From NCBI RefSeq assembly GCF_947496985.1, contig NZ_CANMEZ010000001.1:372001-436000 (forward strand): a stretch of DNA of 64,000 nt, read 5' to 3'. This stretch comes from an uncultured Kordia sp. GTDB taxonomy: Bacteria > Bacteroidota > Bacteroidia > Flavobacteriales > Flavobacteriaceae. Shown piece after piece: positions 1 to 64,000 of this stretch. The first letter of the stretch is position 1. Each line of letters begins with the position of its first letter. The translations under genes and the position numbers were made by a program. The notes beneath the pieces are model-generated. The model was not told the DNA's origin and did no database searches. It saw nothing but the letters and a program-made list of their open reading frames with translations.

Positions 1-361
1 TTTGTAAACGTTTTAAACTGTTTTCCACAGCATCTTTGATCGCTTCTGGGCTAAATCCGCTGGTTCTAATATGTGCTGTATAATCGCCTGGACCTGCAAT
101 TTTGGAAGCTAAAACTACTTTATCTCGGTTTCCTGTTTTTTTGAACCAAGTTCCAATGACACGTTCAGTTTCAGCATATGTCTCTGCAGTTGCTGGCACA
201 GGGTATAATTCTGCAGTATCAAAAAAGTTAACTCCTTTATCAAAAGCAAAATCCATTTGCTCATGACCTTCAGCTTCTGTGTTTTGATTTCCCCAAGTCA
301 TTGTTCCTAGGCAAATTTTACTAACTTTTATATCTGTATTTTGTAATGTGGTGTATTTCAT
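1..361 (-). CDS. Aldo/keto reductase, partial (3' end beyond window)
   Basis: The reverse strand from the ATG at 361 encodes about 120 residues starting MKYTTLQNTDIKVSKICLGT and runs off the window edge, so the C-terminal two thirds are missing. The N-terminus is typical of NADPH-dependent aldo/keto reductases of the Tas type. It has the LGTMTWG strand, then GVNFFDTAELYP carrying the catalytic Asp (about 48) and Tyr (about 53), and a Lys in VLASKIAG. The substrate cannot be told from sequence. The family reduces aldehydes and ketones in the cytoplasm. The start is chosen because the first strand of the barrel begins right after it. Confidence 0.9.
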   Translation of the reverse strand, partial: MKYTTLQNTDIKVSKICLGTMTWGNQNTEAEGHEQMDFAFDKGVNFFDTAELYPVPATAETYAETERVIGTWFKKTGNRDKVVLASKIAGPGDYTAHIRTSGFSPEAIKDAVENSLKRLQ

Positions 362-621
362 ATGCTAATTTTTCTTTTTCGGTTTTTATTTTTTAGCAAA
401 TTTTCGTTGTTCTTCGATTTTGCATTAAGGATAGAGCTATTGTTGGAGCTCTTTGTGAGATGCTGTATCTCGACTGCGCTCGATATGACAAATTAAATAA
501 TATTCCAAAAAGCGACTAGTGAAAGCCCGACCTCCGATTTGTCGGAGGAAATGCCCAAACTATCATTTTTATTTTAGATAAATTACTAATTATAGATTCC
601 TGCTACTCAAGAATGTAAAAG
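362..621. other. Intergenic region with relics of dispersed repeats
   Basis: No gene is seen. The region holds a hairpin (CCTCCGA at 531-537 pairing with TCGGAGG at 542-548), a TCTCGACTGCGCTCGATATG segment at 478-497 that has a diverged relative near 56859, and a TAGATTCCTGC segment at 593-603 related to 1553 and 9800. It looks like a place where short dispersed elements have accumulated downstream of xth. Confidence 0.5.
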
Positions 622-1383
622 CTACATACTGATCTCTACTAAAATCGGGCAATGATCGGAATGCTTGGCTTCAGGCAAAATAGTTGCTCTGGCAATATTA
701 TCCTTCAATGGTTCACTAACCATGTTGTAATCAATACGCCAACCTTTGTTGTTAGCACGCGCATTGGCGCGATAACTCCACCAACTGTAATGATCTGGCT
801 CTTTGTTTAAGTGACGAAACGAATCAATAAATCCACTATCAATAAAACTTCCAATCCAAGCGCGTTCTTCTGGCAAAAATCCAGAAACACCTTTCATTTT
901 TGGGTTATGAATATCTATTGCTTCATGACAAATATTGTAGTCGCCACAAACCACCAAATTTGGTAATTCGGCACGTAATTTTGTCAAATATTCTTTGATT
1001 TCATCCATGTATTGAAACTTAAAGCTAAGTCGTGCATCATTGGTTCCTGATGGCAAATACATGCTCATGATAGAAATGTTATCGTAATCTACACGCAAGT
1101 TACGCCCTTCAAAGTCCATGGTTTCAATTCCCGTTCCGTATTCCACATGATTTGGCTCTTCTTTACAGAGAATTGCAACGCCACTATAGCCTTTTTTTTG
1201 CGCACTAAACCAATAATTATATTTATAACCGGCTTGTTCAAAAATTTCTAAATCGAGTTGTTCTTTGAGTGCTTTGATTTCCTGTAAACAAATCACATCT
1301 GGATTTGCTTGTTGCAACCATTCCATGAAACCTTTTTTGATAGCTGCGCGAATTCCGTTTACGTTGTACGATATTATTTTCAT
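622..1383 (-). CDS. xth: Exodeoxyribonuclease III (AP endonuclease)
   Basis: The 253-residue protein is a full-length member of the exonuclease III / AP endonuclease family of Mg-dependent base-excision repair enzymes. It cuts 5' to abasic sites and has 3'-5' exonuclease and 3'-phosphatase activity. Visible motifs are ISYNVNGIRA at residues 4-13 with the metal-binding Asn7, CLQEIKA with catalytic Glu35, the VCGDYNICH strand with the catalytic Asp-Asn pair near residue 147, the RIDYN motif, and the terminal KHSDHCPI containing the Asp-His pair. The length matches the family. It reads in the same direction as the aldo/keto reductase but is separated from it by 260 bp of repeat-rich DNA, so it is probably transcribed on its own. 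Confidence 0.96.
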   Translation of the reverse strand: MKIISYNVNGIRAAIKKGFMEWLQQANPDVICLQEIKALKEQLDLEIFEQAGYKYNYWFSAQKKGYSGVAILCKEEPNHVEYGTGIETMDFEGRNLRVDYDNISIMSMYLPSGTNDARLSFKFQYMDEIKEYLTKLRAELPNLVVCGDYNICHEAIDIHNPKMKGVSGFLPEERAWIGSFIDSGFIDSFRHLNKEPDHYSWWSYRANARANNKGWRIDYNMVSEPLKDNIARATILPEAKHSDHCPILVEISM

Positions 1384-1467
1384 GTATTTTTATTTTTATC
1401 ATTCAAGACTTGAAACATCTCGAATTGTTTTTATGATAAAGATCTCATTTATTGTTTTTATTTTCAT

Positions 1468-1514
1468 CCAAAGAAAAGAAACAAAAGAAAGGTCACTTTT
1501 CCAGAGGTATTTTT
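1468..1514. repeat. Dispersed intergenic repeat, copy 1
   Basis: About 47 bp, beginning CCAAAGAAAAGAAACAAAAG and ending TTTTCCAGAGGT plus T-rich sequence, recurs at 56039-56085 with only a few changes. Both copies lie between two minus-strand genes, shortly upstream of the start of the downstream gene (xth here, ppk there), in the same orientation relative to it. Function is unknown. Confidence 0.7.
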
Positions 1515-1634
1515 CTAAATTTTCTCTAAAGCTTTGAAAATTTTTAACGATAAATTCCTGCTATACTAAGGAAAAGAATTTTTGCTTCAGTTTTCAAAAG
1601 AACTTAAATTATAAAAGCGTGATTATTGCTACTT

Positions 1635-3449
1635 TTACTCTTCTTCGTTATCGTTTAGCCTACGTTCTAATTCTGCTTGAAATTCTTCCATAACAGGTTT
1701 CACCGTACTTTCTGGAAGATCAGCAATACGAATATACATTAATCCATCAACCGCATTATTGAATAATGGATCTACATTGAAAGCGATTACTTTTGCATTT
1801 TGTTTTACGTACTTTTTAATAAGTACTGGCAAACGCAAACTTCCTGGCTCGAGTTCGTCAATGATTTTATCAAACTTGTTTAAATCTGCCTCCGTTTCAT
1901 CAAAAATAAAGTCTTTATCGGCATCTTTCAGCTTTACTTTAAATTCTTTTTTAGGATGTATATATTGTGCAATGTATGGATCGTAATAGTGTGATTTCAT
2001 AAACTCAATCATCAGTGATTTTGAAAAATTTGAAAACTGATTACTGATACTCACACCACCAATTAAGTATTTATGTTCAGGATGACGTAATGTTGTATGC
2101 ACAATTCCTTTCCAAAGTAAGAATAATGGCATTGGTTTTTGCTGATATTCTTTGATGATAAAAGCTCTTCCCATTTCAATGGATTCGCTCATCATTTTGT
2201 GTAATTCTGGCTCAAAGCGAAATAAGTCTTGCAAATAGAAACCATCAATTCCGTAGTTTGCATAAATTTGACTTCCAAGTCCCATTCGATACGCGCCTGC
2301 GAGTTCTTTTGCTTCGCTATCCCATAAAAACATATGGTGATAGTAATAATCAAAATTATCTAAATCTATTGCTTGATTGGTTCCTTCTCCAATTTCTCGG
2401 AATGTAATTTCACGTAATCGTCCAATTTCTCGTAATACACTTGGAATTTCAGAAGCTTCCGCCAAAAACACTTGGTAATTTTTACTTGTAAGTAAGTGAT
2501 GTTTTTTTGACAAGCCTTCCACTTCTTCCTGAATGAGTTCAGCAGAAACTGGCGTAATAATTTCCTTAGGAGCTTTCGGTATTTTTGGTATTTTTAATGA
2601 TGTTGGCACTTTACTAAGAAGATTTTCCTTCTCATATGTATTAGACAACATGTATGTTTTTTTACGTAAAAACTCTGTAAAATCAGGGAGATTATCGTAT
2701 TCATTTTGTGCTTTTAACGAAATCGGTTTCCCAATACGTACTTTTATGACTCTATTTTTCTGTGTGAGTAATTCTGAAGGTAGTTTTGCTGTTCGGAACG
2801 TATCATTAATTTTTGATAGTCTGTAAAAGATGCGACTGTTTTTTGCATGAAAATAAATTGGGACTACTGGCACTTTTGCTTTTTGCACCAACTTCATTGC
2901 TGCTTCTTCCCAAGGTTTATCTACAATTAAACGCCCATCTTTATAGGTGGAAACTTCTCCTGCTGGAAATATCCCTAATGGTTTTCCTTCACGTAAGTGC
3001 ATAATTGATTGTTTGAAACCTGCCAAGCTTGATTTCACTCCTTTGTGTTCTTCAAAAGGATTTACAGGCATTACATACGGTTTCAATGGATCAATTCTGT
3101 GTAATAAGAAATTTGCAATGATTTTATAGTCTGGACGCTGCTCTATCATCAATTTGAGCAACAAGATTCCGTCAATTCCACCAAGTGGATGATTCGAGAT
3201 TGTAATGTACGCGCCATCTTTAGGAAGACGTTTTAAATCTTCCTCTGGAATTTCAAATTTAATCTGAAACTCATCCAACAATGCATTTAGAAATTCTAAA
3301 TCACTGAGATGCTTATGTTTATCATAAATTTTATTCAAATTAGATATACGTAACACCTTCATTAAAATCCAACCTATGAAGGTTCCAATGAAGCCGTACT
3401 TGTCTAATTTGATCGCTTTTGCAACTTCTTTTGCAGTTACCAATCCCAT
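1635..3449 (-). CDS. olsF: Bifunctional acyltransferase, OlsF-like (PlsC-type domain plus GNAT domain)
   Basis: The 604-residue protein joins two acyltransferase domains. Residues about 60-270 are a PlsC/lysophospholipid acyltransferase-type domain with the catalytic block NHPLGGIDG and the FPAGEVST block. Residues about 320-500 are a GNAT-like N-acyltransferase of the OlsB/hemolysin type, with EITFREIGEGTNQAIDLDNFD and EMGRAFI. This order matches OlsF, the ornithine-lipid synthase described in Serratia and Flavobacterium, where the C-terminal half makes the lyso-lipid by N-acylation and the N-terminal half adds the second acyl chain. The head-group amino acid cannot be read from sequence, so another amino-acid lipid is possible. 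Transcription probably starts at the TATATTTG box at 3472-3479. Confidence 0.8.
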   Translation of the reverse strand: MGLVTAKEVAKAIKLDKYGFIGTFIGWILMKVLRISNLNKIYDKHKHLSDLEFLNALLDEFQIKFEIPEEDLKRLPKDGAYITISNHPLGGIDGILLLKLMIEQRPDYKIIANFLLHRIDPLKPYVMPVNPFEEHKGVKSSLAGFKQSIMHLREGKPLGIFPAGEVSTYKDGRLIVDKPWEEAAMKLVQKAKVPVVPIYFHAKNSRIFYRLSKINDTFRTAKLPSELLTQKNRVIKVRIGKPISLKAQNEYDNLPDFTEFLRKKTYMLSNTYEKENLLSKVPTSLKIPKIPKAPKEIITPVSAELIQEEVEGLSKKHHLLTSKNYQVFLAEASEIPSVLREIGRLREITFREIGEGTNQAIDLDNFDYYYHHMFLWDSEAKELAGAYRMGLGSQIYANYGIDGFYLQDLFRFEPELHKMMSESIEMGRAFIIKEYQQKPMPLFLLWKGIVHTTLRHPEHKYLIGGVSISNQFSNFSKSLMIEFMKSHYYDPYIAQYIHPKKEFKVKLKDADKDFIFDETEADLNKFDKIIDELEPGSLRLPVLIKKYVKQNAKVIAFNVDPLFNNAVDGLMYIRIADLPESTVKPVMEEFQAELERRLNDNEEE

Positions 3450-3471
3450 ATATTTACTTTAAGGCGAATTA

Positions 3472-3479
3472 CAAATATA
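3472..3479 (-). promoter_or_regulatory. -7 box TATATTTG for the OlsF-like gene
   Basis: A perfect match to the Bacteroidetes -7 consensus TAnnTTTG lies 23 bp upstream of the ATG at 3449 and leaves a short leader. Confidence 0.6.
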
Positions 3480-3504
3480 GGAAAACAACCTTAATTTGTG
3501 TGAT

Positions 3505-4755
3505 TTATTTCACAACTAGCTGAATCGTTTGTTCTGCACGTTGTTCTAATAGTATTTCTTTATCTTTTTGCAATCCTTTGATTGCCAATTCCGTAAAGTG
3601 TCTTATAGTATATAAAGACACGTTTTCATAGTGTGTTACTTTGAATTTTGAACGTAAGGTATTGAGTAATTTTTCTAAGTTGTTAAACTTATTATCTATA
3701 CAAACCGAAAAACTAATGGCAGAATTTTGAATAACATCTACTTTCATTTTACAATCATGCAACAACTTAAATATTTCACTGATATTCTCTTCAACTATAA
3801 ACGAGAAATCTAGGGAAGATAATGAAATTAACACTTGATTCTTTTTTACGATAAAACATGGAATGTTTGGTGTAATCCCAACTCCTTTTGCTACCGCGGT
3901 TCCTTCTCCTTTCGGATTTAAAAATGACTTTACATATAATGGAATTTCCTTACGCTGTAGCGGTTGTAATGTTTTTGGATGAATAACTGAAGCACCGTAA
4001 AAAGCTAACTCAATAGCTTCACGATAGGATATATTATGCAATAATTGTGCATTTTCAAAATAACGTGGATCAGCATTTAAAACACCTGGCACATCTTTCC
4101 AAATAGTTACACTTTCGGCATTTAAACAATAAGCAAAAATAGCCGCCGTATAATCGGAACCTTCTCTTCCTAAAGTTGTTGTAAAATTATTTGGATCGCT
4201 CCCAATAAAACCTTGTGTAATATTTAGTTTACTTGTGTTTATTTTTTGTTTAATATTTTCCTGTGTAATTACCCAATTCACTTTTGCATCACGGTAGTTC
4301 GTATCTGTTTTGATCATTTCACGAACATCTAACCATGTAGTTTCAATAGATACACTATTTAAATATGCACTTACTATTGTAGTCGAAATTAATTCTCCAA
4401 ACGATACTAATTGATCATATACATAGTTGTAATCAGGCGATTTATTTCTTCCTAAAAAACCTTGCATTTCTTCAAAAAACTGCTTCACTTTTGCAAAGAT
4501 TTGATGATTTTCATTAGGAAATAATTCCAGCAAAATTTCATTATGATATTTGGCAATTTCCTGAATTGAAGCTTGCAATTCCTTACTTTTATCAAAGTAA
4601 TTTTTAATCACAACTTCAATAGCGTTGGTCGTTTTTCCCATAGCAGAAGTCACAATAAGTGTATTATCGTATCCTACTTCTTGTAATACTTTTACAAGAT
4701 TTTTAACGCCATTTGCATCTTTTACTGATGCGCCACCAAATTTGAATATTTTCAT
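3505..4755 (-). CDS. lysC: Aspartate kinase (monofunctional)
   Basis: The 416-residue protein catalyses ATP-dependent phosphorylation of aspartate, the first step towards lysine (diaminopimelate), threonine and methionine. The N-terminal KFGGAS nucleotide motif is at residues 4-9, the GREGSDYTAAIFA loop near residue 195 and the VTIWKDVPGVLNADPR block near 218. Residues about 300-410 form paired ACT-like regulatory modules. It lacks the homoserine dehydrogenase domain found in bifunctional ThrA proteins. It ends 55 bp upstream of the OlsF-like gene on the same strand. The ACT region suggests feedback inhibition, but the effector cannot be deduced. Confidence 0.92.
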   Translation of the reverse strand: MKIFKFGGASVKDANGVKNLVKVLQEVGYDNTLIVTSAMGKTTNAIEVVIKNYFDKSKELQASIQEIAKYHNEILLELFPNENHQIFAKVKQFFEEMQGFLGRNKSPDYNYVYDQLVSFGELISTTIVSAYLNSVSIETTWLDVREMIKTDTNYRDAKVNWVITQENIKQKINTSKLNITQGFIGSDPNNFTTTLGREGSDYTAAIFAYCLNAESVTIWKDVPGVLNADPRYFENAQLLHNISYREAIELAFYGASVIHPKTLQPLQRKEIPLYVKSFLNPKGEGTAVAKGVGITPNIPCFIVKKNQVLISLSSLDFSFIVEENISEIFKLLHDCKMKVDVIQNSAISFSVCIDNKFNNLEKLLNTLRSKFKVTHYENVSLYTIRHFTELAIKGLQKDKEILLEQRAEQTIQLVVK

Positions 4756-4854
4756 TGTACTTTTTTTTAGTGTAGAGATGTTAGTACTGAGAATTGAGAT
4801 GTTTTTAGAGCATCTCGTTTTTCAATTAATAAGATCTCATAACTGATTTTATAT

Positions 4855-5364
4855 TTATAATTTCTTACTTGTCAAATATTGTTCAATTCCTCGTTCATCT
4901 AGTTGTACTACATGCCAATCGCGTTTTACATCTGCGCCAATATGCTCATAAAATTCAATCGCTGGCGTATTCCAATCCAATACTTCCCAACCAATTCGTT
5001 TGACACCTAAATTATTTCCAAATTTTATAACTTCGGTTAATAATGCACCGCCAATTCCTTCTCCACGTGCTTTTTCACTTACAATTAAGTCTTCTAAATG
5101 CAATACTTCTCCTTTCCATGTGGAATAGCGCATGTACACTAATGCTATTCCTAAAATCTGCTTTATTGAACTTGATTCAGTATTTTCTGTCGTTTCAGCA
5201 ACAAAACAGTGAAACTTTGGTGAAGTTCCAAAACCGTCTTTCAGTAAATCGTTTGGTGTTATTAAAACAGCATCTTCTTCTTTTTCAAAAATGGCTAATT
5301 CTTGAATTAAACGAAAAATAGCATCTACATCATTTCCAGTTGCTTTTCGGATTGTATAGTTCAT
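4855..5364 (-). CDS. GNAT acetyltransferase, spermidine/spermine N1-acetyltransferase-like
   Basis: The 169-residue single-domain GNAT protein starts with YTIRKATGNDVDAIFRLIQE and continues with a DLLKDGFG segment, an arrangement closely resembling eukaryotic-type diamine (SSAT) acetyltransferases. The acetyl-CoA loop is represented by VSEKARGEGIGGALL near residues 95-109. The C-terminal WNTPAIEFYEHIGA element is also typical. The likely role is acetyl transfer to a small amine in the cytoplasm. Polyamines are plausible from family resemblance but unproven. A perfect -7 box (TACCTTTG) lies at 5384-5391. Confidence 0.85.
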   Translation of the reverse strand: MNYTIRKATGNDVDAIFRLIQELAIFEKEEDAVLITPNDLLKDGFGTSPKFHCFVAETTENTESSSIKQILGIALVYMRYSTWKGEVLHLEDLIVSEKARGEGIGGALLTEVIKFGNNLGVKRIGWEVLDWNTPAIEFYEHIGADVKRDWHVVQLDERGIEQYLTSKKL

Positions 5365-5383
5365 AATTTTACAAATGTTTACA

Positions 5384-5391
5384 CAAAGGTA
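5384..5391 (-). promoter_or_regulatory. -7 box TACCTTTG for the GNAT gene
   Basis: The minus strand reads TACCTTTG, a perfect TAnnTTTG match about 20 bp upstream of the ATG at 5364. Confidence 0.55.
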
Positions 5392-5477
5392 ACAAGGCTA
5401 AAATTATAATTTTTACGAAAACGTTATAGTTTTACAAAATTATCGATATTTGTGATCTGAGAAACAAAGTAGACAAA

Positions 5478-6491
5478 ATGGCTAAAAAAAATCAAACGTT
5501 AGGAGAATTTATTATTGAAAATCAAACGGAATTTAAATATTCTTCAGGAGAATTATCCCGATTGATCAATTCTATAAGACTTGCGGCAAAAGTTGTAAAC
5601 CACGAAGTAAACAAAGCTGGCTTGGTAGACATTATTGGAGCAGCTGGTGAAACGAATATTCAAGGAGAAGATCAGCAAAAACTTGATGTATATGCAAATG
5701 ACAAATTTATTCAAACCTTAACGAATAGAAATATTGTTTGTGGAATTGGTTCCGAAGAAAACGATGATTTTATTGCTATTAATAGTTCGGACGATAAAAA
5801 CCAGAATAAATATGTGGTTTTAATTGATCCGTTAGATGGTTCTTCTAATATTGATGTGAATGTTTCTGTAGGAACTATTTTTTCTATTTACCGAAGAGTT
5901 ACACCAGTTGGAACTCCAGTAACTATCGATGATTTTCTACAAAAAGGAGATCAACAAGTTGCTGCAGGTTATGTAATTTATGGAACGTCTACGATGTTAG
6001 TTTACACTACAGGACATGGTGTAAATGGTTTTACATTAAACCCTGCAATTGGAACTTTCTATTTATCGCATCCAAATATGCAATTTCCAGAAGTTGGACG
6101 AATTTATTCTATTAACGAAGGAAATTACGCGCATTTCCCACAAGGTGTAAAAGATTACATTAAGTATTGCCAAGAAGAGAAAGAAGACAGACCCTATACG
6201 TCTCGTTATATAGGTTCATTGGTTTCTGATTTCCATAGAAATTTGATTAAAGGTGGAATTTACATTTATCCACAAACTTCCAAAGCTCCTAATGGAAAAC
6301 TGCGTCTATTGTATGAATGCAATCCTATGGCGTACTTAGCCGAGCAAGCAAACGGACTAGCTACAGATGGATTTCAACGTATTATGGATATAAAGCCAAC
6401 AGAGCTCCATCAACGTGTTCCTATCTTTTGTGGAAGTCGTAAAATGGTAGAAAAAGCCAAGGAGTTTATGAAGAACTCGCAAGAAAAGTAA
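5478..6491 (+). CDS. fbp: Fructose-1,6-bisphosphatase, class I
   Basis: The 337-residue enzyme hydrolyses fructose-1,6-bisphosphate to fructose-6-phosphate in gluconeogenesis. The metal- and substrate-binding signature [19 protein letters not shown] is at residues about 118-136. Upstream, GSEEND provides further metal ligands, and the [18 protein letters not shown] block near residue 275 is the conserved C-terminal signature. Length is normal for class I. It is the first gene after a divergent intergenic region with the GNAT gene. A second promoter separates it from the following GTPase operon, so co-transcription with that operon is optional. Confidence 0.96.
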
Positions 6492-6510
6492 TAACTTTCC
6501 TAAAAATTAC

Positions 6511-6518
6511 TATTTTTG
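6511..6518 (+). promoter_or_regulatory. -7 box TATTTTTG ahead of the GTPase operon
   Basis: A perfect TAnnTTTG match lies 32 bp upstream of the ATG at 6550, in the 58-bp gap after fbp. It suggests that the GTPase/kinase operon has its own promoter. Confidence 0.55.
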
Positions 6519-6549
6519 TGTAAACCCTAGTACAATAAAATACTTCTAA

Positions 6550-6918
6550 ATGGCAACAAAAGGTGAAAATACCAACGATGCTGATCAAAAAAATCCAAGC
6601 ATTTCTGATCCATCAACTAAGATTGAAGCAATAAAGAATTTAATTTTTGGAGAAAATATTCAAGAGTATAATTCTGAGTTTGATAATATCAAAAATGACA
6701 TTCTTGCCAAAAAGAAAGCATTGGAAAATCTTATTGAAGAAGTTCGTTCAGAATTGATTCAAAATATTGATAATCTTAGTACTGACTTAAATATTCGCAT
6801 TACAGAATTGGAAGCTAATATGGAAAATAAGTTAGACGATTTAGACGAGAAAAAAGTAGATCGAAGACAATTAGGACAATTACTTGTAAGCCTTGGAGAA
6901 AAGATAGGAAAAGAATAA
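6550..6918 (+). CDS. Coiled-coil protein, first gene of small-GTPase operon
   Basis: The 122-residue protein has no named family that I can assign with certainty. After a polar N-terminus, the segment IEAIKNLIFGENIQEYNSEF (about 25-44) resembles the KDLLLTDDRAY start of the next protein, and the rest (about 50-105) is heptad-rich coiled coil. There is no signal peptide or membrane segment, so it is probably cytoplasmic. It looks like a short paralogue of the N-terminal part of its neighbour, perhaps a scaffold or partner of it. Gap to the next gene is 28 bp. Confidence 0.75.
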   Translation: MATKGENTNDADQKNPSISDPSTKIEAIKNLIFGENIQEYNSEFDNIKNDILAKKKALENLIEEVRSELIQNIDNLSTDLNIRITELEANMENKLDDLDEKKVDRRQLGQLLVSLGEKIGKE

Positions 6919-6946
6919 AATCCAACATAAATCTTACTGTGTATTT

Positions 6947-7780
6947 ATGACGGAAGCTGATAAATTAGCGTTATTGAAAGATTTATTACTCACGGATGAT
7001 CGTGCGTATGCTGAATCTATACACAATAAAATCAAGCAACTTGAAGATTTAATTCACAAGCAACAAAAGCTTTCAAGCAAGGTAAATCCTATTATTGACG
7101 AAAAGTTAGAAGAATTTACAGAGCAAATTCCTGAAACACTTGGACCTACAATTACAGAAGCACTTGCTGAACAAATTAAAAATTCAAAAGACCAAGTTGT
7201 AGAAGCATTGTACCCAATTATGGGTAAGATGATAAAGAAGTATATTTCACAAGAAATTAGTCTACTTACGGAGCGCATCAATAAACAATTGGAAGACAGT
7301 TTCTCTGCAAATAGCTGGAAACGAAAATTTAAATCGTGGTTTGGTGGTGTAAAGGAAGAAGAATTATTATTAAGCCAATTATCTGCCATTTCGCAAGTTG
7401 AACAAGTATTAGTTATTGAAAAAAACTCTGGTCTATTAATTGGTCAATATGCTAAGACAGAGACAATTGACAAAGATATGATTTCTGGAATGTTAACCGC
7501 AATTAAAAGCTTTGTGGAAGATGCATTTAATGAAAAAAGTCAAAATTTAGAGCTTATTGAGTATGAATTATATCACATTCATATTCAGAGCTTTGTATCT
7601 TTTTACGTTGCAGTTGCAATTTCTGGAGAATATAATCTTATCTTTAAAAATAAAATACAAGATATAATCTTTAATTTTACCGATAATTTCCTGAACTTAT
7701 TCAATGATTTAAGCGAAATTAAAGAACAAGATATTACTAACGAATTAGAATTCTACTTTAGTACGAATGAAAGCCTCTAA
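6947..7780 (+). CDS. Coiled-coil plus roadblock-like domain protein, putative GTPase partner
   Basis: The 277-residue protein has a helical N-terminus (about 1-125) with the segment ALYPIMGKMIKKYISQEI, followed by a domain with VEQVLVIEKNSGLLIGQYA and DMISGMLTAIKSFVEDAF. From memory, the same series of motifs forms the N-terminal part of larger OmpA-family proteins in cyanobacteria and proteobacteria. Here the OmpA domain is absent and there is no signal peptide, so it should be cytoplasmic. The second half has the strand-helix order of roadblock/LC7 (MglB-like) domains, which commonly regulate Ras-like GTPases. The GTPase gene overlaps its 3' end by 14 bp, which supports a functional link. 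The roadblock assignment is inference. Confidence 0.75.
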   Translation: MTEADKLALLKDLLLTDDRAYAESIHNKIKQLEDLIHKQQKLSSKVNPIIDEKLEEFTEQIPETLGPTITEALAEQIKNSKDQVVEALYPIMGKMIKKYISQEISLLTERINKQLEDSFSANSWKRKFKSWFGGVKEEELLLSQLSAISQVEQVLVIEKNSGLLIGQYAKTETIDKDMISGMLTAIKSFVEDAFNEKSQNLELIEYELYHIHIQSFVSFYVAVAISGEYNLIFKNKIQDIIFNFTDNFLNLFNDLSEIKEQDITNELEFYFSTNESL

Positions 7781-8258
7781 AAAAATAATCTTACTCGGGC
7801 ACTTTGGTGTAGGAAAGTCTTCGTTGATTCGACAATTTGTTGAAAACACGTTTACTTCTGATTACAAAGTGACTATTGGAGTTCACATCCTAAAAAAAGA
7901 AGTCGAAATTGCTCCTGACGAAACAGTTTCTCTAATTATCTGGGATTTGGAAGGATATGATGATATTAAAAAAACACGCGCATCCTATTTACTTGGTACG
8001 CACGGTTTTATTTATGTATTTGATATCACTCGACCTGCAACCTTTGAAAATTTAGAAAACGATATTGAATATTTAACAAATCAATATACCAATACGCCTT
8101 TAAAGGTTGTCGGTAACAAAGCAGATTTAGTAACTAAAACGTACTTGAAAGAAAACAAAGATACATTTGGTATAAAACCTGACTATTTTACTAGTGCAAA
8201 AACAGGCGATAAAGTAGATGACTTATTTACAACATTGGCAAAAGAACTTGTGAAATAA
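7767..8258 (+). CDS. Rab/Ras-like small GTPase
   Basis: The 163-residue single-domain protein has all the G-box motifs of the Ras superfamily: P-loop GHFGVGKSS (about 12-20), the Rab-type switch I YKVTIGVH, DLEG in WDLEGYDD (switch II), GNKADL (G4, guanine specificity) and TSAKTG (G5). There is no C-terminal prenylation cysteine and no membrane segment, so localisation would depend on partners. It overlaps the roadblock-like gene by 14 bp and is 5 bp from the histidine kinase gene, so translational coupling is likely. Bacterial homologues such as MglA control polarity or motility. The function here is unknown. Confidence 0.93.
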   Translation: MKASKKIILLGHFGVGKSSLIRQFVENTFTSDYKVTIGVHILKKEVEIAPDETVSLIIWDLEGYDDIKKTRASYLLGTHGFIYVFDITRPATFENLENDIEYLTNQYTNTPLKVVGNKADLVTKTYLKENKDTFGIKPDYFTSAKTGDKVDDLFTTLAKELVK

Positions 8259-8263
8259 TTACT

Positions 8264-9796
8264 ATGTTAGAAACGTATAGAGGAACCTATTTTCATCCTA
8301 GAACGCAGTTTATAACTATTGATGCAGAAGGAAACGTATTAGAAAGTGATAATGTTTTATTTTCATTAAAAAAAGGAGATGCCATTGGCACATTAAGTGC
8401 TTTTTTCGAAGGACTTGCAGCCTATTTTGATGTTGCCGAGGACAATGATATTAAATTCACTTGTATTCATTTAGAAAATAGAGACAAGCAAGAGTTTACC
8501 TGTGACATTGAATTTAAAACGTTTGCTAATGAACAACCAACGTTGATTATTATACATGACTTTTCTGATCATTATAAATACTATCAAGAAGTTGCGCAAA
8601 GCAGAAACGAATCTGTAATCAATTCGCAAGTATTAGAACTTCAAAACAAATATCTCAAAGAAAAAGAAGACTTTAAAAATACATTCATCGCTAACTTCAG
8701 TCATGAATTACGCAATCCATTAACAGGAGTTACAGCGTTTTGTTCTGTATTACAAAAAACAAACATGTCTACAGAACAACAAGATTATGTAGAAGTGATT
8801 AAATCTTCTGCAGATCATTTAAAAAATATGATTGGAGACATTTTACAAATGTCTAAAATTGAAGTTGGAAAACTAACTATTGAAGAAGAATTATTCAGTT
8901 TTCATGAGCTCATTGAAATGTTAGAGTTTACGTATAGCGTAAAAGCAAAACAAAAAAACATTGAGTTTGAGTTAGATTTTGATGAAAATATTCCACGCTT
9001 TTTTGAAGGAGATAAAACGCGCATTAAGCAAGTTTTTGAAAACTTATTAGAAAACGCATTTAAATTTACATCCACAGGAAAAGTTACATTATCTATTCAG
9101 CAAAATCAGCGAAGAGCTCGAAAAGTAAACTTAAACATTAGTGTACAAGATACAGGGATTGGAATTCCTACTGAAAAATTAGAGTTAATTTTTAATAGCT
9201 TTACTCAACTTAATAATTCTCAAAAATATTCAGGTACAGGACTCGGATTATCAATTGTAAAAGGGTTAGTTGATTTGATGGACGGAAAAATCACTGTAGA
9301 AAGTGAAGAAGGTGTTGGTTCTACTTTTAAAATGAATATTAATTTTAAATATCCAATCAATCAAGAAAGTACATCGCTAGAAAACAAGTCCGATATTGAA
9401 AGTAAAAACTTCTTATCAAAACAAAAATACAATATATTGTTGGCTGAAGATTCAGAATTAGCACAAATGGCTGTTTTGAAAATTTTAGCACAAGAAGGAC
9501 ATTTCTTTTTAGATATTATTAGTAATGGTGAAGATGTGATTGAAAGTGTTATTCACAATGAATACGATTTAATTTTGATGGACATTCGTATGCCAGGAAC
9601 TAATGGTGACGAACTTACAAAAATGATTCGTTCACTTCCAGTTCAAAACTGTAAAACCATTCCAATCTTAGCAATAACTGCTAATTTATTTGATGACGAC
9701 AAAAAACGTTATAAGAAAATGGGGATGAATGATATCATTGAAAAACCATTTGATGAAACTACTTTATTGAAGAAAATATACAAGTATTTAAAATAG
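8264..9796 (+). CDS. Cytoplasmic hybrid sensor histidine kinase/response regulator
   Basis: The 510-residue protein has an N-terminal PAS-like sensor region (about 1-115), a short coiled coil, HisKA with NFSHELRNPLTG (phosphoacceptor His about 148), a HATPase domain with the N-box ENLLENAFKFT, G1 DTGIGIP and G2 GTGLGLSIVKG, and a C-terminal receiver (about 390-510) with LAEDSE, the phospho-accepting Asp in LILMDIRMPG and the Lys of IEKPFD. There are no membrane helices, so the signal is intracellular, possibly delivered by the GTPase complex encoded just upstream. There is no DNA-binding output domain, so phosphotransfer to another protein or protein-protein output is expected. Confidence 0.93.
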   Translation: MLETYRGTYFHPRTQFITIDAEGNVLESDNVLFSLKKGDAIGTLSAFFEGLAAYFDVAEDNDIKFTCIHLENRDKQEFTCDIEFKTFANEQPTLIIIHDFSDHYKYYQEVAQSRNESVINSQVLELQNKYLKEKEDFKNTFIANFSHELRNPLTGVTAFCSVLQKTNMSTEQQDYVEVIKSSADHLKNMIGDILQMSKIEVGKLTIEEELFSFHELIEMLEFTYSVKAKQKNIEFELDFDENIPRFFEGDKTRIKQVFENLLENAFKFTSTGKVTLSIQQNQRRARKVNLNISVQDTGIGIPTEKLELIFNSFTQLNNSQKYSGTGLGLSIVKGLVDLMDGKITVESEEGVGSTFKMNINFKYPINQESTSLENKSDIESKNFLSKQKYNILLAEDSELAQMAVLKILAQEGHFFLDIISNGEDVIESVIHNEYDLILMDIRMPGTNGDELTKMIRSLPVQNCKTIPILAITANLFDDDKKRYKKMGMNDIIEKPFDETTLLKKIYKYLK

Positions 9797-9799
9797 TAG

Positions 9800-9819
9800 A
9801 TTCCTGCTTATGCAGGAAT
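9800..9819. repeat. Short palindromic element ATTCCTGCttatGCAGGAAT
   Basis: Perfect 8-bp stem with a 4-nt loop directly after the kinase gene. Diverged relatives (TTCCTGCTAC, TTCCTGCTATAC) occur at 595-606 and 1553-1572, so it appears to be a dispersed element rather than only a terminator. Confidence 0.5.
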
Positions 9820-9842
9820 TATAAATAGCATAGAAACAAAAA

Positions 9843-9870
9843 ACCGAACTCATTCAAGTTCGGTTTTTTT
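9843..9870. terminator. Rho-independent terminator, bidirectional
   Basis: ACCGAACT at 9843-9850 pairs with AGTTCGGT at 9857-9864, with an A-run on the left and a T-run on the right. It separates the convergent kinase and TerB genes and can serve both. Confidence 0.85.
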
Positions 9871-9893
9871 GTTTTTATGTAGGTCGTTATAGA

Positions 9894-10325
9894 TTAACGA
9901 TTCATGTTCTTGATTTCGTCTTTAAAATCTTCTGAATCAACTCCTTTACCTACTAACATTAATGCCTTGTGCACAACATATGAAACATTTTCAGGAGAAA
10001 ATCCTAATCCAATTCCTAAACGTTCTAAAATAACAGTTTGTTTTGGACCTAATTCATGATCAGCATATACCATACGCGTTAAATCATATAAACGATCCAA
10101 ACGCTCGTTGTACATTGTTGGCGGATTGATTGGATGTGATCTGTAATCTTTTAAAATTTCTTTGTAATTACTTTCAGAGATATCTAAATTTCTCGCCATT
10201 CTATCTAAAAACGCTTTCTCCTCATCTGTAATAACATCATCACTCATAGCAACACGTACAATTGCTGCAAAATGATCTTGATTTCTTTCACGAAATCCAC
10301 TTGAATATAAATCTGATATAGACAT
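9894..10325 (-). CDS. TerB-family (tellurite-resistance-type) helical protein
   Basis: The 143-residue protein is all-helical, with the paired acidic motif MSDDVITDEEKAFLDRMA (about 28-45) and a second half VYADHELGPKQTVILERLG, typical of TerB/TerB-like domains that bind metal or sense membrane stress. There is no signal peptide or membrane segment. Its biochemical role is not established for most homologues. It is monocistronic, with a perfect -7 box upstream at 10345-10352 and a shared terminator downstream. Confidence 0.8.
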   Translation of the reverse strand: MSISDLYSSGFRERNQDHFAAIVRVAMSDDVITDEEKAFLDRMARNLDISESNYKEILKDYRSHPINPPTMYNERLDRLYDLTRMVYADHELGPKQTVILERLGIGLGFSPENVSYVVHKALMLVGKGVDSEDFKDEIKNMNR

Positions 10326-10344
10326 TTCTTAATTTTTAGTCTTG

Positions 10345-10352
10345 CAAATATA
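10345..10352 (-). promoter_or_regulatory. -7 box TATATTTG for the TerB-like gene
   Basis: Perfect TAnnTTTG on the minus strand, 20 bp upstream of the ATG at 10325. Confidence 0.6.
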
Positions 10353-10448
10353 AATAATCTATCGTCTTTTATAGTCTGTTGCTTTATAATTTTTATTGTG
10401 AAATTAGATTCTTAAATTATTGAAAAAATGTAGTATTAGTATCATTGA

Positions 10449-11171
10449 TTAGCAATTAGTATCAACTCCTTTATTCTTCAACACAATTTCTGCTGCTTTT
10501 ACAGCATTTTCTTGATATTTACTTTTATTATTTAAAATTACACAAAGCTCTTTTTCACTTTTAGAGGCAAACTTTTTTATAATTCTATCAATATCATTTT
10601 TTTCTATTTGTCTTTTTAATTTAATAGCTTTCTTTGAATTAGACGTTTTTATATACGGAAAGGCCCTAAACTGATACGTTGTATTTTTTACAAAAGCATG
10701 CTCATGCAAAAAGTCAACAATCAAATTTGAAATATAATATCTATCACCATTCTTAAATTTCAAGTCCCAATATCCAAAATCAGAATGAAACATTAGTTCT
10801 TTTCCAAAATTGTCAAGTAAATTTTCGTAATAATTGCCTAAATGATATGTTGATGTTTCTATTTCTGAAAATTTATATGTCTTAGAACATTTTTTTTCCT
10901 TGATTTTTATAAAATTAGATGAAGAATCTATTTCTACAGTCATTTTTTTGTTGTGATAATAATAATCTGTCCAAAGAAAAATAACTGGAAAGTTTAAAAA
11001 AAGTATGATTCCTGGAAGAATCATAAGTAAAAAAAAGTAATATTCAACTTCTTCAAGACCATTAATAGTCCAAAGAATAAAGAAAAAAATAATTAAAACA
11101 ATACTATAAAATAAGTTGTTCTTTAAAACAGTTTTTAGAAGTGTATTATTTAATCTATATGTTTTTCTCAA
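10449..11171 (-). CDS. Hypothetical membrane protein
   Basis: The 240-residue protein is not one I recognise. Two hydrophobic helices at about residues 18-36 and 43-66 are followed by a soluble region rich in Lys and aromatic residues. A YYHNKK segment follows the second helix, which suggests that the remainder faces the cytoplasm. A C-terminal helical segment (about 195-240) ends with Cys. Base composition is somewhat more AT-rich than the neighbours. No operon partner is evident: it is flanked by TerB, reading in the same direction, and by the divergent mfd. Confidence 0.6.
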   Translation of the reverse strand: MRKTYRLNNTLLKTVLKNNLFYSIVLIIFFFILWTINGLEEVEYYFFLLMILPGIILFLNFPVIFLWTDYYYHNKKMTVEIDSSSNFIKIKEKKCSKTYKFSEIETSTYHLGNYYENLLDNFGKELMFHSDFGYWDLKFKNGDRYYISNLIVDFLHEHAFVKNTTYQFRAFPYIKTSNSKKAIKLKRQIEKNDIDRIIKKFASKSEKELCVILNNKSKYQENAVKAAEIVLKNKGVDTNC

Positions 11172-11286
11172 GTTTTAAAAGACTTTATTTTAATCACTTC
11201 TAAGGTGAAAAATTAAACCCATTTTAAATAAAACTTAAGCAAGTAAATTTGCACAACATTTTTTATAATTTATGATATCAGCATAG

Positions 11287-11294
11287 TATATTTG
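11287..11294 (+). promoter_or_regulatory. -7 box TATATTTG for mfd
   Basis: Perfect TAnnTTTG match 19 bp upstream of the GTG start at 11314. It supports that start and leaves a leader of about 12 nt. Confidence 0.6.
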
Positions 11295-11313
11295 TATCTA
11301 AATTTTTTCAACC

Positions 11314-14300
11314 GTGAGTATAGCTAAAATCTCGCAACATTTTTTACAATCTCCTGAACTTAGGAAATTGGGGCAAGCTATTGCCAAAAATCAAGAAAAA
11401 GTACATGTAAAAGACCTTACAGGATCAAGTTTGTCGTTTGCTGTTGCCGAAGTTTTTAAGCAAAGTGAAATGCCATTTTTGTTTATTTTGAATGATAAAG
11501 AAGAAGCTGCGTATTACCTGAATGACTTGGAACATTTGTTAAATGATAAAGATGTTCTTTTTTATCCTGGAAGCTATCGCAGACCGTATCAAATTGAAGA
11601 AACAGATAACGCCAATGTATTACTACGTGCAGAAGTTTTGAACAGAATCAATTCACGTAAAAAACCTTCATTAATTGTTACGTATCCAGATGCGTTGTTT
11701 GAAAAGGTAGTCACACGAAAAGAGTTAGAAAAAAATACCCTTAAGATTTCGTTGAATGATAAGTTATCAATTGATTTTGTTAATGAAACCTTGTTTGAAT
11801 ACAATTTCAACAGAGTAGATTTTGTCACGGAACCTGGCGAATTTTCGGTTCGTGGTGGAATTGTAGATGTATATTCGTTTTCAAATGATGAACCGTACCG
11901 AATTGAGTTTTTTGGCGATGAAGTGGATAGCATGCGAACGTTTGATGTAGAAACACAATTGTCTACAGAAAAGGTAAAGAAGATCAGCATTATTCCTAAT
12001 GTTGAAAATAAAGCTTTGCAAGAATCTCGCGAAAGCTTTTTAAAATATATTCCTGGAAAAACAATCGTTTTTGCAAAAAATACAGAATTACTTTTAGGTC
12101 GAATTGATAAATTATTTGGAAAAGCCACTACCGCTTTCACTGAATTATCGGAAGATATCAAACACAATACTCCTGAAGAATTATTCTGTACAAAAACATT
12201 ATTGCAACGTCAGTTTTTAGAGTACACTATTGTAGAATTAACAGCAAATCCATTGTTAAAAGCAGATACTTTTATTGCTTTTAATACAACGCCACAACCT
12301 TCATTCAATCGTCAATTTGATTTATTAATTGAAAATTTAGACGAAAATCACGAAAAAGGATATACCAATTATATTACGTGTGTAAGTGAGCAACAAGCCA
12401 AGCGTTTTCATGATATTTTTGATGATGTTGAACAAAAAGTACATTATGAAACCATTGTACTTCCGTTGTATCAAGGATTCATCGATCACAATCAAAAAGT
12501 AGTTTGCTACACAGATCATCAAGTTTTTGAACGTTACCATAAGTTTCACTTAAAAAATGGGTATGCTAAAAAACAAGCCATTACGCTGAAAGAATTGACC
12601 AATTTAGAAATTGGCGATTATGTAACACATATTGATCATGGAATTGGGAAATTTGGTGGTTTAAAAAAGATTGATGTCGAAGGAAAGAAACAAGAAGCCA
12701 TCAAATTGATTTATGGTGAACGCGATATTTTATACCTCAGCATTCATTCATTACACAAGATTACAAAGTTTAACGGGAAAGACGGAAAAGCTCCAAAAAT
12801 ATATAAATTAGGTTCAGGTGCTTGGAAAAAACTCAAGCAAAAAACCAAAGCGCGCGTAAAACACATTGCATATAACTTAATTGAATTATATGCAAAACGA
12901 CGCATGAAAAAGGGAATCCAATACGGCCCTGATACACATTTACAACACGAATTAGAAGCTTCTTTTATTTATGAAGATACACCCGATCAATCTAAAGCTA
13001 CAGAAGATGTAAAAGCAGACATGGAAAGCGAACGTCCGATGGACAGATTGGTTTGTGGAGATGTTGGTTTTGGAAAAACGGAAGTAGCTATCAGAGCTGC
13101 ATTTAAAGCTGTTGACAATGGAAAGCAAGTTGCTATTTTGGTTCCGACAACTATTTTAGCGTTTCAACATTTTAAAACATTTAGCGAACGTTTAGTTGAT
13201 ATGCCAATTACAGTAGATTATTTAAACCGTTTCAGAAGCACAAAACAACGCAATGAAGTAATTTCTGGGCTTGAAAAAGGAAATGTTGATATTGTTATTG
13301 GAACACATCAATTGGTGAACAAGGCTGTAAAATTTAAAGACCTTGGTTTATTAATTATTGATGAAGAACAAAAGTTTGGTGTTGCCGTAAAAGATAAACT
13401 CAAAACTATTAAGGAAAATGTAGACACACTTACCTTAACTGCAACACCGATACCGAGAACGCTACAATTTAGCTTGATGGCTGCGCGTGATTTATCAGTT
13501 ATTAATACACCGCCACCAAATCGTTATCCAATTGAAACCAACGTAATTCGTTTTCAAGAGGAAACCATTCGTGATGCCGTGAGTTATGAAATTCAGCGTG
13601 GTGGACAAGTATTTTTTATTCATAACAGAATTGAAAATATTAAAGAAGTTGCTGGTATGATTCAGCGTTTGGTTCCAGATGCTAAAATTGGAATCGGACA
13701 CGGACAAATGGACGGAAAAAAGCTTGAAAAACTCATGCTTGCTTTTATGAATGGTGAATTTGATGTATTGGTTTCTACTACTATTATTGAAAGTGGTTTG
13801 GATGTTCCGAATGCAAATACAATTTTTATTAATAATGCTAATAATTTTGGCTTAAGTGATTTACATCAGATGCGTGGACGTGTTGGGCGAAGCAATAAAA
13901 AAGCATTTTGTTATTTTATTACGCCTCCAGATTCTGTAATGACACAAGATGCCCGAAAACGAATTAATGCATTGGTACAGTTTTCAACTTTAGGAAGTGG
14001 TTTCAATATTGCCATGAAAGATTTAGAAATTCGTGGTGCAGGAGATTTATTAGGTGGTGAACAAAGTGGATTTATTAATGAAATCGGATTCGAAACCTAT
14101 CAAAAAATATTAAACGAAACTATTGAAGAACTCAAAGAAAACGAGTTTAAAGATTTGTATGAAGATCAAGAAAGCAAAAAAGAAAAAGTATTTTTAAAAG
14201 AAACGCAAATTGACACCGATTTTGAATTGTTGTTTCCTGACGCATACATAAATACGGTAACAGAACGTTTGGTTTTATATAATAAATTAAGTGTTTTAAA

Positions 14301-14655
14301 AACCGAAGAAGAATTGCAAGTTTATGAAAATGAACTTATTGACAGATTTGGCCCATTACCAAAACCTGCTATCGCTTTGTTAGATTCGGTTCGTATGAAA
14401 TGGATTGCCTCAAAACTAGGTTTGGAAAAAATTATTATGAAAAAAGGAAAGATGGTTGGTTATTTTATTTCCGATCAACAATCTGATTTCTACCAAAGTC
14501 CTATTTTCACACAAATATTACAGTTTGTACAGCAAAATCCATCGATTTGCACAATGAAAGAAAAACAAACCCGAAACGGCTTGCGTTTATTGCTTACTTT
14601 TGATCGTATTACGTCTGTAAAAAAAGCATTGCAAGTATTACAGAAAGCAATTTAA
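11314..14655 (+). CDS. mfd: Transcription-repair coupling factor Mfd
   Basis: The 1113-residue ATP-dependent translocase removes stalled RNA polymerase from DNA lesions and recruits the UvrAB repair machinery. The N-terminal UvrB-like region (about 30-300) is followed by the RNA-polymerase-interaction (CarD-like) domain near residue 431 (LEIGDYVTHIDHGIGKFGG). The RecG-like helicase has its Walker A GDVGFGKT near 582, LIIDEEQKFGV near 681 and TATPIPRTLQFS near 712. The C-terminal TRCF domain is at about 960-1060. The start is GTG. An in-frame upstream ATG was not seen, and the -7 box at 11287 fits this start. It is a housekeeping gene with normal length. Confidence 0.96.
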   Translation: MSIAKISQHFLQSPELRKLGQAIAKNQEKVHVKDLTGSSLSFAVAEVFKQSEMPFLFILNDKEEAAYYLNDLEHLLNDKDVLFYPGSYRRPYQIEETDNANVLLRAEVLNRINSRKKPSLIVTYPDALFEKVVTRKELEKNTLKISLNDKLSIDFVNETLFEYNFNRVDFVTEPGEFSVRGGIVDVYSFSNDEPYRIEFFGDEVDSMRTFDVETQLSTEKVKKISIIPNVENKALQESRESFLKYIPGKTIVFAKNTELLLGRIDKLFGKATTAFTELSEDIKHNTPEELFCTKTLLQRQFLEYTIVELTANPLLKADTFIAFNTTPQPSFNRQFDLLIENLDENHEKGYTNYITCVSEQQAKRFHDIFDDVEQKVHYETIVLPLYQGFIDHNQKVVCYTDHQVFERYHKFHLKNGYAKKQAITLKELTNLEIGDYVTHIDHGIGKFGGLKKIDVEGKKQEAIKLIYGERDILYLSIHSLHKITKFNGKDGKAPKIYKLGSGAWKKLKQKTKARVKHIAYNLIELYAKRRMKKGIQYGPDTHLQHELEASFIYEDTPDQSKATEDVKADMESERPMDRLVCGDVGFGKTEVAIRAAFKAVDNGKQVAILVPTTILAFQHFKTFSERLVDMPITVDYLNRFRSTKQRNEVISGLEKGNVDIVIGTHQLVNKAVKFKDLGLLIIDEEQKFGVAVKDKLKTIKENVDTLTLTATPIPRTLQFSLMAARDLSVINTPPPNRYPIETNVIRFQEETIRDAVSYEIQRGGQVFFIHNRIENIKEVAGMIQRLVPDAKIGIGHGQMDGKKLEKLMLAFMNGEFDVLVSTTIIESGLDVPNANTIFINNANNFGLSDLHQMRGRVGRSNKKAFCYFITPPDSVMTQDARKRINALVQFSTLGSGFNIAMKDLEIRGAGDLLGGEQSGFINEIGFETYQKILNETIEELKENEFKDLYEDQESKKEKVFLKETQIDTDFELLFPDAYINTVTERLVLYNKLSVLKTEEELQVYENELIDRFGPLPKPAIALLDSVRMKWIASKLGLEKIIMKKGKMVGYFISDQQSDFYQSPIFTQILQFVQQNPSICTMKEKQTRNGLRLLLTFDRITSVKKALQVLQKAI

Positions 14656-14735
14656 TTGTTTTGGCTTAATTATTGAATTCATTTAATTTTAATAATTAAA
14701 ATGAGTTCTTCAATAGATTCTAAAAAAAGAATATT

Positions 14736-16064
14736 ATGATTAGAAAATTACTTTTTATTCTCTGTATGATTCCGTTATGCTTACAAGCACAGAAAAGCAT
14801 TTCGGGTACATTTTCACCTGCTGAAGATTATAAATGGTTTATTGTGTATAAGTTAAAAACCACACATCAAGAATATATTGACAATGGGAAGATTGTAGAT
14901 GGAAAACTACAGTACACCTTTAAAGAAGATGCACCAACAGGTATGTATCGTTTAGTGTATGGAATGCCACAAGAGTCTGAAAATTTCGATTTTATTTATA
15001 GCGGAACGGAAGATATAATCTTCGTTTTTGATGAAAAAGGTTCAGAGTTTACTACTTCGAAAGAAAATAAACTAAACACTTCTTATTTTTCAAGTGTGAA
15101 TTTGGTTAAAAGAGAAATTAACGAGTTCTACCAAAGTGGCCAAACCAACAAAGAAGCGTTTTTAGCAATTTTTAAAACACTACAGGACACACAAGATATT
15201 TTTGAAAAAGAAGCTGCAGGAACTATCGCGTACGAGTTTATAAAAGCAAGTAGAGCATATATTCCAATGAAATATGAAGAACCTGCAGAAATGGTTGAAA
15301 ATATTAGAAAGCATTATTTCGACCATGTTGATTTTTCAAATCTACAATTGCAAAACTCAGATTTTATTGCTGATAAGATTTCGAATTATGTTTTTACCGC
15401 ATTGCCATTGAAAGAATATACTGGAGAGGAATTAATTGAAGCCTATAAAACAAATATTGATGTTGTTTCAAAAAAGATAGCAACTGTTCCTGTTGCTTAT
15501 CAGAAAACATTGTTTACTGTATTGTGGGAACAAATGGTTGTATTGGAAAATGATGCTATTGCTATTTATGTAGCTGACAAATATTTGATTTCATTAGCAA
15601 AACAGCTAAACGATGCTGAGTTAGTTAAAAAGTTAGAAACACATAAGCGTTTGGCTTTTGGTGAAGTGGCTCCAGAAATTACATGGAAAAAAGATACTAA
15701 AACACATAAATTAAGCGAACAAGAAGGTGCCGAAAACTATATCATCGTTTTTTGGAGTAGTACTTGTTCACACTGTTTGAAAGAGTTTCCAAAATTAAAA
15801 GCTTTTGTAGAAGGTCAGGAAAAAGGCAAGTTTCAAGTTATTGCTGTTGGTTTGGAAGACGAACGTGCAAGTTGGGCAAATGAAACGTCTTTTTATCCAG
15901 GTTTTACACATATATTAGGTTTAGGAAAGTGGGACAATGAAATTGGAAATATGTATGACGTAACTTCTACGCCAACATTTTTTGTGTTAGATAAAGACAA
16001 ACGTATTATAGGAAAACCGTATGGTGTAAAAGAGTTGGAAGAGTTTTTTACAACAGAAGAATAG
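14736..16064 (+). CDS. Periplasmic TlpA/thioredoxin-like protein
   Basis: The 442-residue protein starts with a signal peptide (MIRKLLFILCMIPLCLQAQ). Its long N-terminal half (about 20-300) is helical and beta-rich, of the kind found before Bacteroidota thioredoxin domains (DUF4369-like, tentative). The C-terminal thioredoxin domain (about 310-442) carries the redox motif WSSTCSHCLKEFP with Cys344 and Cys347, and the cis-Pro loop in TSTPTFFVLD. The likely role is thiol-disulfide exchange in the periplasm. It is flanked by mfd 80 bp upstream and a strong terminator downstream, so it appears monocistronic. Confidence 0.88.
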   Translation: MIRKLLFILCMIPLCLQAQKSISGTFSPAEDYKWFIVYKLKTTHQEYIDNGKIVDGKLQYTFKEDAPTGMYRLVYGMPQESENFDFIYSGTEDIIFVFDEKGSEFTTSKENKLNTSYFSSVNLVKREINEFYQSGQTNKEAFLAIFKTLQDTQDIFEKEAAGTIAYEFIKASRAYIPMKYEEPAEMVENIRKHYFDHVDFSNLQLQNSDFIADKISNYVFTALPLKEYTGEELIEAYKTNIDVVSKKIATVPVAYQKTLFTVLWEQMVVLENDAIAIYVADKYLISLAKQLNDAELVKKLETHKRLAFGEVAPEITWKKDTKTHKLSEQEGAENYIIVFWSSTCSHCLKEFPKLKAFVEGQEKGKFQVIAVGLEDERASWANETSFYPGFTHILGLGKWDNEIGNMYDVTSTPTFFVLDKDKRIIGKPYGVKELEEFFTTEE

Positions 16065-16080
16065 TTTTCACAATAAAATT

Positions 16081-16128
16081 AAAAAAGAAGGTCGTTTAAA
16101 AATTAATTTTTAAACGACCTTCTTTTTT
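16081..16128. terminator. Strong bidirectional terminator
   Basis: A perfect 48-bp palindrome: 16081-16104 is the exact reverse complement of 16105-16128, with A- and T-runs at its ends. It sits between the convergent thioredoxin-like gene and FG-GAP gene. Confidence 0.9.
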
Positions 16129-16130
16129 AA

Positions 16131-18617
16131 TTACAGTTTAATCACTTTCTGTGTTTGCGTTCCATTTGCCGTTTGAATTTTCACAAAGTAGAGTCCTTTA
16201 GACAACCCTTTCATTTGTATTTTATCTAACGATTGAGATTCTGCTGTAAATTGCTTTACCATTTTTCCTGATAGATTGTATACCGTAATTTTTTCTATGT
16301 TTTTATTAGTTTCAAAAAACAATTCATTTACTACGGGGTTTGGAAATACTTTAATTGCATTCGTACTATTATTGAATTCATCTATACTTAATGGATTTAT
16401 CAAATCATTTCTATGCCATGTTATTTTTCCACTTTCCGCCGAAGTAGAAAGTATATCCATATCACCATCACTATCAAAATCAACCACACACATACTATTC
16501 ACATTCAGCACATTTTGTGAAATTATTTGTTGTGGCCCAAAATCCCCTAATCCATCTAAGTTTTCATACCAAGCTATCTTACTATCTAAAAAAGAAGAAG
16601 ATATAATATCCATATCACCATCATTGTCTACATCTGCCGTGTGTACTTGCCCAGGTTGGTTGGTACTCGTAGTAACTATTTGTCGTTCTGAAAATGTTCC
16701 TTGTCCGTCTATATTTTTGTAACTGACAATTCTATTGGCTGATGACACAGAAACGACTAAATCTTTATCTCCATCTCCATCAATATCTCCCATGTGTGTA
16801 TTATTTGGTCTGAGTTCAGTAGTATGCGTAGCCACTTCTGAAGATGCAAATGTTCCTAGACCATCTGTGTTTTTAAACAAAAAAACACGATTAGCTTGCG
16901 ACATAGAAGCCATTAAATCGATATCACCATCATTATCAACATCATTAAGACCTACATGCAGTATATAGCTAGTTGAATTTGTAGGTATTATTTGTTCTGA
17001 ACTAAAGTTTCCTTGTCCGTCTAAGTTTTTAAACCACATTAATGTGCCTGTTCCCATACTATTTGAAACCGTAACAATGTCTATATCGCCATCGCCGTCA
17101 ATATCTCCTACATCTAAAAAGAATACTTGATTAACGGTTGTTGAAATTACTTGTTCTGGCCCAAAATTTCCTTGTCCATCCAAGTTTTCGTACCAGGCAA
17201 TTTTGTTATCAAATCTTGAAGCAGATATCGCATCCATATCACCATCACCATCTATATCTGCAATTTTAAGAGCTTCCGCATTGTCGGCATAGGTTGTTAT
17301 AATTTTTTGATTTGCAAAACCTCCTTGATTGTCTAAATTTTCATACCAAGCAACTTTATCTGACCAAGAAGACACAAATAGGATTTCCAAATCATTGTCA
17401 TTGTCTAAATCTGCTACTTGAATTGCTCCTATAGATCGAGTTCCTGCTATTAATATGTTTTGTGATCCAAAACCTCCTTGTCCATCGGTATTTTCATACC
17501 AAGCAACACTATCATCTGTAGAGGAAGCTGCCAAAATATCTAAATCATTATCGTTATCAAAGTCTACTGCTGCTATTGCCATTCCACTGGTATTATCTGT
17601 ATTTACAAATTGTGCAAGACTAAAATCCCCTTGTCCATCTGTATTTTCATACCAAGTTATTCTATTCTGAATCCATTCTACAGATAAAATATCTAAATCG
17701 CCATCACCATCCATATCAGCTATTGACAAATCAGCATTGATTTCTTCTGTAATTGCAATTGTTTGTTGTGCCCCAAAGTTTCCCTGTCCGTCAAGGTGTT
17801 CAAACAAGCCTATTTTTTTATCGTCTTTGGAAGAAGAAATGATATCTAAATCGCCGTCATTATCTAGATCAGCAGTTTTTACAAAGCTTCCATCTTCTAT
17901 TTCATTAGAAATTATTTCATAGTTGCTAAAGGATCCTTGTCCGTCTAAGTTTTCATATAATAAAAGAAAACTGTTTGTTATTGACAAAACATCTAAGTCT
18001 CCGTCATTATCAATATCTACTGGATGTATTGTAGAGTCATATGTATTCGTTGTGATGATTTGCCGTGCTCCAAAGTTAGCTTGTCCATCAATATTTTCAA
18101 GCCAATAAATACTATTATCATACTGCCTGGAGTTTGAAATAATGTCTAAATCGCCATCATTATCTACATCACCAATATAAAACTGAAATAAACCATTAAT
18201 CCCTGTCAGAATTGTTTGTGGCGCATTAAAGCTTTCATTATCTCCTAAGTTTTCAAACCATACTATTTTGCTATTTCCTCCAAGGACTCTACAGATAATG
18301 TCATTATCTCCATCATTATCTATATCTGCAATACGAAGTACTAGTGGTGTATTTGAAGTTGTTACTAAAACTTTTTGTTCACTGTGATTAATATTTCCAT
18401 CAATGTTTTCAAACCAAACAATGTTCGAATTATCTTCTGACGCAAATAGTAAATCAACGTCTCCATCATTATCAAAATCCATTGGCAAAAAAGAGGTCAT
18501 TCTTGCGGGTCTCATTGTATTATCCATAACCACTTCATCTTCAAAAGTGACTTGTGCTGAGGAAAATTGCACACTAAATATTGCAAATACAATTGTGAGG
18601 AAGTAACTATTTTTCAT
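16131..18617 (-). CDS. Secreted FG-GAP/VCBS repeat protein with type IX sorting domain
   Basis: The 828-residue protein has a signal peptide (MKNSYFLTIVFAIFSVQFSSAQ), about 14 FG-GAP/VCBS-like blades and a type IX secretion C-terminal sorting domain. Each blade is about 50 residues with a calcium-binding loop such as DIDNDGDLDVL or DFDSDGDMDIL and a WYENxDGQG-type linker. The sorting domain runs over about the last 75 residues (VFPNPVVNELFF, GLYFVKI, ending KVIKL). It should be exported by T9SS and displayed on or released from the outer membrane as a beta-propeller adhesion or binding protein; the ligand is unknown. Its promoter carries the same operator and spacing as the two nearby peptide genes and the second regulator gene, so I infer that it belongs to their regulon. 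Confidence 0.93.
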   Translation of the reverse strand: MKNSYFLTIVFAIFSVQFSSAQVTFEDEVVMDNTMRPARMTSFLPMDFDNDGDVDLLFASEDNSNIVWFENIDGNINHSEQKVLVTTSNTPLVLRIADIDNDGDNDIICRVLGGNSKIVWFENLGDNESFNAPQTILTGINGLFQFYIGDVDNDGDLDIISNSRQYDNSIYWLENIDGQANFGARQIITTNTYDSTIHPVDIDNDGDLDVLSITNSFLLLYENLDGQGSFSNYEIISNEIEDGSFVKTADLDNDGDLDIISSSKDDKKIGLFEHLDGQGNFGAQQTIAITEEINADLSIADMDGDGDLDILSVEWIQNRITWYENTDGQGDFSLAQFVNTDNTSGMAIAAVDFDNDNDLDILAASSTDDSVAWYENTDGQGGFGSQNILIAGTRSIGAIQVADLDNDNDLEILFVSSWSDKVAWYENLDNQGGFANQKIITTYADNAEALKIADIDGDGDMDAISASRFDNKIAWYENLDGQGNFGPEQVISTTVNQVFFLDVGDIDGDGDIDIVTVSNSMGTGTLMWFKNLDGQGNFSSEQIIPTNSTSYILHVGLNDVDNDGDIDLMASMSQANRVFLFKNTDGLGTFASSEVATHTTELRPNNTHMGDIDGDGDKDLVVSVSSANRIVSYKNIDGQGTFSERQIVTTSTNQPGQVHTADVDNDGDMDIISSSFLDSKIAWYENLDGLGDFGPQQIISQNVLNVNSMCVVDFDSDGDMDILSTSAESGKITWHRNDLINPLSIDEFNNSTNAIKVFPNPVVNELFFETNKNIEKITVYNLSGKMVKQFTAESQSLDKIQMKGLSKGLYFVKIQTANGTQTQKVIKL

Positions 18618-18640
18618 GAGCTTTGTTTTAAATTGAGTTT

Positions 18641-18648
18641 CAAAACTA
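18641..18648 (-). promoter_or_regulatory. -7 box TAGTTTTG for the FG-GAP gene
   Basis: Perfect TAnnTTTG on the minus strand, 23 bp upstream of the ATG at 18617. The inverted repeat at 18696-18708 is centred 57.5 bp upstream of its centre. Confidence 0.65.
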
Positions 18649-18695
18649 GCTATTCATTTGCAACAAAAAGCTTCAAAACCCCTTGTATAATCTAT

Positions 18696-18708
18696 GATTC
18701 CGTGAATT
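18696..18708 (-). promoter_or_regulatory. Putative regulon operator, copy 1 (AATTCACGGAATC)
   Basis: Read in the direction of transcription the site is GACAATTCACGGAATC, one base away from the perfect inverted repeat AATTCnnnGAATT found at 19222. It lies upstream of the FG-GAP gene promoter at the same spacing as the other copies. Confidence 0.7.
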
Positions 18709-18800
18709 GTCAGTTGTTTTTAGGTCGGTTTCTGTTTTTTTTAATTCTTGATGGATTGGGAAGATGTTTGTTTTTATAGTATTGATCTTAATAATTTTCA

Positions 18801-18838
18801 AAAAAAAGGTTGAAACTAATTAGTTCCAACCTTTTTTT
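18801..18838 (-). terminator. Terminator of peptide gene 1
   Basis: A 17-nt arm at 18801-18817 pairs with 18822-18838 (one G-U in the minus-strand RNA) around an AATT loop. On the minus strand it ends in a run of seven T. It lies 28 bp after the stop codon of the peptide gene. Confidence 0.8.
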
Positions 18839-18865
18839 AATAGTTATAATTAATCTCTTAAATTA

Positions 18866-19141
18866 TTAAGGATTCGTTTTATTTGTGTCACACAAGTGAT
18901 TACCTTCATCACTGATATCACCACCAATAGTACATAAGGGAAATCCTGAATTATTATTACAATGACCATCACATGAATCGTCACATGTTTCATAAGTAGG
19001 TCCGCATTCTGGTCCTCTAGAATTTTGACAAGTATTTATTGCGCTCATTTCCACAGGAACAGTTCCTCCTTTTATAGAATTTAATTTCAAGTTTGCAATA
19101 CTTACTTTTCTTAAATCGAGTTTAATCTTTTTCGTTTTCAT
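18866..19141 (-). CDS. GG-leader, Cys-rich precursor peptide 1
   Basis: The 91-residue peptide has a Bacteroidota GG-type leader, KIKLDLRKVSIANLKLNSI ending in KGG at residue 26, then a core with seven Cys and many Asn, Asp, Gly, Ser and Thr residues. The leader pattern (hydrophobic residues alternating with Lys, then IxxL, then GG) resembles leaders of class I lanthipeptide-like or other RiPP precursors in this phylum. Cleavage after GG by a C39-type peptidase exporter is expected but none is encoded here. The core could also be disulfide-bonded rather than modified. It sits 94 bp after regulator gene 1, with its own operator, -7 box and terminator. Confidence 0.8.
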   Translation of the reverse strand: MKTKKIKLDLRKVSIANLKLNSIKGGTVPVEMSAINTCQNSRGPECGPTYETCDDSCDGHCNNNSGFPLCTIGGDISDEGNHLCDTNKTNP

Positions 19142-19166
19142 TATGTTAAATAATTTTTAGATTACT

Positions 19167-19174
19167 CAAAACTA
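19167..19174 (-). promoter_or_regulatory. -7 box TAGTTTTG for peptide gene 1
   Basis: Perfect TAnnTTTG, identical to the box of the FG-GAP gene, 25 bp upstream of the ATG at 19141 and 57.5 bp (centre to centre) downstream of the operator at 19222-19234. Confidence 0.65.
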
Positions 19175-19221
19175 CATATCAAAAACGTAAGGAACACGCA
19201 AAACAGGGTATGAGAAACGGT

Positions 19222-19234
19222 AATTCCGTGAATT
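19222..19234 (-). promoter_or_regulatory. Putative regulon operator, copy 2 (AATTCACGGAATT)
   Basis: Perfect inverted repeat AATTC-n3-GAATT, extended to GACAATTCACGGAATT in the transcription direction. It ends one base after the stop codon of regulator gene 1 and lies upstream of peptide gene 1. Confidence 0.75.
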
Positions 19235-19235
19235 G

Positions 19236-20927
19236 TCATTTATTTTTTTGATCTTCTAATATTTTTCTAATAAAATAAGAAGGTTTTAAACCTGTCTTTT
19301 TTTGAAATGCTCTCGAAAAACCTTCTGGATTCGAAAAGCCTATTTCTTCAGCAATGGCTCGAATAGTATATTTTTGATATTTGGTATCTTCTTGAATATG
19401 ATGTATGAAATAATCAATTCGTAAATCGTTTATATATGTTGAAAAGTTTTTATGTTTATGAGAGTTTATAATTTTTGACAAGTATTTTGAGTTTGTTTCC
19501 GCATTTTTTGCGACTTCTTTAAGAGAGATTTGATGTATTAGATATGTTTCTTCTCGCTCAAAAATTTCTAATTTTCGGAGAACCTCTGCGACTATCTCTT
19601 CATCTATTTCTAATGATACCACTTGTGCTTTTGTATCTTTTATAACAATTTTATCTTCTTCTATGATTGCCTTAGATTTTTGTATAATTTCATTGTACCG
19701 TTTTTCATATTTCTTTTTTAATGCTCGATAGTAAAACAATATTCCTACTATTATCGAGATAAGTAGAATACTTAGCATAAGAATTATTTTCTTCTCTCGC
19801 CCAATCAGTTCATTTTCTTCTTGAAGCTCATTAATTAAACGTTCTTTGTTAGACATAAGTGAAGGAATATCATATTTTTTTGAGATATTCTTATATATAT
19901 ACTTGTATTCCGAATGAATAATACTGTCTATTTTTATGAGCTGGTTAGTATAATATAACTGTTGTTCTTTATCATTTTTTTGCTTTGCATCATCTATTAA
20001 ATATACATAGGAATCGCGTAAAGGAGGAAATAGATTGTTGGTTGCATTGAAAACAGAGTCAATTTTTTTAAAATAAAGTAACCCTTTTTCTTTTTTGTTA
20101 GATGAATAATAACTTTTCCCTAGATAAAAGTCTAACACAGGTCTGTTAACATCATTAGTGTAAGGATATCCTTTTTTTAAACTGTCTATGGAAGCTTTAT
20201 ATTCACCTTTCAAATTTAGGTTGATTCCTTCATTAGTTATAAAAGAGTAGTACATGAATGTATTACTGCTGCTTTTTGACAACTCAATTCCTTTTTTATT
20301 CATCTCAGTACTCTTTGAAACCTGTTGGGTTTCATAGTAAATAGATGATAATTGAAATAAGACCTGAATATATCTACTAACAAACATTTTTTCTGCATTT
20401 TCCTCATATGCCTTATATTCTAGAAAAAGTTTTTCTGCTTCTTCATATTCTCCTAAAAACCGTTTTAGCAAACCTATATTAAACTTTATTGCAAATTTAT
20501 ATTTGATATTGGGATTCAATTTTTCTGCGGCAGCGGCAAGAAAGTAATTATCTAAAGCTGGTTGGTATTTTTTAGCCTTAAAAAATTGATGCGCTTTATT
20601 CATATAACCTTGCATAGGAAATATCTCATCTCCTTTTATGTGTTGCGTATATGAAATTGCACTATCCAAGTATTGATGTTTTTTTGCTACATCTAAACTT
20701 TGTATTGCAAGTAAATAGAAACCTCCTCCAATAAGCCTGTTATCTTTAGTGTTTTTTGCCTTCTCTAAATATTTAGTAGCAAGTATTTCTTTTTGCTCAG
20801 GTTTTATTTCTTTGTTTCGAAATTGCTTTCGCAACGATGCAAACTCCTCAAGCATTGCATTTTTATCTTGTGCAACCGTGATCATTCCTACAAAAAACAA
20901 AATTGTAAACAGTATGGGTTTCTTCAT
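19236..20927 (-). CDS. Transmembrane TPR-AraC regulator 1
   Basis: The 563-residue protein is a membrane one-component regulator. It starts MKKPILFTILFFVGMITVAQ (signal peptide or signal anchor). A helical TPR-like domain (about 25-375), a single membrane helix (about 383-403) and a charged linker precede a C-terminal AraC/XylS-type double HTH (about 465-560, with IRAIAEEIGFSNPEGFSRAFQKKTG). The TPR part should face the periplasm and the HTH the cytoplasm. I prefer the start at 20927 over an upstream in-frame ATG at 20996 because a perfect -7 box lies between them and a signal peptide then begins the protein. It is a paralogue of the protein at 21526-23217; their HTH regions are nearly identical, including the recognition segment, so they may bind the same operator. 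Confidence 0.9.
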   Translation of the reverse strand: MKKPILFTILFFVGMITVAQDKNAMLEEFASLRKQFRNKEIKPEQKEILATKYLEKAKNTKDNRLIGGGFYLLAIQSLDVAKKHQYLDSAISYTQHIKGDEIFPMQGYMNKAHQFFKAKKYQPALDNYFLAAAAEKLNPNIKYKFAIKFNIGLLKRFLGEYEEAEKLFLEYKAYEENAEKMFVSRYIQVLFQLSSIYYETQQVSKSTEMNKKGIELSKSSSNTFMYYSFITNEGINLNLKGEYKASIDSLKKGYPYTNDVNRPVLDFYLGKSYYSSNKKEKGLLYFKKIDSVFNATNNLFPPLRDSYVYLIDDAKQKNDKEQQLYYTNQLIKIDSIIHSEYKYIYKNISKKYDIPSLMSNKERLINELQEENELIGREKKIILMLSILLISIIVGILFYYRALKKKYEKRYNEIIQKSKAIIEEDKIVIKDTKAQVVSLEIDEEIVAEVLRKLEIFEREETYLIHQISLKEVAKNAETNSKYLSKIINSHKHKNFSTYINDLRIDYFIHHIQEDTKYQKYTIRAIAEEIGFSNPEGFSRAFQKKTGLKPSYFIRKILEDQKNK

Positions 20928-20947
20928 AAAAACTGTTGTATTTGTAA

Positions 20948-20955
20948 CAAATATA
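20948..20955 (-). promoter_or_regulatory. -7 box TATATTTG for regulator 1
   Basis: Perfect TAnnTTTG, 21 bp upstream of the chosen ATG at 20927 and inside the longer open frame, which argues for the downstream start. There is no AATTCnnGGAATT copy at the expected distance, only a weaker AATCAAGATT repeat near 21002-21011. Confidence 0.6.
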
Positions 20956-21100
20956 GTTGAAAACGATGTCGACGTATATTTATAATAGGTATTCACCTAA
21001 TAATCAAGATTTAAAATGTCACGAGGTTTATCTCAATTTTATATAATAACTAATACAATAACAGTCACTATATTCTTCGTTGGAATTTAAAAAAGAAAAG

Positions 21101-21123
21101 CAGAAAAGTAAGGCGCTTTTCTG
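21101..21123 (-). terminator. Terminator of peptide gene 2
   Basis: CAGAAAAG at 21101-21108 pairs with CTTTTCTG at 21116-21123 around a 7-nt loop, followed on the minus strand by a T-rich tract. It lies 39 bp past the stop of peptide 2. Confidence 0.7.
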
Positions 21124-21161
21124 TTTTTATTTTATGAGTTTTAGAATATTTTAATAACTAC

Positions 21162-21428
21162 TTATCCTGAAACTTGCGAACCATTTTGTGTAGTGTCTGT
21201 TTGATCTTCTTTAGTACAACCGTTTCGAATGTCTGTTCTTCCTGCAAATACTGTACATTCGTAAGGATAAGATTGAGCCTGATTACAGTAACAAGAGTTT
21301 CCTTGTGTTTGGTCATTAGGGTTTGTATTATGACAAGGGAAACTATCTGTTCCTCCACTGACACTAAGAATTTTTAAGTTTGCAATTTTAAATTTTTTAA
21401 ATTGTAATACTCTCTTTTTTTTGTTCAT
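21162..21428 (-). CDS. GG-leader, Cys-rich precursor peptide 2
   Basis: The 88-residue peptide has a leader parallel to peptide 1 (FKIANLKILSVSGG, GG at 25-26; compare VSIANLKLNSIKGG). Its core has five Cys and is rich in Asn, Gln, Thr and Ser. Leader conservation with core divergence is what is expected for RiPP or secreted peptide precursors. It follows regulator 2 by 97 bp, repeating the regulator 1-peptide 1 arrangement exactly, with its own operator and -7 box. No modifying enzyme is adjacent, so whether the core is lanthionine-, disulfide- or otherwise modified is open. Confidence 0.8.
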   Translation of the reverse strand: MNKKKRVLQFKKFKIANLKILSVSGGTDSFPCHNTNPNDQTQGNSCYCNQAQSYPYECTVFAGRTDIRNGCTKEDQTDTTQNGSQVSG

Positions 21429-21458
21429 TTCAATGATTTTTTAAAATTTGAATATGCT

Positions 21459-21466
21459 CAAATCTA
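21459..21466 (-). promoter_or_regulatory. -7 box TAGATTTG for peptide gene 2
   Basis: Perfect TAnnTTTG, 30 bp upstream of the ATG at 21428; centre 58.5 bp downstream of the operator centre at 21521. Confidence 0.65.
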
Positions 21467-21514
21467 TGAATTCATTTAGTAATATTAGATGAGAATTTGC
21501 CTCTTGCAAACTAC

Positions 21515-21527
21515 AATTCCGTGAATT
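21515..21527 (-). promoter_or_regulatory. Putative regulon operator, copy 3 (AATTCACGGAATT)
   Basis: Perfect inverted repeat identical to copy 2. It overlaps the stop codon of regulator gene 2 and lies upstream of peptide gene 2. Confidence 0.75.
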
Positions 21528-23217
21528 ATTGTTTTTTTTGCTCGTTTTCCCTAACTTTTTTAATGAAATAAGAAGGTTTTAGCCCTGTCTTTTTTTGAAA
21601 AGCTCTAGAAAACCCTTCTGGATTTGAGAATCCTATTTCTTCTGCAATAGCACGAATCGTATATTTTTGATATTTTGTATCTATTTGTATATGGTTTACT
21701 AAATAATCAACTCGTAAATCATTGATATAGGTTGCAAAGTTTTTGTTTTTATGAGAATTGATAATCTTTGATAAATACTTAGAGTTTGTGTTGACTATTT
21801 TGGCGACATCTTTCAGTGAAATTTGATTGATTAAATACGCTTCTCCTTTTTCAAATGTATCTAGTGTTTGTAAAACTTCTTCAACAATATGCTGATCAAT
21901 TCCTAAAGGAACTGCTTGTAATTTGGTGCTTTTCACTACAATTTCCTCTTCAATAATTGCATTTGATTGTTGTATGATATCATTATAGCGTTTTTCGTAG
22001 CGTTTTTTCAGGTTATAGTAATACCCAAGCAAACTAATAATTAATATTCCTAAAATACTTCCAAGAATAACAATCCAATTTTTCTCTTTTGTGATACGCC
22101 TATTTTTTCCTTCTAATTTTTCAATTAAACGATCTTTACTTGCTACATATGCTGGTATGTCATATTTTTTAGAAATATTTTTAGATAAATACCTATAATC
22201 TGCATGAATAGTACTATCAATTTTCAATAATTGCCTTGTATAATATAACTCCTTTCGTTCATCTTTTTTAGCTTTTGCATTATTAATTAGATATACATAT
22301 GATTCTCGTAATGGAGGGAAAAGGTCTTTATTTTTATTATAAAATGTATCTACTTTTTTGAAATAGTCAATTGCTTTTTGTTTTTTTCCTAAAGCATGAT
22401 AGTTTTTACCCAAATAAAACTCCGCAACAAGTACATCATCTGCTTTTAAATGAGGAATTGATTTTAAAATAGCATCAATAGAAACCTCATAATTCCCTTT
22501 TACATATGAATTTATACCTTCATTAATTGTAAAAGCGTAATAAAAAAAGTCATTTTTATTCGCTTGTGCTAGTTTGATTCCTTTAGTATTGAGTGCTGTT
22601 GCTTTTTCAGTTTGTGCCGTTTCATAATACACTGACGATAGTTGAAGCAATGTATATAAATAGTTATTCACATACATTTTATCTTTAGATTCCTCATACA
22701 ACATACATTCTATCAAAAGTTTTTCAGCTTCATCATACTCTTGGGAGACACGTTTTAGAATCGCTATGTTATTCTTCATGTCGTATTCAGCTGTTGCATT
22801 TCCACTAGACTGGGCTGCATCCACCGCTAAAAGATAGCTATTTAATGCTTCCGGATAATCCTTGTTATAATATAATGTGAGTCCTTTTGTTATATATGGA
22901 AATAAAGGAAATTTTTGATCTCCTTTTATGTCTTTTGTATAGTAAATAGAACTATCTAAATACTGTATCCTTTCTTTGAATTCGAAGTTTTTTATAGCTA
23001 ATAAGTAATACCCACGACCAATAAATCGATTCTCACCTGTTTTTTGAGCTTTAACTAAATAACTGCGACCAAGTATTTTGGCATCTTCACTACTAACGCT
23101 CGTATCTCGAAATTGCTTCTTAAGCTTATTATATTCTTTTAATAAGTCATTTTCATTTTGTGCAAAAACAGTAGTTCCTATCAAAATAAGGCATGTATAC
23201 AATATCAAGTTCTTCAT
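21526..23217 (-). CDS. Transmembrane TPR-AraC regulator 2
   Basis: The 563-residue protein has the same plan as regulator 1: signal peptide MKNLILYTCLILIGTTVFAQ, TPR-like periplasmic domain (about 25-375), membrane helix (about 383-403, IVILGSILGILIISLLGYYY), linker and C-terminal AraC-type HTH (about 465-560). The C-terminal halves of the two proteins are nearly the same, while the TPR domains have diverged more, as expected if they sense different ligands but read the same DNA site. The start at 23217 rather than 23283 is supported by the -7 box at 23238-23245. Two operators lie upstream, so autoregulation is likely. Confidence 0.9.
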   Translation of the reverse strand: MKNLILYTCLILIGTTVFAQNENDLLKEYNKLKKQFRDTSVSSEDAKILGRSYLVKAQKTGENRFIGRGYYLLAIKNFEFKERIQYLDSSIYYTKDIKGDQKFPLFPYITKGLTLYYNKDYPEALNSYLLAVDAAQSSGNATAEYDMKNNIAILKRVSQEYDEAEKLLIECMLYEESKDKMYVNNYLYTLLQLSSVYYETAQTEKATALNTKGIKLAQANKNDFFYYAFTINEGINSYVKGNYEVSIDAILKSIPHLKADDVLVAEFYLGKNYHALGKKQKAIDYFKKVDTFYNKNKDLFPPLRESYVYLINNAKAKKDERKELYYTRQLLKIDSTIHADYRYLSKNISKKYDIPAYVASKDRLIEKLEGKNRRITKEKNWIVILGSILGILIISLLGYYYNLKKRYEKRYNDIIQQSNAIIEEEIVVKSTKLQAVPLGIDQHIVEEVLQTLDTFEKGEAYLINQISLKDVAKIVNTNSKYLSKIINSHKNKNFATYINDLRVDYLVNHIQIDTKYQKYTIRAIAEEIGFSNPEGFSRAFQKKTGLKPSYFIKKVRENEQKKQ

Positions 23218-23237
23218 AAACAGGTAGTATTTCAAAA

Positions 23238-23245
23238 CAAATATA
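23238..23245 (-). promoter_or_regulatory. -7 box TATATTTG for regulator 2
   Basis: Perfect TAnnTTTG, 21 bp upstream of the ATG at 23217. Its centre is 58.5 bp downstream of the operator at 23294-23306. Confidence 0.65.
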
Positions 23246-23293
23246 ACTGAAAAGTTATGTAAAGTTGGTTGTTTTTCTCTCAAGCTTTATGAC

Positions 23294-23306
23294 AATTCCG
23301 CGAATT
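23294..23306 (-). promoter_or_regulatory. Putative regulon operator, copy 4 (AATTCGCGGAATT)
   Basis: Perfect AATTC-n3-GAATT inverted repeat, oriented towards regulator gene 2. It is paired with copy 5; the two centres are 21 bp apart, about two helical turns. Confidence 0.75.
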
Positions 23307-23314
23307 AAAGGTGC

Positions 23315-23327
23315 AATTCAAGGAATT
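23315..23327 (+). promoter_or_regulatory. Putative regulon operator, copy 5 (AATTCAAGGAATT)
   Basis: Perfect inverted half-sites. The GG that marks one side of the other copies is here oriented towards the plus-strand peptide operon. The only nearby plus-strand -7-like sequence (TTGTTTTG at 23365-23372) is imperfect and about one helical turn closer than in the other promoters, so control of this operon is less certain. Confidence 0.6.
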
Positions 23328-23418
23328 GTACTTCCCTTTAATTGACTGACAATCAATTTATTCATTGTTTTGCTAGAGTGATCACATCATAGAAACTATT
23401 AATTTAAATCTCAAAAAA

Positions 23419-23598
23419 ATGAAAAAAAGAAATGTCAACATTCTAAAATTGAATAAAAAATCAGTTTCAAACTTTGAAAATACTCTTGGTGGCAGACCGC
23501 CAATATCATTTCGTCAAACAGAATGTACATGTAGCCCATCTCAATTAACACATTGTCTTGCAGGTTGTACTGCAGCTAGTTATGATGCTCTTTGTTAA
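23419..23598 (+). CDS. GG-leader, Cys-rich precursor peptide 3 (59 aa)
   Basis: A short open frame from the ATG at 23419 to the TAA at 23598 encodes 59 residues. The leader MKKRNVNILKLNKKSVSNF ends in LGG (24-25), followed by RPPIS and a core with five Cys (TECTCS, HCLAGC, ending LC). It is shorter than the usual cut-off and easily missed. The leader and the GGRPP junction closely match peptide 6 (MKKRNVNSLQLNKNNVSNL, FGGRAP), so the two are recent paralogues that bracket this operon. It is first in the divergent operon opposite regulator 2. Confidence 0.85.
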   Translation: MKKRNVNILKLNKKSVSNFENTLGGRPPISFRQTECTCSPSQLTHCLAGCTAASYDALC

Positions 23599-23641
23599 TA
23601 AGGTAAGCTTAAGAACTTAATAAACATTAAAACTTATAATT

Positions 23642-23902
23642 ATGAAAAAACAAAAAAACAAAAGTTTACGATTGAATAAGAAATCAATATCAAATTTTAA
23701 TTCTTCAACTATTCATGGAGGAAGTGGCGCTTGCAGGTTTGAATCTGTAAGAATTTGTCCTGTAAGAGATACGACAACAAATGGTGGAGGAAGTGCTACT
23801 TTTAATAACTGTACTGTTGGTTGTGATACGCGATTACAGGATACTTGCGGTTGTGTAGACCCTGATACCGTTGGAACTTCAAATTTGGCAAGTCCTTGTT
23901 AA
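23642..23902 (+). CDS. GG-leader, Cys-rich precursor peptide 4
   Basis: The 86-residue peptide has the leader SLRLNKKSISNFNSSTIHGG (GG at 26-27) and a core with seven Cys, a Gly-rich stretch TTNGGGSATF and the ending SPC. It lies 43 bp after peptide 3. The leader is almost the same as that of peptide 5 (SLKLNKKSIS), while the cores are unrelated. This is the pattern of several substrates sharing one maturation or export system. Confidence 0.83.
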   Translation: MKKQKNKSLRLNKKSISNFNSSTIHGGSGACRFESVRICPVRDTTTNGGGSATFNNCTVGCDTRLQDTCGCVDPDTVGTSNLASPC

Positions 23903-23927
23903 TATGCAAACCTTAAACTCAAATAGT

Positions 23928-24077
23928 ATGAAAAAACAAAATCTTAAAAGTTTAAAGCTAAACAAAAAGTCTATTTCTATCATTAATAATGATACAGAAA
24001 TAAAAGGAGGAAGAACATACAAATGTGGTGCAAGCTGGATCACTAGATGTAACATTTCTAATTGCTATTGTCAATAA
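23928..24077 (+). CDS. GG-leader, Cys-containing precursor peptide 5 (49 aa)
   Basis: The 49-residue peptide starts at the internal ATG at 23928, where the leader MKKQNLKSLKLNKKSIS begins; the longer in-frame extension from 23871 overlaps peptide 4 and looks spurious. GG is at residues 27-28, leaving a core of only 21 residues (RTYKCGASWITRC followed by NISNCYCQ) with four Cys and several Ser and Thr. That composition suits lanthionine or disulfide formation. It is the most bacteriocin-like member of the set. It is 17 bp from the lipoprotein gene, so co-transcription is likely. Confidence 0.83.
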   Translation: MKKQNLKSLKLNKKSISIINNDTEIKGGRTYKCGASWITRCNISNCYCQ

Positions 24078-24094
24078 TTTAAAAAAATAAAATC

Positions 24095-25003
24095 ATGAAA
24101 AAAATAAAATCAATCACCTATTTAACACTCTTGTTACTTATTAATTTATCATTGTTTAATTGCTCTAAAGATGGAGATATTCAGGAAGTAACTTTAGATG
24201 ATTCTGGGCTAGAATCGATAAAAAATTACTTAGCTGTAGAAGCAAATAACTCTGCCTTAGAAGCAAATAAAATAGACGTAGTCATTTTTGACCAATTCAA
24301 ACCTTTAATTAAAGAAGGATTTGATTTATCTAATCATGAAGATAAGGTTCAATTATTGAACAACTTACCATATGACTTACTTGTAAAAGCTAAAGATTTA
24401 CGTGATTATTTTGCTTTGGTAAGAAAAAATAAAGTTGCGATCTCTGATGGAACTTTTTCAACTAAGATAGAGGAAACGATAACTTCTGTAAAAGCAGAAC
24501 TTATTGAAAGTAGAGTTAATGACTTAAATATTTCGAATTATTCACAACCAGAAAGTTGTTCATATACATCAATCATTATAGGTTATTACTATAATTACTG
24601 GCGTGGAGTATCTATGCCTATTTATTCAACAACATATGCATGTACTACCAATAGAGTCGTATTTTATGAAGGCAACAACTACACTGGTGATATATTATTT
24701 ACACTTAGTGCTGGTGCAAATAGACGTGTAGACTTTACTCAATATAATGCATATGATAATGATGAAGCACGTAGTATTAAGTTTTGGCATTTCTCACCAG
24801 GTCAAGTAGTTACTGTATACGACAGATCAGACGGAGGAACAAGTGATGACTATACTGTTTTTACTTTTTTATCTGGCGTAGATACTGTAGAGCAAGCATC
24901 TACTTTTGAAAGAAATTTTTCATCATCAGATTACTCACAAGTTTATCGTTATGGTGGAAATTTAGATGGAAAAGTATCTTCTGTTAGATTTTCTGGAAAT
25001 TAA
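24095..25003 (+). CDS. Lipoprotein with possible beta/gamma-crystallin-like C-terminal domain
   Basis: The 302-residue protein has a lipoprotein signal (lipobox LFNC, Cys23). The helical middle part (about 30-145) is followed by a Tyr-rich segment YYYNYW. The C-terminal domain (about 180-302) has VVFYEGNNYTGDILFTL and DEARSIKFWHFSPGQVVTVYD, which resemble the strand pattern of beta/gamma-crystallin-type modules; this assignment is tentative. It is embedded between precursor peptides 5 and 6 (17 and 39 bp gaps). The position suggests a self-protection, peptide-binding or export-assisting role at the cell surface, but nothing in the sequence proves that. Confidence 0.75.
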   Translation: MKKIKSITYLTLLLLINLSLFNCSKDGDIQEVTLDDSGLESIKNYLAVEANNSALEANKIDVVIFDQFKPLIKEGFDLSNHEDKVQLLNNLPYDLLVKAKDLRDYFALVRKNKVAISDGTFSTKIEETITSVKAELIESRVNDLNISNYSQPESCSYTSIIIGYYYNYWRGVSMPIYSTTYACTTNRVVFYEGNNYTGDILFTLSAGANRRVDFTQYNAYDNDEARSIKFWHFSPGQVVTVYDRSDGGTSDDYTVFTFLSGVDTVEQASTFERNFSSSDYSQVYRYGGNLDGKVSSVRFSGN

Positions 25004-25042
25004 TTTAAGTATTATACAAACACAATTTTAAAGAATTTTATT

Positions 25043-25258
25043 ATGAAAAAAAGAAATGTGAATAGTTTACAGTTAAATAAAAACAATGTTTCAAATTTGA
25101 ATGCTACATTTGGAGGAAGAGCGCCAGGAAATAGTTCACCATCTGATCCAATTGGAATCACAGATGGATGTCCTCCGTCTTTACCACATACAGATTGTAA
25201 TTGTGGATCGAATTTTAACTTAGGTTGCGGTTCTATCATTAACCACTGTAGAGGATAA
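25043..25258 (+). CDS. GG-leader, Cys-rich precursor peptide 6
   Basis: The 71-residue peptide has the leader MKKRNVNSLQLNKNNVSNL ending in FGG (24-25) and a core beginning RAPGNSSPSDP, with five Cys concentrated at the C-terminus (GCPPS, DCNCGS, GCGS, HC). It is a close paralogue of peptide 3 in the leader and at the cleavage junction. It is the last gene of the operon and is followed by a terminator. Confidence 0.83.
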   Translation: MKKRNVNSLQLNKNNVSNLNATFGGRAPGNSSPSDPIGITDGCPPSLPHTDCNCGSNFNLGCGSIINHCRG

Positions 25259-25302
25259 AATAGTGTACAGTTGAATATTTTTAGATTATAACTGTAGTTA
25301 GA

Positions 25303-25335
25303 AAGTGGGCTTCAATTTGAAGTCCGCTTTTTTTA
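25303..25335 (+). terminator. Terminator of the peptide operon
   Basis: AAGTGGGCTTCAA at 25303-25315 pairs (with two G-U pairs) with TTGAAGTCCGCTT ending at 25329, followed by a T-run. Confidence 0.75.
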
Positions 25336-25917
25336 TGAAAATATTTCTCATTAGCAAGTTTCACTAAAATAAAATCCCGCTCATTGCTGAGCGAGATTTC
25401 TCGTAAAACTAAATTACGCTTTGGAGTTTTAAATTTCAGAATCTGATAAATCAATTTCTCAAAAAAGAAAAATACCCTTTCGATTTATCGTATCTACTAA
25501 ACAGAAATCATAATCTTCCACGCGAGTCTTCATGCTATACAAAACATATTGTTTTGCAATAGATATATTGTTTTCTTACTTTCTTTATTAATAAAAACAA
25601 CAGACAATACAATGTAGCGTCTATTACTTCTTACAAACCTGTGTAAAAATCAAAAATGTAATTAATGTCTATGATTGGTTTTTTTCAAAACCTGCAAAAA
25701 GGTAGTCGTTAGGGGTAACGCTATATACTTGAAAATAAATATTTTGAGTAATTTTTGAAATTATTTGGCTAATAACAATTTTCAACTCTTTTTAAATTTA
25801 CTCAAATGTTATCTATTTACAAAACAAATAACCGAATTTATATGCAACCTTAATAGCGTATAAATACCTATTTTTTAGAAATAGCAAAAATACGCGCGGA
25901 ATTTTCGATATATAATA
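25336..25917. other. Gene-free stretch of about 580 bp
   Basis: Between the peptide operon terminator and the ACT protein gene no coding frame is convincing on either strand. A second hairpin (CGCTCA at 25378-25383 with TGAGCG at 25388-25393, extended by AAATC/GATTT) is present. The rest is AT-rich and featureless to my reading. A GGTAGTCGTTAGGGGTAACG segment near 25700 stands out by its base composition. This may be decayed accessory DNA. Confidence 0.4.
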
Positions 25918-26577
25918 TTAAAGTGATTTCAAGTTTTTAATTACGGTAAAAGCTTTATCTACTTGTTCGTCATTTACTAAAATTGTAAACTCATTCGTAG
26001 TTGAAATTACTTCATATATATTAACTCCTTCCCAAGATAAGCGTTGGAAAATGAAATAATATATACCAGGAACATTCACATTATCTTTTGGTAATTTAAC
26101 CGTAATTGAAGATAAATTTTCTTGTTTTTCTAATAAGATTTCATGTTTAAAAATCTTTCCTACTAATTCAGCAACTTCATTACTTACCACAATGTTAGAT
26201 TCGTTTACACCACGAGAAGATGTATAAAATACCGTATTCAATCCTTCTATTTCTGACATAAATGCTGCCTGACTTTTCAAAAGAGTTTCTGAAACTTTAA
26301 ATGTGTAATCGTTTAAAGAGGATCGAACCGTGATTTCTCCGATATTTCGAACAAATTTCAACACTCTATGTGTTACTCTAAACTCCAATTCTGATGACAA
26401 TCGTTTTAAAGCCATCACAATAGCGCCGTTTTTTACTTCTTTCCCTAATTGATGCTCAATTTCTGGTTTTATCAATCGTGACAATGAGGTCAAATTGATA
26501 ATTCCTTGTGATAATGCACTCGATAAAAATGGCTTTGTTTTTATGTACTCTTCTACAATTGAGGAAATGGTCTTCAT
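25918..26577 (-). CDS. ACT-domain protein (aspartokinase-like regulatory fold without kinase)
   Basis: The 219-residue protein begins with a helical segment (about 1-70, SSIVEEYIKTKPFLSSALSQ) that looks like a small winged-helix region. Two ACT-like modules follow: about 75-140 (FVRNIGEITVRSS) and about 150-219 (VPGIYYFIFQRLSWEGVNIYEVISTTNEFTILV). There is no kinase domain. Homologues in this family are sometimes labelled aspartate kinase because of the ACT region, which is misleading. The likely function is amino-acid-responsive regulation, unproven. A perfect -7 box lies at 26602-26609. Confidence 0.75.
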   Translation of the reverse strand: MKTISSIVEEYIKTKPFLSSALSQGIINLTSLSRLIKPEIEHQLGKEVKNGAIVMALKRLSSELEFRVTHRVLKFVRNIGEITVRSSLNDYTFKVSETLLKSQAAFMSEIEGLNTVFYTSSRGVNESNIVVSNEVAELVGKIFKHEILLEKQENLSSITVKLPKDNVNVPGIYYFIFQRLSWEGVNIYEVISTTNEFTILVNDEQVDKAFTVIKNLKSL

Positions 26578-26601
26578 TTAGTCTATTATTTTAGTAGGCT
26601 G

Positions 26602-26609
26602 CAAAAATA
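26602..26609 (-). promoter_or_regulatory. -7 box TATTTTTG for the ACT protein gene
   Basis: Perfect TAnnTTTG on the minus strand, 25 bp upstream of the ATG at 26577. Confidence 0.55.
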
Positions 26610-26661
26610 CAAACATAAAAAGAAGTTTCAAAACAAATTGTTATAATTATAACAGTGATTT

Positions 26662-27021
26662 TTAAAAATGATAAAAAGCATCTTCTAGGTGTTTTATTGT
26701 GACATTATTATTTCCATGTAATATTGCGATAATATCAAATCTTACTTCTATATCTAAATCATTAGAAACAACATATTCATCTACAGCTTTGACTAATAAT
26801 TTAATCTTCTTTGGATTTACAAAGTCTTCAGGGTTTCCAAAATCTGCTGTAGTTCTGGTTTTTACCTCAACAACTGCCAACGTATTTTCTTTTTGTGCAA
26901 TAATATCCACTTCTGCTTTTTGGAAACGATAATTTCTTTCTAAAATGCGATATCCATTTTTCTGTAAATAATTGACAGCCAATTGCTCACCTTCATTTCC
27001 TAAATCATTATGTGTTGCCAT
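26662..27021 (-). CDS. yraN: UPF0102/YraN family endonuclease-like protein
   Basis: The 119-residue protein is a full-length YraN (UPF0102) member with a restriction-endonuclease-like core. It has the conserved start DLGNEGEQLAVNYLQKNGYRILERNYR, the ExK-type site in VDIIAQKENTLAVVEVKTRT and FVNPKKIKLLVKA. Its biological role remains poorly defined, and nuclease activity is presumed from the fold. It is short and highly conserved, and is next to the ACT protein gene on the same strand. Confidence 0.93.
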   Translation of the reverse strand: MATHNDLGNEGEQLAVNYLQKNGYRILERNYRFQKAEVDIIAQKENTLAVVEVKTRTTADFGNPEDFVNPKKIKLLVKAVDEYVVSNDLDIEVRFDIIAILHGNNNVTIKHLEDAFYHF

Positions 27022-27182
27022 GTACCGTATTCTTTATTTTCGAATAAAATACGTATCTTATTATTCTGAATCAATAGTTTATCCAAAATAATATACATAA
27101 CACTATTAGTTTTTATGATAAAGAATAATTGATTTCTTTTTTTATAGCCACTATCTTTAAATTAATCTAAAAACCACACGAT

Positions 27183-27971
27183 ATGAAAGCAACATACGAT
27201 CATATTGGAAACGGATACAACAATACCCGAAAAGCAGATCCTTATATACTTGAAAGACTTCAATATCATTTAAACGCCATCAATGAAGGTTTATATTTAG
27301 ATATTGGTTGTGGTACAGGAAATTACACCACAAAACTCCATCAAAGAGACACTCAATTTATTGGCATTGATCCTTCTGAAAAAATGTTAACAAATGCCAG
27401 AAAAGCACATTCAGATGTTATATGGAAACAAGGAAAAGTTGAACAATTACCACTAGAAGACACAAGTATTGAAGGCATTATTGGAACGCTAACACTGCAT
27501 CATTGGGACAGTTTAGAAAAAGGGTTTTCGGAACTATACCGCGTTATGAAGTCCTATGCGAATTTGGTGTTTTTTACATCAACACCTTTACAAATGAAAG
27601 GCTATTGGCTCAATCATTACTTTCCAAAAATGCTAGCCGATTCTATGATACAAATGCCTTCATTGGAACAAATCACGAGTGCCATGCATGCTGCTGGTTT
27701 TGAAAACATTTACACAGAAAAATATAACGTTCAGCCTAATTTACAAGATCAATTTTTATATGTTGGAAAAGAAAATCCAACACTTTATCTAGATCAAAAT
27801 ATCCGAAATGGAATTTCTTCATTTTCATTGTTAGCCAATAAAGAAGAAGTTGAAAAAGGACTCAAATTACTTGAAAAAGATATCAATTCTGGTGAAATAA
27901 ATAGCATTATGAATAGCTATAAAAACCGTGATGGAGATTATCTTTTCATCCTTAGTCAAAAGGAAAATTAA
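27183..27971 (+). CDS. Class I SAM-dependent methyltransferase
   Basis: The 262-residue protein has the glycine-rich SAM motif YLDIGCGTGNYTTKL near residues 38-52, the acidic loop FIGIDPSEKML, motif II-like VEQLPLEDTSIEGIIG and a GTLTLHHWDSLEKGFSELYRV post-motif typical of UbiE/Methyltransf_11-type enzymes. The substrate is unknown. It is divergent from yraN and convergent with the carboxypeptidase gene, so it is likely monocistronic. Confidence 0.9.
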   Translation: MKATYDHIGNGYNNTRKADPYILERLQYHLNAINEGLYLDIGCGTGNYTTKLHQRDTQFIGIDPSEKMLTNARKAHSDVIWKQGKVEQLPLEDTSIEGIIGTLTLHHWDSLEKGFSELYRVMKSYANLVFFTSTPLQMKGYWLNHYFPKMLADSMIQMPSLEQITSAMHAAGFENIYTEKYNVQPNLQDQFLYVGKENPTLYLDQNIRNGISSFSLLANKEEVEKGLKLLEKDINSGEINSIMNSYKNRDGDYLFILSQKEN

Positions 27972-28059
27972 ACCTTAAAAATTTATCAAAATAGAGCATT
28001 ACTAAAATTAAAATATATTTTAATTGAAAATACCTTGTGAAACTATCGAGATTCTATAC

Positions 28060-28950
28060 TTAAAAAGTAAGCTCGACATTTTCTTCAACTTTTAACGTTG
28101 CTTCTTTACCAAAAATTAATGCACGATTGTCATCTAAATGTCCTGCCGGAAAATTAAAGCAGATAGGAAAATCATATTCAGAAGTAATATCTAAAATAAT
28201 TTCATGTACCGTTTTTCCAAACGGAATTGTATTATCGTGCATATCTGTCATTCCTCCAATGATCAATCCTGCTAGCTCATTGAAATACCCATTTTGTTTC
28301 AAGTTCATCAACATACGATCAATATGATACAGATATTCATCTAAATCTTCCAAAAACAGAATTTTCCCTTTGGTATTCAAATTCAAATCGGCTCCTGTCA
28401 TACTATACAACATACTCAAATTTCCTCCAATGAGTGTTCCTTTTGTTGTTCCATTCCTATTGTAGGAACTACTAGAAATGGTATAGTTTAAGGCTTCACC
28501 AAATAGTACTTTTCGTAAACTTTCGAGTGATTCAGAGGAGTTTTTAGCCACATTAATTGGCATCGTTGCGTGTAAGGTTTCAAAACCTAATTGCTGTCCT
28601 TTTGAGTGTAACACAGTAACATCAGAATAGCCAATAATCCATTTTGGGCTTTTTATAAATCGTGAAAAATCAAGTTGATCAATCATACGAATCGTTCCAT
28701 AGCCGCCGCGAGCACACCAAATAGCATCAATATTCTCATCGTCTAAAAACTGTTGAAAATTCAACGTTCTCGTCATATCATCACCAGCAAACTGGTTTTT
28801 TTCTAGATCAATTGTTGTTCCTAAAACAACTTTTAAATCCCAACTGTGCAATAGCTCAATAGCTGCTTGAATTTCCGTTATGGAAATCTTTCGAGCCGTC
28901 GATAAAATGCCGACAGTTGCTCCTTTGTGTAGTGGTTTCGGTTGGTTCAT
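28060..28950 (-). CDS. LD-carboxypeptidase (peptidase family S66)
   Basis: The 296-residue protein is a cytoplasmic muramoyl-tetrapeptide carboxypeptidase of the LdcA/MccF family, acting on recycled peptidoglycan peptides. Motifs visible are ARGGYGTIRMIDQLD, the nucleophile block WIIGYSDVTVLH (Ser about 107), LIGGNLSMLYSMTG, the FLEDLDEYLYHIDRML block with the catalytic Glu (about 200) and FPAGHLDDNRAL with the catalytic His (about 270). MccF-type members confer peptide-antibiotic immunity, but LdcA-like recycling is the simpler reading here. No signal peptide was seen. Confidence 0.92.
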   Translation of the reverse strand: MNQPKPLHKGATVGILSTARKISITEIQAAIELLHSWDLKVVLGTTIDLEKNQFAGDDMTRTLNFQQFLDDENIDAIWCARGGYGTIRMIDQLDFSRFIKSPKWIIGYSDVTVLHSKGQQLGFETLHATMPINVAKNSSESLESLRKVLFGEALNYTISSSSYNRNGTTKGTLIGGNLSMLYSMTGADLNLNTKGKILFLEDLDEYLYHIDRMLMNLKQNGYFNELAGLIIGGMTDMHDNTIPFGKTVHEIILDITSEYDFPICFNFPAGHLDDNRALIFGKEATLKVEENVELTF

Positions 28951-29106
28951 ATACTAAAAGTATAAGAAAATATATAGATTCTTTTTTTCCATTCAAACAA
29001 AAATCATTTTTAGACGATCGGCAAAAAATATCGTTTTTCTGACTTTCTAAGCTTTATTTTATACGATTTCATACTGGTTTAAATACATAAATCACGTAGG
29101 AATCCT

Positions 29107-29114
29107 TATTTTTG
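29107..29114 (+). promoter_or_regulatory. -7 box TATTTTTG upstream of metG
   Basis: Perfect TAnnTTTG about 72 bp upstream of the metG ATG, leaving a leader of roughly 65 nt. Confidence 0.5.
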
Positions 29115-29186
29115 CACGTTAATTATACGATTTTCTAGATATATACAAATAGAAAATCTAATCTTATTGAATAGAAACAAAACGAA

Positions 29187-31235
29187 ATGACTCAAAATCC
29201 AAAACGTTATACAATAACTGCCGCTTTGCCTTATACCAATGGACCTATCCATATTGGACACTTGGCTGGTGTGTATGTTCCTGCTGATATTTATGCGCGT
29301 TACTTACGCCTAACTGGTAATGATGTTGCTTTTATGTGCGGAAGTGACGAACATGGTGTTGCCATTCCTATGCGTGCTAAAAAAGAAGGTGTATCTCCAC
29401 AAGATATCATTGACAAGTATCACGGAATTATTAAAAAATCATTTAATGATTTTGGAATTTCATTTGATAACTATTCACGTACTTCTGCAGAAATTCATCA
29501 TGAAACAGCTTCTGACTTTTTCAAGAAGTTATATAAAGATGGAGAGTTTATTGAAGAAGTTACAGAACAATTATACGATGCTGAAGCAGATCAGTTTTTG
29601 GCAGATCGTTTTGTAGTTGGAACCTGTCCAAAATGTAGTTATGAAGAAGCCTATGGTGATCAATGTGAAAATTGTGGAAGTTCATTAAGTGGAACAGAAC
29701 TAATTAATCCGAAATCGGCAATTACAGGAAATGTTCCAACATTAAAACAAACAAAACATTGGTTTTTACCTTTAGACAAGTATAGTGATTTCTTAACAGA
29801 ATGGATTGTAGAAGGACACAAAAAAGACTGGAAACCAAATGTGTACGGACAAGTAAAATCGTGGGTAGATGATGGATTAAAACCACGCGCCGTAACACGC
29901 GATTTAGATTGGGGAATTCCTGTTCCGGTAGAAGGTGCAGAAGGAAAAGTATTATATGTTTGGTTTGATGCACCAATCGGTTACATTTCGGCAACGAAAG
30001 AATGGGCAACACGTGAAGGAAAAGATTGGGAACCATACTGGAAAGATGAAGATACGAAGTTAGTTCACTTTATAGGAAAAGATAATATTGTATTTCACTG
30101 TATTATTTTCCCATCTATGTTAAAAGCACATGGCGATTATATTTTGCCTGATAATGTTCCTGCAAATGAATTCTTAAATTTAGAAGGAAACAAGCTATCT
30201 ACGTCTAAAAACTGGGCAGTTTGGTTGCACGAATATTTAGAAGATTTCCCAGGAAAAGAAGACGTATTACGTTATACACTTACCGCGAATGCCCCTGAAA
30301 GTAAAGACAACGATTTCACCTGGAAAGATTTTCAAGCGAGAAATAACAATGAATTAGTTGCCATTTTAGGAAACTTCATCAATCGTGTTGTGGTATTGAC
30401 ACATAAATATTACGATGGAATTATTCCTGAATATACCGGCGAATATGAAGAATTAACGCAAGTAAAACACTTTCCAGCAATCATTTCAAGTTCAATAGAG
30501 CGCTACCGTTTTAGAGAAGCAAGCCAAGAACTAATGAACTTAGCCAGATTAGGAAATCAATTTTTACAAGCAAATGAACCTTGGAAGAAAATCAAGGAAG
30601 ATCCTGAAACGGTAAAAGGTATCATGTACGTGGCACTTCAAATTGCTTCAGCTATTGCTGTGTTATCTGAACCGTTTTTACCATTTACATCAAACAAATT
30701 AAAAGGTATTTTAGCGCTTGACGCAGATTTAAGCTGGAATGATATTTCAACAAAAGAAGTATTGATTCCTGCTGGACATAAAATCAATCCAGGCGAATTA
30801 TTATTTGCTAAGATTGACGATAAGGAAATTCAAGCACAATTAGATAAGCTTGAAGCGACTAAAAAAGCAAATGAAGCAGCTAATAAAGAAGTCGTTCCAC
30901 AAAAAGAAACAGCTACTTTTGACGATTTTACAAAGTTAGATTTACGTGTCGGAACTATTATTGAAGCTGAAAAAGTTCGTAAAACGAAAAAATTATTAAA
31001 GCTTATTGTAGATACAGGTTTAGACCAACGCACGATTGTTTCAGGAATTGCAGAAAGCTTTACACCTGAAGAAATCATTGGAAAAAAAGTAACGGTTTTA
31101 GCCAACTTAGCACCAAGAACAATTGCCAAAGTAGAAAGTCAAGGAATGATTTTAATGACGGAAACGCCAGAAGGCAAATTAGTGTTTGTAAACCCTGATG
31201 AAGATGGTGTAAATAATGGCGAAACGATTAATTAG
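29187..31235 (+). CDS. metG: Methionine--tRNA ligase
   Basis: The 682-residue class I aminoacyl-tRNA synthetase charges tRNA-Met. The HIGH motif is intact (PIHIGHLAG, about 18-26). A four-Cys zinc knuckle CPKC...CENC is at about 146-166. The KMSKS loop has the variant KLSTSKN near 335, as in many MetG1-type enzymes. The anticodon-binding helical domain follows, and a C-terminal EMAP/Trbp-like tRNA-binding domain (about 575-682, [20 protein letters not shown]) provides dimerisation and tRNA binding. Length is normal for the dimeric type. Confidence 0.96.
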
Positions 31236-31327
31236 TTTTCCTTTAGTTAGAATAAATTAAAATTATAGTACGCGTAAGTAAAACTCACTGTTTATGCGTA
31301 TTTTTACATATCTCAAAAATACAAGCT

Positions 31328-31843
31328 ATGTTATCAAAGCAAATGGAAAATGCGTTAAATGCGCAAATCAAAATAGAAGCAGAATCTTCACAAGTATATT
31401 TAGCAATGGCAAGTTTTGCAGAAACGCAAGGTTTCGAAGGAGTTGCTTCATTCATGTACATGCATTCAGATGAAGAACGCCAACACATGTTGAAATTTGT
31501 ACGATATGTAAACGAGCGTGGAGGACATGCAGTTGTTTCAGAATTAGCGAAGCCACCATTAGAATATGGTTCATTAAAAGAAATGTTTCAACAATTGTTT
31601 GATCATGAAGTAAAAGTTTCAAAAAGTATCAATGACTTAGTTCATATCAGTTTACAAGAACAAGATTATGCAACACATAACTTCTTACAATGGTATGTAG
31701 CAGAGCAAATTGAAGAAGAAGCGTTAGCACGTACAATTTTAGACAAAATCAACTTAATTGGAGACGACAAAGGTGGATTGTACTTATTTGACAGAGATGT
31801 TCAAGCAATTACAGTACAACCTTCTACCGGTCCTGCAGCATAA
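31328..31843 (+). CDS. ftnA: Ferritin (non-haem)
   Basis: The 171-residue four-helix protein has the ferroxidase-centre segments EAESSQVYLAMASFAE (Glu about 17), HSDEERQHMLKFV (Glu and His about 50-53) and QWYVAEQIEEEALA (about 125-138). It stores iron as a 24-mer mineral core and detoxifies ferrous iron. It lacks the haem-ligand Met pattern of bacterioferritin. It is monocistronic, with a terminator downstream at 31866. No Fur-type site was recognised. Confidence 0.94.
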   Translation: MLSKQMENALNAQIKIEAESSQVYLAMASFAETQGFEGVASFMYMHSDEERQHMLKFVRYVNERGGHAVVSELAKPPLEYGSLKEMFQQLFDHEVKVSKSINDLVHISLQEQDYATHNFLQWYVAEQIEEEALARTILDKINLIGDDKGGLYLFDRDVQAITVQPSTGPAA

Positions 31844-31865
31844 AACATACTAGTTTTTAAAAAAC

Positions 31866-31896
31866 AAAAGCGATTGAAATTTCAATCGCTTTTTTT
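31866..31896 (+). terminator. Terminator of the ferritin gene
   Basis: A perfect 14-bp palindrome (31866-31879 with 31880-31893, core AGCGATTGAAATTTCAATCGCT) followed by a T-run. Confidence 0.9.
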
Positions 31897-31960
31897 GTAT
31901 TTTATCTTTTCATATTTTGAATGTAGAATCTATGACACACAACTCTTAATCATAAAAACA

Positions 31961-31975
31961 ATGTCATAAGACAAT
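31961..31975 (+). promoter_or_regulatory. Putative Crp/Fnr-family operator upstream of its own regulator gene
   Basis: ATGTCATAAGACAAT contains the inverted repeat TGTC-ATAA-GACA. The same core with flanks occurs at 32603-32618 before the tautomerase gene. Its centre (31967.5) is exactly 33 bp upstream of the centre of the -7-like box CACCTTTG (31997-32004). Confidence 0.7.
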
Positions 31976-32029
31976 TATTTTCATACCAAAGAATAGCACC
32001 TTTGATCATTATTCTATAAATGGACTAAA

Positions 32030-32599
32030 ATGTATACCGAATTAGAGAATTATATAAAAAATTGTGTAGCAGTTGAAGATAAAGAATTAGAAAAAATAAC
32101 TTCTTTTTTTAAACCTTTAAAAACAACTAGAAATGAAATGTTATGTAATATTGGTCAGGTATGTAACCACTTTTATTTTATTAAAAAAGGATGTTTAAGA
32201 CTCTATGAAATAGATGATAAAGGAAATGATATAACAGGTTATTTTGCTTTAGAAAATAGTATCATTTCTGCAAATACAAGTTTTATTCTTCAAAAGCCTT
32301 CTAGAGATTGCCTAGTATCATTAGAACCTTCAGAATTACTAGCAATTGGACGAAATGATTTTTATCAATTAGTGAATACAATTCCTTCTTTTGCAAGTGT
32401 ATATCATCAATTTATAGAATTTGCATTTATCCATTCACAAATGCGCATCTATAGTTTTTTAGGCATGGAAGGTATTGACAAGTTAAAATGGGTGATGGAA
32501 CATGAGCCTAAATTACTCTCTCGAATTTCTAGTAAAGCAGTTGCTTCTTATTTAGGAATGACCAATTCTACATTAAGCAAATTAAGAGCAAAACTTTAA
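32030..32599 (+). CDS. Crp/Fnr-family transcriptional regulator
   Basis: The 189-residue protein has an N-terminal cyclic-nucleotide-binding-like beta-roll (about 20-120, with NHFYFIKKGCLRLYEIDDKGNDITGYFALENS), a dimerisation helix and a short C-terminal HTH (about 155-189, ISSKAVASYLGMTNSTLSKLRAKL). The Fnr iron-sulfur cysteine pattern is absent; two Cys in NCVAVED and MLCNIGQVC are not spaced like an Fnr cluster. The signal is unknown. A palindrome TGTCATAAGACA precedes both this gene and the next one, so it probably controls itself and the tautomerase/DJ-1 genes. Confidence 0.92.
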   Translation: MYTELENYIKNCVAVEDKELEKITSFFKPLKTTRNEMLCNIGQVCNHFYFIKKGCLRLYEIDDKGNDITGYFALENSIISANTSFILQKPSRDCLVSLEPSELLAIGRNDFYQLVNTIPSFASVYHQFIEFAFIHSQMRIYSFLGMEGIDKLKWVMEHEPKLLSRISSKAVASYLGMTNSTLSKLRAKL

Positions 32600-32602
32600 A
32601 CT

Positions 32603-32618
32603 GTTGTCATAAGACAAC
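32603..32618 (+). promoter_or_regulatory. Putative Crp/Fnr-family operator upstream of the tautomerase gene
   Basis: GTTGTCATAAGACAAC is a perfect inverted repeat with 6-bp half-sites and a 4-bp spacer. Its centre (32610.5) is exactly 33 bp upstream of the centre of the -7-like box CAATTTTG (32640-32647), the same distance as at the regulator gene. Confidence 0.75.
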
Positions 32619-32697
32619 TTTTTCCTTCTTAATACTCACCAATTTTGCACTGTTATTTAGCAACTAAGCTAGAAACTTAAAAAAACAGCACAAAATT

Positions 32698-33114
32698 ATG
32701 CCTATTACAGTAACACTTACCAATGGAATTATTCCTTCAGAGGAACTTGAAAAAGTAGTAAAAGAAATTACAGACGCCTTTCTAGATCATCACGGTTTAA
32801 AAGGAAACAGCGTAATGACACCAAATGTCACAGCACAATTACATATACAACCAAAAAATGAAACCTTTTCTGGCGGAATACCAATTGAAGGAGCTTGGGT
32901 TGAAATAAAATCACCATCGTTTGCATTAGCAGATAGAGAAATACAGAAAAAATTCTTTGCAGAAGTAACCAACAGCATTCACAAACATTCAGGAGGCAAA
33001 TTACCAAAGAAACACATTTGGACAAATGCATTACACACTATAGATGGCACTTGGAATATGGATGGTATCGCAATGACTAATGAAGAATTAGGCGCTGAAA
33101 TTGCCAAAGGATAA
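32698..33114 (+). CDS. Tautomerase-superfamily protein
   Basis: The 138-residue protein has Pro as residue 2 (MPITVTLTNG), which becomes the catalytic N-terminal Pro1 of the tautomerase superfamily after Met removal. The body comprises one long tautomerase-type unit with VTAQLHIQPKNETFSGGIPIEGAWVEIKSPSF and KHIWTNALHTIDGTWNMDG. It is longer than 4-oxalocrotonate tautomerase (about 62) and comparable to cis-CaaD- or MSAD-sized members. The substrate is unknown. It is divergent in sequence from its neighbours but placed under the Crp/Fnr-type operator, ahead of a DJ-1 family gene. Confidence 0.8.
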   Translation: MPITVTLTNGIIPSEELEKVVKEITDAFLDHHGLKGNSVMTPNVTAQLHIQPKNETFSGGIPIEGAWVEIKSPSFALADREIQKKFFAEVTNSIHKHSGGKLPKKHIWTNALHTIDGTWNMDGIAMTNEELGAEIAKG

Positions 33115-33133
33115 CTTTTTCAAAATCAACCAA

Positions 33134-33167
33134 CAACAACCTTAACTATAATTTGTTAAGGTTGTTG
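33134..33167 (+). terminator. Strong hairpin between tautomerase and DJ-1 genes (terminator or attenuator)
   Basis: CAACAACCTTAAC (33134-33146) pairs perfectly with GTTAAGGTTGTTG (33155-33167) around an 8-nt loop. There is no good T-run afterwards, so it may reduce rather than end read-through into the DJ-1 gene, or stabilise the upstream mRNA. Confidence 0.6.
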
Positions 33168-33185
33168 CTTCTCTAAAATAAAAAA

Positions 33186-33863
33186 ATGAAACATATATTA
33201 TTTATAGTAACAAGTACCAACAAAACAGGAACAGGTAAATATGATGCCGGATACGAATTTTCGGAAGTAGCTGATCCATATTTTGAATTCATCAAAAAAG
33301 GTTTTACAATAGATTTTGCAAGTATTCTTGGAGGTATTCCTCCTTATGTAGGTTATGATTCAACAAAAAAAAATAGTCTTGATTTCATAAAAAGTAATGG
33401 CTTTAAAAGACTCAATTTTAGTCACAAATTAAGTAATGTTGATATAACTTCTTATGATGCAATTTTCTTCCCAGGTGGTCTAGGTTTAATGACAGATATG
33501 GTAAATAATCCATTAGTGAAAAATATTGTCAAAGATGTATATGAAGAAGGTAAAGTTATTGGCGCTGTTTGCCATGGACCTAGCGCTTTACTTAATGTTA
33601 TTTTGTCAGACGGAAGTAATTTATTAGACGGAAAAAAAATCAACTCATTTACAAAAGCCGAGGAAAAACTTGACAAACACACTCTTATAGACATCATACC
33701 TTTTATGCTTGATGAAGAACTTATAAAGCAAGGAGCTATCTTTTCATGCACTAATCCATTTGAGTCATATGTTATAAATGATCAAAATTTAGTTACAGGT
33801 CAAAATCCAGCATCTGCTTCTGGCGTTGCTCTTAAAATGATCGATTTATTGCTAAATACTTAG
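33186..33863 (+). CDS. DJ-1/PfpI family, Hsp31-like class I glutamine-amidotransferase-fold protein
   Basis: The 225-residue protein has the nucleophile elbow GAVCHGPSALLNV with Cys about 129 and the preceding strand DAIFFPGGLGLMTDM. GYEFSEVADPYFEFIKKGFTIDFAS at the start is characteristic of the Hsp31/YajL-like branch. Such proteins act as glyoxalases, deglycases or stress-linked hydrolases. It is placed after the tautomerase gene, possibly as a co-regulated detoxification unit under the Crp/Fnr regulator; the intervening hairpin leaves this open. Confidence 0.9.
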   Translation: MKHILFIVTSTNKTGTGKYDAGYEFSEVADPYFEFIKKGFTIDFASILGGIPPYVGYDSTKKNSLDFIKSNGFKRLNFSHKLSNVDITSYDAIFFPGGLGLMTDMVNNPLVKNIVKDVYEEGKVIGAVCHGPSALLNVILSDGSNLLDGKKINSFTKAEEKLDKHTLIDIIPFMLDEELIKQGAIFSCTNPFESYVINDQNLVTGQNPASASGVALKMIDLLLNT

Positions 33864-33873
33864 TAAATACATG

Positions 33874-33908
33874 AGAACAATAGTAAAACTATTTGCTATT
33901 GTTCTTAT
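33874..33908. terminator. Terminator between convergent genes
   Basis: AGAACAATAG (33874-33883) pairs with CTATTGTTCT (33896-33905), then TTAT. It ends the DJ-1 gene and faces the 3' end of the convergent helical-repeat gene. Confidence 0.7.
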
Positions 33909-33922
33909 AGAAATTATAGAAC

Positions 33923-35467
33923 TCATCGTATCAATTTTTTCGCTTTCGCTTGAATGATCTCTGCAACAGGTTTATTTTCAATATTACTTTCCAACCACGA
34001 TAAAATATCTAAATACAAAAAGGCTCTACGTTCATACGGATCGTCTTCAAAGAGTTTCAACTTGGCATGTAATTCTTTAAAAGCATTCTTAATTTGATGT
34101 GGATAAATATCGCCTAAACCTTTTAAAAATTTAATCATTTCCTTTTGGACTTCATGCAAATCATCCATCTTCAATAAATACTTATACGTACTTTTTAACT
34201 GTGTTTCCAAATGATAATCTAAACCTAATTCATAATGCGCTACCAAATTCAAAATCCTTGAAAAACACAATAAATCTTCTCGTACTTTCAAGGACTTATT
34301 CGTGATAATCTTCTGTAAATACAGAATACAATTCTTATTATCGCCTGTTCCAAAATACAAAGAAGCAATCTTATAATAGAAAATCATAACATGATGCTGA
34401 TCAATTCTATTTTCAAAAGCAGCAATCTTTTCATTCACTTCTTCTACCAAATACAAACCTTCACTAAATGTACCTGTTAAAAAATGATAGTTGAGTTTAT
34501 TCATATATACATACAAAAAACTCAGCACACTTGTATTGTCATTTTGAGGAATAACATTATGAGCAATATCGTGTTCTAATTGCAACAACACTTCTTTAAA
34601 TTTTACTTCGTGTCTTATATAAAACAACGATTCCAATAAGTAATGATTTCCTTTTAAATAAAACACAGGGTTAATTTCAATCATCTTTGGATACTTCTTG
34701 AACAAATCCACCCATTTATTTGCATACTTATAGCACGACAAAAAATCTTGTGTCAAAAAACTATACCACAAATGTGCTTTATACAGCCATAAACGTTCCC
34801 TAAATCCGAGTGTCTTCAAATCTAACTTTGGCAAACGATTATGGAAATAATTAGTTACTTCTTCATGATCTTCCTCATTCTTTACATAGCCAACTTTTAG
34901 TAAAATTCCATAAAGTTGTAATGATAAATTAGACAGCTTACTCGTTAATGTATTTTGAATACTAAGTGATGCTGCTTGCGCTGTTAACTCTTCTGCTCGT
35001 GTTGCAATACTTCGCGTAATATACTGTGTTTCAATAATTTTCTCAAGCTCAACAATCTCATAGGCAATATTTTTTTCTTCATGTTCTAACGCAAGTACTT
35101 TGGCTTTATCGAGTAACTTTAAACTCTGTGGGTACAAACCTTTATTATATAAAATGGTTGCATAATCAAGTTGTTCGCGAATCGTAATTCGAATATTATG
35201 CTGTGCAGGATTTAAGCGAAGACTTCGTAGAATTTGTTTGTACAAGTTTGCCTTAAGATTTGACAATTGTTGCTTAGTGACAATATTCTTCTTCAAAATA
35301 GCTTGTTCATCGTATAAGGTACTCTTATCTAAAAAAGTAAACAATGCTAAAAATTTTGCATTCGTATTTCCGTCAAATCGCCCAACATACAGTTTAAACT
35401 GTCGTTTCTCAGATTTGGACAACGATTTAATCAAAATAAATAATGATTCCTTTTGTTGGTTTGACAT
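33923..35467 (-). CDS. Large helical-repeat (TPR-like) protein of unknown function
   Basis: The 514-residue protein has no signal peptide and is helical throughout. Its Lys- and Arg-rich N-terminus (SLSKSEKRQFKLYVGRFDG) is followed by many antiparallel helix pairs such as LYNKGLYPQSLKLLDKAKVLALEHEEKN and IASLYFGTGDNKNCILYLQKII, typical of TPR-like superhelices. I do not recognise a named family; full-length homologues are common in Flavobacteriaceae, from memory. It is probably a cytoplasmic scaffold. It is divergent from the leucine operon. Confidence 0.75.
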   Translation of the reverse strand: MSNQQKESLFILIKSLSKSEKRQFKLYVGRFDGNTNAKFLALFTFLDKSTLYDEQAILKKNIVTKQQLSNLKANLYKQILRSLRLNPAQHNIRITIREQLDYATILYNKGLYPQSLKLLDKAKVLALEHEEKNIAYEIVELEKIIETQYITRSIATRAEELTAQAASLSIQNTLTSKLSNLSLQLYGILLKVGYVKNEEDHEEVTNYFHNRLPKLDLKTLGFRERLWLYKAHLWYSFLTQDFLSCYKYANKWVDLFKKYPKMIEINPVFYLKGNHYLLESLFYIRHEVKFKEVLLQLEHDIAHNVIPQNDNTSVLSFLYVYMNKLNYHFLTGTFSEGLYLVEEVNEKIAAFENRIDQHHVMIFYYKIASLYFGTGDNKNCILYLQKIITNKSLKVREDLLCFSRILNLVAHYELGLDYHLETQLKSTYKYLLKMDDLHEVQKEMIKFLKGLGDIYPHQIKNAFKELHAKLKLFEDDPYERRAFLYLDILSWLESNIENKPVAEIIQAKAKKLIR

Positions 35468-35626
35468 TGTAAAAAATTATTTTTTAAAATACTAATAATC
35501 AATTATTTAAATCACCTTCCTAGTGTTTTAGCTAATGTAAAATTGAACAATAGATCATGCACTTTCGAAAACACAAAGTATACATTCGTATGGATAAAAA
35601 GAAATAAACGCTAAAAATTTTAGTAC

Positions 35627-36799
35627 ATGAGTTCAAATCGAGTCCATATTTTTGATACTACATTAAGAGATGGTGAACAGGTTCCTGGTTGTAAACTAAA
35701 CACTGCTGAAAAGTTGATGATTGCTCGTCAATTAGACACATTAGGGGTTGATGTTATTGAAGCTGGATTTCCTGTATCCAGTCCAGGAGATTTCCAATCA
35801 GTGCAAGAAATTGCTAAACTGGTAAAAAATGCCACAGTTTGCGGACTCACTAGAGCCGTAAAAAACGATATAAAAGTAGCTGCAGAAGCACTTACATATG
35901 CCAAGAGACCTAGAATTCATACAGGTATTGGCACTTCTGAATCACACATGAAATATAAATTTAAAGCAACGCCTGATCAAATTATTGAACGTGCTGTTGC
36001 TGCGGTAAGTTATGCTAAAACCTTTGTTGAAGATGTAGAATTCTACGCAGAAGATGCAGGAAGAAGCGACAATGAATTTTTAGCTAGAGTATGCGAAGCT
36101 GTTGTAAAAGCTGGTGCAACAGTACTAAACATTCCAGATACAACAGGGTATTGCTTGCCAGAAGAATATGGAGCCAAAATAAAGTACCTAAAAGAAAACG
36201 TAACAGGAATTCACAAAGCAATCCTTTCTTGCCATTGTCACAACGATTTAGGCTTAGCAACAGCAAACTCCATTGCAGGAGTTTTAAATGGTGCACGACA
36301 AGTAGAATGTACTATTAATGGAATTGGTGAACGTGCAGGAAATACTTCTTTAGAAGAAGTAACTATGATTTTAAAACAGCATCCGTATTTAGATTTAAAC
36401 ACAAATATCAACACAACAATGTTGACAGAAATTAGTCAATTAGTTTCTGACACGATGGGAATGCCAGTACAACCCAACAAAGCAATTGTAGGAACCAATG
36501 CGTTTGCACATAGTTCAGGCATTCATCAGGATGGTGTGATAAAACATAGAGAAACCTACGAAATTATGGATCCAAAAGATGTTGGTGCTGCCACTTCTGC
36601 TATTGTTTTAACTGCACGAAGCGGACGTGCTGCCTTAGCGTACAGAGCAAAAAACGTAGGGTATGATTTAACAAAAAGAGAATTAGATACGATATACGCT
36701 GACTTTCTACATTTTGCTGACAAGCACAAAGAAGTGACCGATACCGATATTCATCACATTATAAAAACAAGTACAGTTTCAAAAAGAATGTATGCCTAA
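35627..36799 (+). CDS. leuA: 2-isopropylmalate synthase, short form
   Basis: The 390-residue enzyme condenses acetyl-CoA with 2-oxoisovalerate, the committed step of leucine synthesis. The TIM-barrel signatures [17 protein letters not shown] (about 9-25) and [13 protein letters not shown] (His pair, about 203-215) are clear, as are [12 protein letters not shown] and HSSGIHQDG. It stops before the C-terminal LeuA dimer/leucine-binding domain found in enzymes of about 510 residues, so classical leucine feedback through that domain should be missing. The context (leuC, leuD, leuB follow) supports LeuA over homocitrate or citramalate synthase. It overlaps leuC by 8 bp. Confidence 0.93.
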
Positions 36800-38201
36800 A
36801 CCCATGATGATGAAAAAAACACTGTTTGATAAAGTATGGGATGCGCATGTTGTAAATAGCATTCCTGGTGGACCGCAAATATTATACATAGACAAACATT
36901 TAATTCACGAAGTAACAAGCCCGCAAGCGTTTAATGAATTGAAAAACAGAAACATTTCCGTTTTTAGACCAAAACAAATTGTAGCAACTGCCGATCATAA
37001 CACACCAACGGTAGATCAACATTTACCTGTAAAAGACGAGTTATCACGAAATCAATTGCAACAATTACAACAAAATTGTGATGCACATGGCATTGAATTA
37101 TATGCGTTAGGTCACAAATACAATGGAATTGTGCATGTAATGGCACCTGAACTTGGTATTACGCAACCCGGAATGACGATGGTTTGTGGTGACAGTCATA
37201 CCTCAACGCATGGTGCTTTTGGAGCTATTGCATTCGGAATTGGAACAAGTCAAGTTGCACAAGTATTTGCAAGTCAGTCACTATTACTAAAAAAACCAAA
37301 AAAAATGCGAATTACCGTAAATGGTGATTTACATCAAAATGTATTACCCAAAGATGTCATCCTCTATATTATTTCAAAACTTGGAACTGATAGTGGCACC
37401 GAGCATTTCATAGAATTTGCTGGCGATGTATTTGAAAATATGTCAATGGAAGGACGTATGACGGTTTGTAACATGAGTATTGAAATGGGCGCACGTGGTG
37501 GTATGATTGCTCCAGATGAAACAACGTTTGCATACGTACAAGGAAAAAAGTTTGCGCCTAAAGGAGCTGATTTTGATACAAAAATTGCGTATTGGAAAAC
37601 ATTGAAAACGGATGCTTCCGCGAGATTCGACACTGAATATACATTTGATGCTTCCGACATTACGCCTATGATTACGTTTGGCACGAATCCAGGCATGGGA
37701 ATGAAACTCACAGAAAGTATTCCAGAAGCTAATGATAGCAATTTGGAAAAATCATTGAATTATATGGATTTCAAAAAAGGCGCTTCTTTAGTAGGTCAAA
37801 AAGTAAATTACGTATTTATTGGAAGTTGTACCAACTCACGAATTGAAGATTTTAGAGTTGCTGCTGCTTATGTAAAAGGAAAACAAAAAGCAACTAATAT
37901 AAATGCTTGGTTAGTACCAGGTTCACAATTAGTTGTAAAACAAATACAAGAAGAAGGACTAGATAAAATATTTGAAACAGCTGGTTTCAAACTACGTCAA
38001 CCAGGATGTTCCGCTTGTTTGGCAATGAACGATGACAAAATTCCAGCGGGAGAATATTGTGTTTCTACCTCCAACAGAAACTTTGAAGGACGACAAGGGC
38101 AAGGTGCACGAACGCTCTTAGCTAGTCCGTTAGTAGCTGCCGCAACAGCAATTGCGGGTGAAATTGTAGACGTAACTATTCCTGTATTAGAAGAAGTATA
38201 A
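36792..38201 (+). CDS. leuC: 3-isopropylmalate dehydratase large subunit
   Basis: The 469-residue aconitase-superfamily subunit, together with LeuD, isomerises 2- to 3-isopropylmalate. It contains the substrate segment [23 protein letters not shown] and the [4Fe-4S] ligands in IGSCTNSR (Cys about 346) and [11 protein letters not shown] (two Cys near 405). The first Met overlaps leuA by 8 bp. A start a few codons later at [12 protein letters not shown] is also possible and fits the family N-terminus better. Translational coupling with leuA is likely. Confidence 0.95.
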
Positions 38202-38211
38202 AAAATAAGCT

Positions 38212-38799
38212 ATGAGTACATTTAACACATTTACATCTACTGCGTATCCATTACCTGTAGAAAATATAGATACCGATCAAATTATTCCTGCACGTTTTTT
38301 AAAAGCAACAAACCGAGCTGGTTTCGGAGAAAACTTATTCAGAGATTGGCGTTTCCAAAAAGATGGAAGCGCTACTCCTGATTTTGTATTGAATCAAGAG
38401 AAATTTTCAGGTTCAATTTTGGTTGCTGGGCATAATTTTGGCTGTGGCTCTAGTAGAGAACACGCCGCTTGGGCATTAAAAGACTTTGGGTTTAATGTAA
38501 TCGTTTCCAGTTTTTTTGCAGACATTTTTAAAGGAAACGCCTTAAACAATCACGTATTGCCAATTCAGGTAATTCCATCATTTTTAGAAACCTTATTAGA
38601 AACCGTACAAAACAATCCTTCAACACCTATAAAAGTAAATTTGGAAGCACAAATACTTTCTGTTGGAAACGATTTTAAAACAGCATTTGAAATTGATCCC
38701 TACAAAAAAATGTGTCTCCTAAAAGGCTACGATGACATTGACTTTTTAGTCAGTAATCTCAATAAAATTGAAGCATTTGAACAACAACATATATTTTAA
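38212..38799 (+). CDS. leuD: 3-isopropylmalate dehydratase small subunit
   Basis: The 195-residue swivel-domain partner of LeuC. Motifs seen are [20 protein letters not shown] and [20 protein letters not shown] near residue 75, the latter with the conserved Ser-Ser-Arg. It begins 10 bp after leuC and is 2 bp from leuB, within the tight leuACDB operon. Confidence 0.95.
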
Positions 38800-38801
38800 C
38801 T

Positions 38802-39917
38802 ATGAACCTACACATTGCAGTACTTTCGGGCGACGGAATTGGTCCTGAAGTTACCCACCAATCTATAAAAGTATTATCGGCTATTGCCGAAAAGTATCAG
38901 CATGTTTTCACTTTTGAAGAAGCTTTAGTTGGCGCTATTGCTATTGATAAAACTGGTGATCCATTACCCGAAAAAACATTAAATCTCTGTTTAGATGCAG
39001 ATGCCGTTTTATTTGGAGCCATTGGCGATCCAAAATATGACAACAATCCTTCAGCCAAAGTACGTCCAGAACAAGGTTTACTTGCATTGCGTAAATCATT
39101 AGGTTTATATGCAAATATTCGTCCTGTAAAAGCGTATGATACATTGTTAGATAAATCTCCTTTAAAGGAAGACATCATCAAAGATACAGATGTAATGATT
39201 TATCGCGAATTGACGGGCGGAATTTACTTCGGAAAGAAAACTTTAAGCAAAGACGGAAACAGTGCTTCCGACTTATGTGAATACTCAAAAGAAGAAATAG
39301 AACGTGTTGCACATTTGGCATTCAAATCGGCGCAAACTAGAAATAAAAAATTAACGCTAGTTGACAAAGCAAACGTATTAGAAACGTCTCGCTTATGGAG
39401 AAAAGTAGTCACGGCGATGGCTACACAATATCCAGAAGTTGAACTCGATTTTCTATTTGTAGACAATGCTGCCATGCAAATGGTACTCAATCCAAGTCAG
39501 TTTGATGTCATCTTAACCGAGAATATGTTTGGTGATATCATTTCGGACGAAGCCAGTGTCATTGGCGGATCTATTGGGTTATTGGCCTCAGCTTCTATTG
39601 GAAATACCTATGCACTATTTGAACCTATTCATGGTTCGTACCCACAAGCTACAGGAAAAGGTATTGCCAATCCGATTGCTTCTATCCTATCCGCAGCAAT
39701 GTTGTTGGATCATTTTGGATTAGCCGAAGAAGCAGAAACTGTTAGAGATGCTGTAGAACGCGCTATTGATTTAGAAATTTGCACACCAGATTTAAATGCA
39801 AATGGTGGTTATTCTACAGAAAACGTCGGAACATTTATTGAAGAGTTTATCGAAAATGTAGATACATTACACATAAATTCAGGAAACATAAGAGTTGGTC
39901 AATCTACCATAATTTAG
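38802..39917 (+). CDS. leuB: 3-isopropylmalate dehydrogenase
   Basis: The 371-residue NAD-dependent oxidative decarboxylase makes 2-oxoisocaproate, the last dedicated leucine precursor. It has the N-terminal IAVLSGDGIGPEV, the substrate loop RPEQGLLALRKSLGLYANIRPV, the RELTGGIYFGKK motif, the metal-binding MFGDIISDEASVIGGSIGLLASAS and the FEPIHGSYPQATGKGIANP cofactor region. It is the last gene of the operon and is followed by two hairpins. Confidence 0.96.
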   Translation: MNLHIAVLSGDGIGPEVTHQSIKVLSAIAEKYQHVFTFEEALVGAIAIDKTGDPLPEKTLNLCLDADAVLFGAIGDPKYDNNPSAKVRPEQGLLALRKSLGLYANIRPVKAYDTLLDKSPLKEDIIKDTDVMIYRELTGGIYFGKKTLSKDGNSASDLCEYSKEEIERVAHLAFKSAQTRNKKLTLVDKANVLETSRLWRKVVTAMATQYPEVELDFLFVDNAAMQMVLNPSQFDVILTENMFGDIISDEASVIGGSIGLLASASIGNTYALFEPIHGSYPQATGKGIANPIASILSAAMLLDHFGLAEEAETVRDAVERAIDLEICTPDLNANGGYSTENVGTFIEEFIENVDTLHINSGNIRVGQSTII

Positions 39918-39931
39918 TAATTAGAGTGCTT

Positions 39932-39964
39932 ATATTCCCTTTCGATTTGCCCGAAAGGGAATAT
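39932..39964 (+). terminator. Hairpin after leuB, first of two
   Basis: ATATTCCCTTTCG (39932-39944) pairs perfectly with CGAAAGGGAATAT (39952-39964), 13 bp with a 7-nt loop, followed by TTTAGCTTT. Confidence 0.8.
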
Positions 39965-39981
39965 TTTAGCTTTATCTAAAA

Positions 39982-40016
39982 CGTCAATCTGAATCAAGTT
40001 CAGTTTGACGATTTTT
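39982..40016 (+). terminator. Hairpin after leuB, second of two
   Basis: CGTCAATCTGAA (39982-39993) pairs with TTCAGTTTGACG (39999-40010) with one mismatch, followed by ATTTTTATTTT. Confidence 0.7.
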
Positions 40017-40194
40017 ATTTTCAAAATAGCTCTTGTCAAAACTAAAAATTTAACAAAACAATACACAAAACTTTCAATCTGAAAGTACAAAACCTTCTTA
40101 TCAACAAAACTATTAGAATTGTTAATTGAATCTTGCCCTAAGCATCGTTCCTATAAAATGATTTTAATACTTTTATCGCTTATTTTAATAGCTC

Positions 40195-42087
40195 ATGAAA
40201 ATCGCTCAAAAGAATTACGTATTCGATTTCGACAGTACATTAACTAGTGTAGAAGCACTAGATGTTTTAGCAGAAATTACACTCGCAAACAATCCTAAAA
40301 AAGATGAAATTATTGAAGAAATTCAAGAAATTACGAACTTAGGAATTGATGGTGAAATTTCCTTTACTGAATCCTTAGAGCGACGTATTAAATTGTTGCA
40401 TGCACACAAATCTAATTTGGATGAATTAATTTCTAGATTACGCCTACAACTTTCCGCTTCTATTGAAAGTAACAAAGAGTTTTTTACAGATTTCTCTAGT
40501 GATATTTACGTAATTTCATGCGGATTTAAAGAATTTATTGATCCGATCGTAAAAGATTACAATATTCCTTCTGATCGTGTGTATGCCAATACATTTACAT
40601 TTGATGCAGAAGGATACATCATAGGTTTTGATGCTGAAAATGTATTATCACATCACAATGGAAAAATTCAATGTTTGAAAGACATGAATTTGGAAGGAGA
40701 AATTCAAGTAATTGGTGATGGTTATAGTGATTACGTTATGCGAGAAGCTGGTGTTGCCGATAAGTTTTTTGCATTTACTGAAAATGTGGCGCGTGATAAA
40801 GCCGTAAAAAAAGCGGATCATGTTACGCCAAATTTAGATGAGTTTTTATTTGTGAATGATTTGCCAAGAAACATATCATACCCAAAAAATAGAATCAAAA
40901 TATTACTCCTTGAAAACATTCACTCGGATGCGTTTAATAGATTGTCAGAAGATGGTTTTAGTGTAGAAATATTATCGCATAGTTTATCTGAGGACGATTT
41001 AATCGAAAAAATAAAAGACATTCATGTTTTAGGAATTCGTTCCAAAACACATGTTACACCAAAAGTGATTAAAGCTGCTAAAAAACTATTAGCCATTGGT
41101 GCTTTTTGTATAGGAACTAAACAAATTGACTTAGAAACTTGTAAAGAAAACGGAATCGTTGTTTTTAATGCACCGTATAGTAACACACGTTCGGTAGTTG
41201 AATTGGCAATTGGTGAAATTATTATGTTGATGCGAAGTGTATTTCCTAGAAGTACCGAATTGCACAACGGGCAATGGAATAAAACCGCAAAAGGTTCGCG
41301 TGAAGTTCGTGGAAAAAAGCTTGGAATTGTTGGCTACGGAAACATCGGAAAGCAACTATCGGTATTAGCCGAAGCTATGGGAATGAACGTATTTTACTAT
41401 GATATTGAAGATCGATTAGCACTTGGTAACGCACAAAGATGCAGCTCTTTAAAAGAATTACTTTCTATTTCGGATGTGGTTTCTTTACATGTAGATGACA
41501 ATGCTGCAAACCGTGATTTCTATGGCAAAGCACAATTTGACCAAATGAAAGATGGCGCTATCTTAATTAATTTAGCCAGAGGTTTTGTCGTAAATATTGA
41601 AGCATTAAAAGAAGCGATTGAAACTAAAAAAATTGCAGGTGCAGCAATAGATGTGTATCCACAAGAACCTAGAGCAAATGGCGCTTTTGAAACTCCATTA
41701 AAAGGATTGAACAACGTTATACTAACACCACATGTTGGAGGAAGTACGGAAGAAGCACAACGTGATATTGCTGATTTTGTTCCCAATAAAATTATGGCAT
41801 ATGTAAATTCTGGAAATACAGTTGATGCTGTAAATTTCCCAAATATTCGTTTACCACGCCAAACCAATGCACATCGTTTCTTGCACATTCACAAAAACGT
41901 TCCTGGTATTATGGCAAAGGTGAACAAGGTCTTAGCTAAATACGAATTGAATGTTACAGGACAATATTTATCTACTGATAATAAAGTTGGTTATGTAATT
42001 GTGGATGTTGACAAAGAGTACAACAAAAAAGTAACGGCAGCATTGAAGAAAGTAGAAAATACAATTAAGTTTCGTATTTTGTATTAA
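40195..42087 (+). CDS. serA: Fused phosphoserine phosphatase-like / D-3-phosphoglycerate dehydrogenase
   Basis: The 630-residue protein combines two serine-pathway activities. Residues 1-215 are a HAD-type domain of the SerB kind, with nucleophile motif FDFDSTLT (Asp11), the CGFKEFI segment and GDGYSDYVMREAG. Residues about 235-550 are a D-2-hydroxyacid dehydrogenase of the SerA type with the Rossmann GIVGYGNIGKQL (about 377), LINLARGFVV and HVGGSTEEAQ (catalytic His about 515). The C-terminal ACT domain (about 555-630) is the usual serine-sensing module. The middle enzyme of the pathway, SerC, is not encoded beside it. The HAD half keeps its catalytic residues, so it is probably active. Confidence 0.93.
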   Translation: MKIAQKNYVFDFDSTLTSVEALDVLAEITLANNPKKDEIIEEIQEITNLGIDGEISFTESLERRIKLLHAHKSNLDELISRLRLQLSASIESNKEFFTDFSSDIYVISCGFKEFIDPIVKDYNIPSDRVYANTFTFDAEGYIIGFDAENVLSHHNGKIQCLKDMNLEGEIQVIGDGYSDYVMREAGVADKFFAFTENVARDKAVKKADHVTPNLDEFLFVNDLPRNISYPKNRIKILLLENIHSDAFNRLSEDGFSVEILSHSLSEDDLIEKIKDIHVLGIRSKTHVTPKVIKAAKKLLAIGAFCIGTKQIDLETCKENGIVVFNAPYSNTRSVVELAIGEIIMLMRSVFPRSTELHNGQWNKTAKGSREVRGKKLGIVGYGNIGKQLSVLAEAMGMNVFYYDIEDRLALGNAQRCSSLKELLSISDVVSLHVDDNAANRDFYGKAQFDQMKDGAILINLARGFVVNIEALKEAIETKKIAGAAIDVYPQEPRANGAFETPLKGLNNVILTPHVGGSTEEAQRDIADFVPNKIMAYVNSGNTVDAVNFPNIRLPRQTNAHRFLHIHKNVPGIMAKVNKVLAKYELNVTGQYLSTDNKVGYVIVDVDKEYNKKVTAALKKVENTIKFRILY

Positions 42088-42185
42088 AATTTAAGGACAC
42101 AAAAATAGACTACTTTTACTTCTTGATACAATTCGCCTTGGCGAATCACTCGAAGAGACGATCCTAACTTTTAAATACTATTTTT

Positions 42186-42848
42186 TTGAAACCAAAGAAA
42201 GAAAAAGAAGCTGTATACTATTCACCGTTAGAAGAAAAACTCAACATCCTTTCACATGGTTTGGGTGTTATCTTAGGAATTATTGCACTTCTATTTTTAG
42301 TAAAACAAGCCATTCAATACGGTGAAACAATACACTTGGTAAGTTGTACTATTTACGGATTGAGTATTATTGTATTGTATTTGGCTTCAACTTTATATCA
42401 TAAAACCACAACTCCTAAATTACGGAATCGATTGCGTGTGTTTGATCATGCGGCTATCTATTTATTGATTGCCGGAACGTATACACCTTTTGCACTTATT
42501 ACGTTAGAAGGCACTACTGGTTGGATCATTTTCGGAACTGTTTGGGCATTTGCTGTAGTTGGAATTACATTAAAGCTTTTCTTCACAGGACAATTTGATA
42601 AACTTTCTACTTTAATGTATGTATTTATGGGTTGGATTATTGTGTTTGCTATCAATCCGCTAATGGAAAACTTATCAAGTGATGGTTTATTTTGGCTGTT
42701 TGCTGGTGGAGTTGCCTATACAGTTGGTGCCATTTTATACAGCATTCGGAAACTTCCGTTTAATCATGCTATCTTTCATATTTTCGTACTAGCAGGAAGT
42801 ATTTGCCATTTTATTTCGGTGTATTTTTATGTGTTGCCTAGAAATTAA
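42186..42848 (+). CDS. Haemolysin III / PAQR-type membrane protein
   Basis: The 220-residue protein has seven predicted membrane helices and the family motifs EEKLNILSHGLGVILG (conserved SxxxH), STLYHKTTTPKLRNRLRVFDHAAIYLLIAGTYTPF and the C-terminal NHAIFHIFVLAGSICHF, whose His residues form a metal site in PAQR relatives. The TTG at 42186 is the best start, since no ATG precedes the conserved N-terminus. The physiological role is likely membrane-lipid homeostasis; the haemolysin name is historical. Confidence 0.9.
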   Translation: MKPKKEKEAVYYSPLEEKLNILSHGLGVILGIIALLFLVKQAIQYGETIHLVSCTIYGLSIIVLYLASTLYHKTTTPKLRNRLRVFDHAAIYLLIAGTYTPFALITLEGTTGWIIFGTVWAFAVVGITLKLFFTGQFDKLSTLMYVFMGWIIVFAINPLMENLSSDGLFWLFAGGVAYTVGAILYSIRKLPFNHAIFHIFVLAGSICHFISVYFYVLPRN

Positions 42849-42873
42849 ATTTCTACGTATCTTCATATTTCCT

Positions 42874-43590
42874 ATGAAACAGACATCACTATATGTATTA
42901 TTACTTTTAATGCTACTTAATTCTTGTGGTTTTCTCACAGAAGAAGACTATTATATTAATGCTTCCAACTATGCCGATAGCGGAGATTATCTAAATGCTA
43001 TTGTATTATTAGATAAAGCTATTGCTAGAAAACCTGATTTTAAAGATGCTCTTATTTACAGAGGATATTGTAAATCAATGCTTGGGCAGATAAAAGAAAG
43101 TACAATTGATTATAAAAAAGCACTAAAATTAGAACCCAATAACACGCTTACGCTTTTTAATCTTGCAGGAAACTACAATGAACTAGAAAACTACGAAGAA
43201 GGAATTAAATACTATTCCAAAGCATTGCAATCAAAATATGTAATTGCTTGTTCGGCTGCACCTGAAGGAATTAATTTGAAACTAATTTCTCCTTTTGATG
43301 ATTCAGATGAAACTGGTTATGAAATTGAAGAATGCGAACTTTATTATTGGCGTGGTTTAAGTTATTACGAGAACAAAGATTACAAATCAGCAATCATTGA
43401 CTTTCAAAAATCTATTACACAAAATTATAATACTGATACTAGTTATTATTATTTGGGTGAGATTTACGTAAAGGAAGAAAACATACAAAAAGCCTGCGAA
43501 TATTTTACACTTGCTGCAAATTTAGGAGACGTCGATGCTCCAGAGAAGCTAGCAAAATACTGTCAAAACGAAGCCATAAAAATAAAATGA
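42874..43590 (+). CDS. TPR lipoprotein
   Basis: The 238-residue protein starts MKQTSLYVLLLLMLLNSCGF with a lipobox (LNSC). The upstream in-frame extension to 42829 overlaps the haemolysin III gene and is unlikely. Tetratricopeptide units follow: YINASNYADSGDYLNAIVLLDKAIARKPDFKDALIYRGY, then two or more repeats ending in KACEYFTLAANLGD. It is probably an outer- or inner-membrane-anchored periplasmic scaffold. It overlaps the next gene by 4 bp (ATGA), so the two are co-translated. Confidence 0.85.
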   Translation: MKQTSLYVLLLLMLLNSCGFLTEEDYYINASNYADSGDYLNAIVLLDKAIARKPDFKDALIYRGYCKSMLGQIKESTIDYKKALKLEPNNTLTLFNLAGNYNELENYEEGIKYYSKALQSKYVIACSAAPEGINLKLISPFDDSDETGYEIEECELYYWRGLSYYENKDYKSAIIDFQKSITQNYNTDTSYYYLGEIYVKEENIQKACEYFTLAANLGDVDAPEKLAKYCQNEAIKIK

Positions 43591-43970
43591 ACACAACAGC
43601 ACTATTAACAAAAAACGCAATCATTAAAAGTGAACAAGAAATTTTACTAGCGATGAAAAATTGTGATGTTCAAAAATTGGATGAATTAGTACATGAACAA
43701 TTACTTTTTACAATTCCTAATGGACAAACCATCACAAAAGCGCAAGATTTAGAAACGTATCGTTCTGGAAATATGAAAATCACTGAAATTTCCGCTTCAG
43801 CACAAGAAATACAATTTATTGATACGACTGCTGTTGTATCGGTTATTATTGAAATGAAAGGCACCTATTTTGAGCATCTACTTGATGGTAAATATAAAGT
43901 CATAAGAGTTTGGAAATTATGTTCTACTGCATGGAAAGTAATTGCAGGAAGTAGTAATATCATGATATAA
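43587..43970 (+). CDS. NTF2-like (DUF4440/SnoaL-type) protein
   Basis: The 127-residue protein is a single cone-shaped NTF2-like domain with the start LTKNAIIKSEQEILLAMKNCDVQKLDELVHEQLLFTIPNG and the final VIRVWKLCSTAWKVIAGSSN, typical of DUF4440. Such domains bind small ligands or act as minor enzymes; no catalytic set is diagnostic here. It is coupled to the TPR lipoprotein gene by a 4-bp overlap. Confidence 0.85.
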   Translation: MNTTALLTKNAIIKSEQEILLAMKNCDVQKLDELVHEQLLFTIPNGQTITKAQDLETYRSGNMKITEISASAQEIQFIDTTAVVSVIIEMKGTYFEHLLDGKYKVIRVWKLCSTAWKVIAGSSNIMI

Positions 43971-44094
43971 AAAGCACAGAATCAATTATAATAGTTTAAA
44001 AATTATTGAATACAATTACTCAATTAAAAAATCAGTATTTTTATTCCTACTACTAACATTCATAATAATCAAACTTATTATACATCAAAAATAA

Positions 44095-44946
44095 ATGAAC
44101 CGTGAAATAATAGACATAAACGATTGTACTATTTTATTGGAAGAAGCTGCTACCGACAAAACGCTAGTTGATTCGTGTCTTTTTGACGAACCAGTTATTG
44201 CAATTGCTTTTTACGGTGCAGGAAATGTTGGACTAAAGGTTAAATATGATGGAAAAACAAAAGAGTTTCATCATACCAAAGGCATGGTGCTTTCTTTTTA
44301 TGCTGATGAGAAGGTTGAATTTGAACATCATGTTTCAGTTGAAAAACCATTGCAATGTTTAGTGATTGCAACCACTATTAAAAACTTAGACAAAATGCCC
44401 AATGGTGAAGGACAATTTTTAGAACAGTTTTTACATCAGCTCGTGCATCCAAAAGATCATTATGTAGAAGGTCCTGTATTTAATATGAATCCGGAAATGT
44501 TTCTATTAGTAGATCAATTTTTTAGTAATGCTTATGAAGGTGAACTTAAAATGATGTTCTATAAAAGTCATATGTCGGCATTACTTTCTCACTATTTTGG
44601 ACAATTGGCACGTCAACAATCAAACAAGATTGATACTTCACAACTTGAAAAATTCAATAGAGCTCAAGAAATTTTATTGTCTGATTTAGAAAATCCTCCT
44701 TCACTTACCGAACTTGCGCACCAAATAGGAACCAATACCAACAAATTAAAAAAAGGATTCAAAGCACAATTTGGTGTTCCCGTTTTTAAATACTTACACA
44801 ATGAACGATTAAAAAAAGCGTACAACCTAATTAAGAACGAACAAAAAACCATTCAAGAAGCTGCTTGGGCTGTAGGTTATGATAGTTTGGGTTCTTTTTC
44901 TAACGCTTTTGAAAAAAAGTTTGGCTACAGACCTAGTCAAGTGTAA
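44095..44946 (+). CDS. AraC-family transcriptional regulator
   Basis: The 283-residue protein has an N-terminal sensory part (about 1-170) without clear family and a C-terminal AraC/XylS double HTH (about 190-283). The HTH carries LTELAHQIGTNTNKLKKGFKAQFGVPVFKYLHNERL and the second helix pair AAWAVGYDSLGSFSNAFEKKFGYRPSQ. It precedes three genes on the same strand (DUF5367-like, DUF1772-like, NmrA-like) and is probably their regulator. The gap to them is 91 bp. Confidence 0.92.
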   Translation: MNREIIDINDCTILLEEAATDKTLVDSCLFDEPVIAIAFYGAGNVGLKVKYDGKTKEFHHTKGMVLSFYADEKVEFEHHVSVEKPLQCLVIATTIKNLDKMPNGEGQFLEQFLHQLVHPKDHYVEGPVFNMNPEMFLLVDQFFSNAYEGELKMMFYKSHMSALLSHYFGQLARQQSNKIDTSQLEKFNRAQEILLSDLENPPSLTELAHQIGTNTNKLKKGFKAQFGVPVFKYLHNERLKKAYNLIKNEQKTIQEAAWAVGYDSLGSFSNAFEKKFGYRPSQV

Positions 44947-45037
44947 AATTCTTTTCGAATAAATCATAATTCTTTTCGAATAAGCTGCTGAGAGTAAGCT
45001 GCAATAGATTTGTATCATAATTAAAAAACTAAAAATT

Positions 45038-45430
45038 ATGATTATCAATCGATCACTTAGTATAGCATACGGCATTTTAGTCTGGATTTTAGGTGTTACT
45101 TTTTACCTTATATCATCTTACATTCCAATTTTAGAAAACTCAGCACAACAAGCCAATATTGCGCTCGTATTAGGCATTATTCCTAGTGCTTGTTTAGGAA
45201 CATATTTGTTTTACAAAAAGGGACACATGAAACCTTCTTCGTTGGCACTTACATTTATAATTATTGCAACCGTATTGGATGCATTCATAACCGTTCCAGT
45301 ATTTGTAATTCCTGCTGGCGGAAGTCATTCAACATTTTTTGCAGATCCTATGTTTTACATTATCGTAGTTGAGTTTTACTTCATTGTATTCTATTTCGGA
45401 ACGCATCTAACGCAAAAAGCTAAAAAATGA
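45038..45430 (+). CDS. Small membrane protein (DUF5367-like)
   Basis: The 130-residue protein has four predicted membrane helices (about 7-27, 39-57, 68-90, 103-123) and a PVFVIPAGGSHSTFFADP loop. The family name is from general resemblance; function is unknown. It overlaps the DUF1772-like gene by 4 bp, so the genes form an operon. Confidence 0.75.
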   Translation: MIINRSLSIAYGILVWILGVTFYLISSYIPILENSAQQANIALVLGIIPSACLGTYLFYKKGHMKPSSLALTFIIIATVLDAFITVPVFVIPAGGSHSTFFADPMFYIIVVEFYFIVFYFGTHLTQKAKK

Positions 45431-45912
45431 AAACTAGTGTCTTTTTTATCACAATGTTACTGAATGCACTTTCTGTTGGTTTTTTCTTTGCTTGGTCGGT
45501 TTCGGTTATTTTGGGAACAAAAAAAGTTGGAGATTTCACATACTTAGAAACCATGCAACACATTAACAAAGAGATCTTAAATCCTGTATTTTTCACGGTA
45601 TTCTTTGGAAGTTTGTTTATGCTGATCTTAAATGCATGTTTACACAACAATAACAAACCTGTGTTTTGGTTCATCTTAGTATCTGCACTAATTTATCTGG
45701 TTGGTACTGTTGGCTTCACAGCATTTGGAAATGTTCCTTTAAACAATGAATTGGAAGTATTGAACATCAAGCAAATGAATTTAACCGAATTAAAAAATTT
45801 CAGAATCTATTATGAAAGCAACTGGAATCAATATCATACCATTAGAACAATTTCAGGAATGATTTCATTCATCCTAGTACTCATTTCAACATTAATTCAA
45901 AAAACAATTTAA
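45427..45912 (+). CDS. DUF1772 / anthrone-oxygenase-like membrane protein
   Basis: The 161-residue protein has four membrane helices and the family signatures LLNALSVGFFFAWSVSVI, TYLETMQHINKEILNPVFF, GNVPLNNELE and a C-terminal YYESNWNQYHTIRTISGM. It belongs to the DUF1772 group, some of which are called anthrone oxygenases. In AraC-regulated clusters with an NmrA partner it may act in small-molecule oxidation, but no substrate is known. Confidence 0.85.
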   Translation: MKTSVFFITMLLNALSVGFFFAWSVSVILGTKKVGDFTYLETMQHINKEILNPVFFTVFFGSLFMLILNACLHNNNKPVFWFILVSALIYLVGTVGFTAFGNVPLNNELEVLNIKQMNLTELKNFRIYYESNWNQYHTIRTISGMISFILVLISTLIQKTI

Positions 45913-45924
45913 AAACAACATATT

Positions 45925-46767
45925 ATGAACACAAACATATTAGTCATCGGAGGAACCGGAAAAACGGGTCGCCGCGTAGTGAAACAATTACAAGACAAAG
46001 GAATTGAGCCAAAAATTGGTTCAAGAAGTGCAACACCAAGTTTCGACTGGGACAATAAAGATACGTGGGTAAAAGCTTTAGAAGGCATCAAAAAAATGTA
46101 CGTAACCTATTATCCAGACTTGGCAGTTCTTGGAGCAAAAAAAGCCATCGAAAGCTTAACGTATTTAGCCAAAGAACTTGGAGTAAAAAAGATTGTTTTA
46201 CTTTCCGGAAAAGGTGAAGTTGAAGCGGAAGCCTGTGAAAAAATTGTAATGAATTCTGGTATAAATTATACTATTGTAAGAGCTTCTTGGTTTAACCAAA
46301 ATTGGAGTGAAAGTTTCTTTTTAGAACCTATTCTTTCGGGTGAAGTTGCATTACCAATGCCTGATGTTTTAATTCCATTTGTAGATGCAGATGATATCGC
46401 TGAAGTTGCAACAGTTGCTTTGCTAGATGATAATTATAACAATACAATTATAGAGGTTACAGGTCCTGAATTAGTCACATTTAAAGATGTCATTAATACC
46501 ATAGCAAAAGCTAGTAACAGAAGCTTACATTTTCACAGTATTACTTTAGAACAGTATGTAGAAGGAATGAAACAAATGCAAATACCTGCGGATGTTATTT
46601 GGTTAATTGAGTACTTATTCAGTCATGTTTTGACCAATCCAGAAAATCAAAAAATCACCAATGATATTGAAAAAGTATTGGGCAGACCTGCAAAAACTTT
46701 TTTAGCATACGCAGAAGAAACAGCTAAAACTGGAATTTGGAATCAAGTAAAAGTTGAAGAATTATAG
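45925..46767 (+). CDS. NmrA-like NAD(P)-binding protein (atypical SDR)
   Basis: The 280-residue protein has an N-terminal Rossmann motif ILVIGGTGKTGRRVVKQL (GGTGKTG, residues about 9-15), the VTYYPDLAVLGAKKAIESL region, the YTIVRASWFNQNWSE segment and a substrate-binding C-terminal half. The classical YxxxK is absent, as in NmrA-type atypical SDRs. It is likely a NADPH-dependent reductase or redox sensor. It is last in the AraC-led cluster and is followed by a terminator. Confidence 0.9.
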   Translation: MNTNILVIGGTGKTGRRVVKQLQDKGIEPKIGSRSATPSFDWDNKDTWVKALEGIKKMYVTYYPDLAVLGAKKAIESLTYLAKELGVKKIVLLSGKGEVEAEACEKIVMNSGINYTIVRASWFNQNWSESFFLEPILSGEVALPMPDVLIPFVDADDIAEVATVALLDDNYNNTIIEVTGPELVTFKDVINTIAKASNRSLHFHSITLEQYVEGMKQMQIPADVIWLIEYLFSHVLTNPENQKITNDIEKVLGRPAKTFLAYAEETAKTGIWNQVKVEEL

Positions 46768-46834
46768 TAATTCATCAAAATTCTATAAATAAAGTAACCA
46801 TCATCAAAAAACTCAGCAGCGTTATAATTACAGT

Positions 46835-46871
46835 AAAAAAGCCGTCTAAAATATTTTTAGATGGCTTTTTT
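46835..46871. terminator. Bidirectional terminator
   Basis: A 17-nt arm (46835-46851, core AAGCCGTCTAAAA) pairs with 46855-46871 (TTTTAGATGGCTT core, one G-U), flanked by A and T runs. It lies between the convergent NmrA-like gene and the 104-residue gene. Confidence 0.88.
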
Positions 46872-46891
46872 GAACCTATACTTAATTAGAT

Positions 46892-47206
46892 CTAACGCAT
46901 TCCTATAGCAATAAACGTAAAGTTTCGTGAAGCACGATTGTTATTTCCTCCAGTTAACACTTTAAACTTAGACTTATCTAAAGCCACTAAAACTGTATTA
47001 TCAAGAGGAGAACCACTCTCATATCGAAAATCATCCCATTCTCTAAAGTTTTGTGCTGCAACAGCCGTAGGAATTGTTTTGAATGAATCATCAAAAGTTA
47101 CTTTGTAAAATCCTCCTCCTTCATTAACAACCTTAAAATCTCCTGAAGATGAATGTATTGTTCCATCAGCGTTTATATTCCCATAAATATGAACTAAATT
47201 TGACAT
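46892..47206 (-). CDS. Small beta-rich protein with tail-fibre/C1q-like pattern
   Basis: The 104-residue protein has no signal peptide. The pattern SGDFKVVNEGGGFYKVTFDDSFKTIPTAVAAQNF followed by a final strand FTFIAIGMR resembles the receptor-binding beta-sandwich modules that end tail-fibre-like and collagen-like proteins. The rest of such a protein is absent, so it is a stand-alone domain. Function is unknown, and no phage genes are nearby. Confidence 0.65.
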   Translation of the reverse strand: MSNLVHIYGNINADGTIHSSSGDFKVVNEGGGFYKVTFDDSFKTIPTAVAAQNFREWDDFRYESGSPLDNTVLVALDKSKFKVLTGGNNNRASRNFTFIAIGMR

Positions 47207-47418
47207 ACTAAAATTATATTATTTGTTATACTTTTTTATATATCGGTTAGATCTTTGGAATTGTATATCTAACAACACTTTTTATACCTCAACGCCTAGT
47301 AGTGGTGTGCTTCTCGTAAAAATAAAATCAAGTACTAATACGCTATATTTATCAACTTGATATTACTAATATTATAGTCCCAAAAGTTTTATCACAAAAC
47401 ATTTAACCTATATATATT

Positions 47419-48471
47419 ATGTGCACACGAGTATTTAACAACAGAAACAAAGCGTTCTTAACAACCGCTAGAAACATGGACTGGAAAACTCAACTTCCTA
47501 CAAGTCTATTTTCATTTAAAAGCGGATTGGTAAAATCTGCATTAGATAAAAAGCAAGCGAAAAAAAAGAAATTTAAAGACAAAAATTGGGAATGGACTTC
47601 TCAATATAGTAGCGTTGTAACTATGGTTGGAAATGAAGAACATGGTTACGCAGCTTCAGACGGAATAAATTCACAAGGGTTGGTTGCCAATGTGCTTTAT
47701 GCAAAAGGTACGGACTATGAGCTTACAGGGAAAAAAGAATACAAACCACTCAATATATTACGATGGGTACAGTATGTTTTGGACAATTTTAAAACTTCCA
47801 AGGAAGTACATGATGCATTTGAAAAAAGCGAAATAGAGCTTGTTGAAACCAAAGTTCCAGGAAGTGAATCACCTGCGGCATTACACCTTTCTGTATCAGA
47901 TAAAAAAGGGTATACAACAATTGTTGAGGTATATGGTGGAAAGTATCATATTCATTACGGTAAAGAATATAGTGTAATGACTAACGAACCAAACTATACT
48001 ATCCAACTTGAAATAAATAAGTATTGGTTGTGGCAATGGAATGATAATAATGATTTTCCTAGTCGCACCATTCCTGGAGGTCCTTTTGCATCCGATCGTT
48101 TTGAGAGGGCAACTTATTATTATAATCATTTAGAAAAACCTAAAAGCGCACTTGATTCATTGTCACAGGCAAAATCTGTAGTAGCAAATGCTTCCGTACC
48201 AATTGGAATGTTAGGTTTTGAAGGACATCCTAATATTGCGCCAACACTTTGGTCTACACTTTCAGATCATAAGGAATTAAAATATTATTTCTGTAATGCA
48301 CGAACTCCAAATGTGGTTTGGGTAGATATGAATGCAAAAATGCCCGAAGCTAAAGTTGCAATGCTAGACCTTGTAACAGAACATGATGGAGCATTTACAA
48401 ACTTAAATTTCGTAGGATGTGTCAATAGTAATTTAGAACCTACAAAAGATCCATATAGTGCTTCAAAATAA
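47419..48471 (+). CDS. Linear amide C-N hydrolase, penicillin V acylase / choloylglycine hydrolase-type Ntn hydrolase
   Basis: The 350-residue protein starts MCTR. Removal of Met exposes Cys2 as the Ntn nucleophile, with the expected Arg-Asn-Met-Asp-Trp (TARNMDW) just downstream at about 16-22. Asn of GINSQGLVANVLY (about 90) and a late Asn and Arg complete the family catalytic set as far as can be judged. No signal peptide was seen, unlike some Bacteroidetes bile-salt hydrolases, so it may act in the cytoplasm. Substrates in the family include penicillin V, bile salts and N-acyl homoserine lactones. Confidence 0.88.
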   Translation: MCTRVFNNRNKAFLTTARNMDWKTQLPTSLFSFKSGLVKSALDKKQAKKKKFKDKNWEWTSQYSSVVTMVGNEEHGYAASDGINSQGLVANVLYAKGTDYELTGKKEYKPLNILRWVQYVLDNFKTSKEVHDAFEKSEIELVETKVPGSESPAALHLSVSDKKGYTTIVEVYGGKYHIHYGKEYSVMTNEPNYTIQLEINKYWLWQWNDNNDFPSRTIPGGPFASDRFERATYYYNHLEKPKSALDSLSQAKSVVANASVPIGMLGFEGHPNIAPTLWSTLSDHKELKYYFCNARTPNVVWVDMNAKMPEAKVAMLDLVTEHDGAFTNLNFVGCVNSNLEPTKDPYSASK

Positions 48472-48508
48472 TTTTATCACATTATAAATGCTCGCTTCTA
48501 TATTAAAA

Positions 48509-48533
48509 AAAACCGCTTATTATAAGCGGTTTT
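48509..48533 (+). terminator. Terminator of the Ntn hydrolase gene
   Basis: AAAACCGCTTAT (48509-48520) pairs perfectly with ATAAGCGGTTTT (48522-48533); a real loop of about 3-5 nt is likely. Confidence 0.85.
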
Positions 48534-48591
48534 CTTGTTTATTTATATATTAGTTATTTATTGACATGAACTATTTATTATAAACAAAACT

Positions 48592-49020
48592 ATGCAACCA
48601 CGTGTTACCATCATCGGTTTAGGAGTAAATAATCTACAAGTTTCAACAGCTTTTTACAAAGAAATATTTGGCTGGAAACTCACCAAAGCCAGTAACGAGT
48701 CTATTTCATTTTTTCAATTAAATGGAATATTACTTTCTTTATATCCAAAAGACAAACTGGCTGAAGATGCACAGATTGATCCTACAGGATCAGGATTTAA
48801 AGCATTCTCTTTAGCACATAATACACGCACCAAAGAAGAAGTAGATGAAATTTTTACTGATTTAGAAAGTAAAGGTGTAAAAATCGTAAAACAACCCGAA
48901 GAAGTATTTTGGGGCGGTTATAGTGGTTATATTGCCGATCCGGATGAAAATCTTTGGGAAATTGCTTTCAATCCATTTTTAGGACTAGACGAAGTAGGAA
49001 ACACAATAGAAGAAGCATAA
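48592..49020 (+). CDS. VOC-family (glyoxalase/dioxygenase fold) protein
   Basis: The 142-residue protein is a single vicinal-oxygen-chelate unit pair. VTIIGLGVNNLQVSTAFYKEIFGWKL at the start and GYSGYIADPDENLWEIAFNP at the end are the standard signature. The usual metal-binding His positions are partly replaced, so enzymatic activity is uncertain. The last Glu of DENLWEI is kept. It lies 11 bp upstream of the DUF4241 gene and is likely co-transcribed with it. Confidence 0.88.
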   Translation: MQPRVTIIGLGVNNLQVSTAFYKEIFGWKLTKASNESISFFQLNGILLSLYPKDKLAEDAQIDPTGSGFKAFSLAHNTRTKEEVDEIFTDLESKGVKIVKQPEEVFWGGYSGYIADPDENLWEIAFNPFLGLDEVGNTIEEA

Positions 49021-49031
49021 ATAAATACAGT

Positions 49032-50084
49032 ATGGGATTATTTGATTTTTTTAAAAAGAAACAAACACGATTAGAAGATATAGAAATTGATTGCGACGTT
49101 GCGTTTCTAATGAATTCTGATGAATTAATAGAACATTTTGTAGGTGATATTTATTTACCTAGCGGAAAAATTGTATCGGCAGATCCATTTATATCTGATC
49201 ATACAAAACCTTTTGTAAAAACAGTAAAACCTGGCACGTATCCTGTTAATTTATATTTAAAAAAACAAGGTGAAGATCATTACCGAATTGCATTTTCTAA
49301 AATTAAATTCAAACAAGAAAAAGCAACACGTTGGATTTTAGCTTTGACCGAAAGAGATAAAATTGAAACCGTACAAAACTTAAAACCTGATGAAATCTTA
49401 GGTTTTCCTGTTGATGCTGGTTTGGCATTTTTTGCCGATAACGAAACACACAAAGTTTATTTAAAAAAATCGGATGAATTGTATGCTGGTGAAGAACTTT
49501 TCAATTATTATGACGATGTGTTATATGATGAAATGGTTGCTGCTTCTGCGGGAAGTATCTACGGCTCAAAAGATGGCGATTGGGCAAATCATACACCAGA
49601 TGCTACCTTTAAAGGGAACATGATTATTCATTCTTCAGGTTGGGGAGATGGTTATTACCCAGTTTATTGGGGATTAAACAACAAAAATGAAATCGTAGAA
49701 TTGGCAATGGATTTCTTTGTGGTAAGTGAACAAGAACAAGCAATCCTTACCGAAAAACGATTTGAAACTGCATTAAAAAAACTATTGAAAATGCCTTCCG
49801 ATGGTTTTATTATATTTCAATGTAGACGTACGGAAAAGTTTGTACAATTCGCGTTAACGCAAAATAAAGATTTACTATTCGATTTGCCAACACATAGTCT
49901 TTCTGATGAAGAAAAGGAATATTTACAACCCATTGTAACAAAAGAAAATTGCACTTACGAACATCAAATCTATAACAAGGTTTTTGGAAAAGACATCAAA
50001 CGTGCAGCTTCATTGGTTTCAGAAATCTTTACAGAAGTGTATTTACTTGATTTAGATGATGATATTGAAATTAATTTTAGCTAA
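49032..50084 (+). CDS. DUF4241 protein with C-terminal chaperone-like domain
   Basis: The 350-residue protein starts at the ATG at 49032 (MGLFDFFKKKQ); an earlier frame start inside the VOC gene is spurious. Residues about 25-235 match the DUF4241 pattern with LPSGKIVSADPF, VDAGLAFFAD and the SGWGDGYYPVYWGLNN end. Residues about 245-350 form a second alpha/beta domain (TEKRFETALKKLLKMPSDGFIIFQC) like the TY-Chap or secretion-chaperone modules. DUF4241 is often near polymorphic toxin or immunity genes, but no toxin is recognisable here. Confidence 0.8.
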   Translation: MGLFDFFKKKQTRLEDIEIDCDVAFLMNSDELIEHFVGDIYLPSGKIVSADPFISDHTKPFVKTVKPGTYPVNLYLKKQGEDHYRIAFSKIKFKQEKATRWILALTERDKIETVQNLKPDEILGFPVDAGLAFFADNETHKVYLKKSDELYAGEELFNYYDDVLYDEMVAASAGSIYGSKDGDWANHTPDATFKGNMIIHSSGWGDGYYPVYWGLNNKNEIVELAMDFFVVSEQEQAILTEKRFETALKKLLKMPSDGFIIFQCRRTEKFVQFALTQNKDLLFDLPTHSLSDEEKEYLQPIVTKENCTYEHQIYNKVFGKDIKRAASLVSEIFTEVYLLDLDDDIEINFS

Positions 50085-50774
50085 TTACAAACCTAACAAC
50101 AAATTCGGATCAGGGCAATTTTGTCTATAAAATTCTAAGTCTTTTTGAGAAGAAACACCAGGATAATCACCTTTGTAATGTTGCATATCTTTTATGATTT
50201 GAAAATGTAAATGTGGTGGATAATCCCCATTAACAGTAGCATCTCCTAGTGTTGCAATTTGATCACCTTTTTTAAATTGCTGCCCAACTTGTATATCTTC
50301 TATTGAAGTCAGGCTTAAATGTCCATATAAGGTATAAAATTCAACACTTTCAATAATATGCTTTAGAATAATTGTTGGGCCATAATCGCCAAAATTGGTG
50401 TTATTTTGAAAACTATGTACTTCAGCATCTAGCGGAGTATAAATTGGTGTTTCAGCTTCAATCCATAAATCTAAACCCAAATGGATATTGCGTTCCGTTT
50501 CTGGATTTTGATCATTAAAATAATCACTTCTATTATAAATACCACGCGTTTCCAAATAACCACCAAATACTACTCTTGCTTTATTTATCGCAATATGACT
50601 ATCAATATAAATTCCTAACTTTTCAGAGGAAGACATATTAACAGTTTTCAACATTTCATTCGTCACAGATAAATCTAATACAACATAATCTGATTTTGAA
50701 ATATTTTGATCTAATACAGATAAAGATTGTGCTCCTAAGTCGGTCAATAATTTCACAAATGAAGTTGAGGTCAT
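50085..50774 (-). CDS. M23-family (LytM-type) metallopeptidase domain protein
   Basis: The 229-residue protein has an M23 peptidase core: HLGLDLWIEAETPIYTPLDAEV with the zinc His and Asp (about 96-100), VEFYTLYGHLSL and the HxH pair in PPHLHFQII (about 186). No signal peptide was found, which is unusual for a peptidoglycan hydrolase. A cytoplasmic or non-cell-wall substrate, or export by another route, is possible. A -7 box at 50790-50797 precedes it. A decayed copy of its first about 45 codons lies at 52499-52631. Confidence 0.88.
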   Translation of the reverse strand: MTSTSFVKLLTDLGAQSLSVLDQNISKSDYVVLDLSVTNEMLKTVNMSSSEKLGIYIDSHIAINKARVVFGGYLETRGIYNRSDYFNDQNPETERNIHLGLDLWIEAETPIYTPLDAEVHSFQNNTNFGDYGPTIILKHIIESVEFYTLYGHLSLTSIEDIQVGQQFKKGDQIATLGDATVNGDYPPHLHFQIIKDMQHYKGDYPGVSSQKDLEFYRQNCPDPNLLLGL

Positions 50775-50789
50775 GAATAGTTTTTACAT

Positions 50790-50797
50790 CAAAAATA
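50790..50797 (-). promoter_or_regulatory. -7 box TATTTTTG for the M23 gene
   Basis: Perfect TAnnTTTG, 16 bp upstream of the ATG. In the duplicated fragment at 52631 the equivalent sequence has become TGCTTTTG and no longer fits. Confidence 0.55.
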
Positions 50798-50827
50798 CAT
50801 TAAATACCAGATATTGTAAAGTAGATT

Positions 50828-51838
50828 TTAGTTTATAAATATTTGTTCTTCTCTATATGCAGATGGAGAAATTTTATACCAACTTTTAAAAGCATTCACA
50901 AAAGCACTCGGGTTAGAATAACCAAGTAAATAACTAATTTCTTTAATACTATTTGTTGATGCTAAATACTCTACAGCCATACTTTGTTTTAGTTCATTTA
51001 ACAATTGACTATATGTTGTATTTTCTTTTTTAAGTTTGCGTTGCAAAGCACGTTCGGATACATGTAAATGATTTGCTACAATATTCAATTTCGGAAAATC
51101 AGGATCTAACAATTTACAAATGACCTGTTTAACAACATCCGTAATTTTTTCTGATTTTCCTACTTGTGCAGATAAACGTTTACAGACTAGTTTTTCTAAG
51201 TGTACAAACAATTCGTAATCAGCATAAACAATTTCTTCATCTAAGATCTCAGAAGGAAATTCTATACAGTTTTGCTCTTTATTTGAAACAATTGTAGCGT
51301 GAAATATTCGTTCATACAATGAAATGGAGTCAATTTCAAATTCAAAGGCTACATACGTAGGATGATGTTTTTTTAAAGTCAAAAAATAAATCTCCTTGCA
51401 TACAAAAACCATCGAACTTATAATCAATTGTTTACACACAACAGGATACTTTTCTTTAACGGATTCGTCAATTTCAAAATATAGTTTAAAGCGTGTATTT
51501 TCTTTTTTTAATCGCAATGCAATCACATTACTAATCAAATTAAAAGACGACAATGCTTGCGCTAATCCATTTCCAATAGTCTTACTTGTTTGTATCAACT
51601 GACCTACAATACCAAGAGCCGCAATGTTGGACTGTTCACCAAAATAAAGTCCTACATTTTGATTTTCTGTTTTTTCAACAATCAAGTGAAGTAAACTAGC
51701 AAACTGTTCAAACGAAACAAAATCGTTATCCTTAGTATCAACTTCATTCTGAAACAACATTGTTGTATCTATCTTCAATTGTGTAGCATAACTTAGGTAA
51801 CTAATAAAGATAGTTTTTGCTATTACTTTTTCATTCAT
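50828..51838 (-). CDS. AraC-family regulator with arabinose-binding-type N-terminal domain (OruR-like)
   Basis: The 336-residue protein has the large N-terminal AraC_binding/Arabinose_bd domain (about 20-210, VGLYFGEQSNIAALGIVGQLIQTSKTIGNGLAQ) and the C-terminal HTH (about 245-330, LNIVANHLHVSERALQRKLKKENTTYSQLL and EISYLLGYSNPSAFVNAFKSWY). It is divergent from the 121-residue membrane protein gene with 123 bp between starts and may control it. Confidence 0.9.
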   Translation of the reverse strand: MNEKVIAKTIFISYLSYATQLKIDTTMLFQNEVDTKDNDFVSFEQFASLLHLIVEKTENQNVGLYFGEQSNIAALGIVGQLIQTSKTIGNGLAQALSSFNLISNVIALRLKKENTRFKLYFEIDESVKEKYPVVCKQLIISSMVFVCKEIYFLTLKKHHPTYVAFEFEIDSISLYERIFHATIVSNKEQNCIEFPSEILDEEIVYADYELFVHLEKLVCKRLSAQVGKSEKITDVVKQVICKLLDPDFPKLNIVANHLHVSERALQRKLKKENTTYSQLLNELKQSMAVEYLASTNSIKEISYLLGYSNPSAFVNAFKSWYKISPSAYREEQIFIN

Positions 51839-51961
51839 ACTCTAAAAGTACACAAAGTATTTTCAAGAATAAAGTATGTGTCGTGTTATCGCAATTGATT
51901 GTCGTAAAACATTATAATTTTGATAAATTTCAATAGTTTATTTGCATAAAACATAAAGCAA

Positions 51962-52327
51962 ATGGAAAACTTAAAGTTTTGGCTATACTGTAACGCTATA
52001 TTTTCTATGATAAGTGGATTGTCTTTGCTTTTCGCTAATGAATTTCTACAAACATATTTAGGATTTCAAAATGTTATTGTACTTCCGAGTATTGGAATCA
52101 ATTTAATTGTATTTGCTTGTTGCATCTTAGTTATTACATCATATCATCTAAAACATAAAAAACTCCTCTTCCTAATTACATTGCTTGATATTCTGTGGGT
52201 CATTGGAAGTTGTATCTTAATTATTTTACAACTTTTTACACTCTCTACAAAAGGATATTGGCTGATTGGAATCATTGGTTGTATTGTTGGCTTGTTTGCA
52301 AAACAACAATATAAATACAGATTGTAA
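51962..52327 (+). CDS. Small four-helix membrane protein
   Basis: The 121-residue protein has four predicted membrane segments (about 8-25, 39-60, 69-92, 97-114) and no recognised family. Divergent orientation to the AraC regulator suggests control by it. Confidence 0.7.
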   Translation: MENLKFWLYCNAIFSMISGLSLLFANEFLQTYLGFQNVIVLPSIGINLIVFACCILVITSYHLKHKKLLFLITLLDILWVIGSCILIILQLFTLSTKGYWLIGIIGCIVGLFAKQQYKYRL

Positions 52328-52498
52328 CTATAAGAATTGGCTATAACTTAATTGTGTATTTTGTTTATATGGCTTTATTAATAGTGAGAAAACATTAATG
52401 AGTTTATAAAAAGGTAATGGTGTACTAAAAAATAACAATGAGTTATAGCTGCTTATAGTTATTACCCATAAAACTTTCATTTTAAAAAAATTAAAAAG
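52328..52498. other. Gene-poor intergenic stretch
   Basis: Nothing coding is evident. Together with the pseudogene fragment that follows, this forms a 435-bp gap between the small membrane protein and the esterase gene. Confidence 0.4.
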
Positions 52499-52655
52499 CA
52501 GTTTTTAACATTTCATCCGTCACATACAAATCTAACGCAACATAATCTTACTTTTAAATATTTTGATCTAGCACAGATAACGATTGTGTTCCAAAATCGG
52601 TCAATAATTTCAAAAATGAAATTGAGTTCATGAATAGTTTTTATATCAAAAGCAC
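52499..52655 (-). pseudogene. Decayed duplicate of the 5' end and promoter of the M23 gene
   Basis: About 157 bp matches 50640-50795 with many substitutions. From the ATG at 52631 it would read MNSISFLKLLTDFGTQSLSV and then LDQNI before two in-frame stops, compared with MTSTSFVKLLTDLGAQSLSV in the intact gene. The -7 box is also lost. It is a non-functional partial duplication about 1.9 kb from its parent, in the same orientation. Confidence 0.88.
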
Positions 52656-52762
52656 ATATTTAAAAATCTATGTTACTATTTTTTTCAAAACTGTAACAAT
52701 TGGAAAATAAAGTATTCTTTAATGATAGAGTCTAAAAACTTTATCATTAAAAACCAACCATC

Positions 52763-53932
52763 ATGAAATTCTTTAAAACCTTCTGTAGTATTTATATTTT
52801 ATTGTTTTTATGTATCAGTTTCGCACAAAACAAAGCTGCATCGGAAATTGAACATACTATTAATTCCAAAGTTTTTGGAAAAGAACGAAAAGTAAAGGTC
52901 TTTTTGCCCACTAGATACCACAGAGATTCTATTTCTAAATATGCAGTAACCTATGTTTTAGATGCACAACATCAGGTTTTTTGGGATGCAGCCAAAGGTA
53001 ACATTGGCTATATGGTTCATAATTATTCAGTAATCCCTATGATTGTTGTTGGTGTGGTTTCTGATAGTCGTGGCGCTGAATTTAACCCAAAATCCACTAA
53101 ATTACAGGAACATCTTCAAAACGAGGTATTTCCATTGATAGCTAAGACTTACAGAACTGATGATTTTAGAACTATTGTTGGTCATTCTTGGGGCGGCGCT
53201 TTTGTCGGAAATACCATATTTAGTGACAAACGTGATATGTTTGATGCGTATATTGGTATTAGTCCTTCTTTTGGAGATAAAGACAATGTGATTGTAAAAC
53301 ACGCTGATTCTTTATTAAAAAATAACACAACATTCGGAAAGTATTTATACTTCAGTCATGGCGATGTTGGAAGACGAGAAACGGAGTTTGCTGGCTATGT
53401 AAATAGTATTGATTCTTTGCTTAAAAAGTATCCAAATAAAACCATTGCTTGGCAACCAAGACCTATTGAAGGTGTTGGGCATTGGCAAATTGTTGGTCCT
53501 TCTATTTGCGATGGTTTGATTAGTATGAGTAGAAACTATTTTGCAGATCAAAAAGTATTGGAAGATTTTGCGAAAAAAGGAAACTTAAAAACACAGATTG
53601 ATCAATTTAACAAACAACGAAAAGAAATTTTCGGATATGTGCATGAAGCAAGTGTTGGATATTTAAACTTTGTTGGAAACGATTTTAAAGGTCAAAAGAA
53701 GTATGAAATTGCTATTGAGATTTACAAAATGGCTTTAGATAAAAAACCAAATGATGTACGAGTAAACATGAGTCTTTCTAATTTATATGATAAGATAAAT
53801 GAAACCGCCTTGGCAAAAGTAACTTTCACAAAGACAAAGGAATTGTTAGAAGCACAGAAAGCAGACTTTAGCGATAATTACTATAAAAACAACATGGAGT
53901 GGATTAATGAACGATTGGCGACTTATGAGTAA
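52763..53932 (+). CDS. Secreted esterase (Esterase-D / Fes-IroE type) with C-terminal TPR
   Basis: The 389-residue protein has a signal peptide (MKFFKTFCSIYILLFLCISFAQ) and an alpha/beta hydrolase of the putative esterase family (about 25-265). It carries the nucleophile elbow GHSWGGAFVG (Ser about 140), the acid region and the final GVGHWQI with the catalytic His (about 243). A C-terminal tail (about 280-389) contains a TPR-like pair KKYEIAIEIYKMALDKKPNDVRV. Relatives hydrolyse siderophores such as enterobactin, or other esters; the substrate here is unknown. Confidence 0.9.
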   Translation: MKFFKTFCSIYILLFLCISFAQNKAASEIEHTINSKVFGKERKVKVFLPTRYHRDSISKYAVTYVLDAQHQVFWDAAKGNIGYMVHNYSVIPMIVVGVVSDSRGAEFNPKSTKLQEHLQNEVFPLIAKTYRTDDFRTIVGHSWGGAFVGNTIFSDKRDMFDAYIGISPSFGDKDNVIVKHADSLLKNNTTFGKYLYFSHGDVGRRETEFAGYVNSIDSLLKKYPNKTIAWQPRPIEGVGHWQIVGPSICDGLISMSRNYFADQKVLEDFAKKGNLKTQIDQFNKQRKEIFGYVHEASVGYLNFVGNDFKGQKKYEIAIEIYKMALDKKPNDVRVNMSLSNLYDKINETALAKVTFTKTKELLEAQKADFSDNYYKNNMEWINERLATYE

Positions 53933-53960
53933 CATTTCGATTCACAAAAACGTTTAGAAA

Positions 53961-55982
53961 TTAGTTTGCTGAGACTCTCGAAGCAAGTTCTGCATATGCC
54001 TTTTTCTGTGAGTGAATGGCGTTCGCATCAAGCTTTACATATTTGTTTTTTTGCTTTGCATCAATGATTCTCGCTTTTACTGTGTCATCCAATTGCCATT
54101 GTACATACGATTTTACACGTGCATGAATATCTGCATCTAAAATTGGTGCAATGACTTCAATACGATGATCTAAGTTTCGTGTCATCCAATCAGCCGAACC
54201 GATGTACATTTTTTCATTTCCATCATTTCCAAAAATATACACACGTGCATGTTCTAAAAATTGTCCTAATACACTTTTGATTGTAATATGCTCGCTTTGC
54301 CCTTCAATACCTGGCACAACACAACAAATTCCACGGATAACCAGCTCAATTTTCACACCGGCATTACTTGCTTCATACAAGGCATCAATCATACGTTTGT
54401 CTTGAAGACTGTTCAATTTTAGCACAATATAAGCCTCTTTTCCAGCTCTTGCATTTTTGATTTCATTGTCAATTAATTCTAAAAACGTACTTCGTGTCGT
54501 AAATGGAGAAATAAGTAGTTTTTTACTTTTCGGAATAATGATTTCGCGTTCCAATACTTGAAATACTTGCTTCAATTCAGAAGTAATTCTTTCGTTGGTT
54601 GTCATCAAACAGAAATCTGTATATAAAGTTGCTGTTTTTTCATTGAAATTTCCTGTTCCGATATAACCATATCGTTTTAGCAATTCGTTTTCTATGCGTT
54701 CAATACATAAAATTTTTGAATGCACTTTGATACCTGGATAACTATATATGACATTGGCTCCATAATTTTCCAATATTTTCCCCCATTTGATGTTGTTTTG
54801 TTCATCAAATCGTGCTTTGGTTTCCATGAATACCGTAACTTTTTTACCATTTTTACAAGCATTGATTAACGCTGTTGTCAACCGAGATTCTTTGGCAACA
54901 CGATATAAAGTAATCTTGATATGCGTTACATGTTCGTCTGTCGCAGCTTCTTCTAATAATTCAGAAACATGATCAAATGATTCGTATGGAAAGTACAACA
55001 ATCTGTCTTTTTCTGAAATTGCAGTAAATACACTTTCATACTGATCTAATTCTTTGTTTCGAACAGGTAAAACTTTTGGTAATGACAATACTTTTTCTGT
55101 CGGATTTGGAAAGCTAAAAAAGTCTTTAAAGTTATGATATGTCCCACCTAACACAATATCTGTTTCATTAACATTGAGCTCTTTTTTGAGTTCATTTAGT
55201 AAAGTTTCAGGTGCTTTTTGATCAATCAACATTCGTGTTACCTGACCCGTATTTCTATTACTTAACGAATCCTTTATTTTCTCTAACAAGTTTCCAGAAT
55301 ATTCATTATCAATATACAATTCGGCATCGCGGGAAACCTTTACAGCATAAAATGTATTGTCAGGATATATTTTAGATAACTCATATTTTAAAACATCATC
55401 AACAAACGTAATATAATGTGTATTCTTTTCGGTTGGAAGTACTACAAATCGTGAAATATCTGATGGGATTTTGAAGACAATTAAACGTCCTTCCTGTACA
55501 GAAGCTAAATATAGTTGTTCGTTTTCAATAAAAATTTCCTCTTCTACAATTGTTCTTTCTAAGGTTAGTTTTTGTTGTAACTCTTTTTTGTAATATGCTT
55601 CCGCGAATTGTTGTTGTGCTGTTGTAAATTGTGTCCAATTGATTAGTGATATTCCTTCTTTTTCTAGCTCAGGAATAATTTGATGTTGAAAAATACGTCC
55701 AAATTCTTCTTGCTGAATATTTACTTCTTTTTTAATCTTACGCAGTAACTTGTTTGGCTTGGTAATAAGTTTTTTACGTAAGCTTTTGTCTAACTTTTTA
55801 ATTTGACGAATCGCAGAAACGCGTACTTTGAAGAATTCATCTAGGTTAGAAGAAAAAATTGCTAAAAACTTAATGCGTTCATACAATGGATTTCGTTGGT
55901 CAGCAGCTTCCTGCAACACACGATGATTGAAACGTAACCATGATAGATCTCTGTGATAATATTCTTTTGTAATTAAAGACAT
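53961..55982 (-). CDS. ppk: Polyphosphate kinase 1
   Basis: The 673-residue enzyme reversibly makes polyphosphate from ATP. The N-terminal domain starts with YYHRDLSWLRFNHRVLQEA. The catalytic PLD-like half has HSKILCIER near residue 420 (autophosphorylated His) and a second His in FLEHARVYIFGNDG near 577. GTGNFNEKTATLYTD and METKARFDEQNNIKWGK are the other PPK1 signatures. It is slightly shorter than the Escherichia coli enzyme (688) but complete. Confidence 0.96.
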   Translation of the reverse strand: MSLITKEYYHRDLSWLRFNHRVLQEAADQRNPLYERIKFLAIFSSNLDEFFKVRVSAIRQIKKLDKSLRKKLITKPNKLLRKIKKEVNIQQEEFGRIFQHQIIPELEKEGISLINWTQFTTAQQQFAEAYYKKELQQKLTLERTIVEEEIFIENEQLYLASVQEGRLIVFKIPSDISRFVVLPTEKNTHYITFVDDVLKYELSKIYPDNTFYAVKVSRDAELYIDNEYSGNLLEKIKDSLSNRNTGQVTRMLIDQKAPETLLNELKKELNVNETDIVLGGTYHNFKDFFSFPNPTEKVLSLPKVLPVRNKELDQYESVFTAISEKDRLLYFPYESFDHVSELLEEAATDEHVTHIKITLYRVAKESRLTTALINACKNGKKVTVFMETKARFDEQNNIKWGKILENYGANVIYSYPGIKVHSKILCIERIENELLKRYGYIGTGNFNEKTATLYTDFCLMTTNERITSELKQVFQVLEREIIIPKSKKLLISPFTTRSTFLELIDNEIKNARAGKEAYIVLKLNSLQDKRMIDALYEASNAGVKIELVIRGICCVVPGIEGQSEHITIKSVLGQFLEHARVYIFGNDGNEKMYIGSADWMTRNLDHRIEVIAPILDADIHARVKSYVQWQLDDTVKARIIDAKQKNKYVKLDANAIHSQKKAYAELASRVSAN

Positions 55983-56038
55983 TTTTTACTGTTCCTTTTA
56001 AAATACTAAAATTCTTGTGTTTTCTTTTCTTTGTTTGC

Positions 56039-56085
56039 CCAAAGAAAAGAAACAAAAGAAATGGCGCTTTTCCAGAGGTGTTTTT
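56039..56085. repeat. Dispersed intergenic repeat, copy 2
   Basis: Near-identical to 1468-1514: CCAAAGAAAAGAAACAAAAG, then AAAT or AAAG, GGCGC or GGTCAC and TTTTCCAGAGGT. It lies 56 bp upstream of the ppk start, in the same relation to the gene as copy 1 to xth. Confidence 0.7.
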
Positions 56086-56249
56086 TATTTTTCTTTTTTG
56101 GAAAAGATAAAACTACTCTTAAAGTTTCATATGTAACTGATTCTACTTAATGAAACTACAAACGAAAGTAGTTAATATTCAGTCATTAGACGTATTTTTC
56201 AATTAGGCTTAACAATATGGTAAAATATGATTTTACATATTGAAGTACA

Positions 56250-56810
56250 TCACTTTGACTGCTTTGTCCAAATTGTTTTAAACTGCTCACAAACAACTAG
56301 CATTTCTTCTGTCATTTTTTTATCACTTTCATTCATAGCGCTCGCAAAAAAGTCCCAATGTGCTTTTTTCCATTTTTTGAGTGCTTCTTTTTTTGTTCCC
56401 ATGTCCTTTTCTGCATAAGTTTTAGAAATTGTATTAAATGGAATTGTATCCACCTTTGTAATTTCAATAATCGCTAAAGCTTTCCCATCAAAATCTGTGA
56501 TAATATGCTTTACACCTACTTTTGGCAATGCTGCATTTGCTTCCTCATACCAAACATATAAACCTGATGAAGCTTGTTTTTTACCTTCTAACACTAACTT
56601 CCCTAACCGATTTGCATCTTGTTCATTATTATGAAAATACCAAGAATCTGGTAAGGTTTCTTTTTTTAATCCAGAATTTACTTTGGTATAATTAGTCCAC
56701 ATTTCAACAACTGTTTTGTCAATTGTATTGTCAGATTCCATTCCTTTTTTTGGTTCACTTTTGCAACTTACCAATAATAAAAACAAGATTATTGCTATAT
56801 TTTTCATCAT
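56250..56810 (-). CDS. ASCH-domain lipoprotein
   Basis: The 186-residue protein has an N-terminal lipobox (LLVSCKSE). An ASCH-type domain (about 55-180) follows with LGKLVLEGKKQASSGLYVWYEE, KHIITDFDGKALAIIEITKVDTIPF and the helical end EALKKWKKAHWDFFASAMNE. ASCH domains bind RNA or nucleotides inside cells, so a lipid-anchored form is odd. The start may be either of two adjacent ATGs (56810 or 56807). Confidence 0.82.
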   Translation of the reverse strand: MMKNIAIILFLLLVSCKSEPKKGMESDNTIDKTVVEMWTNYTKVNSGLKKETLPDSWYFHNNEQDANRLGKLVLEGKKQASSGLYVWYEEANAALPKVGVKHIITDFDGKALAIIEITKVDTIPFNTISKTYAEKDMGTKKEALKKWKKAHWDFFASAMNESDKKMTEEMLVVCEQFKTIWTKQSK

Positions 56811-56858
56811 TTACAAAGCGTTTTAAATTTATAGATAAGTTTTTATTTTATATAAGAT

Positions 56859-56883
56859 CTCGACTACATTCAATGTGACAAAC
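56859..56883. repeat. Diverged copy of the TCTCGACTGCGCTCGATATGACA element
   Basis: TCTCGACTACATTCAATGTG followed by ACAAA matches the segment from 478 at most positions. It is a short dispersed intergenic sequence of unknown role. Confidence 0.45.
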
Positions 56884-57026
56884 ATTAAACAAAATAAGAC
56901 GATTTTAGTATGTTTTGTTTAAACTACAATAATCCTATTCGGAAACAAAATTACTCACAAAACTTTAAGATTTCTATTCTTCAGACAAAGAAGTCATTAC
57001 CAAAAAAACGGCACAATTCTCCAAAC

Positions 57027-57040
57027 ATGATATTTATCAT
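57027..57040 (+). promoter_or_regulatory. FNR-like site upstream of hemN
   Basis: ATGATATTTATCAT has the core TGAT-n4-ATCA of FNR/CRP-family boxes, with 5-bp half-sites. Its centre (57033.5) is exactly 33 bp upstream of the centre of the perfect -7 box TACTTTTG at 57063-57070. Confidence 0.75.
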
Positions 57041-57062
57041 ATGACAGCCGCAAACTGCTCCT

Positions 57063-57070
57063 TACTTTTG
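57063..57070 (+). promoter_or_regulatory. -7 box TACTTTTG for hemN
   Basis: Perfect TAnnTTTG, 18 bp upstream of the ATG at 57088. Confidence 0.6.
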
Positions 57071-57087
57071 AATCATAATTATCAGGT

Positions 57088-58449
57088 ATGTGCAATTTAG
57101 TGAACAAATATAATGTGGCAGGTCCGCGATATACAAGTTATCCGACCGTTCCTTATTGGAATTTAGATACATTTTCATTGGAACAATGGAAAGTTTCATT
57201 ACGAAAATCGTTTCAAGAAAGTAATAGTAAAGAAGGAATAAGTATCTACATCCATCTGCCTTTTTGCGAAAGCCTATGTACGTTTTGCGGTTGTAACAAG
57301 CGAATAACAAAAAGGCACGATGTAGAAATTCCTTATATGAATACAGTTTTGAAAGAGTGGGCTTTGTACTGTGATCTGTTGGAAAATACACCAACGATTA
57401 AAGAACTTCATCTTGGCGGTGGAACGCCCACTTTTTTTTCACCAAAACATCTTCAAGAATTAATCGAGGGAATTCTATCACGTGCTACACTTGCCGAAGC
57501 ATACGAATTTAGCTTTGAAGGACATCCAAATAACACAACTGAAACACATTTGAAAACCTTATATAATCTAGGGTTTAGACGTGTGAGTTTTGGTGTACAA
57601 GATTATAATAAAAAGGTTCAAAAAGCCATTCATCGTATACAACCTTTTGAAAATGTAAAACGCGTTACGGAGCTTGCCAGAAATATTGGTTATACATCTG
57701 TGGGACACGATATTATTTTCGGATTACCATTTCAGACAACAGCACATGTTACAGAAACTATTGCTAAAACTAGAGAATTGGCACCAGATAGTATTGCTTT
57801 TTACAGTTATGCACATGTGCCGTGGATTAAAGGAAACGGACAACGTGGTTTTAAAGATGAAGATTTACCAACAGCAACTGAAAAAACAGCGCAATACAAT
57901 TTGGGTAAATTTCTACTAAAAGAAGCTGGTTATGTAGACATTGGCATGGATCATTTTGCATTGCCAACTGATGCCTTGTATACTTCTATGATTGAAAAAC
58001 GTTTGCATCGAAATTTTATGGGCTATACTGCTAATAAAACACAAGCTATGATTGGCTTGGGCGTTTCTTCCATTAGCGATAGTTGGTATGGTTTTTCGCA
58101 GAATGTTAAAGATATTGAAACGTATTATGAATTGGTAAATAAAGATATTATTCCTGTATTTAGAGGACATATCCTTACGGAAGAAGACCTCATCATTAGA
58201 AAACATATTTTGAACTTAATGTGTCACTTTAAAACTTCTTTGAATGATGAAATTGCAGCAATTCCTGAGCTAACAGAAATTCGTTGGAAACTGCAAGAGT
58301 TTGAAGCTGACGAATTAATTCAGATTAATAACAACACACTATACATTACTAAAAAAGGAAAACCTTTTGTACGTAACATTTGCATGGCTTTTGACGTATT
58401 ATTACAACGAAAAAAGCCAGCCACACAATTATTCTCAATGACTATTTAA
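57088..58449 (+). CDS. hemN: Oxygen-independent coproporphyrinogen III oxidase (radical SAM)
   Basis: The 453-residue radical SAM enzyme decarboxylates two propionate groups of coproporphyrinogen III to give protoporphyrinogen IX without oxygen. The cluster motif is in YIHLPFCESLCTFCGCNKR (Cys about 59, 63, 66, with the extra Cys 68 typical of HemN rather than HemW). GGGTPTFFSPKHL, SFGVQDYNKKVQKAI and DHFALPTDAL are further signatures, and the N-terminal KYNVAGPRYTSYPTVPYW is that of true HemN. An FNR-like site upstream predicts induction at low oxygen. It is in an operon with a universal stress protein gene 10 bp downstream. Confidence 0.95.
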   Translation: MCNLVNKYNVAGPRYTSYPTVPYWNLDTFSLEQWKVSLRKSFQESNSKEGISIYIHLPFCESLCTFCGCNKRITKRHDVEIPYMNTVLKEWALYCDLLENTPTIKELHLGGGTPTFFSPKHLQELIEGILSRATLAEAYEFSFEGHPNNTTETHLKTLYNLGFRRVSFGVQDYNKKVQKAIHRIQPFENVKRVTELARNIGYTSVGHDIIFGLPFQTTAHVTETIAKTRELAPDSIAFYSYAHVPWIKGNGQRGFKDEDLPTATEKTAQYNLGKFLLKEAGYVDIGMDHFALPTDALYTSMIEKRLHRNFMGYTANKTQAMIGLGVSSISDSWYGFSQNVKDIETYYELVNKDIIPVFRGHILTEEDLIIRKHILNLMCHFKTSLNDEIAAIPELTEIRWKLQEFEADELIQINNNTLYITKKGKPFVRNICMAFDVLLQRKKPATQLFSMTI

Positions 58450-58459
58450 AAAAACTAAA

Positions 58460-59293
58460 ATGAAAAAAATTATTGTACCCGTAGATTTCTCAAAACATTC
58501 AGAATATGCATTAGAAGCAGCGTCTATTTTAGCAAAAAAATACGATTCCGAAGTGTTGGCGTTGCACATGTTAGAACTGTCAAATGCGCTTATTTCTGAT
58601 TCAGATGGGAACAGACAAGCGGAAGCGGTTTTCTTCTTAAAATTAGCCGAACAAAAATTTACAGACTTTCTAGATAAACCCTATTTAAAGGATGTTAAGG
58701 TAACTCCTATTGTAAAACATTTTAAAGTATTTAGCGAAGTAAATGATGTTGCCAAAGAACACAATGCAGATTTAATTGTGATGGGATCACACGGATCAAG
58801 TGGAATAAAAGAAGTATTCATAGGATCGAACACTGAAAAAGTAGTGCGTCATTCAGATATTCCTGTGTTGGTTGTAAAATATAACCCAATTTTGATGGAC
58901 TTTGAAAATGTAGTTCTTGCTTGCGATTTTTCAAAGGAAGCCATTAAACCATATATCAATGCAAATGCTTTGTTTTCAAAACTTGGTGCTACGTTGCATT
59001 TGGTATATGTAAACTTACCTGGCTCAGGTTTTAAGAGTAGTACAGAAATGGAAGTGCGTGTGGCAGATTTTTTAAAGATTGCCGACGGACATACGGATCA
59101 TATGGAAAATGTACATTACGTTAGTGATTATTCAATTGAAGCTGGAATTTTAAACTTTGCTAGTACCAAAGGCGCTGATTTGATTGCCGTGGCAACACAC
59201 GGTCGCAAAGGTTTAGCTCACTTTTTTGAAGGAAGTATTTCAGAAGATATTGCAAATCATTCTACATTACCCGTAATGACATTCAAAATTTAA
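58460..59293 (+). CDS. Tandem universal stress protein (UspA family)
   Basis: The 277-residue protein contains two Usp domains. The first (about 1-145) has the intact ATP-binding motif VMGSHGSSGIKEVFIGSNTEKVVRHSDIPVLVV. The second (about 150-277) has VATHGRKGLAHFFEGSISEDIANHSTLPVMTF. It is 10 bp from hemN, and so under the same FNR-like site. Usp proteins of this type are common in oxygen-limitation regulons. Confidence 0.93.
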   Translation: MKKIIVPVDFSKHSEYALEAASILAKKYDSEVLALHMLELSNALISDSDGNRQAEAVFFLKLAEQKFTDFLDKPYLKDVKVTPIVKHFKVFSEVNDVAKEHNADLIVMGSHGSSGIKEVFIGSNTEKVVRHSDIPVLVVKYNPILMDFENVVLACDFSKEAIKPYINANALFSKLGATLHLVYVNLPGSGFKSSTEMEVRVADFLKIADGHTDHMENVHYVSDYSIEAGILNFASTKGADLIAVATHGRKGLAHFFEGSISEDIANHSTLPVMTFKI

Positions 59294-59327
59294 GATTGTT
59301 AGTTATTAATCTTATTAATTGTCCAAG

Positions 59328-59363
59328 AAGCAGGAAAAATTCAACATTTTCCTGCTTTTTTAG
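59328..59363 (+). terminator. Terminator of the hemN-usp operon
   Basis: AAGCAGGAAAA (59328-59338) pairs with TTTTCCTGCTT (59347-59357), followed by TTTT. Confidence 0.85.
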
Positions 59364-59444
59364 CTCTTAATGTTATGTTCTTTTTTTGATTTTTATGTAG
59401 TTTCATATAGCTTTAACTTTTTACACAAATATTAAACCTATTGT

Positions 59445-60122
59445 ATGAGATTTATATTGATATTCTTTTTTTTCCTTTTCATTTCTTGCTCCGACAAAAA
59501 CAAGTCAAAAGAACCTATAAAGAATGATAAGCAGCCTAAAAATTTCATTGCTGTTTTAGATACTATTTGGCAAAAAGAACAAGTTCCTATACGAAAACGA
59601 GATTCTTTACAACGGATTTACGGTGCAGATTCAGAACAGTACAAAAAGTATCAAAAAATCTATGAAGCAAATCATATGATTAATGAGAAGAAAGTAAGAG
59701 CAATTTTAGACGCTAATGGTTGGCCAACAAAAGAAATGATTGGTGAACAAGGAAATTTCACTATATGTAATGTAATTCAACATTCCGGTAATGAAATTCG
59801 CATAAAATACCTTCCAATGATGCAACAAGCTGTAAAAGACAAGAAATTAGAACCTCGATTTTTGGTAAGGGCTGAAGATAGAATTGCTACAGAACGAGGT
59901 GATTTACAAGTTTATGGAGGACAAATGAAGTATTATCCTGAAACCAAAAGTTTTAATCTTTGGCCTGTATATGATCCTGCAAATATTGATAAAAGAAGAA
60001 CTGAAATAGGACTAGATTCTATTGCTAAATTTCTAAAAAATAGGTTTGATTTTGAATGGAATCTTGAAGAACAAATTGCACGATCAGAAGCGTTTTTAAA
60101 AGCAAAAAAAGATACAGAATAG
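59445..60122 (+). CDS. Lipoprotein with DUF6624-like domain
   Basis: The 225-residue protein has a lipobox (FISCSDKN). The body has FIAVLDTIWQKEQVPIRKRDSL, ANGWPTKEMIGEQGN, QHSGNEIRIKYLPMMQQAV and DRIATERGDLQVYGGQM, the pattern of DUF6624 proteins. Function is unknown. It is not obviously linked to its stress-protein neighbours and is convergent with the second usp gene. Confidence 0.8.
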   Translation: MRFILIFFFFLFISCSDKNKSKEPIKNDKQPKNFIAVLDTIWQKEQVPIRKRDSLQRIYGADSEQYKKYQKIYEANHMINEKKVRAILDANGWPTKEMIGEQGNFTICNVIQHSGNEIRIKYLPMMQQAVKDKKLEPRFLVRAEDRIATERGDLQVYGGQMKYYPETKSFNLWPVYDPANIDKRRTEIGLDSIAKFLKNRFDFEWNLEEQIARSEAFLKAKKDTE

Positions 60123-60153
60123 CCTAACAGATTTTATTCAAATAAATTTCAAA

Positions 60154-60981
60154 TCACGGATGCGTTACCAATAAAGGCTTCTTCAATGTTTTACTAATAG
60201 TTGTGGTCGTTGAATGCTTAAATAAACGTTCGAAAACAGATTCTTTCTGAACAATCAAACCAATCATATCTATATCATATAATTGCATGTAACACGATTT
60301 TACATAATCTAATGGCACATTTTCTATGACATGATATGTATAATTAACATCTTTACAATGCTTCATTAAGTACGATTCGTCATAACGATCGCCTTTATAA
60401 CCTTTTTCATATACACGAAGTACATGAACGTGCATATCATGATTTTTAGCTGTATGTATTAAATTTTCAAACGCTTTGCCTTGAATATCATCTTTCGCAT
60501 CTAACAGCAATAACATTGTTTTTGGGTTGTGAAATGTTGCATTTTCTGGCACTACCAATGTTTTACAGTTAATTTTTCTGACAATGCTCAACGTATGACT
60601 TCCAAAAACAATTTCTTCTACATTAGAAACACCATTATATCCTGCAACTAATATATCTATTTTCTTCTCTTCAATAATACGATATATTGCTTGTAAAAAA
60701 CTATCGTAATCTAAGATAGAATAAAATTTGTGTGCATCGTTTTCCGACGTTTGTTCTAATGAATCTATAAGCTTTTCCAAACGATCGTTTTCGGCTTTAA
60801 AAACACTTTCATAAACATTAGCAGTAGCGGAAGCCATTAAATCATCCATGGTAAAACTTCCCGATTTGTGTACATGCATGATATAAAAGCAACATGCTTC
60901 GTCCTTTAGAAAATGTAGTGCATAATGTATTGCATTTTGTGCACAGGTTGAGAAATCGGTCAATATTAAAACATTTTTCAT
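60154..60981 (-). CDS. Universal stress protein, second copy
   Basis: The 275-residue tandem Usp-like protein has the first domain starting VLILTDFSTCAQNAIHYALHF and VAGYNGVSNVEEIVFGSHTLSIVRKINCKTLVV, a variant of the G-X2-G-X9-G(S/T) nucleotide loop. The second domain is more degenerate. It is in an operon with the CBS protein gene (43 bp upstream), whose promoter region carries an FNR-like site. Confidence 0.88.
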   Translation of the reverse strand: MKNVLILTDFSTCAQNAIHYALHFLKDEACCFYIMHVHKSGSFTMDDLMASATANVYESVFKAENDRLEKLIDSLEQTSENDAHKFYSILDYDSFLQAIYRIIEEKKIDILVAGYNGVSNVEEIVFGSHTLSIVRKINCKTLVVPENATFHNPKTMLLLLDAKDDIQGKAFENLIHTAKNHDMHVHVLRVYEKGYKGDRYDESYLMKHCKDVNYTYHVIENVPLDYVKSCYMQLYDIDMIGLIVQKESVFERLFKHSTTTTISKTLKKPLLVTHP

Positions 60982-61024
60982 AAGAGTTGGATTTAATGAA
61001 TTTCGCTACTGCGTTTTTGGCATA

Positions 61025-61444
61025 TTAAAATTGATCTAGTAAATAATTGATTAAATCAGTCGTTGTTAAAATTCCAGCTAATTTTCCGTCGTCAACTACA
61101 GGTAACGCATGAAATTCTTTTTTAGCTAATATTTCAGCAGCTTCTTTAATTGTTGTATTCGAACTTACGCTTACCAAGTTTTTTGCCATTACTTGCTCTA
61201 TCGTAAACATATTATATACAACTGTTTCTACATTAGATTCTTCTTCATACGCTCCATCGGCAAAGCTAATACGTAGTAAATCTGTATAACTTAACATTCC
61301 AATGATGGAATCGCCACTTACAACAGGAATATGTCTTATATTTTTTGATTTAAATAAACGTTCCGCTGTATCTAAGTTATCTGTATGATTTAATGTAATT
61401 ACATTTACTGTCATGATTGTTGAAACTGGTGTTCTTTTTTTCAT
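61025..61444 (-). CDS. CBS-domain pair protein
   Basis: The 139-residue protein consists of two CBS domains: MTVNVITLNHTDNLDTAERLFKSKNIRHIPVVSGDSIIGMLSYTDLL (about 10-56) and MAKNLVSVSSNTTIKEAAEILAKKEFHALPVVDDGKLAGILTTTDLI (about 89-135). Such pairs bind adenosine nucleotides and sense energy state. It is co-transcribed with the usp gene downstream. An FNR-like site, ATGATAAATGTCAT on the minus strand, lies upstream. Confidence 0.93.
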   Translation of the reverse strand: MKKRTPVSTIMTVNVITLNHTDNLDTAERLFKSKNIRHIPVVSGDSIIGMLSYTDLLRISFADGAYEEESNVETVVYNMFTIEQVMAKNLVSVSSNTTIKEAAEILAKKEFHALPVVDDGKLAGILTTTDLINYLLDQF

Positions 61445-61469
61445 CTTGATTTAGTTTTAATTTCTATAT

Positions 61470-61477
61470 TAAAAGTA
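61470..61477 (-). promoter_or_regulatory. -7-like box TACTTTTA for the CBS-usp operon
   Basis: One mismatch to TAnnTTTG; 26 bp upstream of the ATG at 61444 and 33 bp (centre to centre) from the FNR-like site at 61500-61513. Confidence 0.5.
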
Positions 61478-61499
61478 TCCTAGAATCATTAGAATAACT

Positions 61500-61513
61500 A
61501 TGACATTTATCAT
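61500..61513 (-). promoter_or_regulatory. FNR-like site upstream of the CBS-usp operon
   Basis: The minus strand reads ATGATAAATGTCAT, core TGAT-n4-GTCA, one mismatch from TGAT-n4-ATCA. Its centre (61506.5) is 33 bp upstream of the -7-like box centre at 61473.5, the same geometry as at hemN. Confidence 0.6.
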
Positions 61514-61588
61514 ACTCAAATAGATTTTTAAGTCATTACACGCAACCAATTGCTATAAAATGTATCTAAGTATTAAACCGACAACATT

Positions 61589-62017
61589 ATGAAAAAAATA
61601 ATTTTACTTTTATTGACAATTGTACTAGTATCTTCATGTAATAGTGACGATGATACAATTAGCAACGAAGTTTTTGGAAATTGGATTCTTACTTCTATGC
61701 ATGGTAGCATTCCAAATTCATTAGTCACCGGAGCGGCTATGGAATGGCAAGAGTCATATTTATTAAATACGGATGGATCTTTTGTAAAAGTTAGACAACG
61801 TGATGGAGTTACAACCGAAGCTACAGGAACCTTTGTGATATCAATAACGCAAGATGGTCGTACCTTAACATTGACTTTTGATACTGACAATGATATCATC
61901 GCAAGTTGCAGTTACTTAGTAGAATACATGGTTTTTCAGTCTGAAAGTTCATTTAATAGTACATGGGAAATCTGCGATGGTGCAGGTTTAACGTATAAAA
62001 AAACGAATCAATTCTAA
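61589..62017 (+). CDS. Lipocalin-like lipoprotein
   Basis: The 142-residue protein has a lipobox (VSSCNSDDD). Its beta-rich body has VFGNWILTSMHG, SYLLNTDGSFVKVRQRDGVTTEATGTFVISITQDGRTLTLTFD and a Cys pair near the end (ASCSYL, EICDGAG), like Bacteroidota lipocalin-like proteins. The ligand is unknown. Confidence 0.8.
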   Translation: MKKIILLLLTIVLVSSCNSDDDTISNEVFGNWILTSMHGSIPNSLVTGAAMEWQESYLLNTDGSFVKVRQRDGVTTEATGTFVISITQDGRTLTLTFDTDNDIIASCSYLVEYMVFQSESSFNSTWEICDGAGLTYKKTNQF

Positions 62018-62082
62018 AGTGCTTCTAGCTAACACATAAAATCTTATTATCATTTTTGATCTTCAAATAAGATATTGTAGTA

Positions 62083-62111
62083 TTAGCAATAACAATTATT
62101 GTTATTGCTAA
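62083..62111. terminator. Perfect 29-nt palindrome upstream of the next lipoprotein gene
   Basis: TTAGCAATAACAAT (62083-62096) is the reverse complement of ATTGTTATTGCTAA (62098-62111) with one central base. It may terminate the lipocalin-like gene, yet it has no T-run and ends only 6 nt before the ATG at 62118, so it could instead shield that start. Confidence 0.55.
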
Positions 62112-62117
62112 TAACGT

Positions 62118-62855
62118 ATGAAATACATTTGTATACTTTTCATTACTTCTTTGAGTCTTCTTAGCTGTTCAAAACAGCAAAAACAACACACAGAAAATTC
62201 TCATAAAAAATCTTATATACGCGACAATGTAACTGTCAATGAAAAAGTAACCTTGAAAACGTTTACTTGTCCTGATTTTTATTTCAAAACAAATAAAAAT
62301 CAAGCTGATACGATTGTTTATTTTTTTGAAAAAGCCAAAATAGCAACTGGCAATCAAAAAATTGAATTAGAAAAAATGTTCTTTTGCGCATTTCCAAATT
62401 CATTTGAAAACATGGAAAACATTTTTGGGTTTGATTCTGAAACAGGGAAAAGCGCAGCACTTTATATGTATTCAGATAATTTACTATCAAATCCTATTAT
62501 TTCATATTTTGCAAATCTCAATTCAATTCCTTCTAAGGATTTTTATGATAAATACATAAATATTTGTGTAAATGGAATTTGGGAAGCAGATAAAATTAGA
62601 GAAGGTTTTGATATTTATAAACGATTTCAAAATGACACAAAAGCTATCTGTAAAGTACTTTCCAAAAGGAATAAGAAAGACATTTACAGTGTTTTTAGGT
62701 TTATTTTTGATGGACCGCATCCTGATCATGAGGAAAATCATAAAATATATAAAAGTATACATCCTTTAATTGAAAAAGAAAATCCAGTATTAGCAACGAT
62801 ATTAAAAAATGCTTTCGACAATTTATTAAAACAAAAAACACATGGCCATCATTAA
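62118..62855 (+). CDS. Lipoprotein of unknown function
   Basis: The 245-residue protein has a lipobox (LLSCSKQ) and a helical body, LPDFYFKTNKNQADTIV-like, with ENMENIFGFDSETGKSAALYMYS. I do not recognise a family. The first ATG at 62118 gives a proper lipoprotein signal. It overlaps the next lipoprotein gene by 14 bp, so the pair is co-translated. Confidence 0.75.
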   Translation: MKYICILFITSLSLLSCSKQQKQHTENSHKKSYIRDNVTVNEKVTLKTFTCPDFYFKTNKNQADTIVYFFEKAKIATGNQKIELEKMFFCAFPNSFENMENIFGFDSETGKSAALYMYSDNLLSNPIISYFANLNSIPSKDFYDKYINICVNGIWEADKIREGFDIYKRFQNDTKAICKVLSKRNKKDIYSVFRFIFDGPHPDHEENHKIYKSIHPLIEKENPVLATILKNAFDNLLKQKTHGHH

Positions 62856-63363
62856 AAAATTATGCCTACTCTTCATTGGATTTCTATGTATTAATTGTGC
62901 TAGACCACAAAAAGCAAAAGAAAAACAACCTATAAAAATCGAAAACACATTTGATGTTGAAGCTGTAAAATGGTTCAAAACTCCAGGAAATGGAACAATC
63001 AAAGGCGTTGCAAAATTTAAGTCGAAAAATGGAGAAACGCGTTTTGGGGAAAAGTTTAGAATAGAATTAATGCCAGATTGTTTATACACGCAAGAACGAT
63101 TACATCATATTTATAAAAATACTAATGCTGGGTATGTGCATGTAGAAAACGGAATTCCGACGTTTACACCAGATCCTAAAGAATATCACGATACTAAGAA
63201 AACCATGTGTAATGAAAAAGGTGAATTTGAATTTACAAATCTTCCTGCTGGAGATTATTACATTATAGCTTTTATGCTTTGGGATAAAACTGGTGGCGGC
63301 ATTATGCAATATGTACAACTCAAAGAAGGTGAAACACAAAATATAGAAATGCTTAATTTTTAA
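62842..63363 (+). CDS. Lipoprotein with carboxypeptidase-regulatory-like (Cna_B/CarboxypepD_reg) fold
   Basis: The 173-residue protein has a lipobox (LCINCARP) and a single immunoglobulin-like beta domain with NGTIKGVAKFKSKNGETRFGEKFRIELMPD and NEKGEFEFTNLPAGDYYIIAFMLWDKTGGG, the NxxGxFxFxxLPAGxY pattern of carboxypeptidase-regulatory-like domains. It is translationally coupled to the preceding lipoprotein gene. Confidence 0.83.
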   Translation: MAIIKKLCLLFIGFLCINCARPQKAKEKQPIKIENTFDVEAVKWFKTPGNGTIKGVAKFKSKNGETRFGEKFRIELMPDCLYTQERLHHIYKNTNAGYVHVENGIPTFTPDPKEYHDTKKTMCNEKGEFEFTNLPAGDYYIIAFMLWDKTGGGIMQYVQLKEGETQNIEMLNF

Positions 63364-63404
63364 AGTAATTCCTTAAAAATTAAGCTTCACAAACAATTAC
63401 ATTC

Positions 63405-63941
63405 ATGATACACACTTTTTTAAAAGCAAAACATTGGCAACTTTTTTTGACACTATATGGACTACCTTTTCTCTTTATATTTTTTTATATAATATCTGAT
63501 ATTTTCACAATCTTTAATAATACTTCAACTCCTTTTGATAGTAGTTTGGCTATTTTTTTCAAAATATTCCCGTTTATATCAATCATTTTTGTAATAGGAT
63601 TTCTTGGTTGGCTTTGGACAATAGCTGTTGGATTACAACAACATATTCCTCCAGCTATAAAAATGAAAAGAACTAGGTTCAATGTCTTTATAAGTATTGC
63701 TTTTGTATATACTGTATTTTTTATACTTCAGCAAGATGGAATAATTACAGGACAATCAGAAGGTTTTAAATTGCTTCTTTCATTAATACCAGCATTACAT
63801 ATATTTTCTATGTTTTGTGTTTTTTATGCCCTATACTTTGTTGCTAAAACCATCAAAACTGCAAAATTACAAAGAGAAGTAAAATTTAGTGAGTTCTCAG
63901 AAGAGTTCTTTTTGTTATGGTTTTATATTATTGGAATCTGA
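63405..63941 (+). CDS. Four-helix membrane protein
   Basis: The 178-residue protein has four predicted membrane segments (about 13-35, 48-72, 94-112, 122-147). The N-terminus, with short basic stretches, is cytoplasmic. I do not recognise a family. It lies 41 bp after the lipoprotein pair and may share its transcript. Confidence 0.7.
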   Translation: MIHTFLKAKHWQLFLTLYGLPFLFIFFYIISDIFTIFNNTSTPFDSSLAIFFKIFPFISIIFVIGFLGWLWTIAVGLQQHIPPAIKMKRTRFNVFISIAFVYTVFFILQQDGIITGQSEGFKLLLSLIPALHIFSMFCVFYALYFVAKTIKTAKLQREVKFSEFSEEFFLLWFYIIGI

Positions 63942-64000
63942 ATAATTCAACCAAAAATAAACAAGCTTTACAACGAGTATAAACCACAATAAACCATTAA

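Follow-up and report, generated by a model that had tools for sequence, protein, structure and literature searches.

The inverted repeat AATTCRCGGAATT is in all likelihood the operator of one clade of AraC-type regulators in Kordia, probably an activating one, with a regulon of regulators, GG-leader peptides and secreted or surface proteins. More broadly, the inverted repeat is very probably the binding site of membrane-anchored regulators, most of which are paired with a small peptide of an export type; binding data are lacking for both statements, as are expression data for the regulon. Taken together, the regulators and peptides have the look of a family of peptide-linked control units that has not been described, and on the best reading the operator in the window—the whole stretch of 64,000 nucleotides that was analysed, from an uncultured Kordia sp.—is one among several operators of a large regulator–peptide family, whose cassettes are served by clade-specific activator operators. 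The motif, its spacing, its link to one HTH clade and its co-occurrence with that clade were computed; an earlier note had taken the repeat for the operator of the paralogous AraC-type regulators, and this gains support from the genus-wide spacing to the −7 box, the HTH-clade match and the co-occurrence, none of it experimental.

Table 1. Genes, operator repeats and −7 boxes in the window.
Feature	Position	Strand	Description	Basis
FG-GAP protein gene	16131..18617	-	828 aa; C-terminal type IX secretion sorting domain	Pfam, NCBIfam
−7 box of FG-GAP gene	18641..18648	-	TAGTTTTG	
Operator	18696..18708	-	AATTCACGGAATC; 5′ of FG-GAP/T9SS surface protein gene; gap 47 to box	
Peptide 1 gene	18866..19141	-	91 aa; leader ends GG, C-terminal part Cys-rich	ORF, sequence
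−7 box of peptide 1	19167..19174	-	TAGTTTTG	
Operator	19222..19234	-	AATTCACGGAATT; just past regulator 1 stop codon, 5′ of peptide 1	
Regulator 1 gene (P0001)	19236..20927	-	563 aa; signal-peptide-like start, TPR superhelix, transmembrane helix, HTH_18	
Peptide 2 gene	21162..21428	-	88 aa; GG leader, Cys-rich	ORF, sequence
−7 box of peptide 2	21459..21466	-	TAGATTTG	
Operator	21515..21527	-	AATTCACGGAATT; overlaps regulator 2 stop codon, 5′ of peptide 2	
Regulator 2 gene (P0002)	21526..23217	-	563 aa; architecture as regulator 1	
−7 box of regulator 2	23238..23245	-	TATATTTG	
Operator	23294..23306	-	AATTCGCGGAATT; regulator 2 promoter	
Second operator copy	23315..23327	+	AATTCAAGGAATT; also faces divergent peptide genes	
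Divergent peptide gene	23419..23598	+	59 aa; GG leader	
Peptide gene	23642..23902	+	86 aa; GG leader; class I lanthipeptide leader model below cut-off	
Peptide gene	23928..24077	+	49 aa; GG-leader type; no NCBIfam match	
Peptide gene	25043..25258	+	71 aa; GG leader; class I lanthipeptide leader model below cut-off	

The five 13-bp inverted repeats were all confirmed at the coordinates first assigned to them, as were four perfect TAnnTTTG boxes at centre distances of 57.5, 57.5, 58.5 and 58.5 bp from the first four. The 18696 copy is one base short of the pattern. The exact form AATTCnnGGAATT occurs in four copies within 4.1 kb, against a mean of 0.17 in shuffled sequence, and at least four copies were reached in none of 100 shuffles; with two mismatches allowed, the 72 matches in the window are unremarkable beside 55.6 in shuffles (8 of 100 reach 72). 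The fifth repeat, at 23315, for which the earlier note gave no box distance, lies 21 bp from the 23294 site and 79.5 bp from the regulator-2 box and proves to be the upstream partner of the regulator-2 site, itself likely to be the site of autoregulation of regulator 2. This tandem spacing is kept in four other Kordia loci. For the divergent peptide genes from 23419 on, no box was found at a fixed distance from either site. No TTTG at −33 stands out in the consensuses of the spacing classes, in which a TgAAT or CTTTTC element does so a few bases 5′ of the box.

Across 11 Kordia genomes, 80 copies of AATTCRCGGAATT were found (59 intergenic, 21 inside genes), against a single copy of the reversed control pattern. 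After the intergenic copies, TAnnTTT[AG] boxes stand at centre distances of 57.5/58.5 bp (20 cases), 47.5 bp (10) and 79.5 bp (four), with any other box gap accounting for at most three cases; the 47.5-bp class is a second one, found outside the window. Counted by gap, the 10, 20 and 4 boxes at 37, 47/48 and 69 compare with 0.26, 0.53 and 0.26 expected, and 8, 10 and 3 remain once similar promoters are removed. None of the 21 intragenic copies has a box at the phased gaps, and 24 of the 59 intergenic copies, the L068 site for example, are without a strict box at the expected distances. Of 128 promoters of regulators and peptides, 59 have a box; when these were scanned for perfect 5-3-5 palindromes, gaps 47 and 48 gave AATTC-n3-GAATT almost alone; these counts are not independent, because half of the loci come from the operator's own clade and some overlap. 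Four of the six loci found, those of K. jejudonensis, K. algicida, Kordia sp. TARA and one Kordia MAG, show conserved placement. The suggestion that the four genes of the window form one regulon is supported in itself but was drawn too narrowly: other GG-leader peptides and secreted proteins, at 47.5 bp, belong to it too.

The genome of the window contains 26 exact strand matches to AATTCnnGGAATT, ten of them of the AATTCRCGGAATT form, and two to the reversed pattern, one fully symmetric place being counted twice. Free central bases were rejected, since the enrichment is carried by the AC/GC core. Copies outside this RC core are mostly boxless and random-looking, the exceptions being the 23315 copy and one C19 copy. 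Many random copies without a box would have spoken against the earlier proposal, and here the outcome is mixed but favourable: most of the 16 non-RC strand matches of the loose pattern are boxless, whereas seven of the eight intergenic RC copies are phased and two of the ten RC copies lie inside genes. A fixed polarity of the site, which had been read from the direction of transcription, did not hold up, as both ACG and CGT readings precede promoters.

The regulators encoded beside the repeats are 55% identical to each other. Both exceed the curated cut-offs for HTH_18 and HTH_AraC (45.7 and 35.3 bits in P0001, 44.4 and 36.2 bits in P0002), and Pfam places this AraC-type HTH at the C terminus. 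TPR matches are over the Pfam cut-off in P0002 and below it in P0001; the fold is backed by a structure model and a fold search, while a long helix at residues 354–419 with a hydrophobic stretch was read from sequence and model. About 38 regulators with a signal-peptide-like start, TPR, transmembrane helix and AraC HTH are present in this genome. A GG-leader peptide is encoded 40–160 bp behind 73 of 98 collected regulators, compared with 5 of 305 other genes. The 98 are those in fetched loci, not all that exist; they include, by our count, 36 of the roughly 38 in the window's own genome, and those of the other ten genomes are matches at E 1e-60 plus the regulators in site loci. Peptides were recognised by a pattern of our own (a hydrophobic-x-hydrophobic-x-K leader with GG or GA at residues 15–52), the false-positive rate of which is bounded by the 5/305 control. 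Peptides 1 and 2 have no Pfam or NCBIfam match up to E 0.1; the leaders of the clade's regulator-linked peptides are of a K-x-KIANL type.

It is possible, if unlikely, that the regulators bind the repeat but repress, the peptides being antimicrobial or lanthipeptide-like and the regulator responding to a signal that is not the peptide. The genome does contain a class I lanthipeptide cluster (LanC and a split LanB) with a same-family regulator alongside, and leaders of the LxLxK-GG kind have been described for lanthipeptides of Bacteroidetes (PMC7268733). Nor was coevolution of TPR part and peptide core found in the 71 of 73 pairs left after two short regulators were dropped (partial rank correlation given the HTH 0.012, null sd 0.05; leader 0.145), a null that is only weak evidence against the peptide as ligand, because such short cores align poorly. 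Simple repression from non-overlapping upstream sites is, however, unusual at AraC-family promoters, and the site lies some 58 bp 5′ of the −7 box without overlapping the promoter. Also at odds with this explanation, a protease gene follows the peptide in 25 of the 73 Kordia cassettes and in 8 of 10 from other genera, which are under-sampled (only five or three candidates scored per genome); directly behind the window's own regulator-linked peptides none was seen.

Of the 83 HTH domains compared from peptide-linked regulators, 16 belong to regulators with a AATTCRCGGAATT-type operator, and 15 of these group in one clade (99% SH-aLRT in a quick tree); L058 has an operator of this type, yet its regulator falls outside. 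Operator classes were set by our own patterns, which 16 of the 83 rows did not fit. Mean identity within the clade is 77% in the HTH part and 48% in the TPR part, and the numbers of clade regulators and phased sites per genome are correlated (Spearman 0.91), albeit over only 11 genomes that are related to each other.

These data also bear on the idea that an unrelated DNA-binding protein, such as a global secretion or envelope-stress regulator, recognises the repeat and that the AraC-type paralogues are merely its targets. Sites do precede genes that adjoin no regulator, and one intergenic copy, close to a histidine-kinase gene, is shared by G002, G005, G007 and G010. In G005 and G010, which have no clade regulators, this copy is kept with looser boxes (TATTTTTC at gap 49 and TATATTTT at gap 47), so that a looser criterion gives each genome one phased site, and this weakens the co-occurrence argument. 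G010 also has a 41% relative, counted outside the clade; beside it are two variant sites, AATTCAGGGAATT and another at a distance of 21 bp, and a gap-37 box. An unrelated binder is nevertheless improbable: operators differ in sequence according to the HTH clade to which the neighbouring regulator belongs, other clades show other palindromes in the same interval, and no strict-box phased site occurs in the three genomes, out of 11, that lack a clade regulator. An RNA element located behind the regulator gene, either a hairpin or a rho-independent terminator, is scarcely credible and was rejected as a general explanation, for although the 19222 and 21515 sites adjoin or overlap regulator stop codons and the L199 repeat extends to a 14-bp hairpin with its 3′ arm ending in a U run, L199 is the only one of eight folded sites that clearly beats shuffles (z −4.1; four window sites, −1.9 to 0.6), the identical 13-mer stands 5′ of regulator and surface-protein promoters, and a terminator would not be expected to keep a constant distance from the −7 box.

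In the mechanism proposed for the clade, regulators with a signal-peptide-like N terminus would expose a TPR superhelix probably outside the cytoplasm, cross the membrane by one helix and carry a cytoplasmic AraC-type HTH. Binding would occur about 58 bp 5′ of the −7 box, one helical turn closer (47.5 bp) or in tandem 21 bp apart, and activation would most likely proceed from one helix face, as by a class I AraC/CRP activator. In the predicted regulon are the regulator, which would thus be under feedback, the GG-leader peptide whose gene follows directly, further peptides with a GG leader, and proteins that are secreted or lie at the surface. The TPR domain may sense a peptide, which could be the one encoded by the linked gene. 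Three points are inferred: that the regulators bind the repeat directly, that they activate and do not repress, and that the TPR domain senses a peptide. Since several clade regulators share one operator and have diverged sensor domains, several inputs would feed one regulon.

Parts of this arrangement are familiar. Like the class I activators of the AraC/XylS family (AraC, RhaS, MarA), the Kordia regulators have a C-terminal HTH_18/HTH_AraC domain, here over cut-off; sites 5′ of the core promoter without overlap and helical-turn spacing are further points in common, the 21-bp tandem matching that of araI1–araI2, though binding near the controlled promoters is inferred from sequence alone, from the spacing and the match of operator type to HTH clade. 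Their sites are asymmetric and 17–20 bp long, whereas the Kordia site is a short 13-bp inverted repeat, the regulator adds TPR and a transmembrane helix, and the −7 box is of Bacteroidota type. The RRNPP peptide-pheromone receptors (Rap, NprR, PlcR, PrgX) share the TPR superhelix, although peptide binding by the Kordia TPR is inferred only, and a receptor gene that is directly followed by a gene for a small peptide. Rap–pheromone structures are among the best 50 solved-structure matches of the fold search, but LGN and designed TPR proteins rank above them, so the match is generic. Unlike RRNPP receptors, which are cytoplasmic and have an N-terminal XRE-type HTH or a Rap-type helical domain, the Kordia receptor has its AraC-type HTH at the C terminus and appears membrane-bound, with the TPR outside the cytoplasm. 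The hybrid two-component regulators (HTCS) of Bacteroidetes combine a periplasmic sensor, a transmembrane segment and HTH_18 in one protein, as the Kordia regulators presumably do; no histidine kinase or receiver domain was found in the latter by Pfam. With class I lanthipeptide precursors (pinensin type; NF038153) the peptides share a leader with LxLxK and GG, and the genome one LanB–LanC cluster; in contrast, no LanB lies beside the window peptides, and the genome's single match, at C1:475412, is some 80 kb away from the operators. Two of six window peptides score below the NF038153 cut-off of 22 (18.4 and 14.7 bits) and four have no match.

More tentatively, and with less confidence than in the operator itself, the system could be a new form of peptide signalling in Gram-negative Flavobacteriaceae. 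It would consist of a membrane regulator with periplasmic TPR and cytoplasmic AraC-type HTH, a GG-leader signal peptide encoded directly behind it and often a secreted subtilase or prolyl oligopeptidase for trimming or degradation of the signal. About 38 paralogous regulators in a single Kordia genome, each clade having its own palindromic operators and these lying at two distances in phase with the helix, would make up a network of parallel peptide channels, and the window operator would be one channel, with several receptors and a common regulon. To our knowledge, peptide signalling is not established in Bacteroidota and few operators are known for their regulators; no description of such a system was found in the open-access literature, among the matches listed. 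With the 13-mer defined, the spacing rule measured and the regulator–peptide pairing counted, binding, activation and ligand are directly testable in cultured Kordia. The system could explain the control of part of the many orphan GG-leader-type peptides, for which the NF038153 leader model gives 131 matches up to E 1 in this one genome, about 35 of them over the cut-off by our count.

Palindromes of different sequence accompany the other regulator clades, and many of them keep to the same two distances. In other Kordia clades a significant palindrome lies behind the regulator in 27 of 58 pairs; 17 of these have a box, which in 14 cases stands at 46–48.5 or 56–58.5 bp. Other regulator groups include the TTTATAAA and TTTTCACGGAAAA groups.

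The 13-bp inverted repeat of the window, taken in its loose form (AATTCnnGGAATT, with free central bases), occurs there in four exact copies, all inside 4.1 kb, where shuffled sequence gives a mean of 0.17. The five repeats and four −7 boxes from which an earlier note started are correctly placed (see table). In the 5.48-Mb genome that contains the window (G000; the window spans C1:372001-436000), the loose pattern has 26 strand hits versus two for the reversed pattern. The whole-genome check proposed for this pattern bore it out in part: ten of the hits read as AATTCRCGGAATT, a sharper form with a defined core, and of these eight are intergenic, seven being phased, that is, having a box at an accepted gap (the bases between repeat and box). 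The core bases are not free, and the other 16 hits mostly lack a box.

Coordinates of the repeats, boxes and neighbouring features
Sequence	Position	Feature	−7 box
Window	18696-18708	inverted repeat	18641
Window	19222-19234	inverted repeat	19167
Window	21515-21527	inverted repeat	21459
Window	23294-23306	inverted repeat	23238
Window	23315-23327	inverted repeat	
Window	23419 onward	divergent peptides	
L072	9108 and 9528	AATTAAGGGAATT	
L243 (G000:C1:464000-483000)	10063-16338	class I lanthipeptide cluster: LanC, N- and C-terminal parts of LanB	

The fixed repeat-to-box distance of about 58 bp, claimed from the window alone, recurs across the genus. All 80 copies of AATTCRCGGAATT in 11 Kordia genomes (G000–G010) were read with their surrounding DNA; by our own gene calls, 59 fall between genes and 21 within them. 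Strict boxes (TAnnTTT[AG]) were counted in each direction for all gaps of 15–119. Around the intergenic copies they number 10 at gap 37, 11 at gap 47, nine at gap 48 and four at gap 69, with at most three at any other gap; the intragenic copies have two boxes in total over gaps 15–119, and none at gaps 37, 47, 48 or 69. Since the distance between centres is the gap plus 10.5, the excess at gaps 47/48 (11 + 9 boxes) corresponds to 57.5/58.5 bp and is joined by further classes at 47.5 and 79.5 bp, the three lying about one and two helical turns from each other. When directions at least 60% alike were dropped, 78 of 118 remained, with 8, 10 and 3 boxes at gaps 37, 47/48 and 69 versus 0.2, 0.4 and 0.2 expected. 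When the DNA ahead of regulator and peptide genes was searched for perfect 5-3-5 palindromes of whatever sequence, nearly all of those at gaps 47 and 48 were this repeat, with the caveat that about half of the loci belong to the same clade and some overlap. In four genomes (L188, L195, L209, L214) the 13-mer lies within a 257-aa gene and looks like conserved coding sequence.

Aligned, the promoters form three types. Regulator promoters have gap 48, TATATTTG and, 21 bp further upstream, a second site; those of the peptides behind a regulator have gap 47 (48 for peptide 2 of the window) and in most cases TAGTTTTG; those of other peptides and secreted proteins have gap 37 and mostly TACnTTTA. Instead of a −33 element, a conserved TgAAT (class 47, peptide promoters) or CTTTTC (class 48, regulator promoters) stands a few bases ahead of the −7 box. 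Beyond the window the proposed regulon includes peptides on contigs C13 and C14 of the same genome; in other genomes it takes in an M4 metallopeptidase, a DUF5018/lectin protein and an NHL/T9SS protein, each with a box of the 47.5-bp class. For T9SS-sorted, DUF285/PKD and transglutaminase-core proteins the upstream site comes without a strict box in the accepted classes. Pfam, applied to 10 of 18 listed downstream proteins, gave a domain match in all 10. In L072, AATTAAGGGAATT is repeated about 27 bp ahead of the start codons of two tandem GG-peptide genes (small peptides with leaders ending in GG), too short a distance for the usual spacing.

Regulators 1 and 2 of the window (563 aa each, 55% identical) both contain TPRs, a hydrophobic stretch and an HTH_18/HTH_AraC domain. 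The model of regulator 1 (mean pLDDT 83.6, pTM 0.57, built with seven sequences) begins with a short helix, followed by a TPR superhelix (24–340), a long helix (354–419) holding the hydrophobic stretch, and the HTH; the topology is our reading of sequence and model, not the output of a topology predictor. The C-terminal 120 residues of 83 peptide-linked regulators were put into a quick tree (SH-aLRT, no bootstrap), in which 15 of the 16 regulators whose operator is of the AATTC-n3-GAATT type share one clade (SH-aLRT 99); the sixteenth belongs outside it, which counts against the binding reading. Operator classes require 18 changes on this tree versus 41.4 with shuffled labels, and identity within the clade is 77% for the HTH part and 48% for the TPR part. 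Clade regulators, counted by hand from the match list, and phased intergenic sites (gaps 36, 37, 47, 48 or 69) number 3/7 in G000, 2/9 in G001, 1/3 in G002, 1/2 in G003, 2/3 in G004, 0/0 in G005, 1/3 in G006, 1/2 in G007, 0/0 in G008, 4/6 in G009 and 0/0 in G010, a Spearman correlation of 0.91. The 41% relative in G010 was tallied as outside the clade, though variant sites adjoin it, and a looser box definition would give G005 and G010 one phased site each.

Among named organisms, Kordia jejudonensis (68% identity, best segment), K. algicida OT-1, Kordia sp. TARA and a Kordia MAG encode the closest relatives of regulator 1, and a Kordia species is accordingly the most likely source of the window. 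At these four of the six loci found, the regulator is divergent from one or more GG-leader peptide genes, as in the window, and two copies of the site, spaced by 21 bp, lie in the region separating the two, some of the copies having one or two mismatches; the three longer loci have a further copy at the regulator stop codon. The window layout was not found at a Flagellimonas locus (27% identity), one of five examined out of the six.

The regulators belong to a wider family: regulator 1 has 62 matches in its own genome at E 1e-5, about 38 near full length by hand count. Among 98 regulators collected from fetched loci of the 11 genomes, 73 have a GG-leader peptide 40–160 bp behind the stop codon in the same direction, versus 5 of 305 other genes of at least 250 aa from the same loci. 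In the interval from the regulator stop codon to the start of the peptide gene, the best palindrome scores above dinucleotide shuffles (p ≤0.05) in 33 of 73 Kordia pairs (6/15 in the AATTC clade, 27/58 in others) and in 4 of the 10 non-Kordia pairs; its sequence varies by clade (GTGATATTTATAAATATCAC, GCAATTTATAAATTGC, ATTCATGAAT, TTTTCACGGAAAA and others). Behind the 27 other-clade palindromes a box follows in 17 (nine at 46–48.5 bp, five at 56–58.5 bp, three elsewhere) and is absent in 10; for all 58 pairs the figures are 21 in those two ranges, 14 elsewhere and 23 without. A subtilase or prolyl-oligopeptidase relative lies within 900 bp behind the peptide in 25 of 73 Kordia cassettes (L276, L279, L280, L282, L283, L286, L287 and others have the three genes in a row) and in 8 of 10 from other genera (the row of three also occurs in L312, L315, L316, L318, L319, L328, L330 and L331). 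Pfam assigned S8 or S9 to all eight next genes submitted from other genera (a ninth listed, not protease-like, was left out), to five of seven from Kordia and to the gene behind the G010 regulator. At E 1e-45, with few candidates scored per genome, such a regulator was found in 38 of 249 genomes family-wide, two being Kordia, and a match in 9 of 395 class-wide; the adjoining peptide fits our pattern at 11 of 28 non-Kordia loci read, and two more look alike.

Motif, spacing, clade link, co-occurrence and gene pairing are shown computationally. AraC-type activators provide the basis for inferring activation by a repeat-bound HTH. The HTH domains are inferred to occupy the repeat, some 65 bp ahead of the start, and may touch RNA polymerase from a single face of the helix, through which the repeat would activate. 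Since regulator promoters also carry the site, feedback on the regulator genes is likely. From gene order and TPR fold, the TPR domain is inferred to lie outside the cytoplasm and to be a peptide sensor, whose ligand may be the linked GG peptide once exported and trimmed; a fold search returned LGN, designed TPR and Rap-pheromone structures within the first 50 solved matches, and a coevolution test did not back the linked GG peptide as the sensed ligand. Against the proposal stand 24 of the 59 intergenic AATTCRCGGAATT copies, which lack a phased strict box, and the divergent peptides of the window, which have no box at a fixed distance. An intergenic AATTCACGGAATT, 226–231 bp from a His_kinase-domain gene and kept in four Kordia genomes (L197, L206, L219, L239), also counts against it; two of these genomes have no clade regulators, and the box there is looser. 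So does a strong hairpin at one of eight folded sites.

No description of TPR-transmembrane-AraC regulators, their pairing with GG peptides or these operators was found in searches of an open-access library that lacks most subscription papers. Published work describes class I lanthipeptides of Bacteroidetes with LxLxK leaders ending in GG and a C39 protease (PMC7268733), names Kordia as rich in biosynthetic gene clusters (PMC10734526; PMC7477175) and, in a Bacteroidales survey, mentions TPR genes beside RiPP clusters, with pheromone binding as a possible role (PMC10352776).

The LanB of L243 is the only LanB match of the G000 genome. The lanthipeptide leader model NF038153 gives 131 hits there at E values of 1 or less; a hand count puts about 35 of them above the cut-off, and most hits lie on other contigs. 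A single LanB serving many orphan precursors is possible. Near the cluster lie a TPR-AraC regulator of the same family, GG peptides and an HlyD-type gene.
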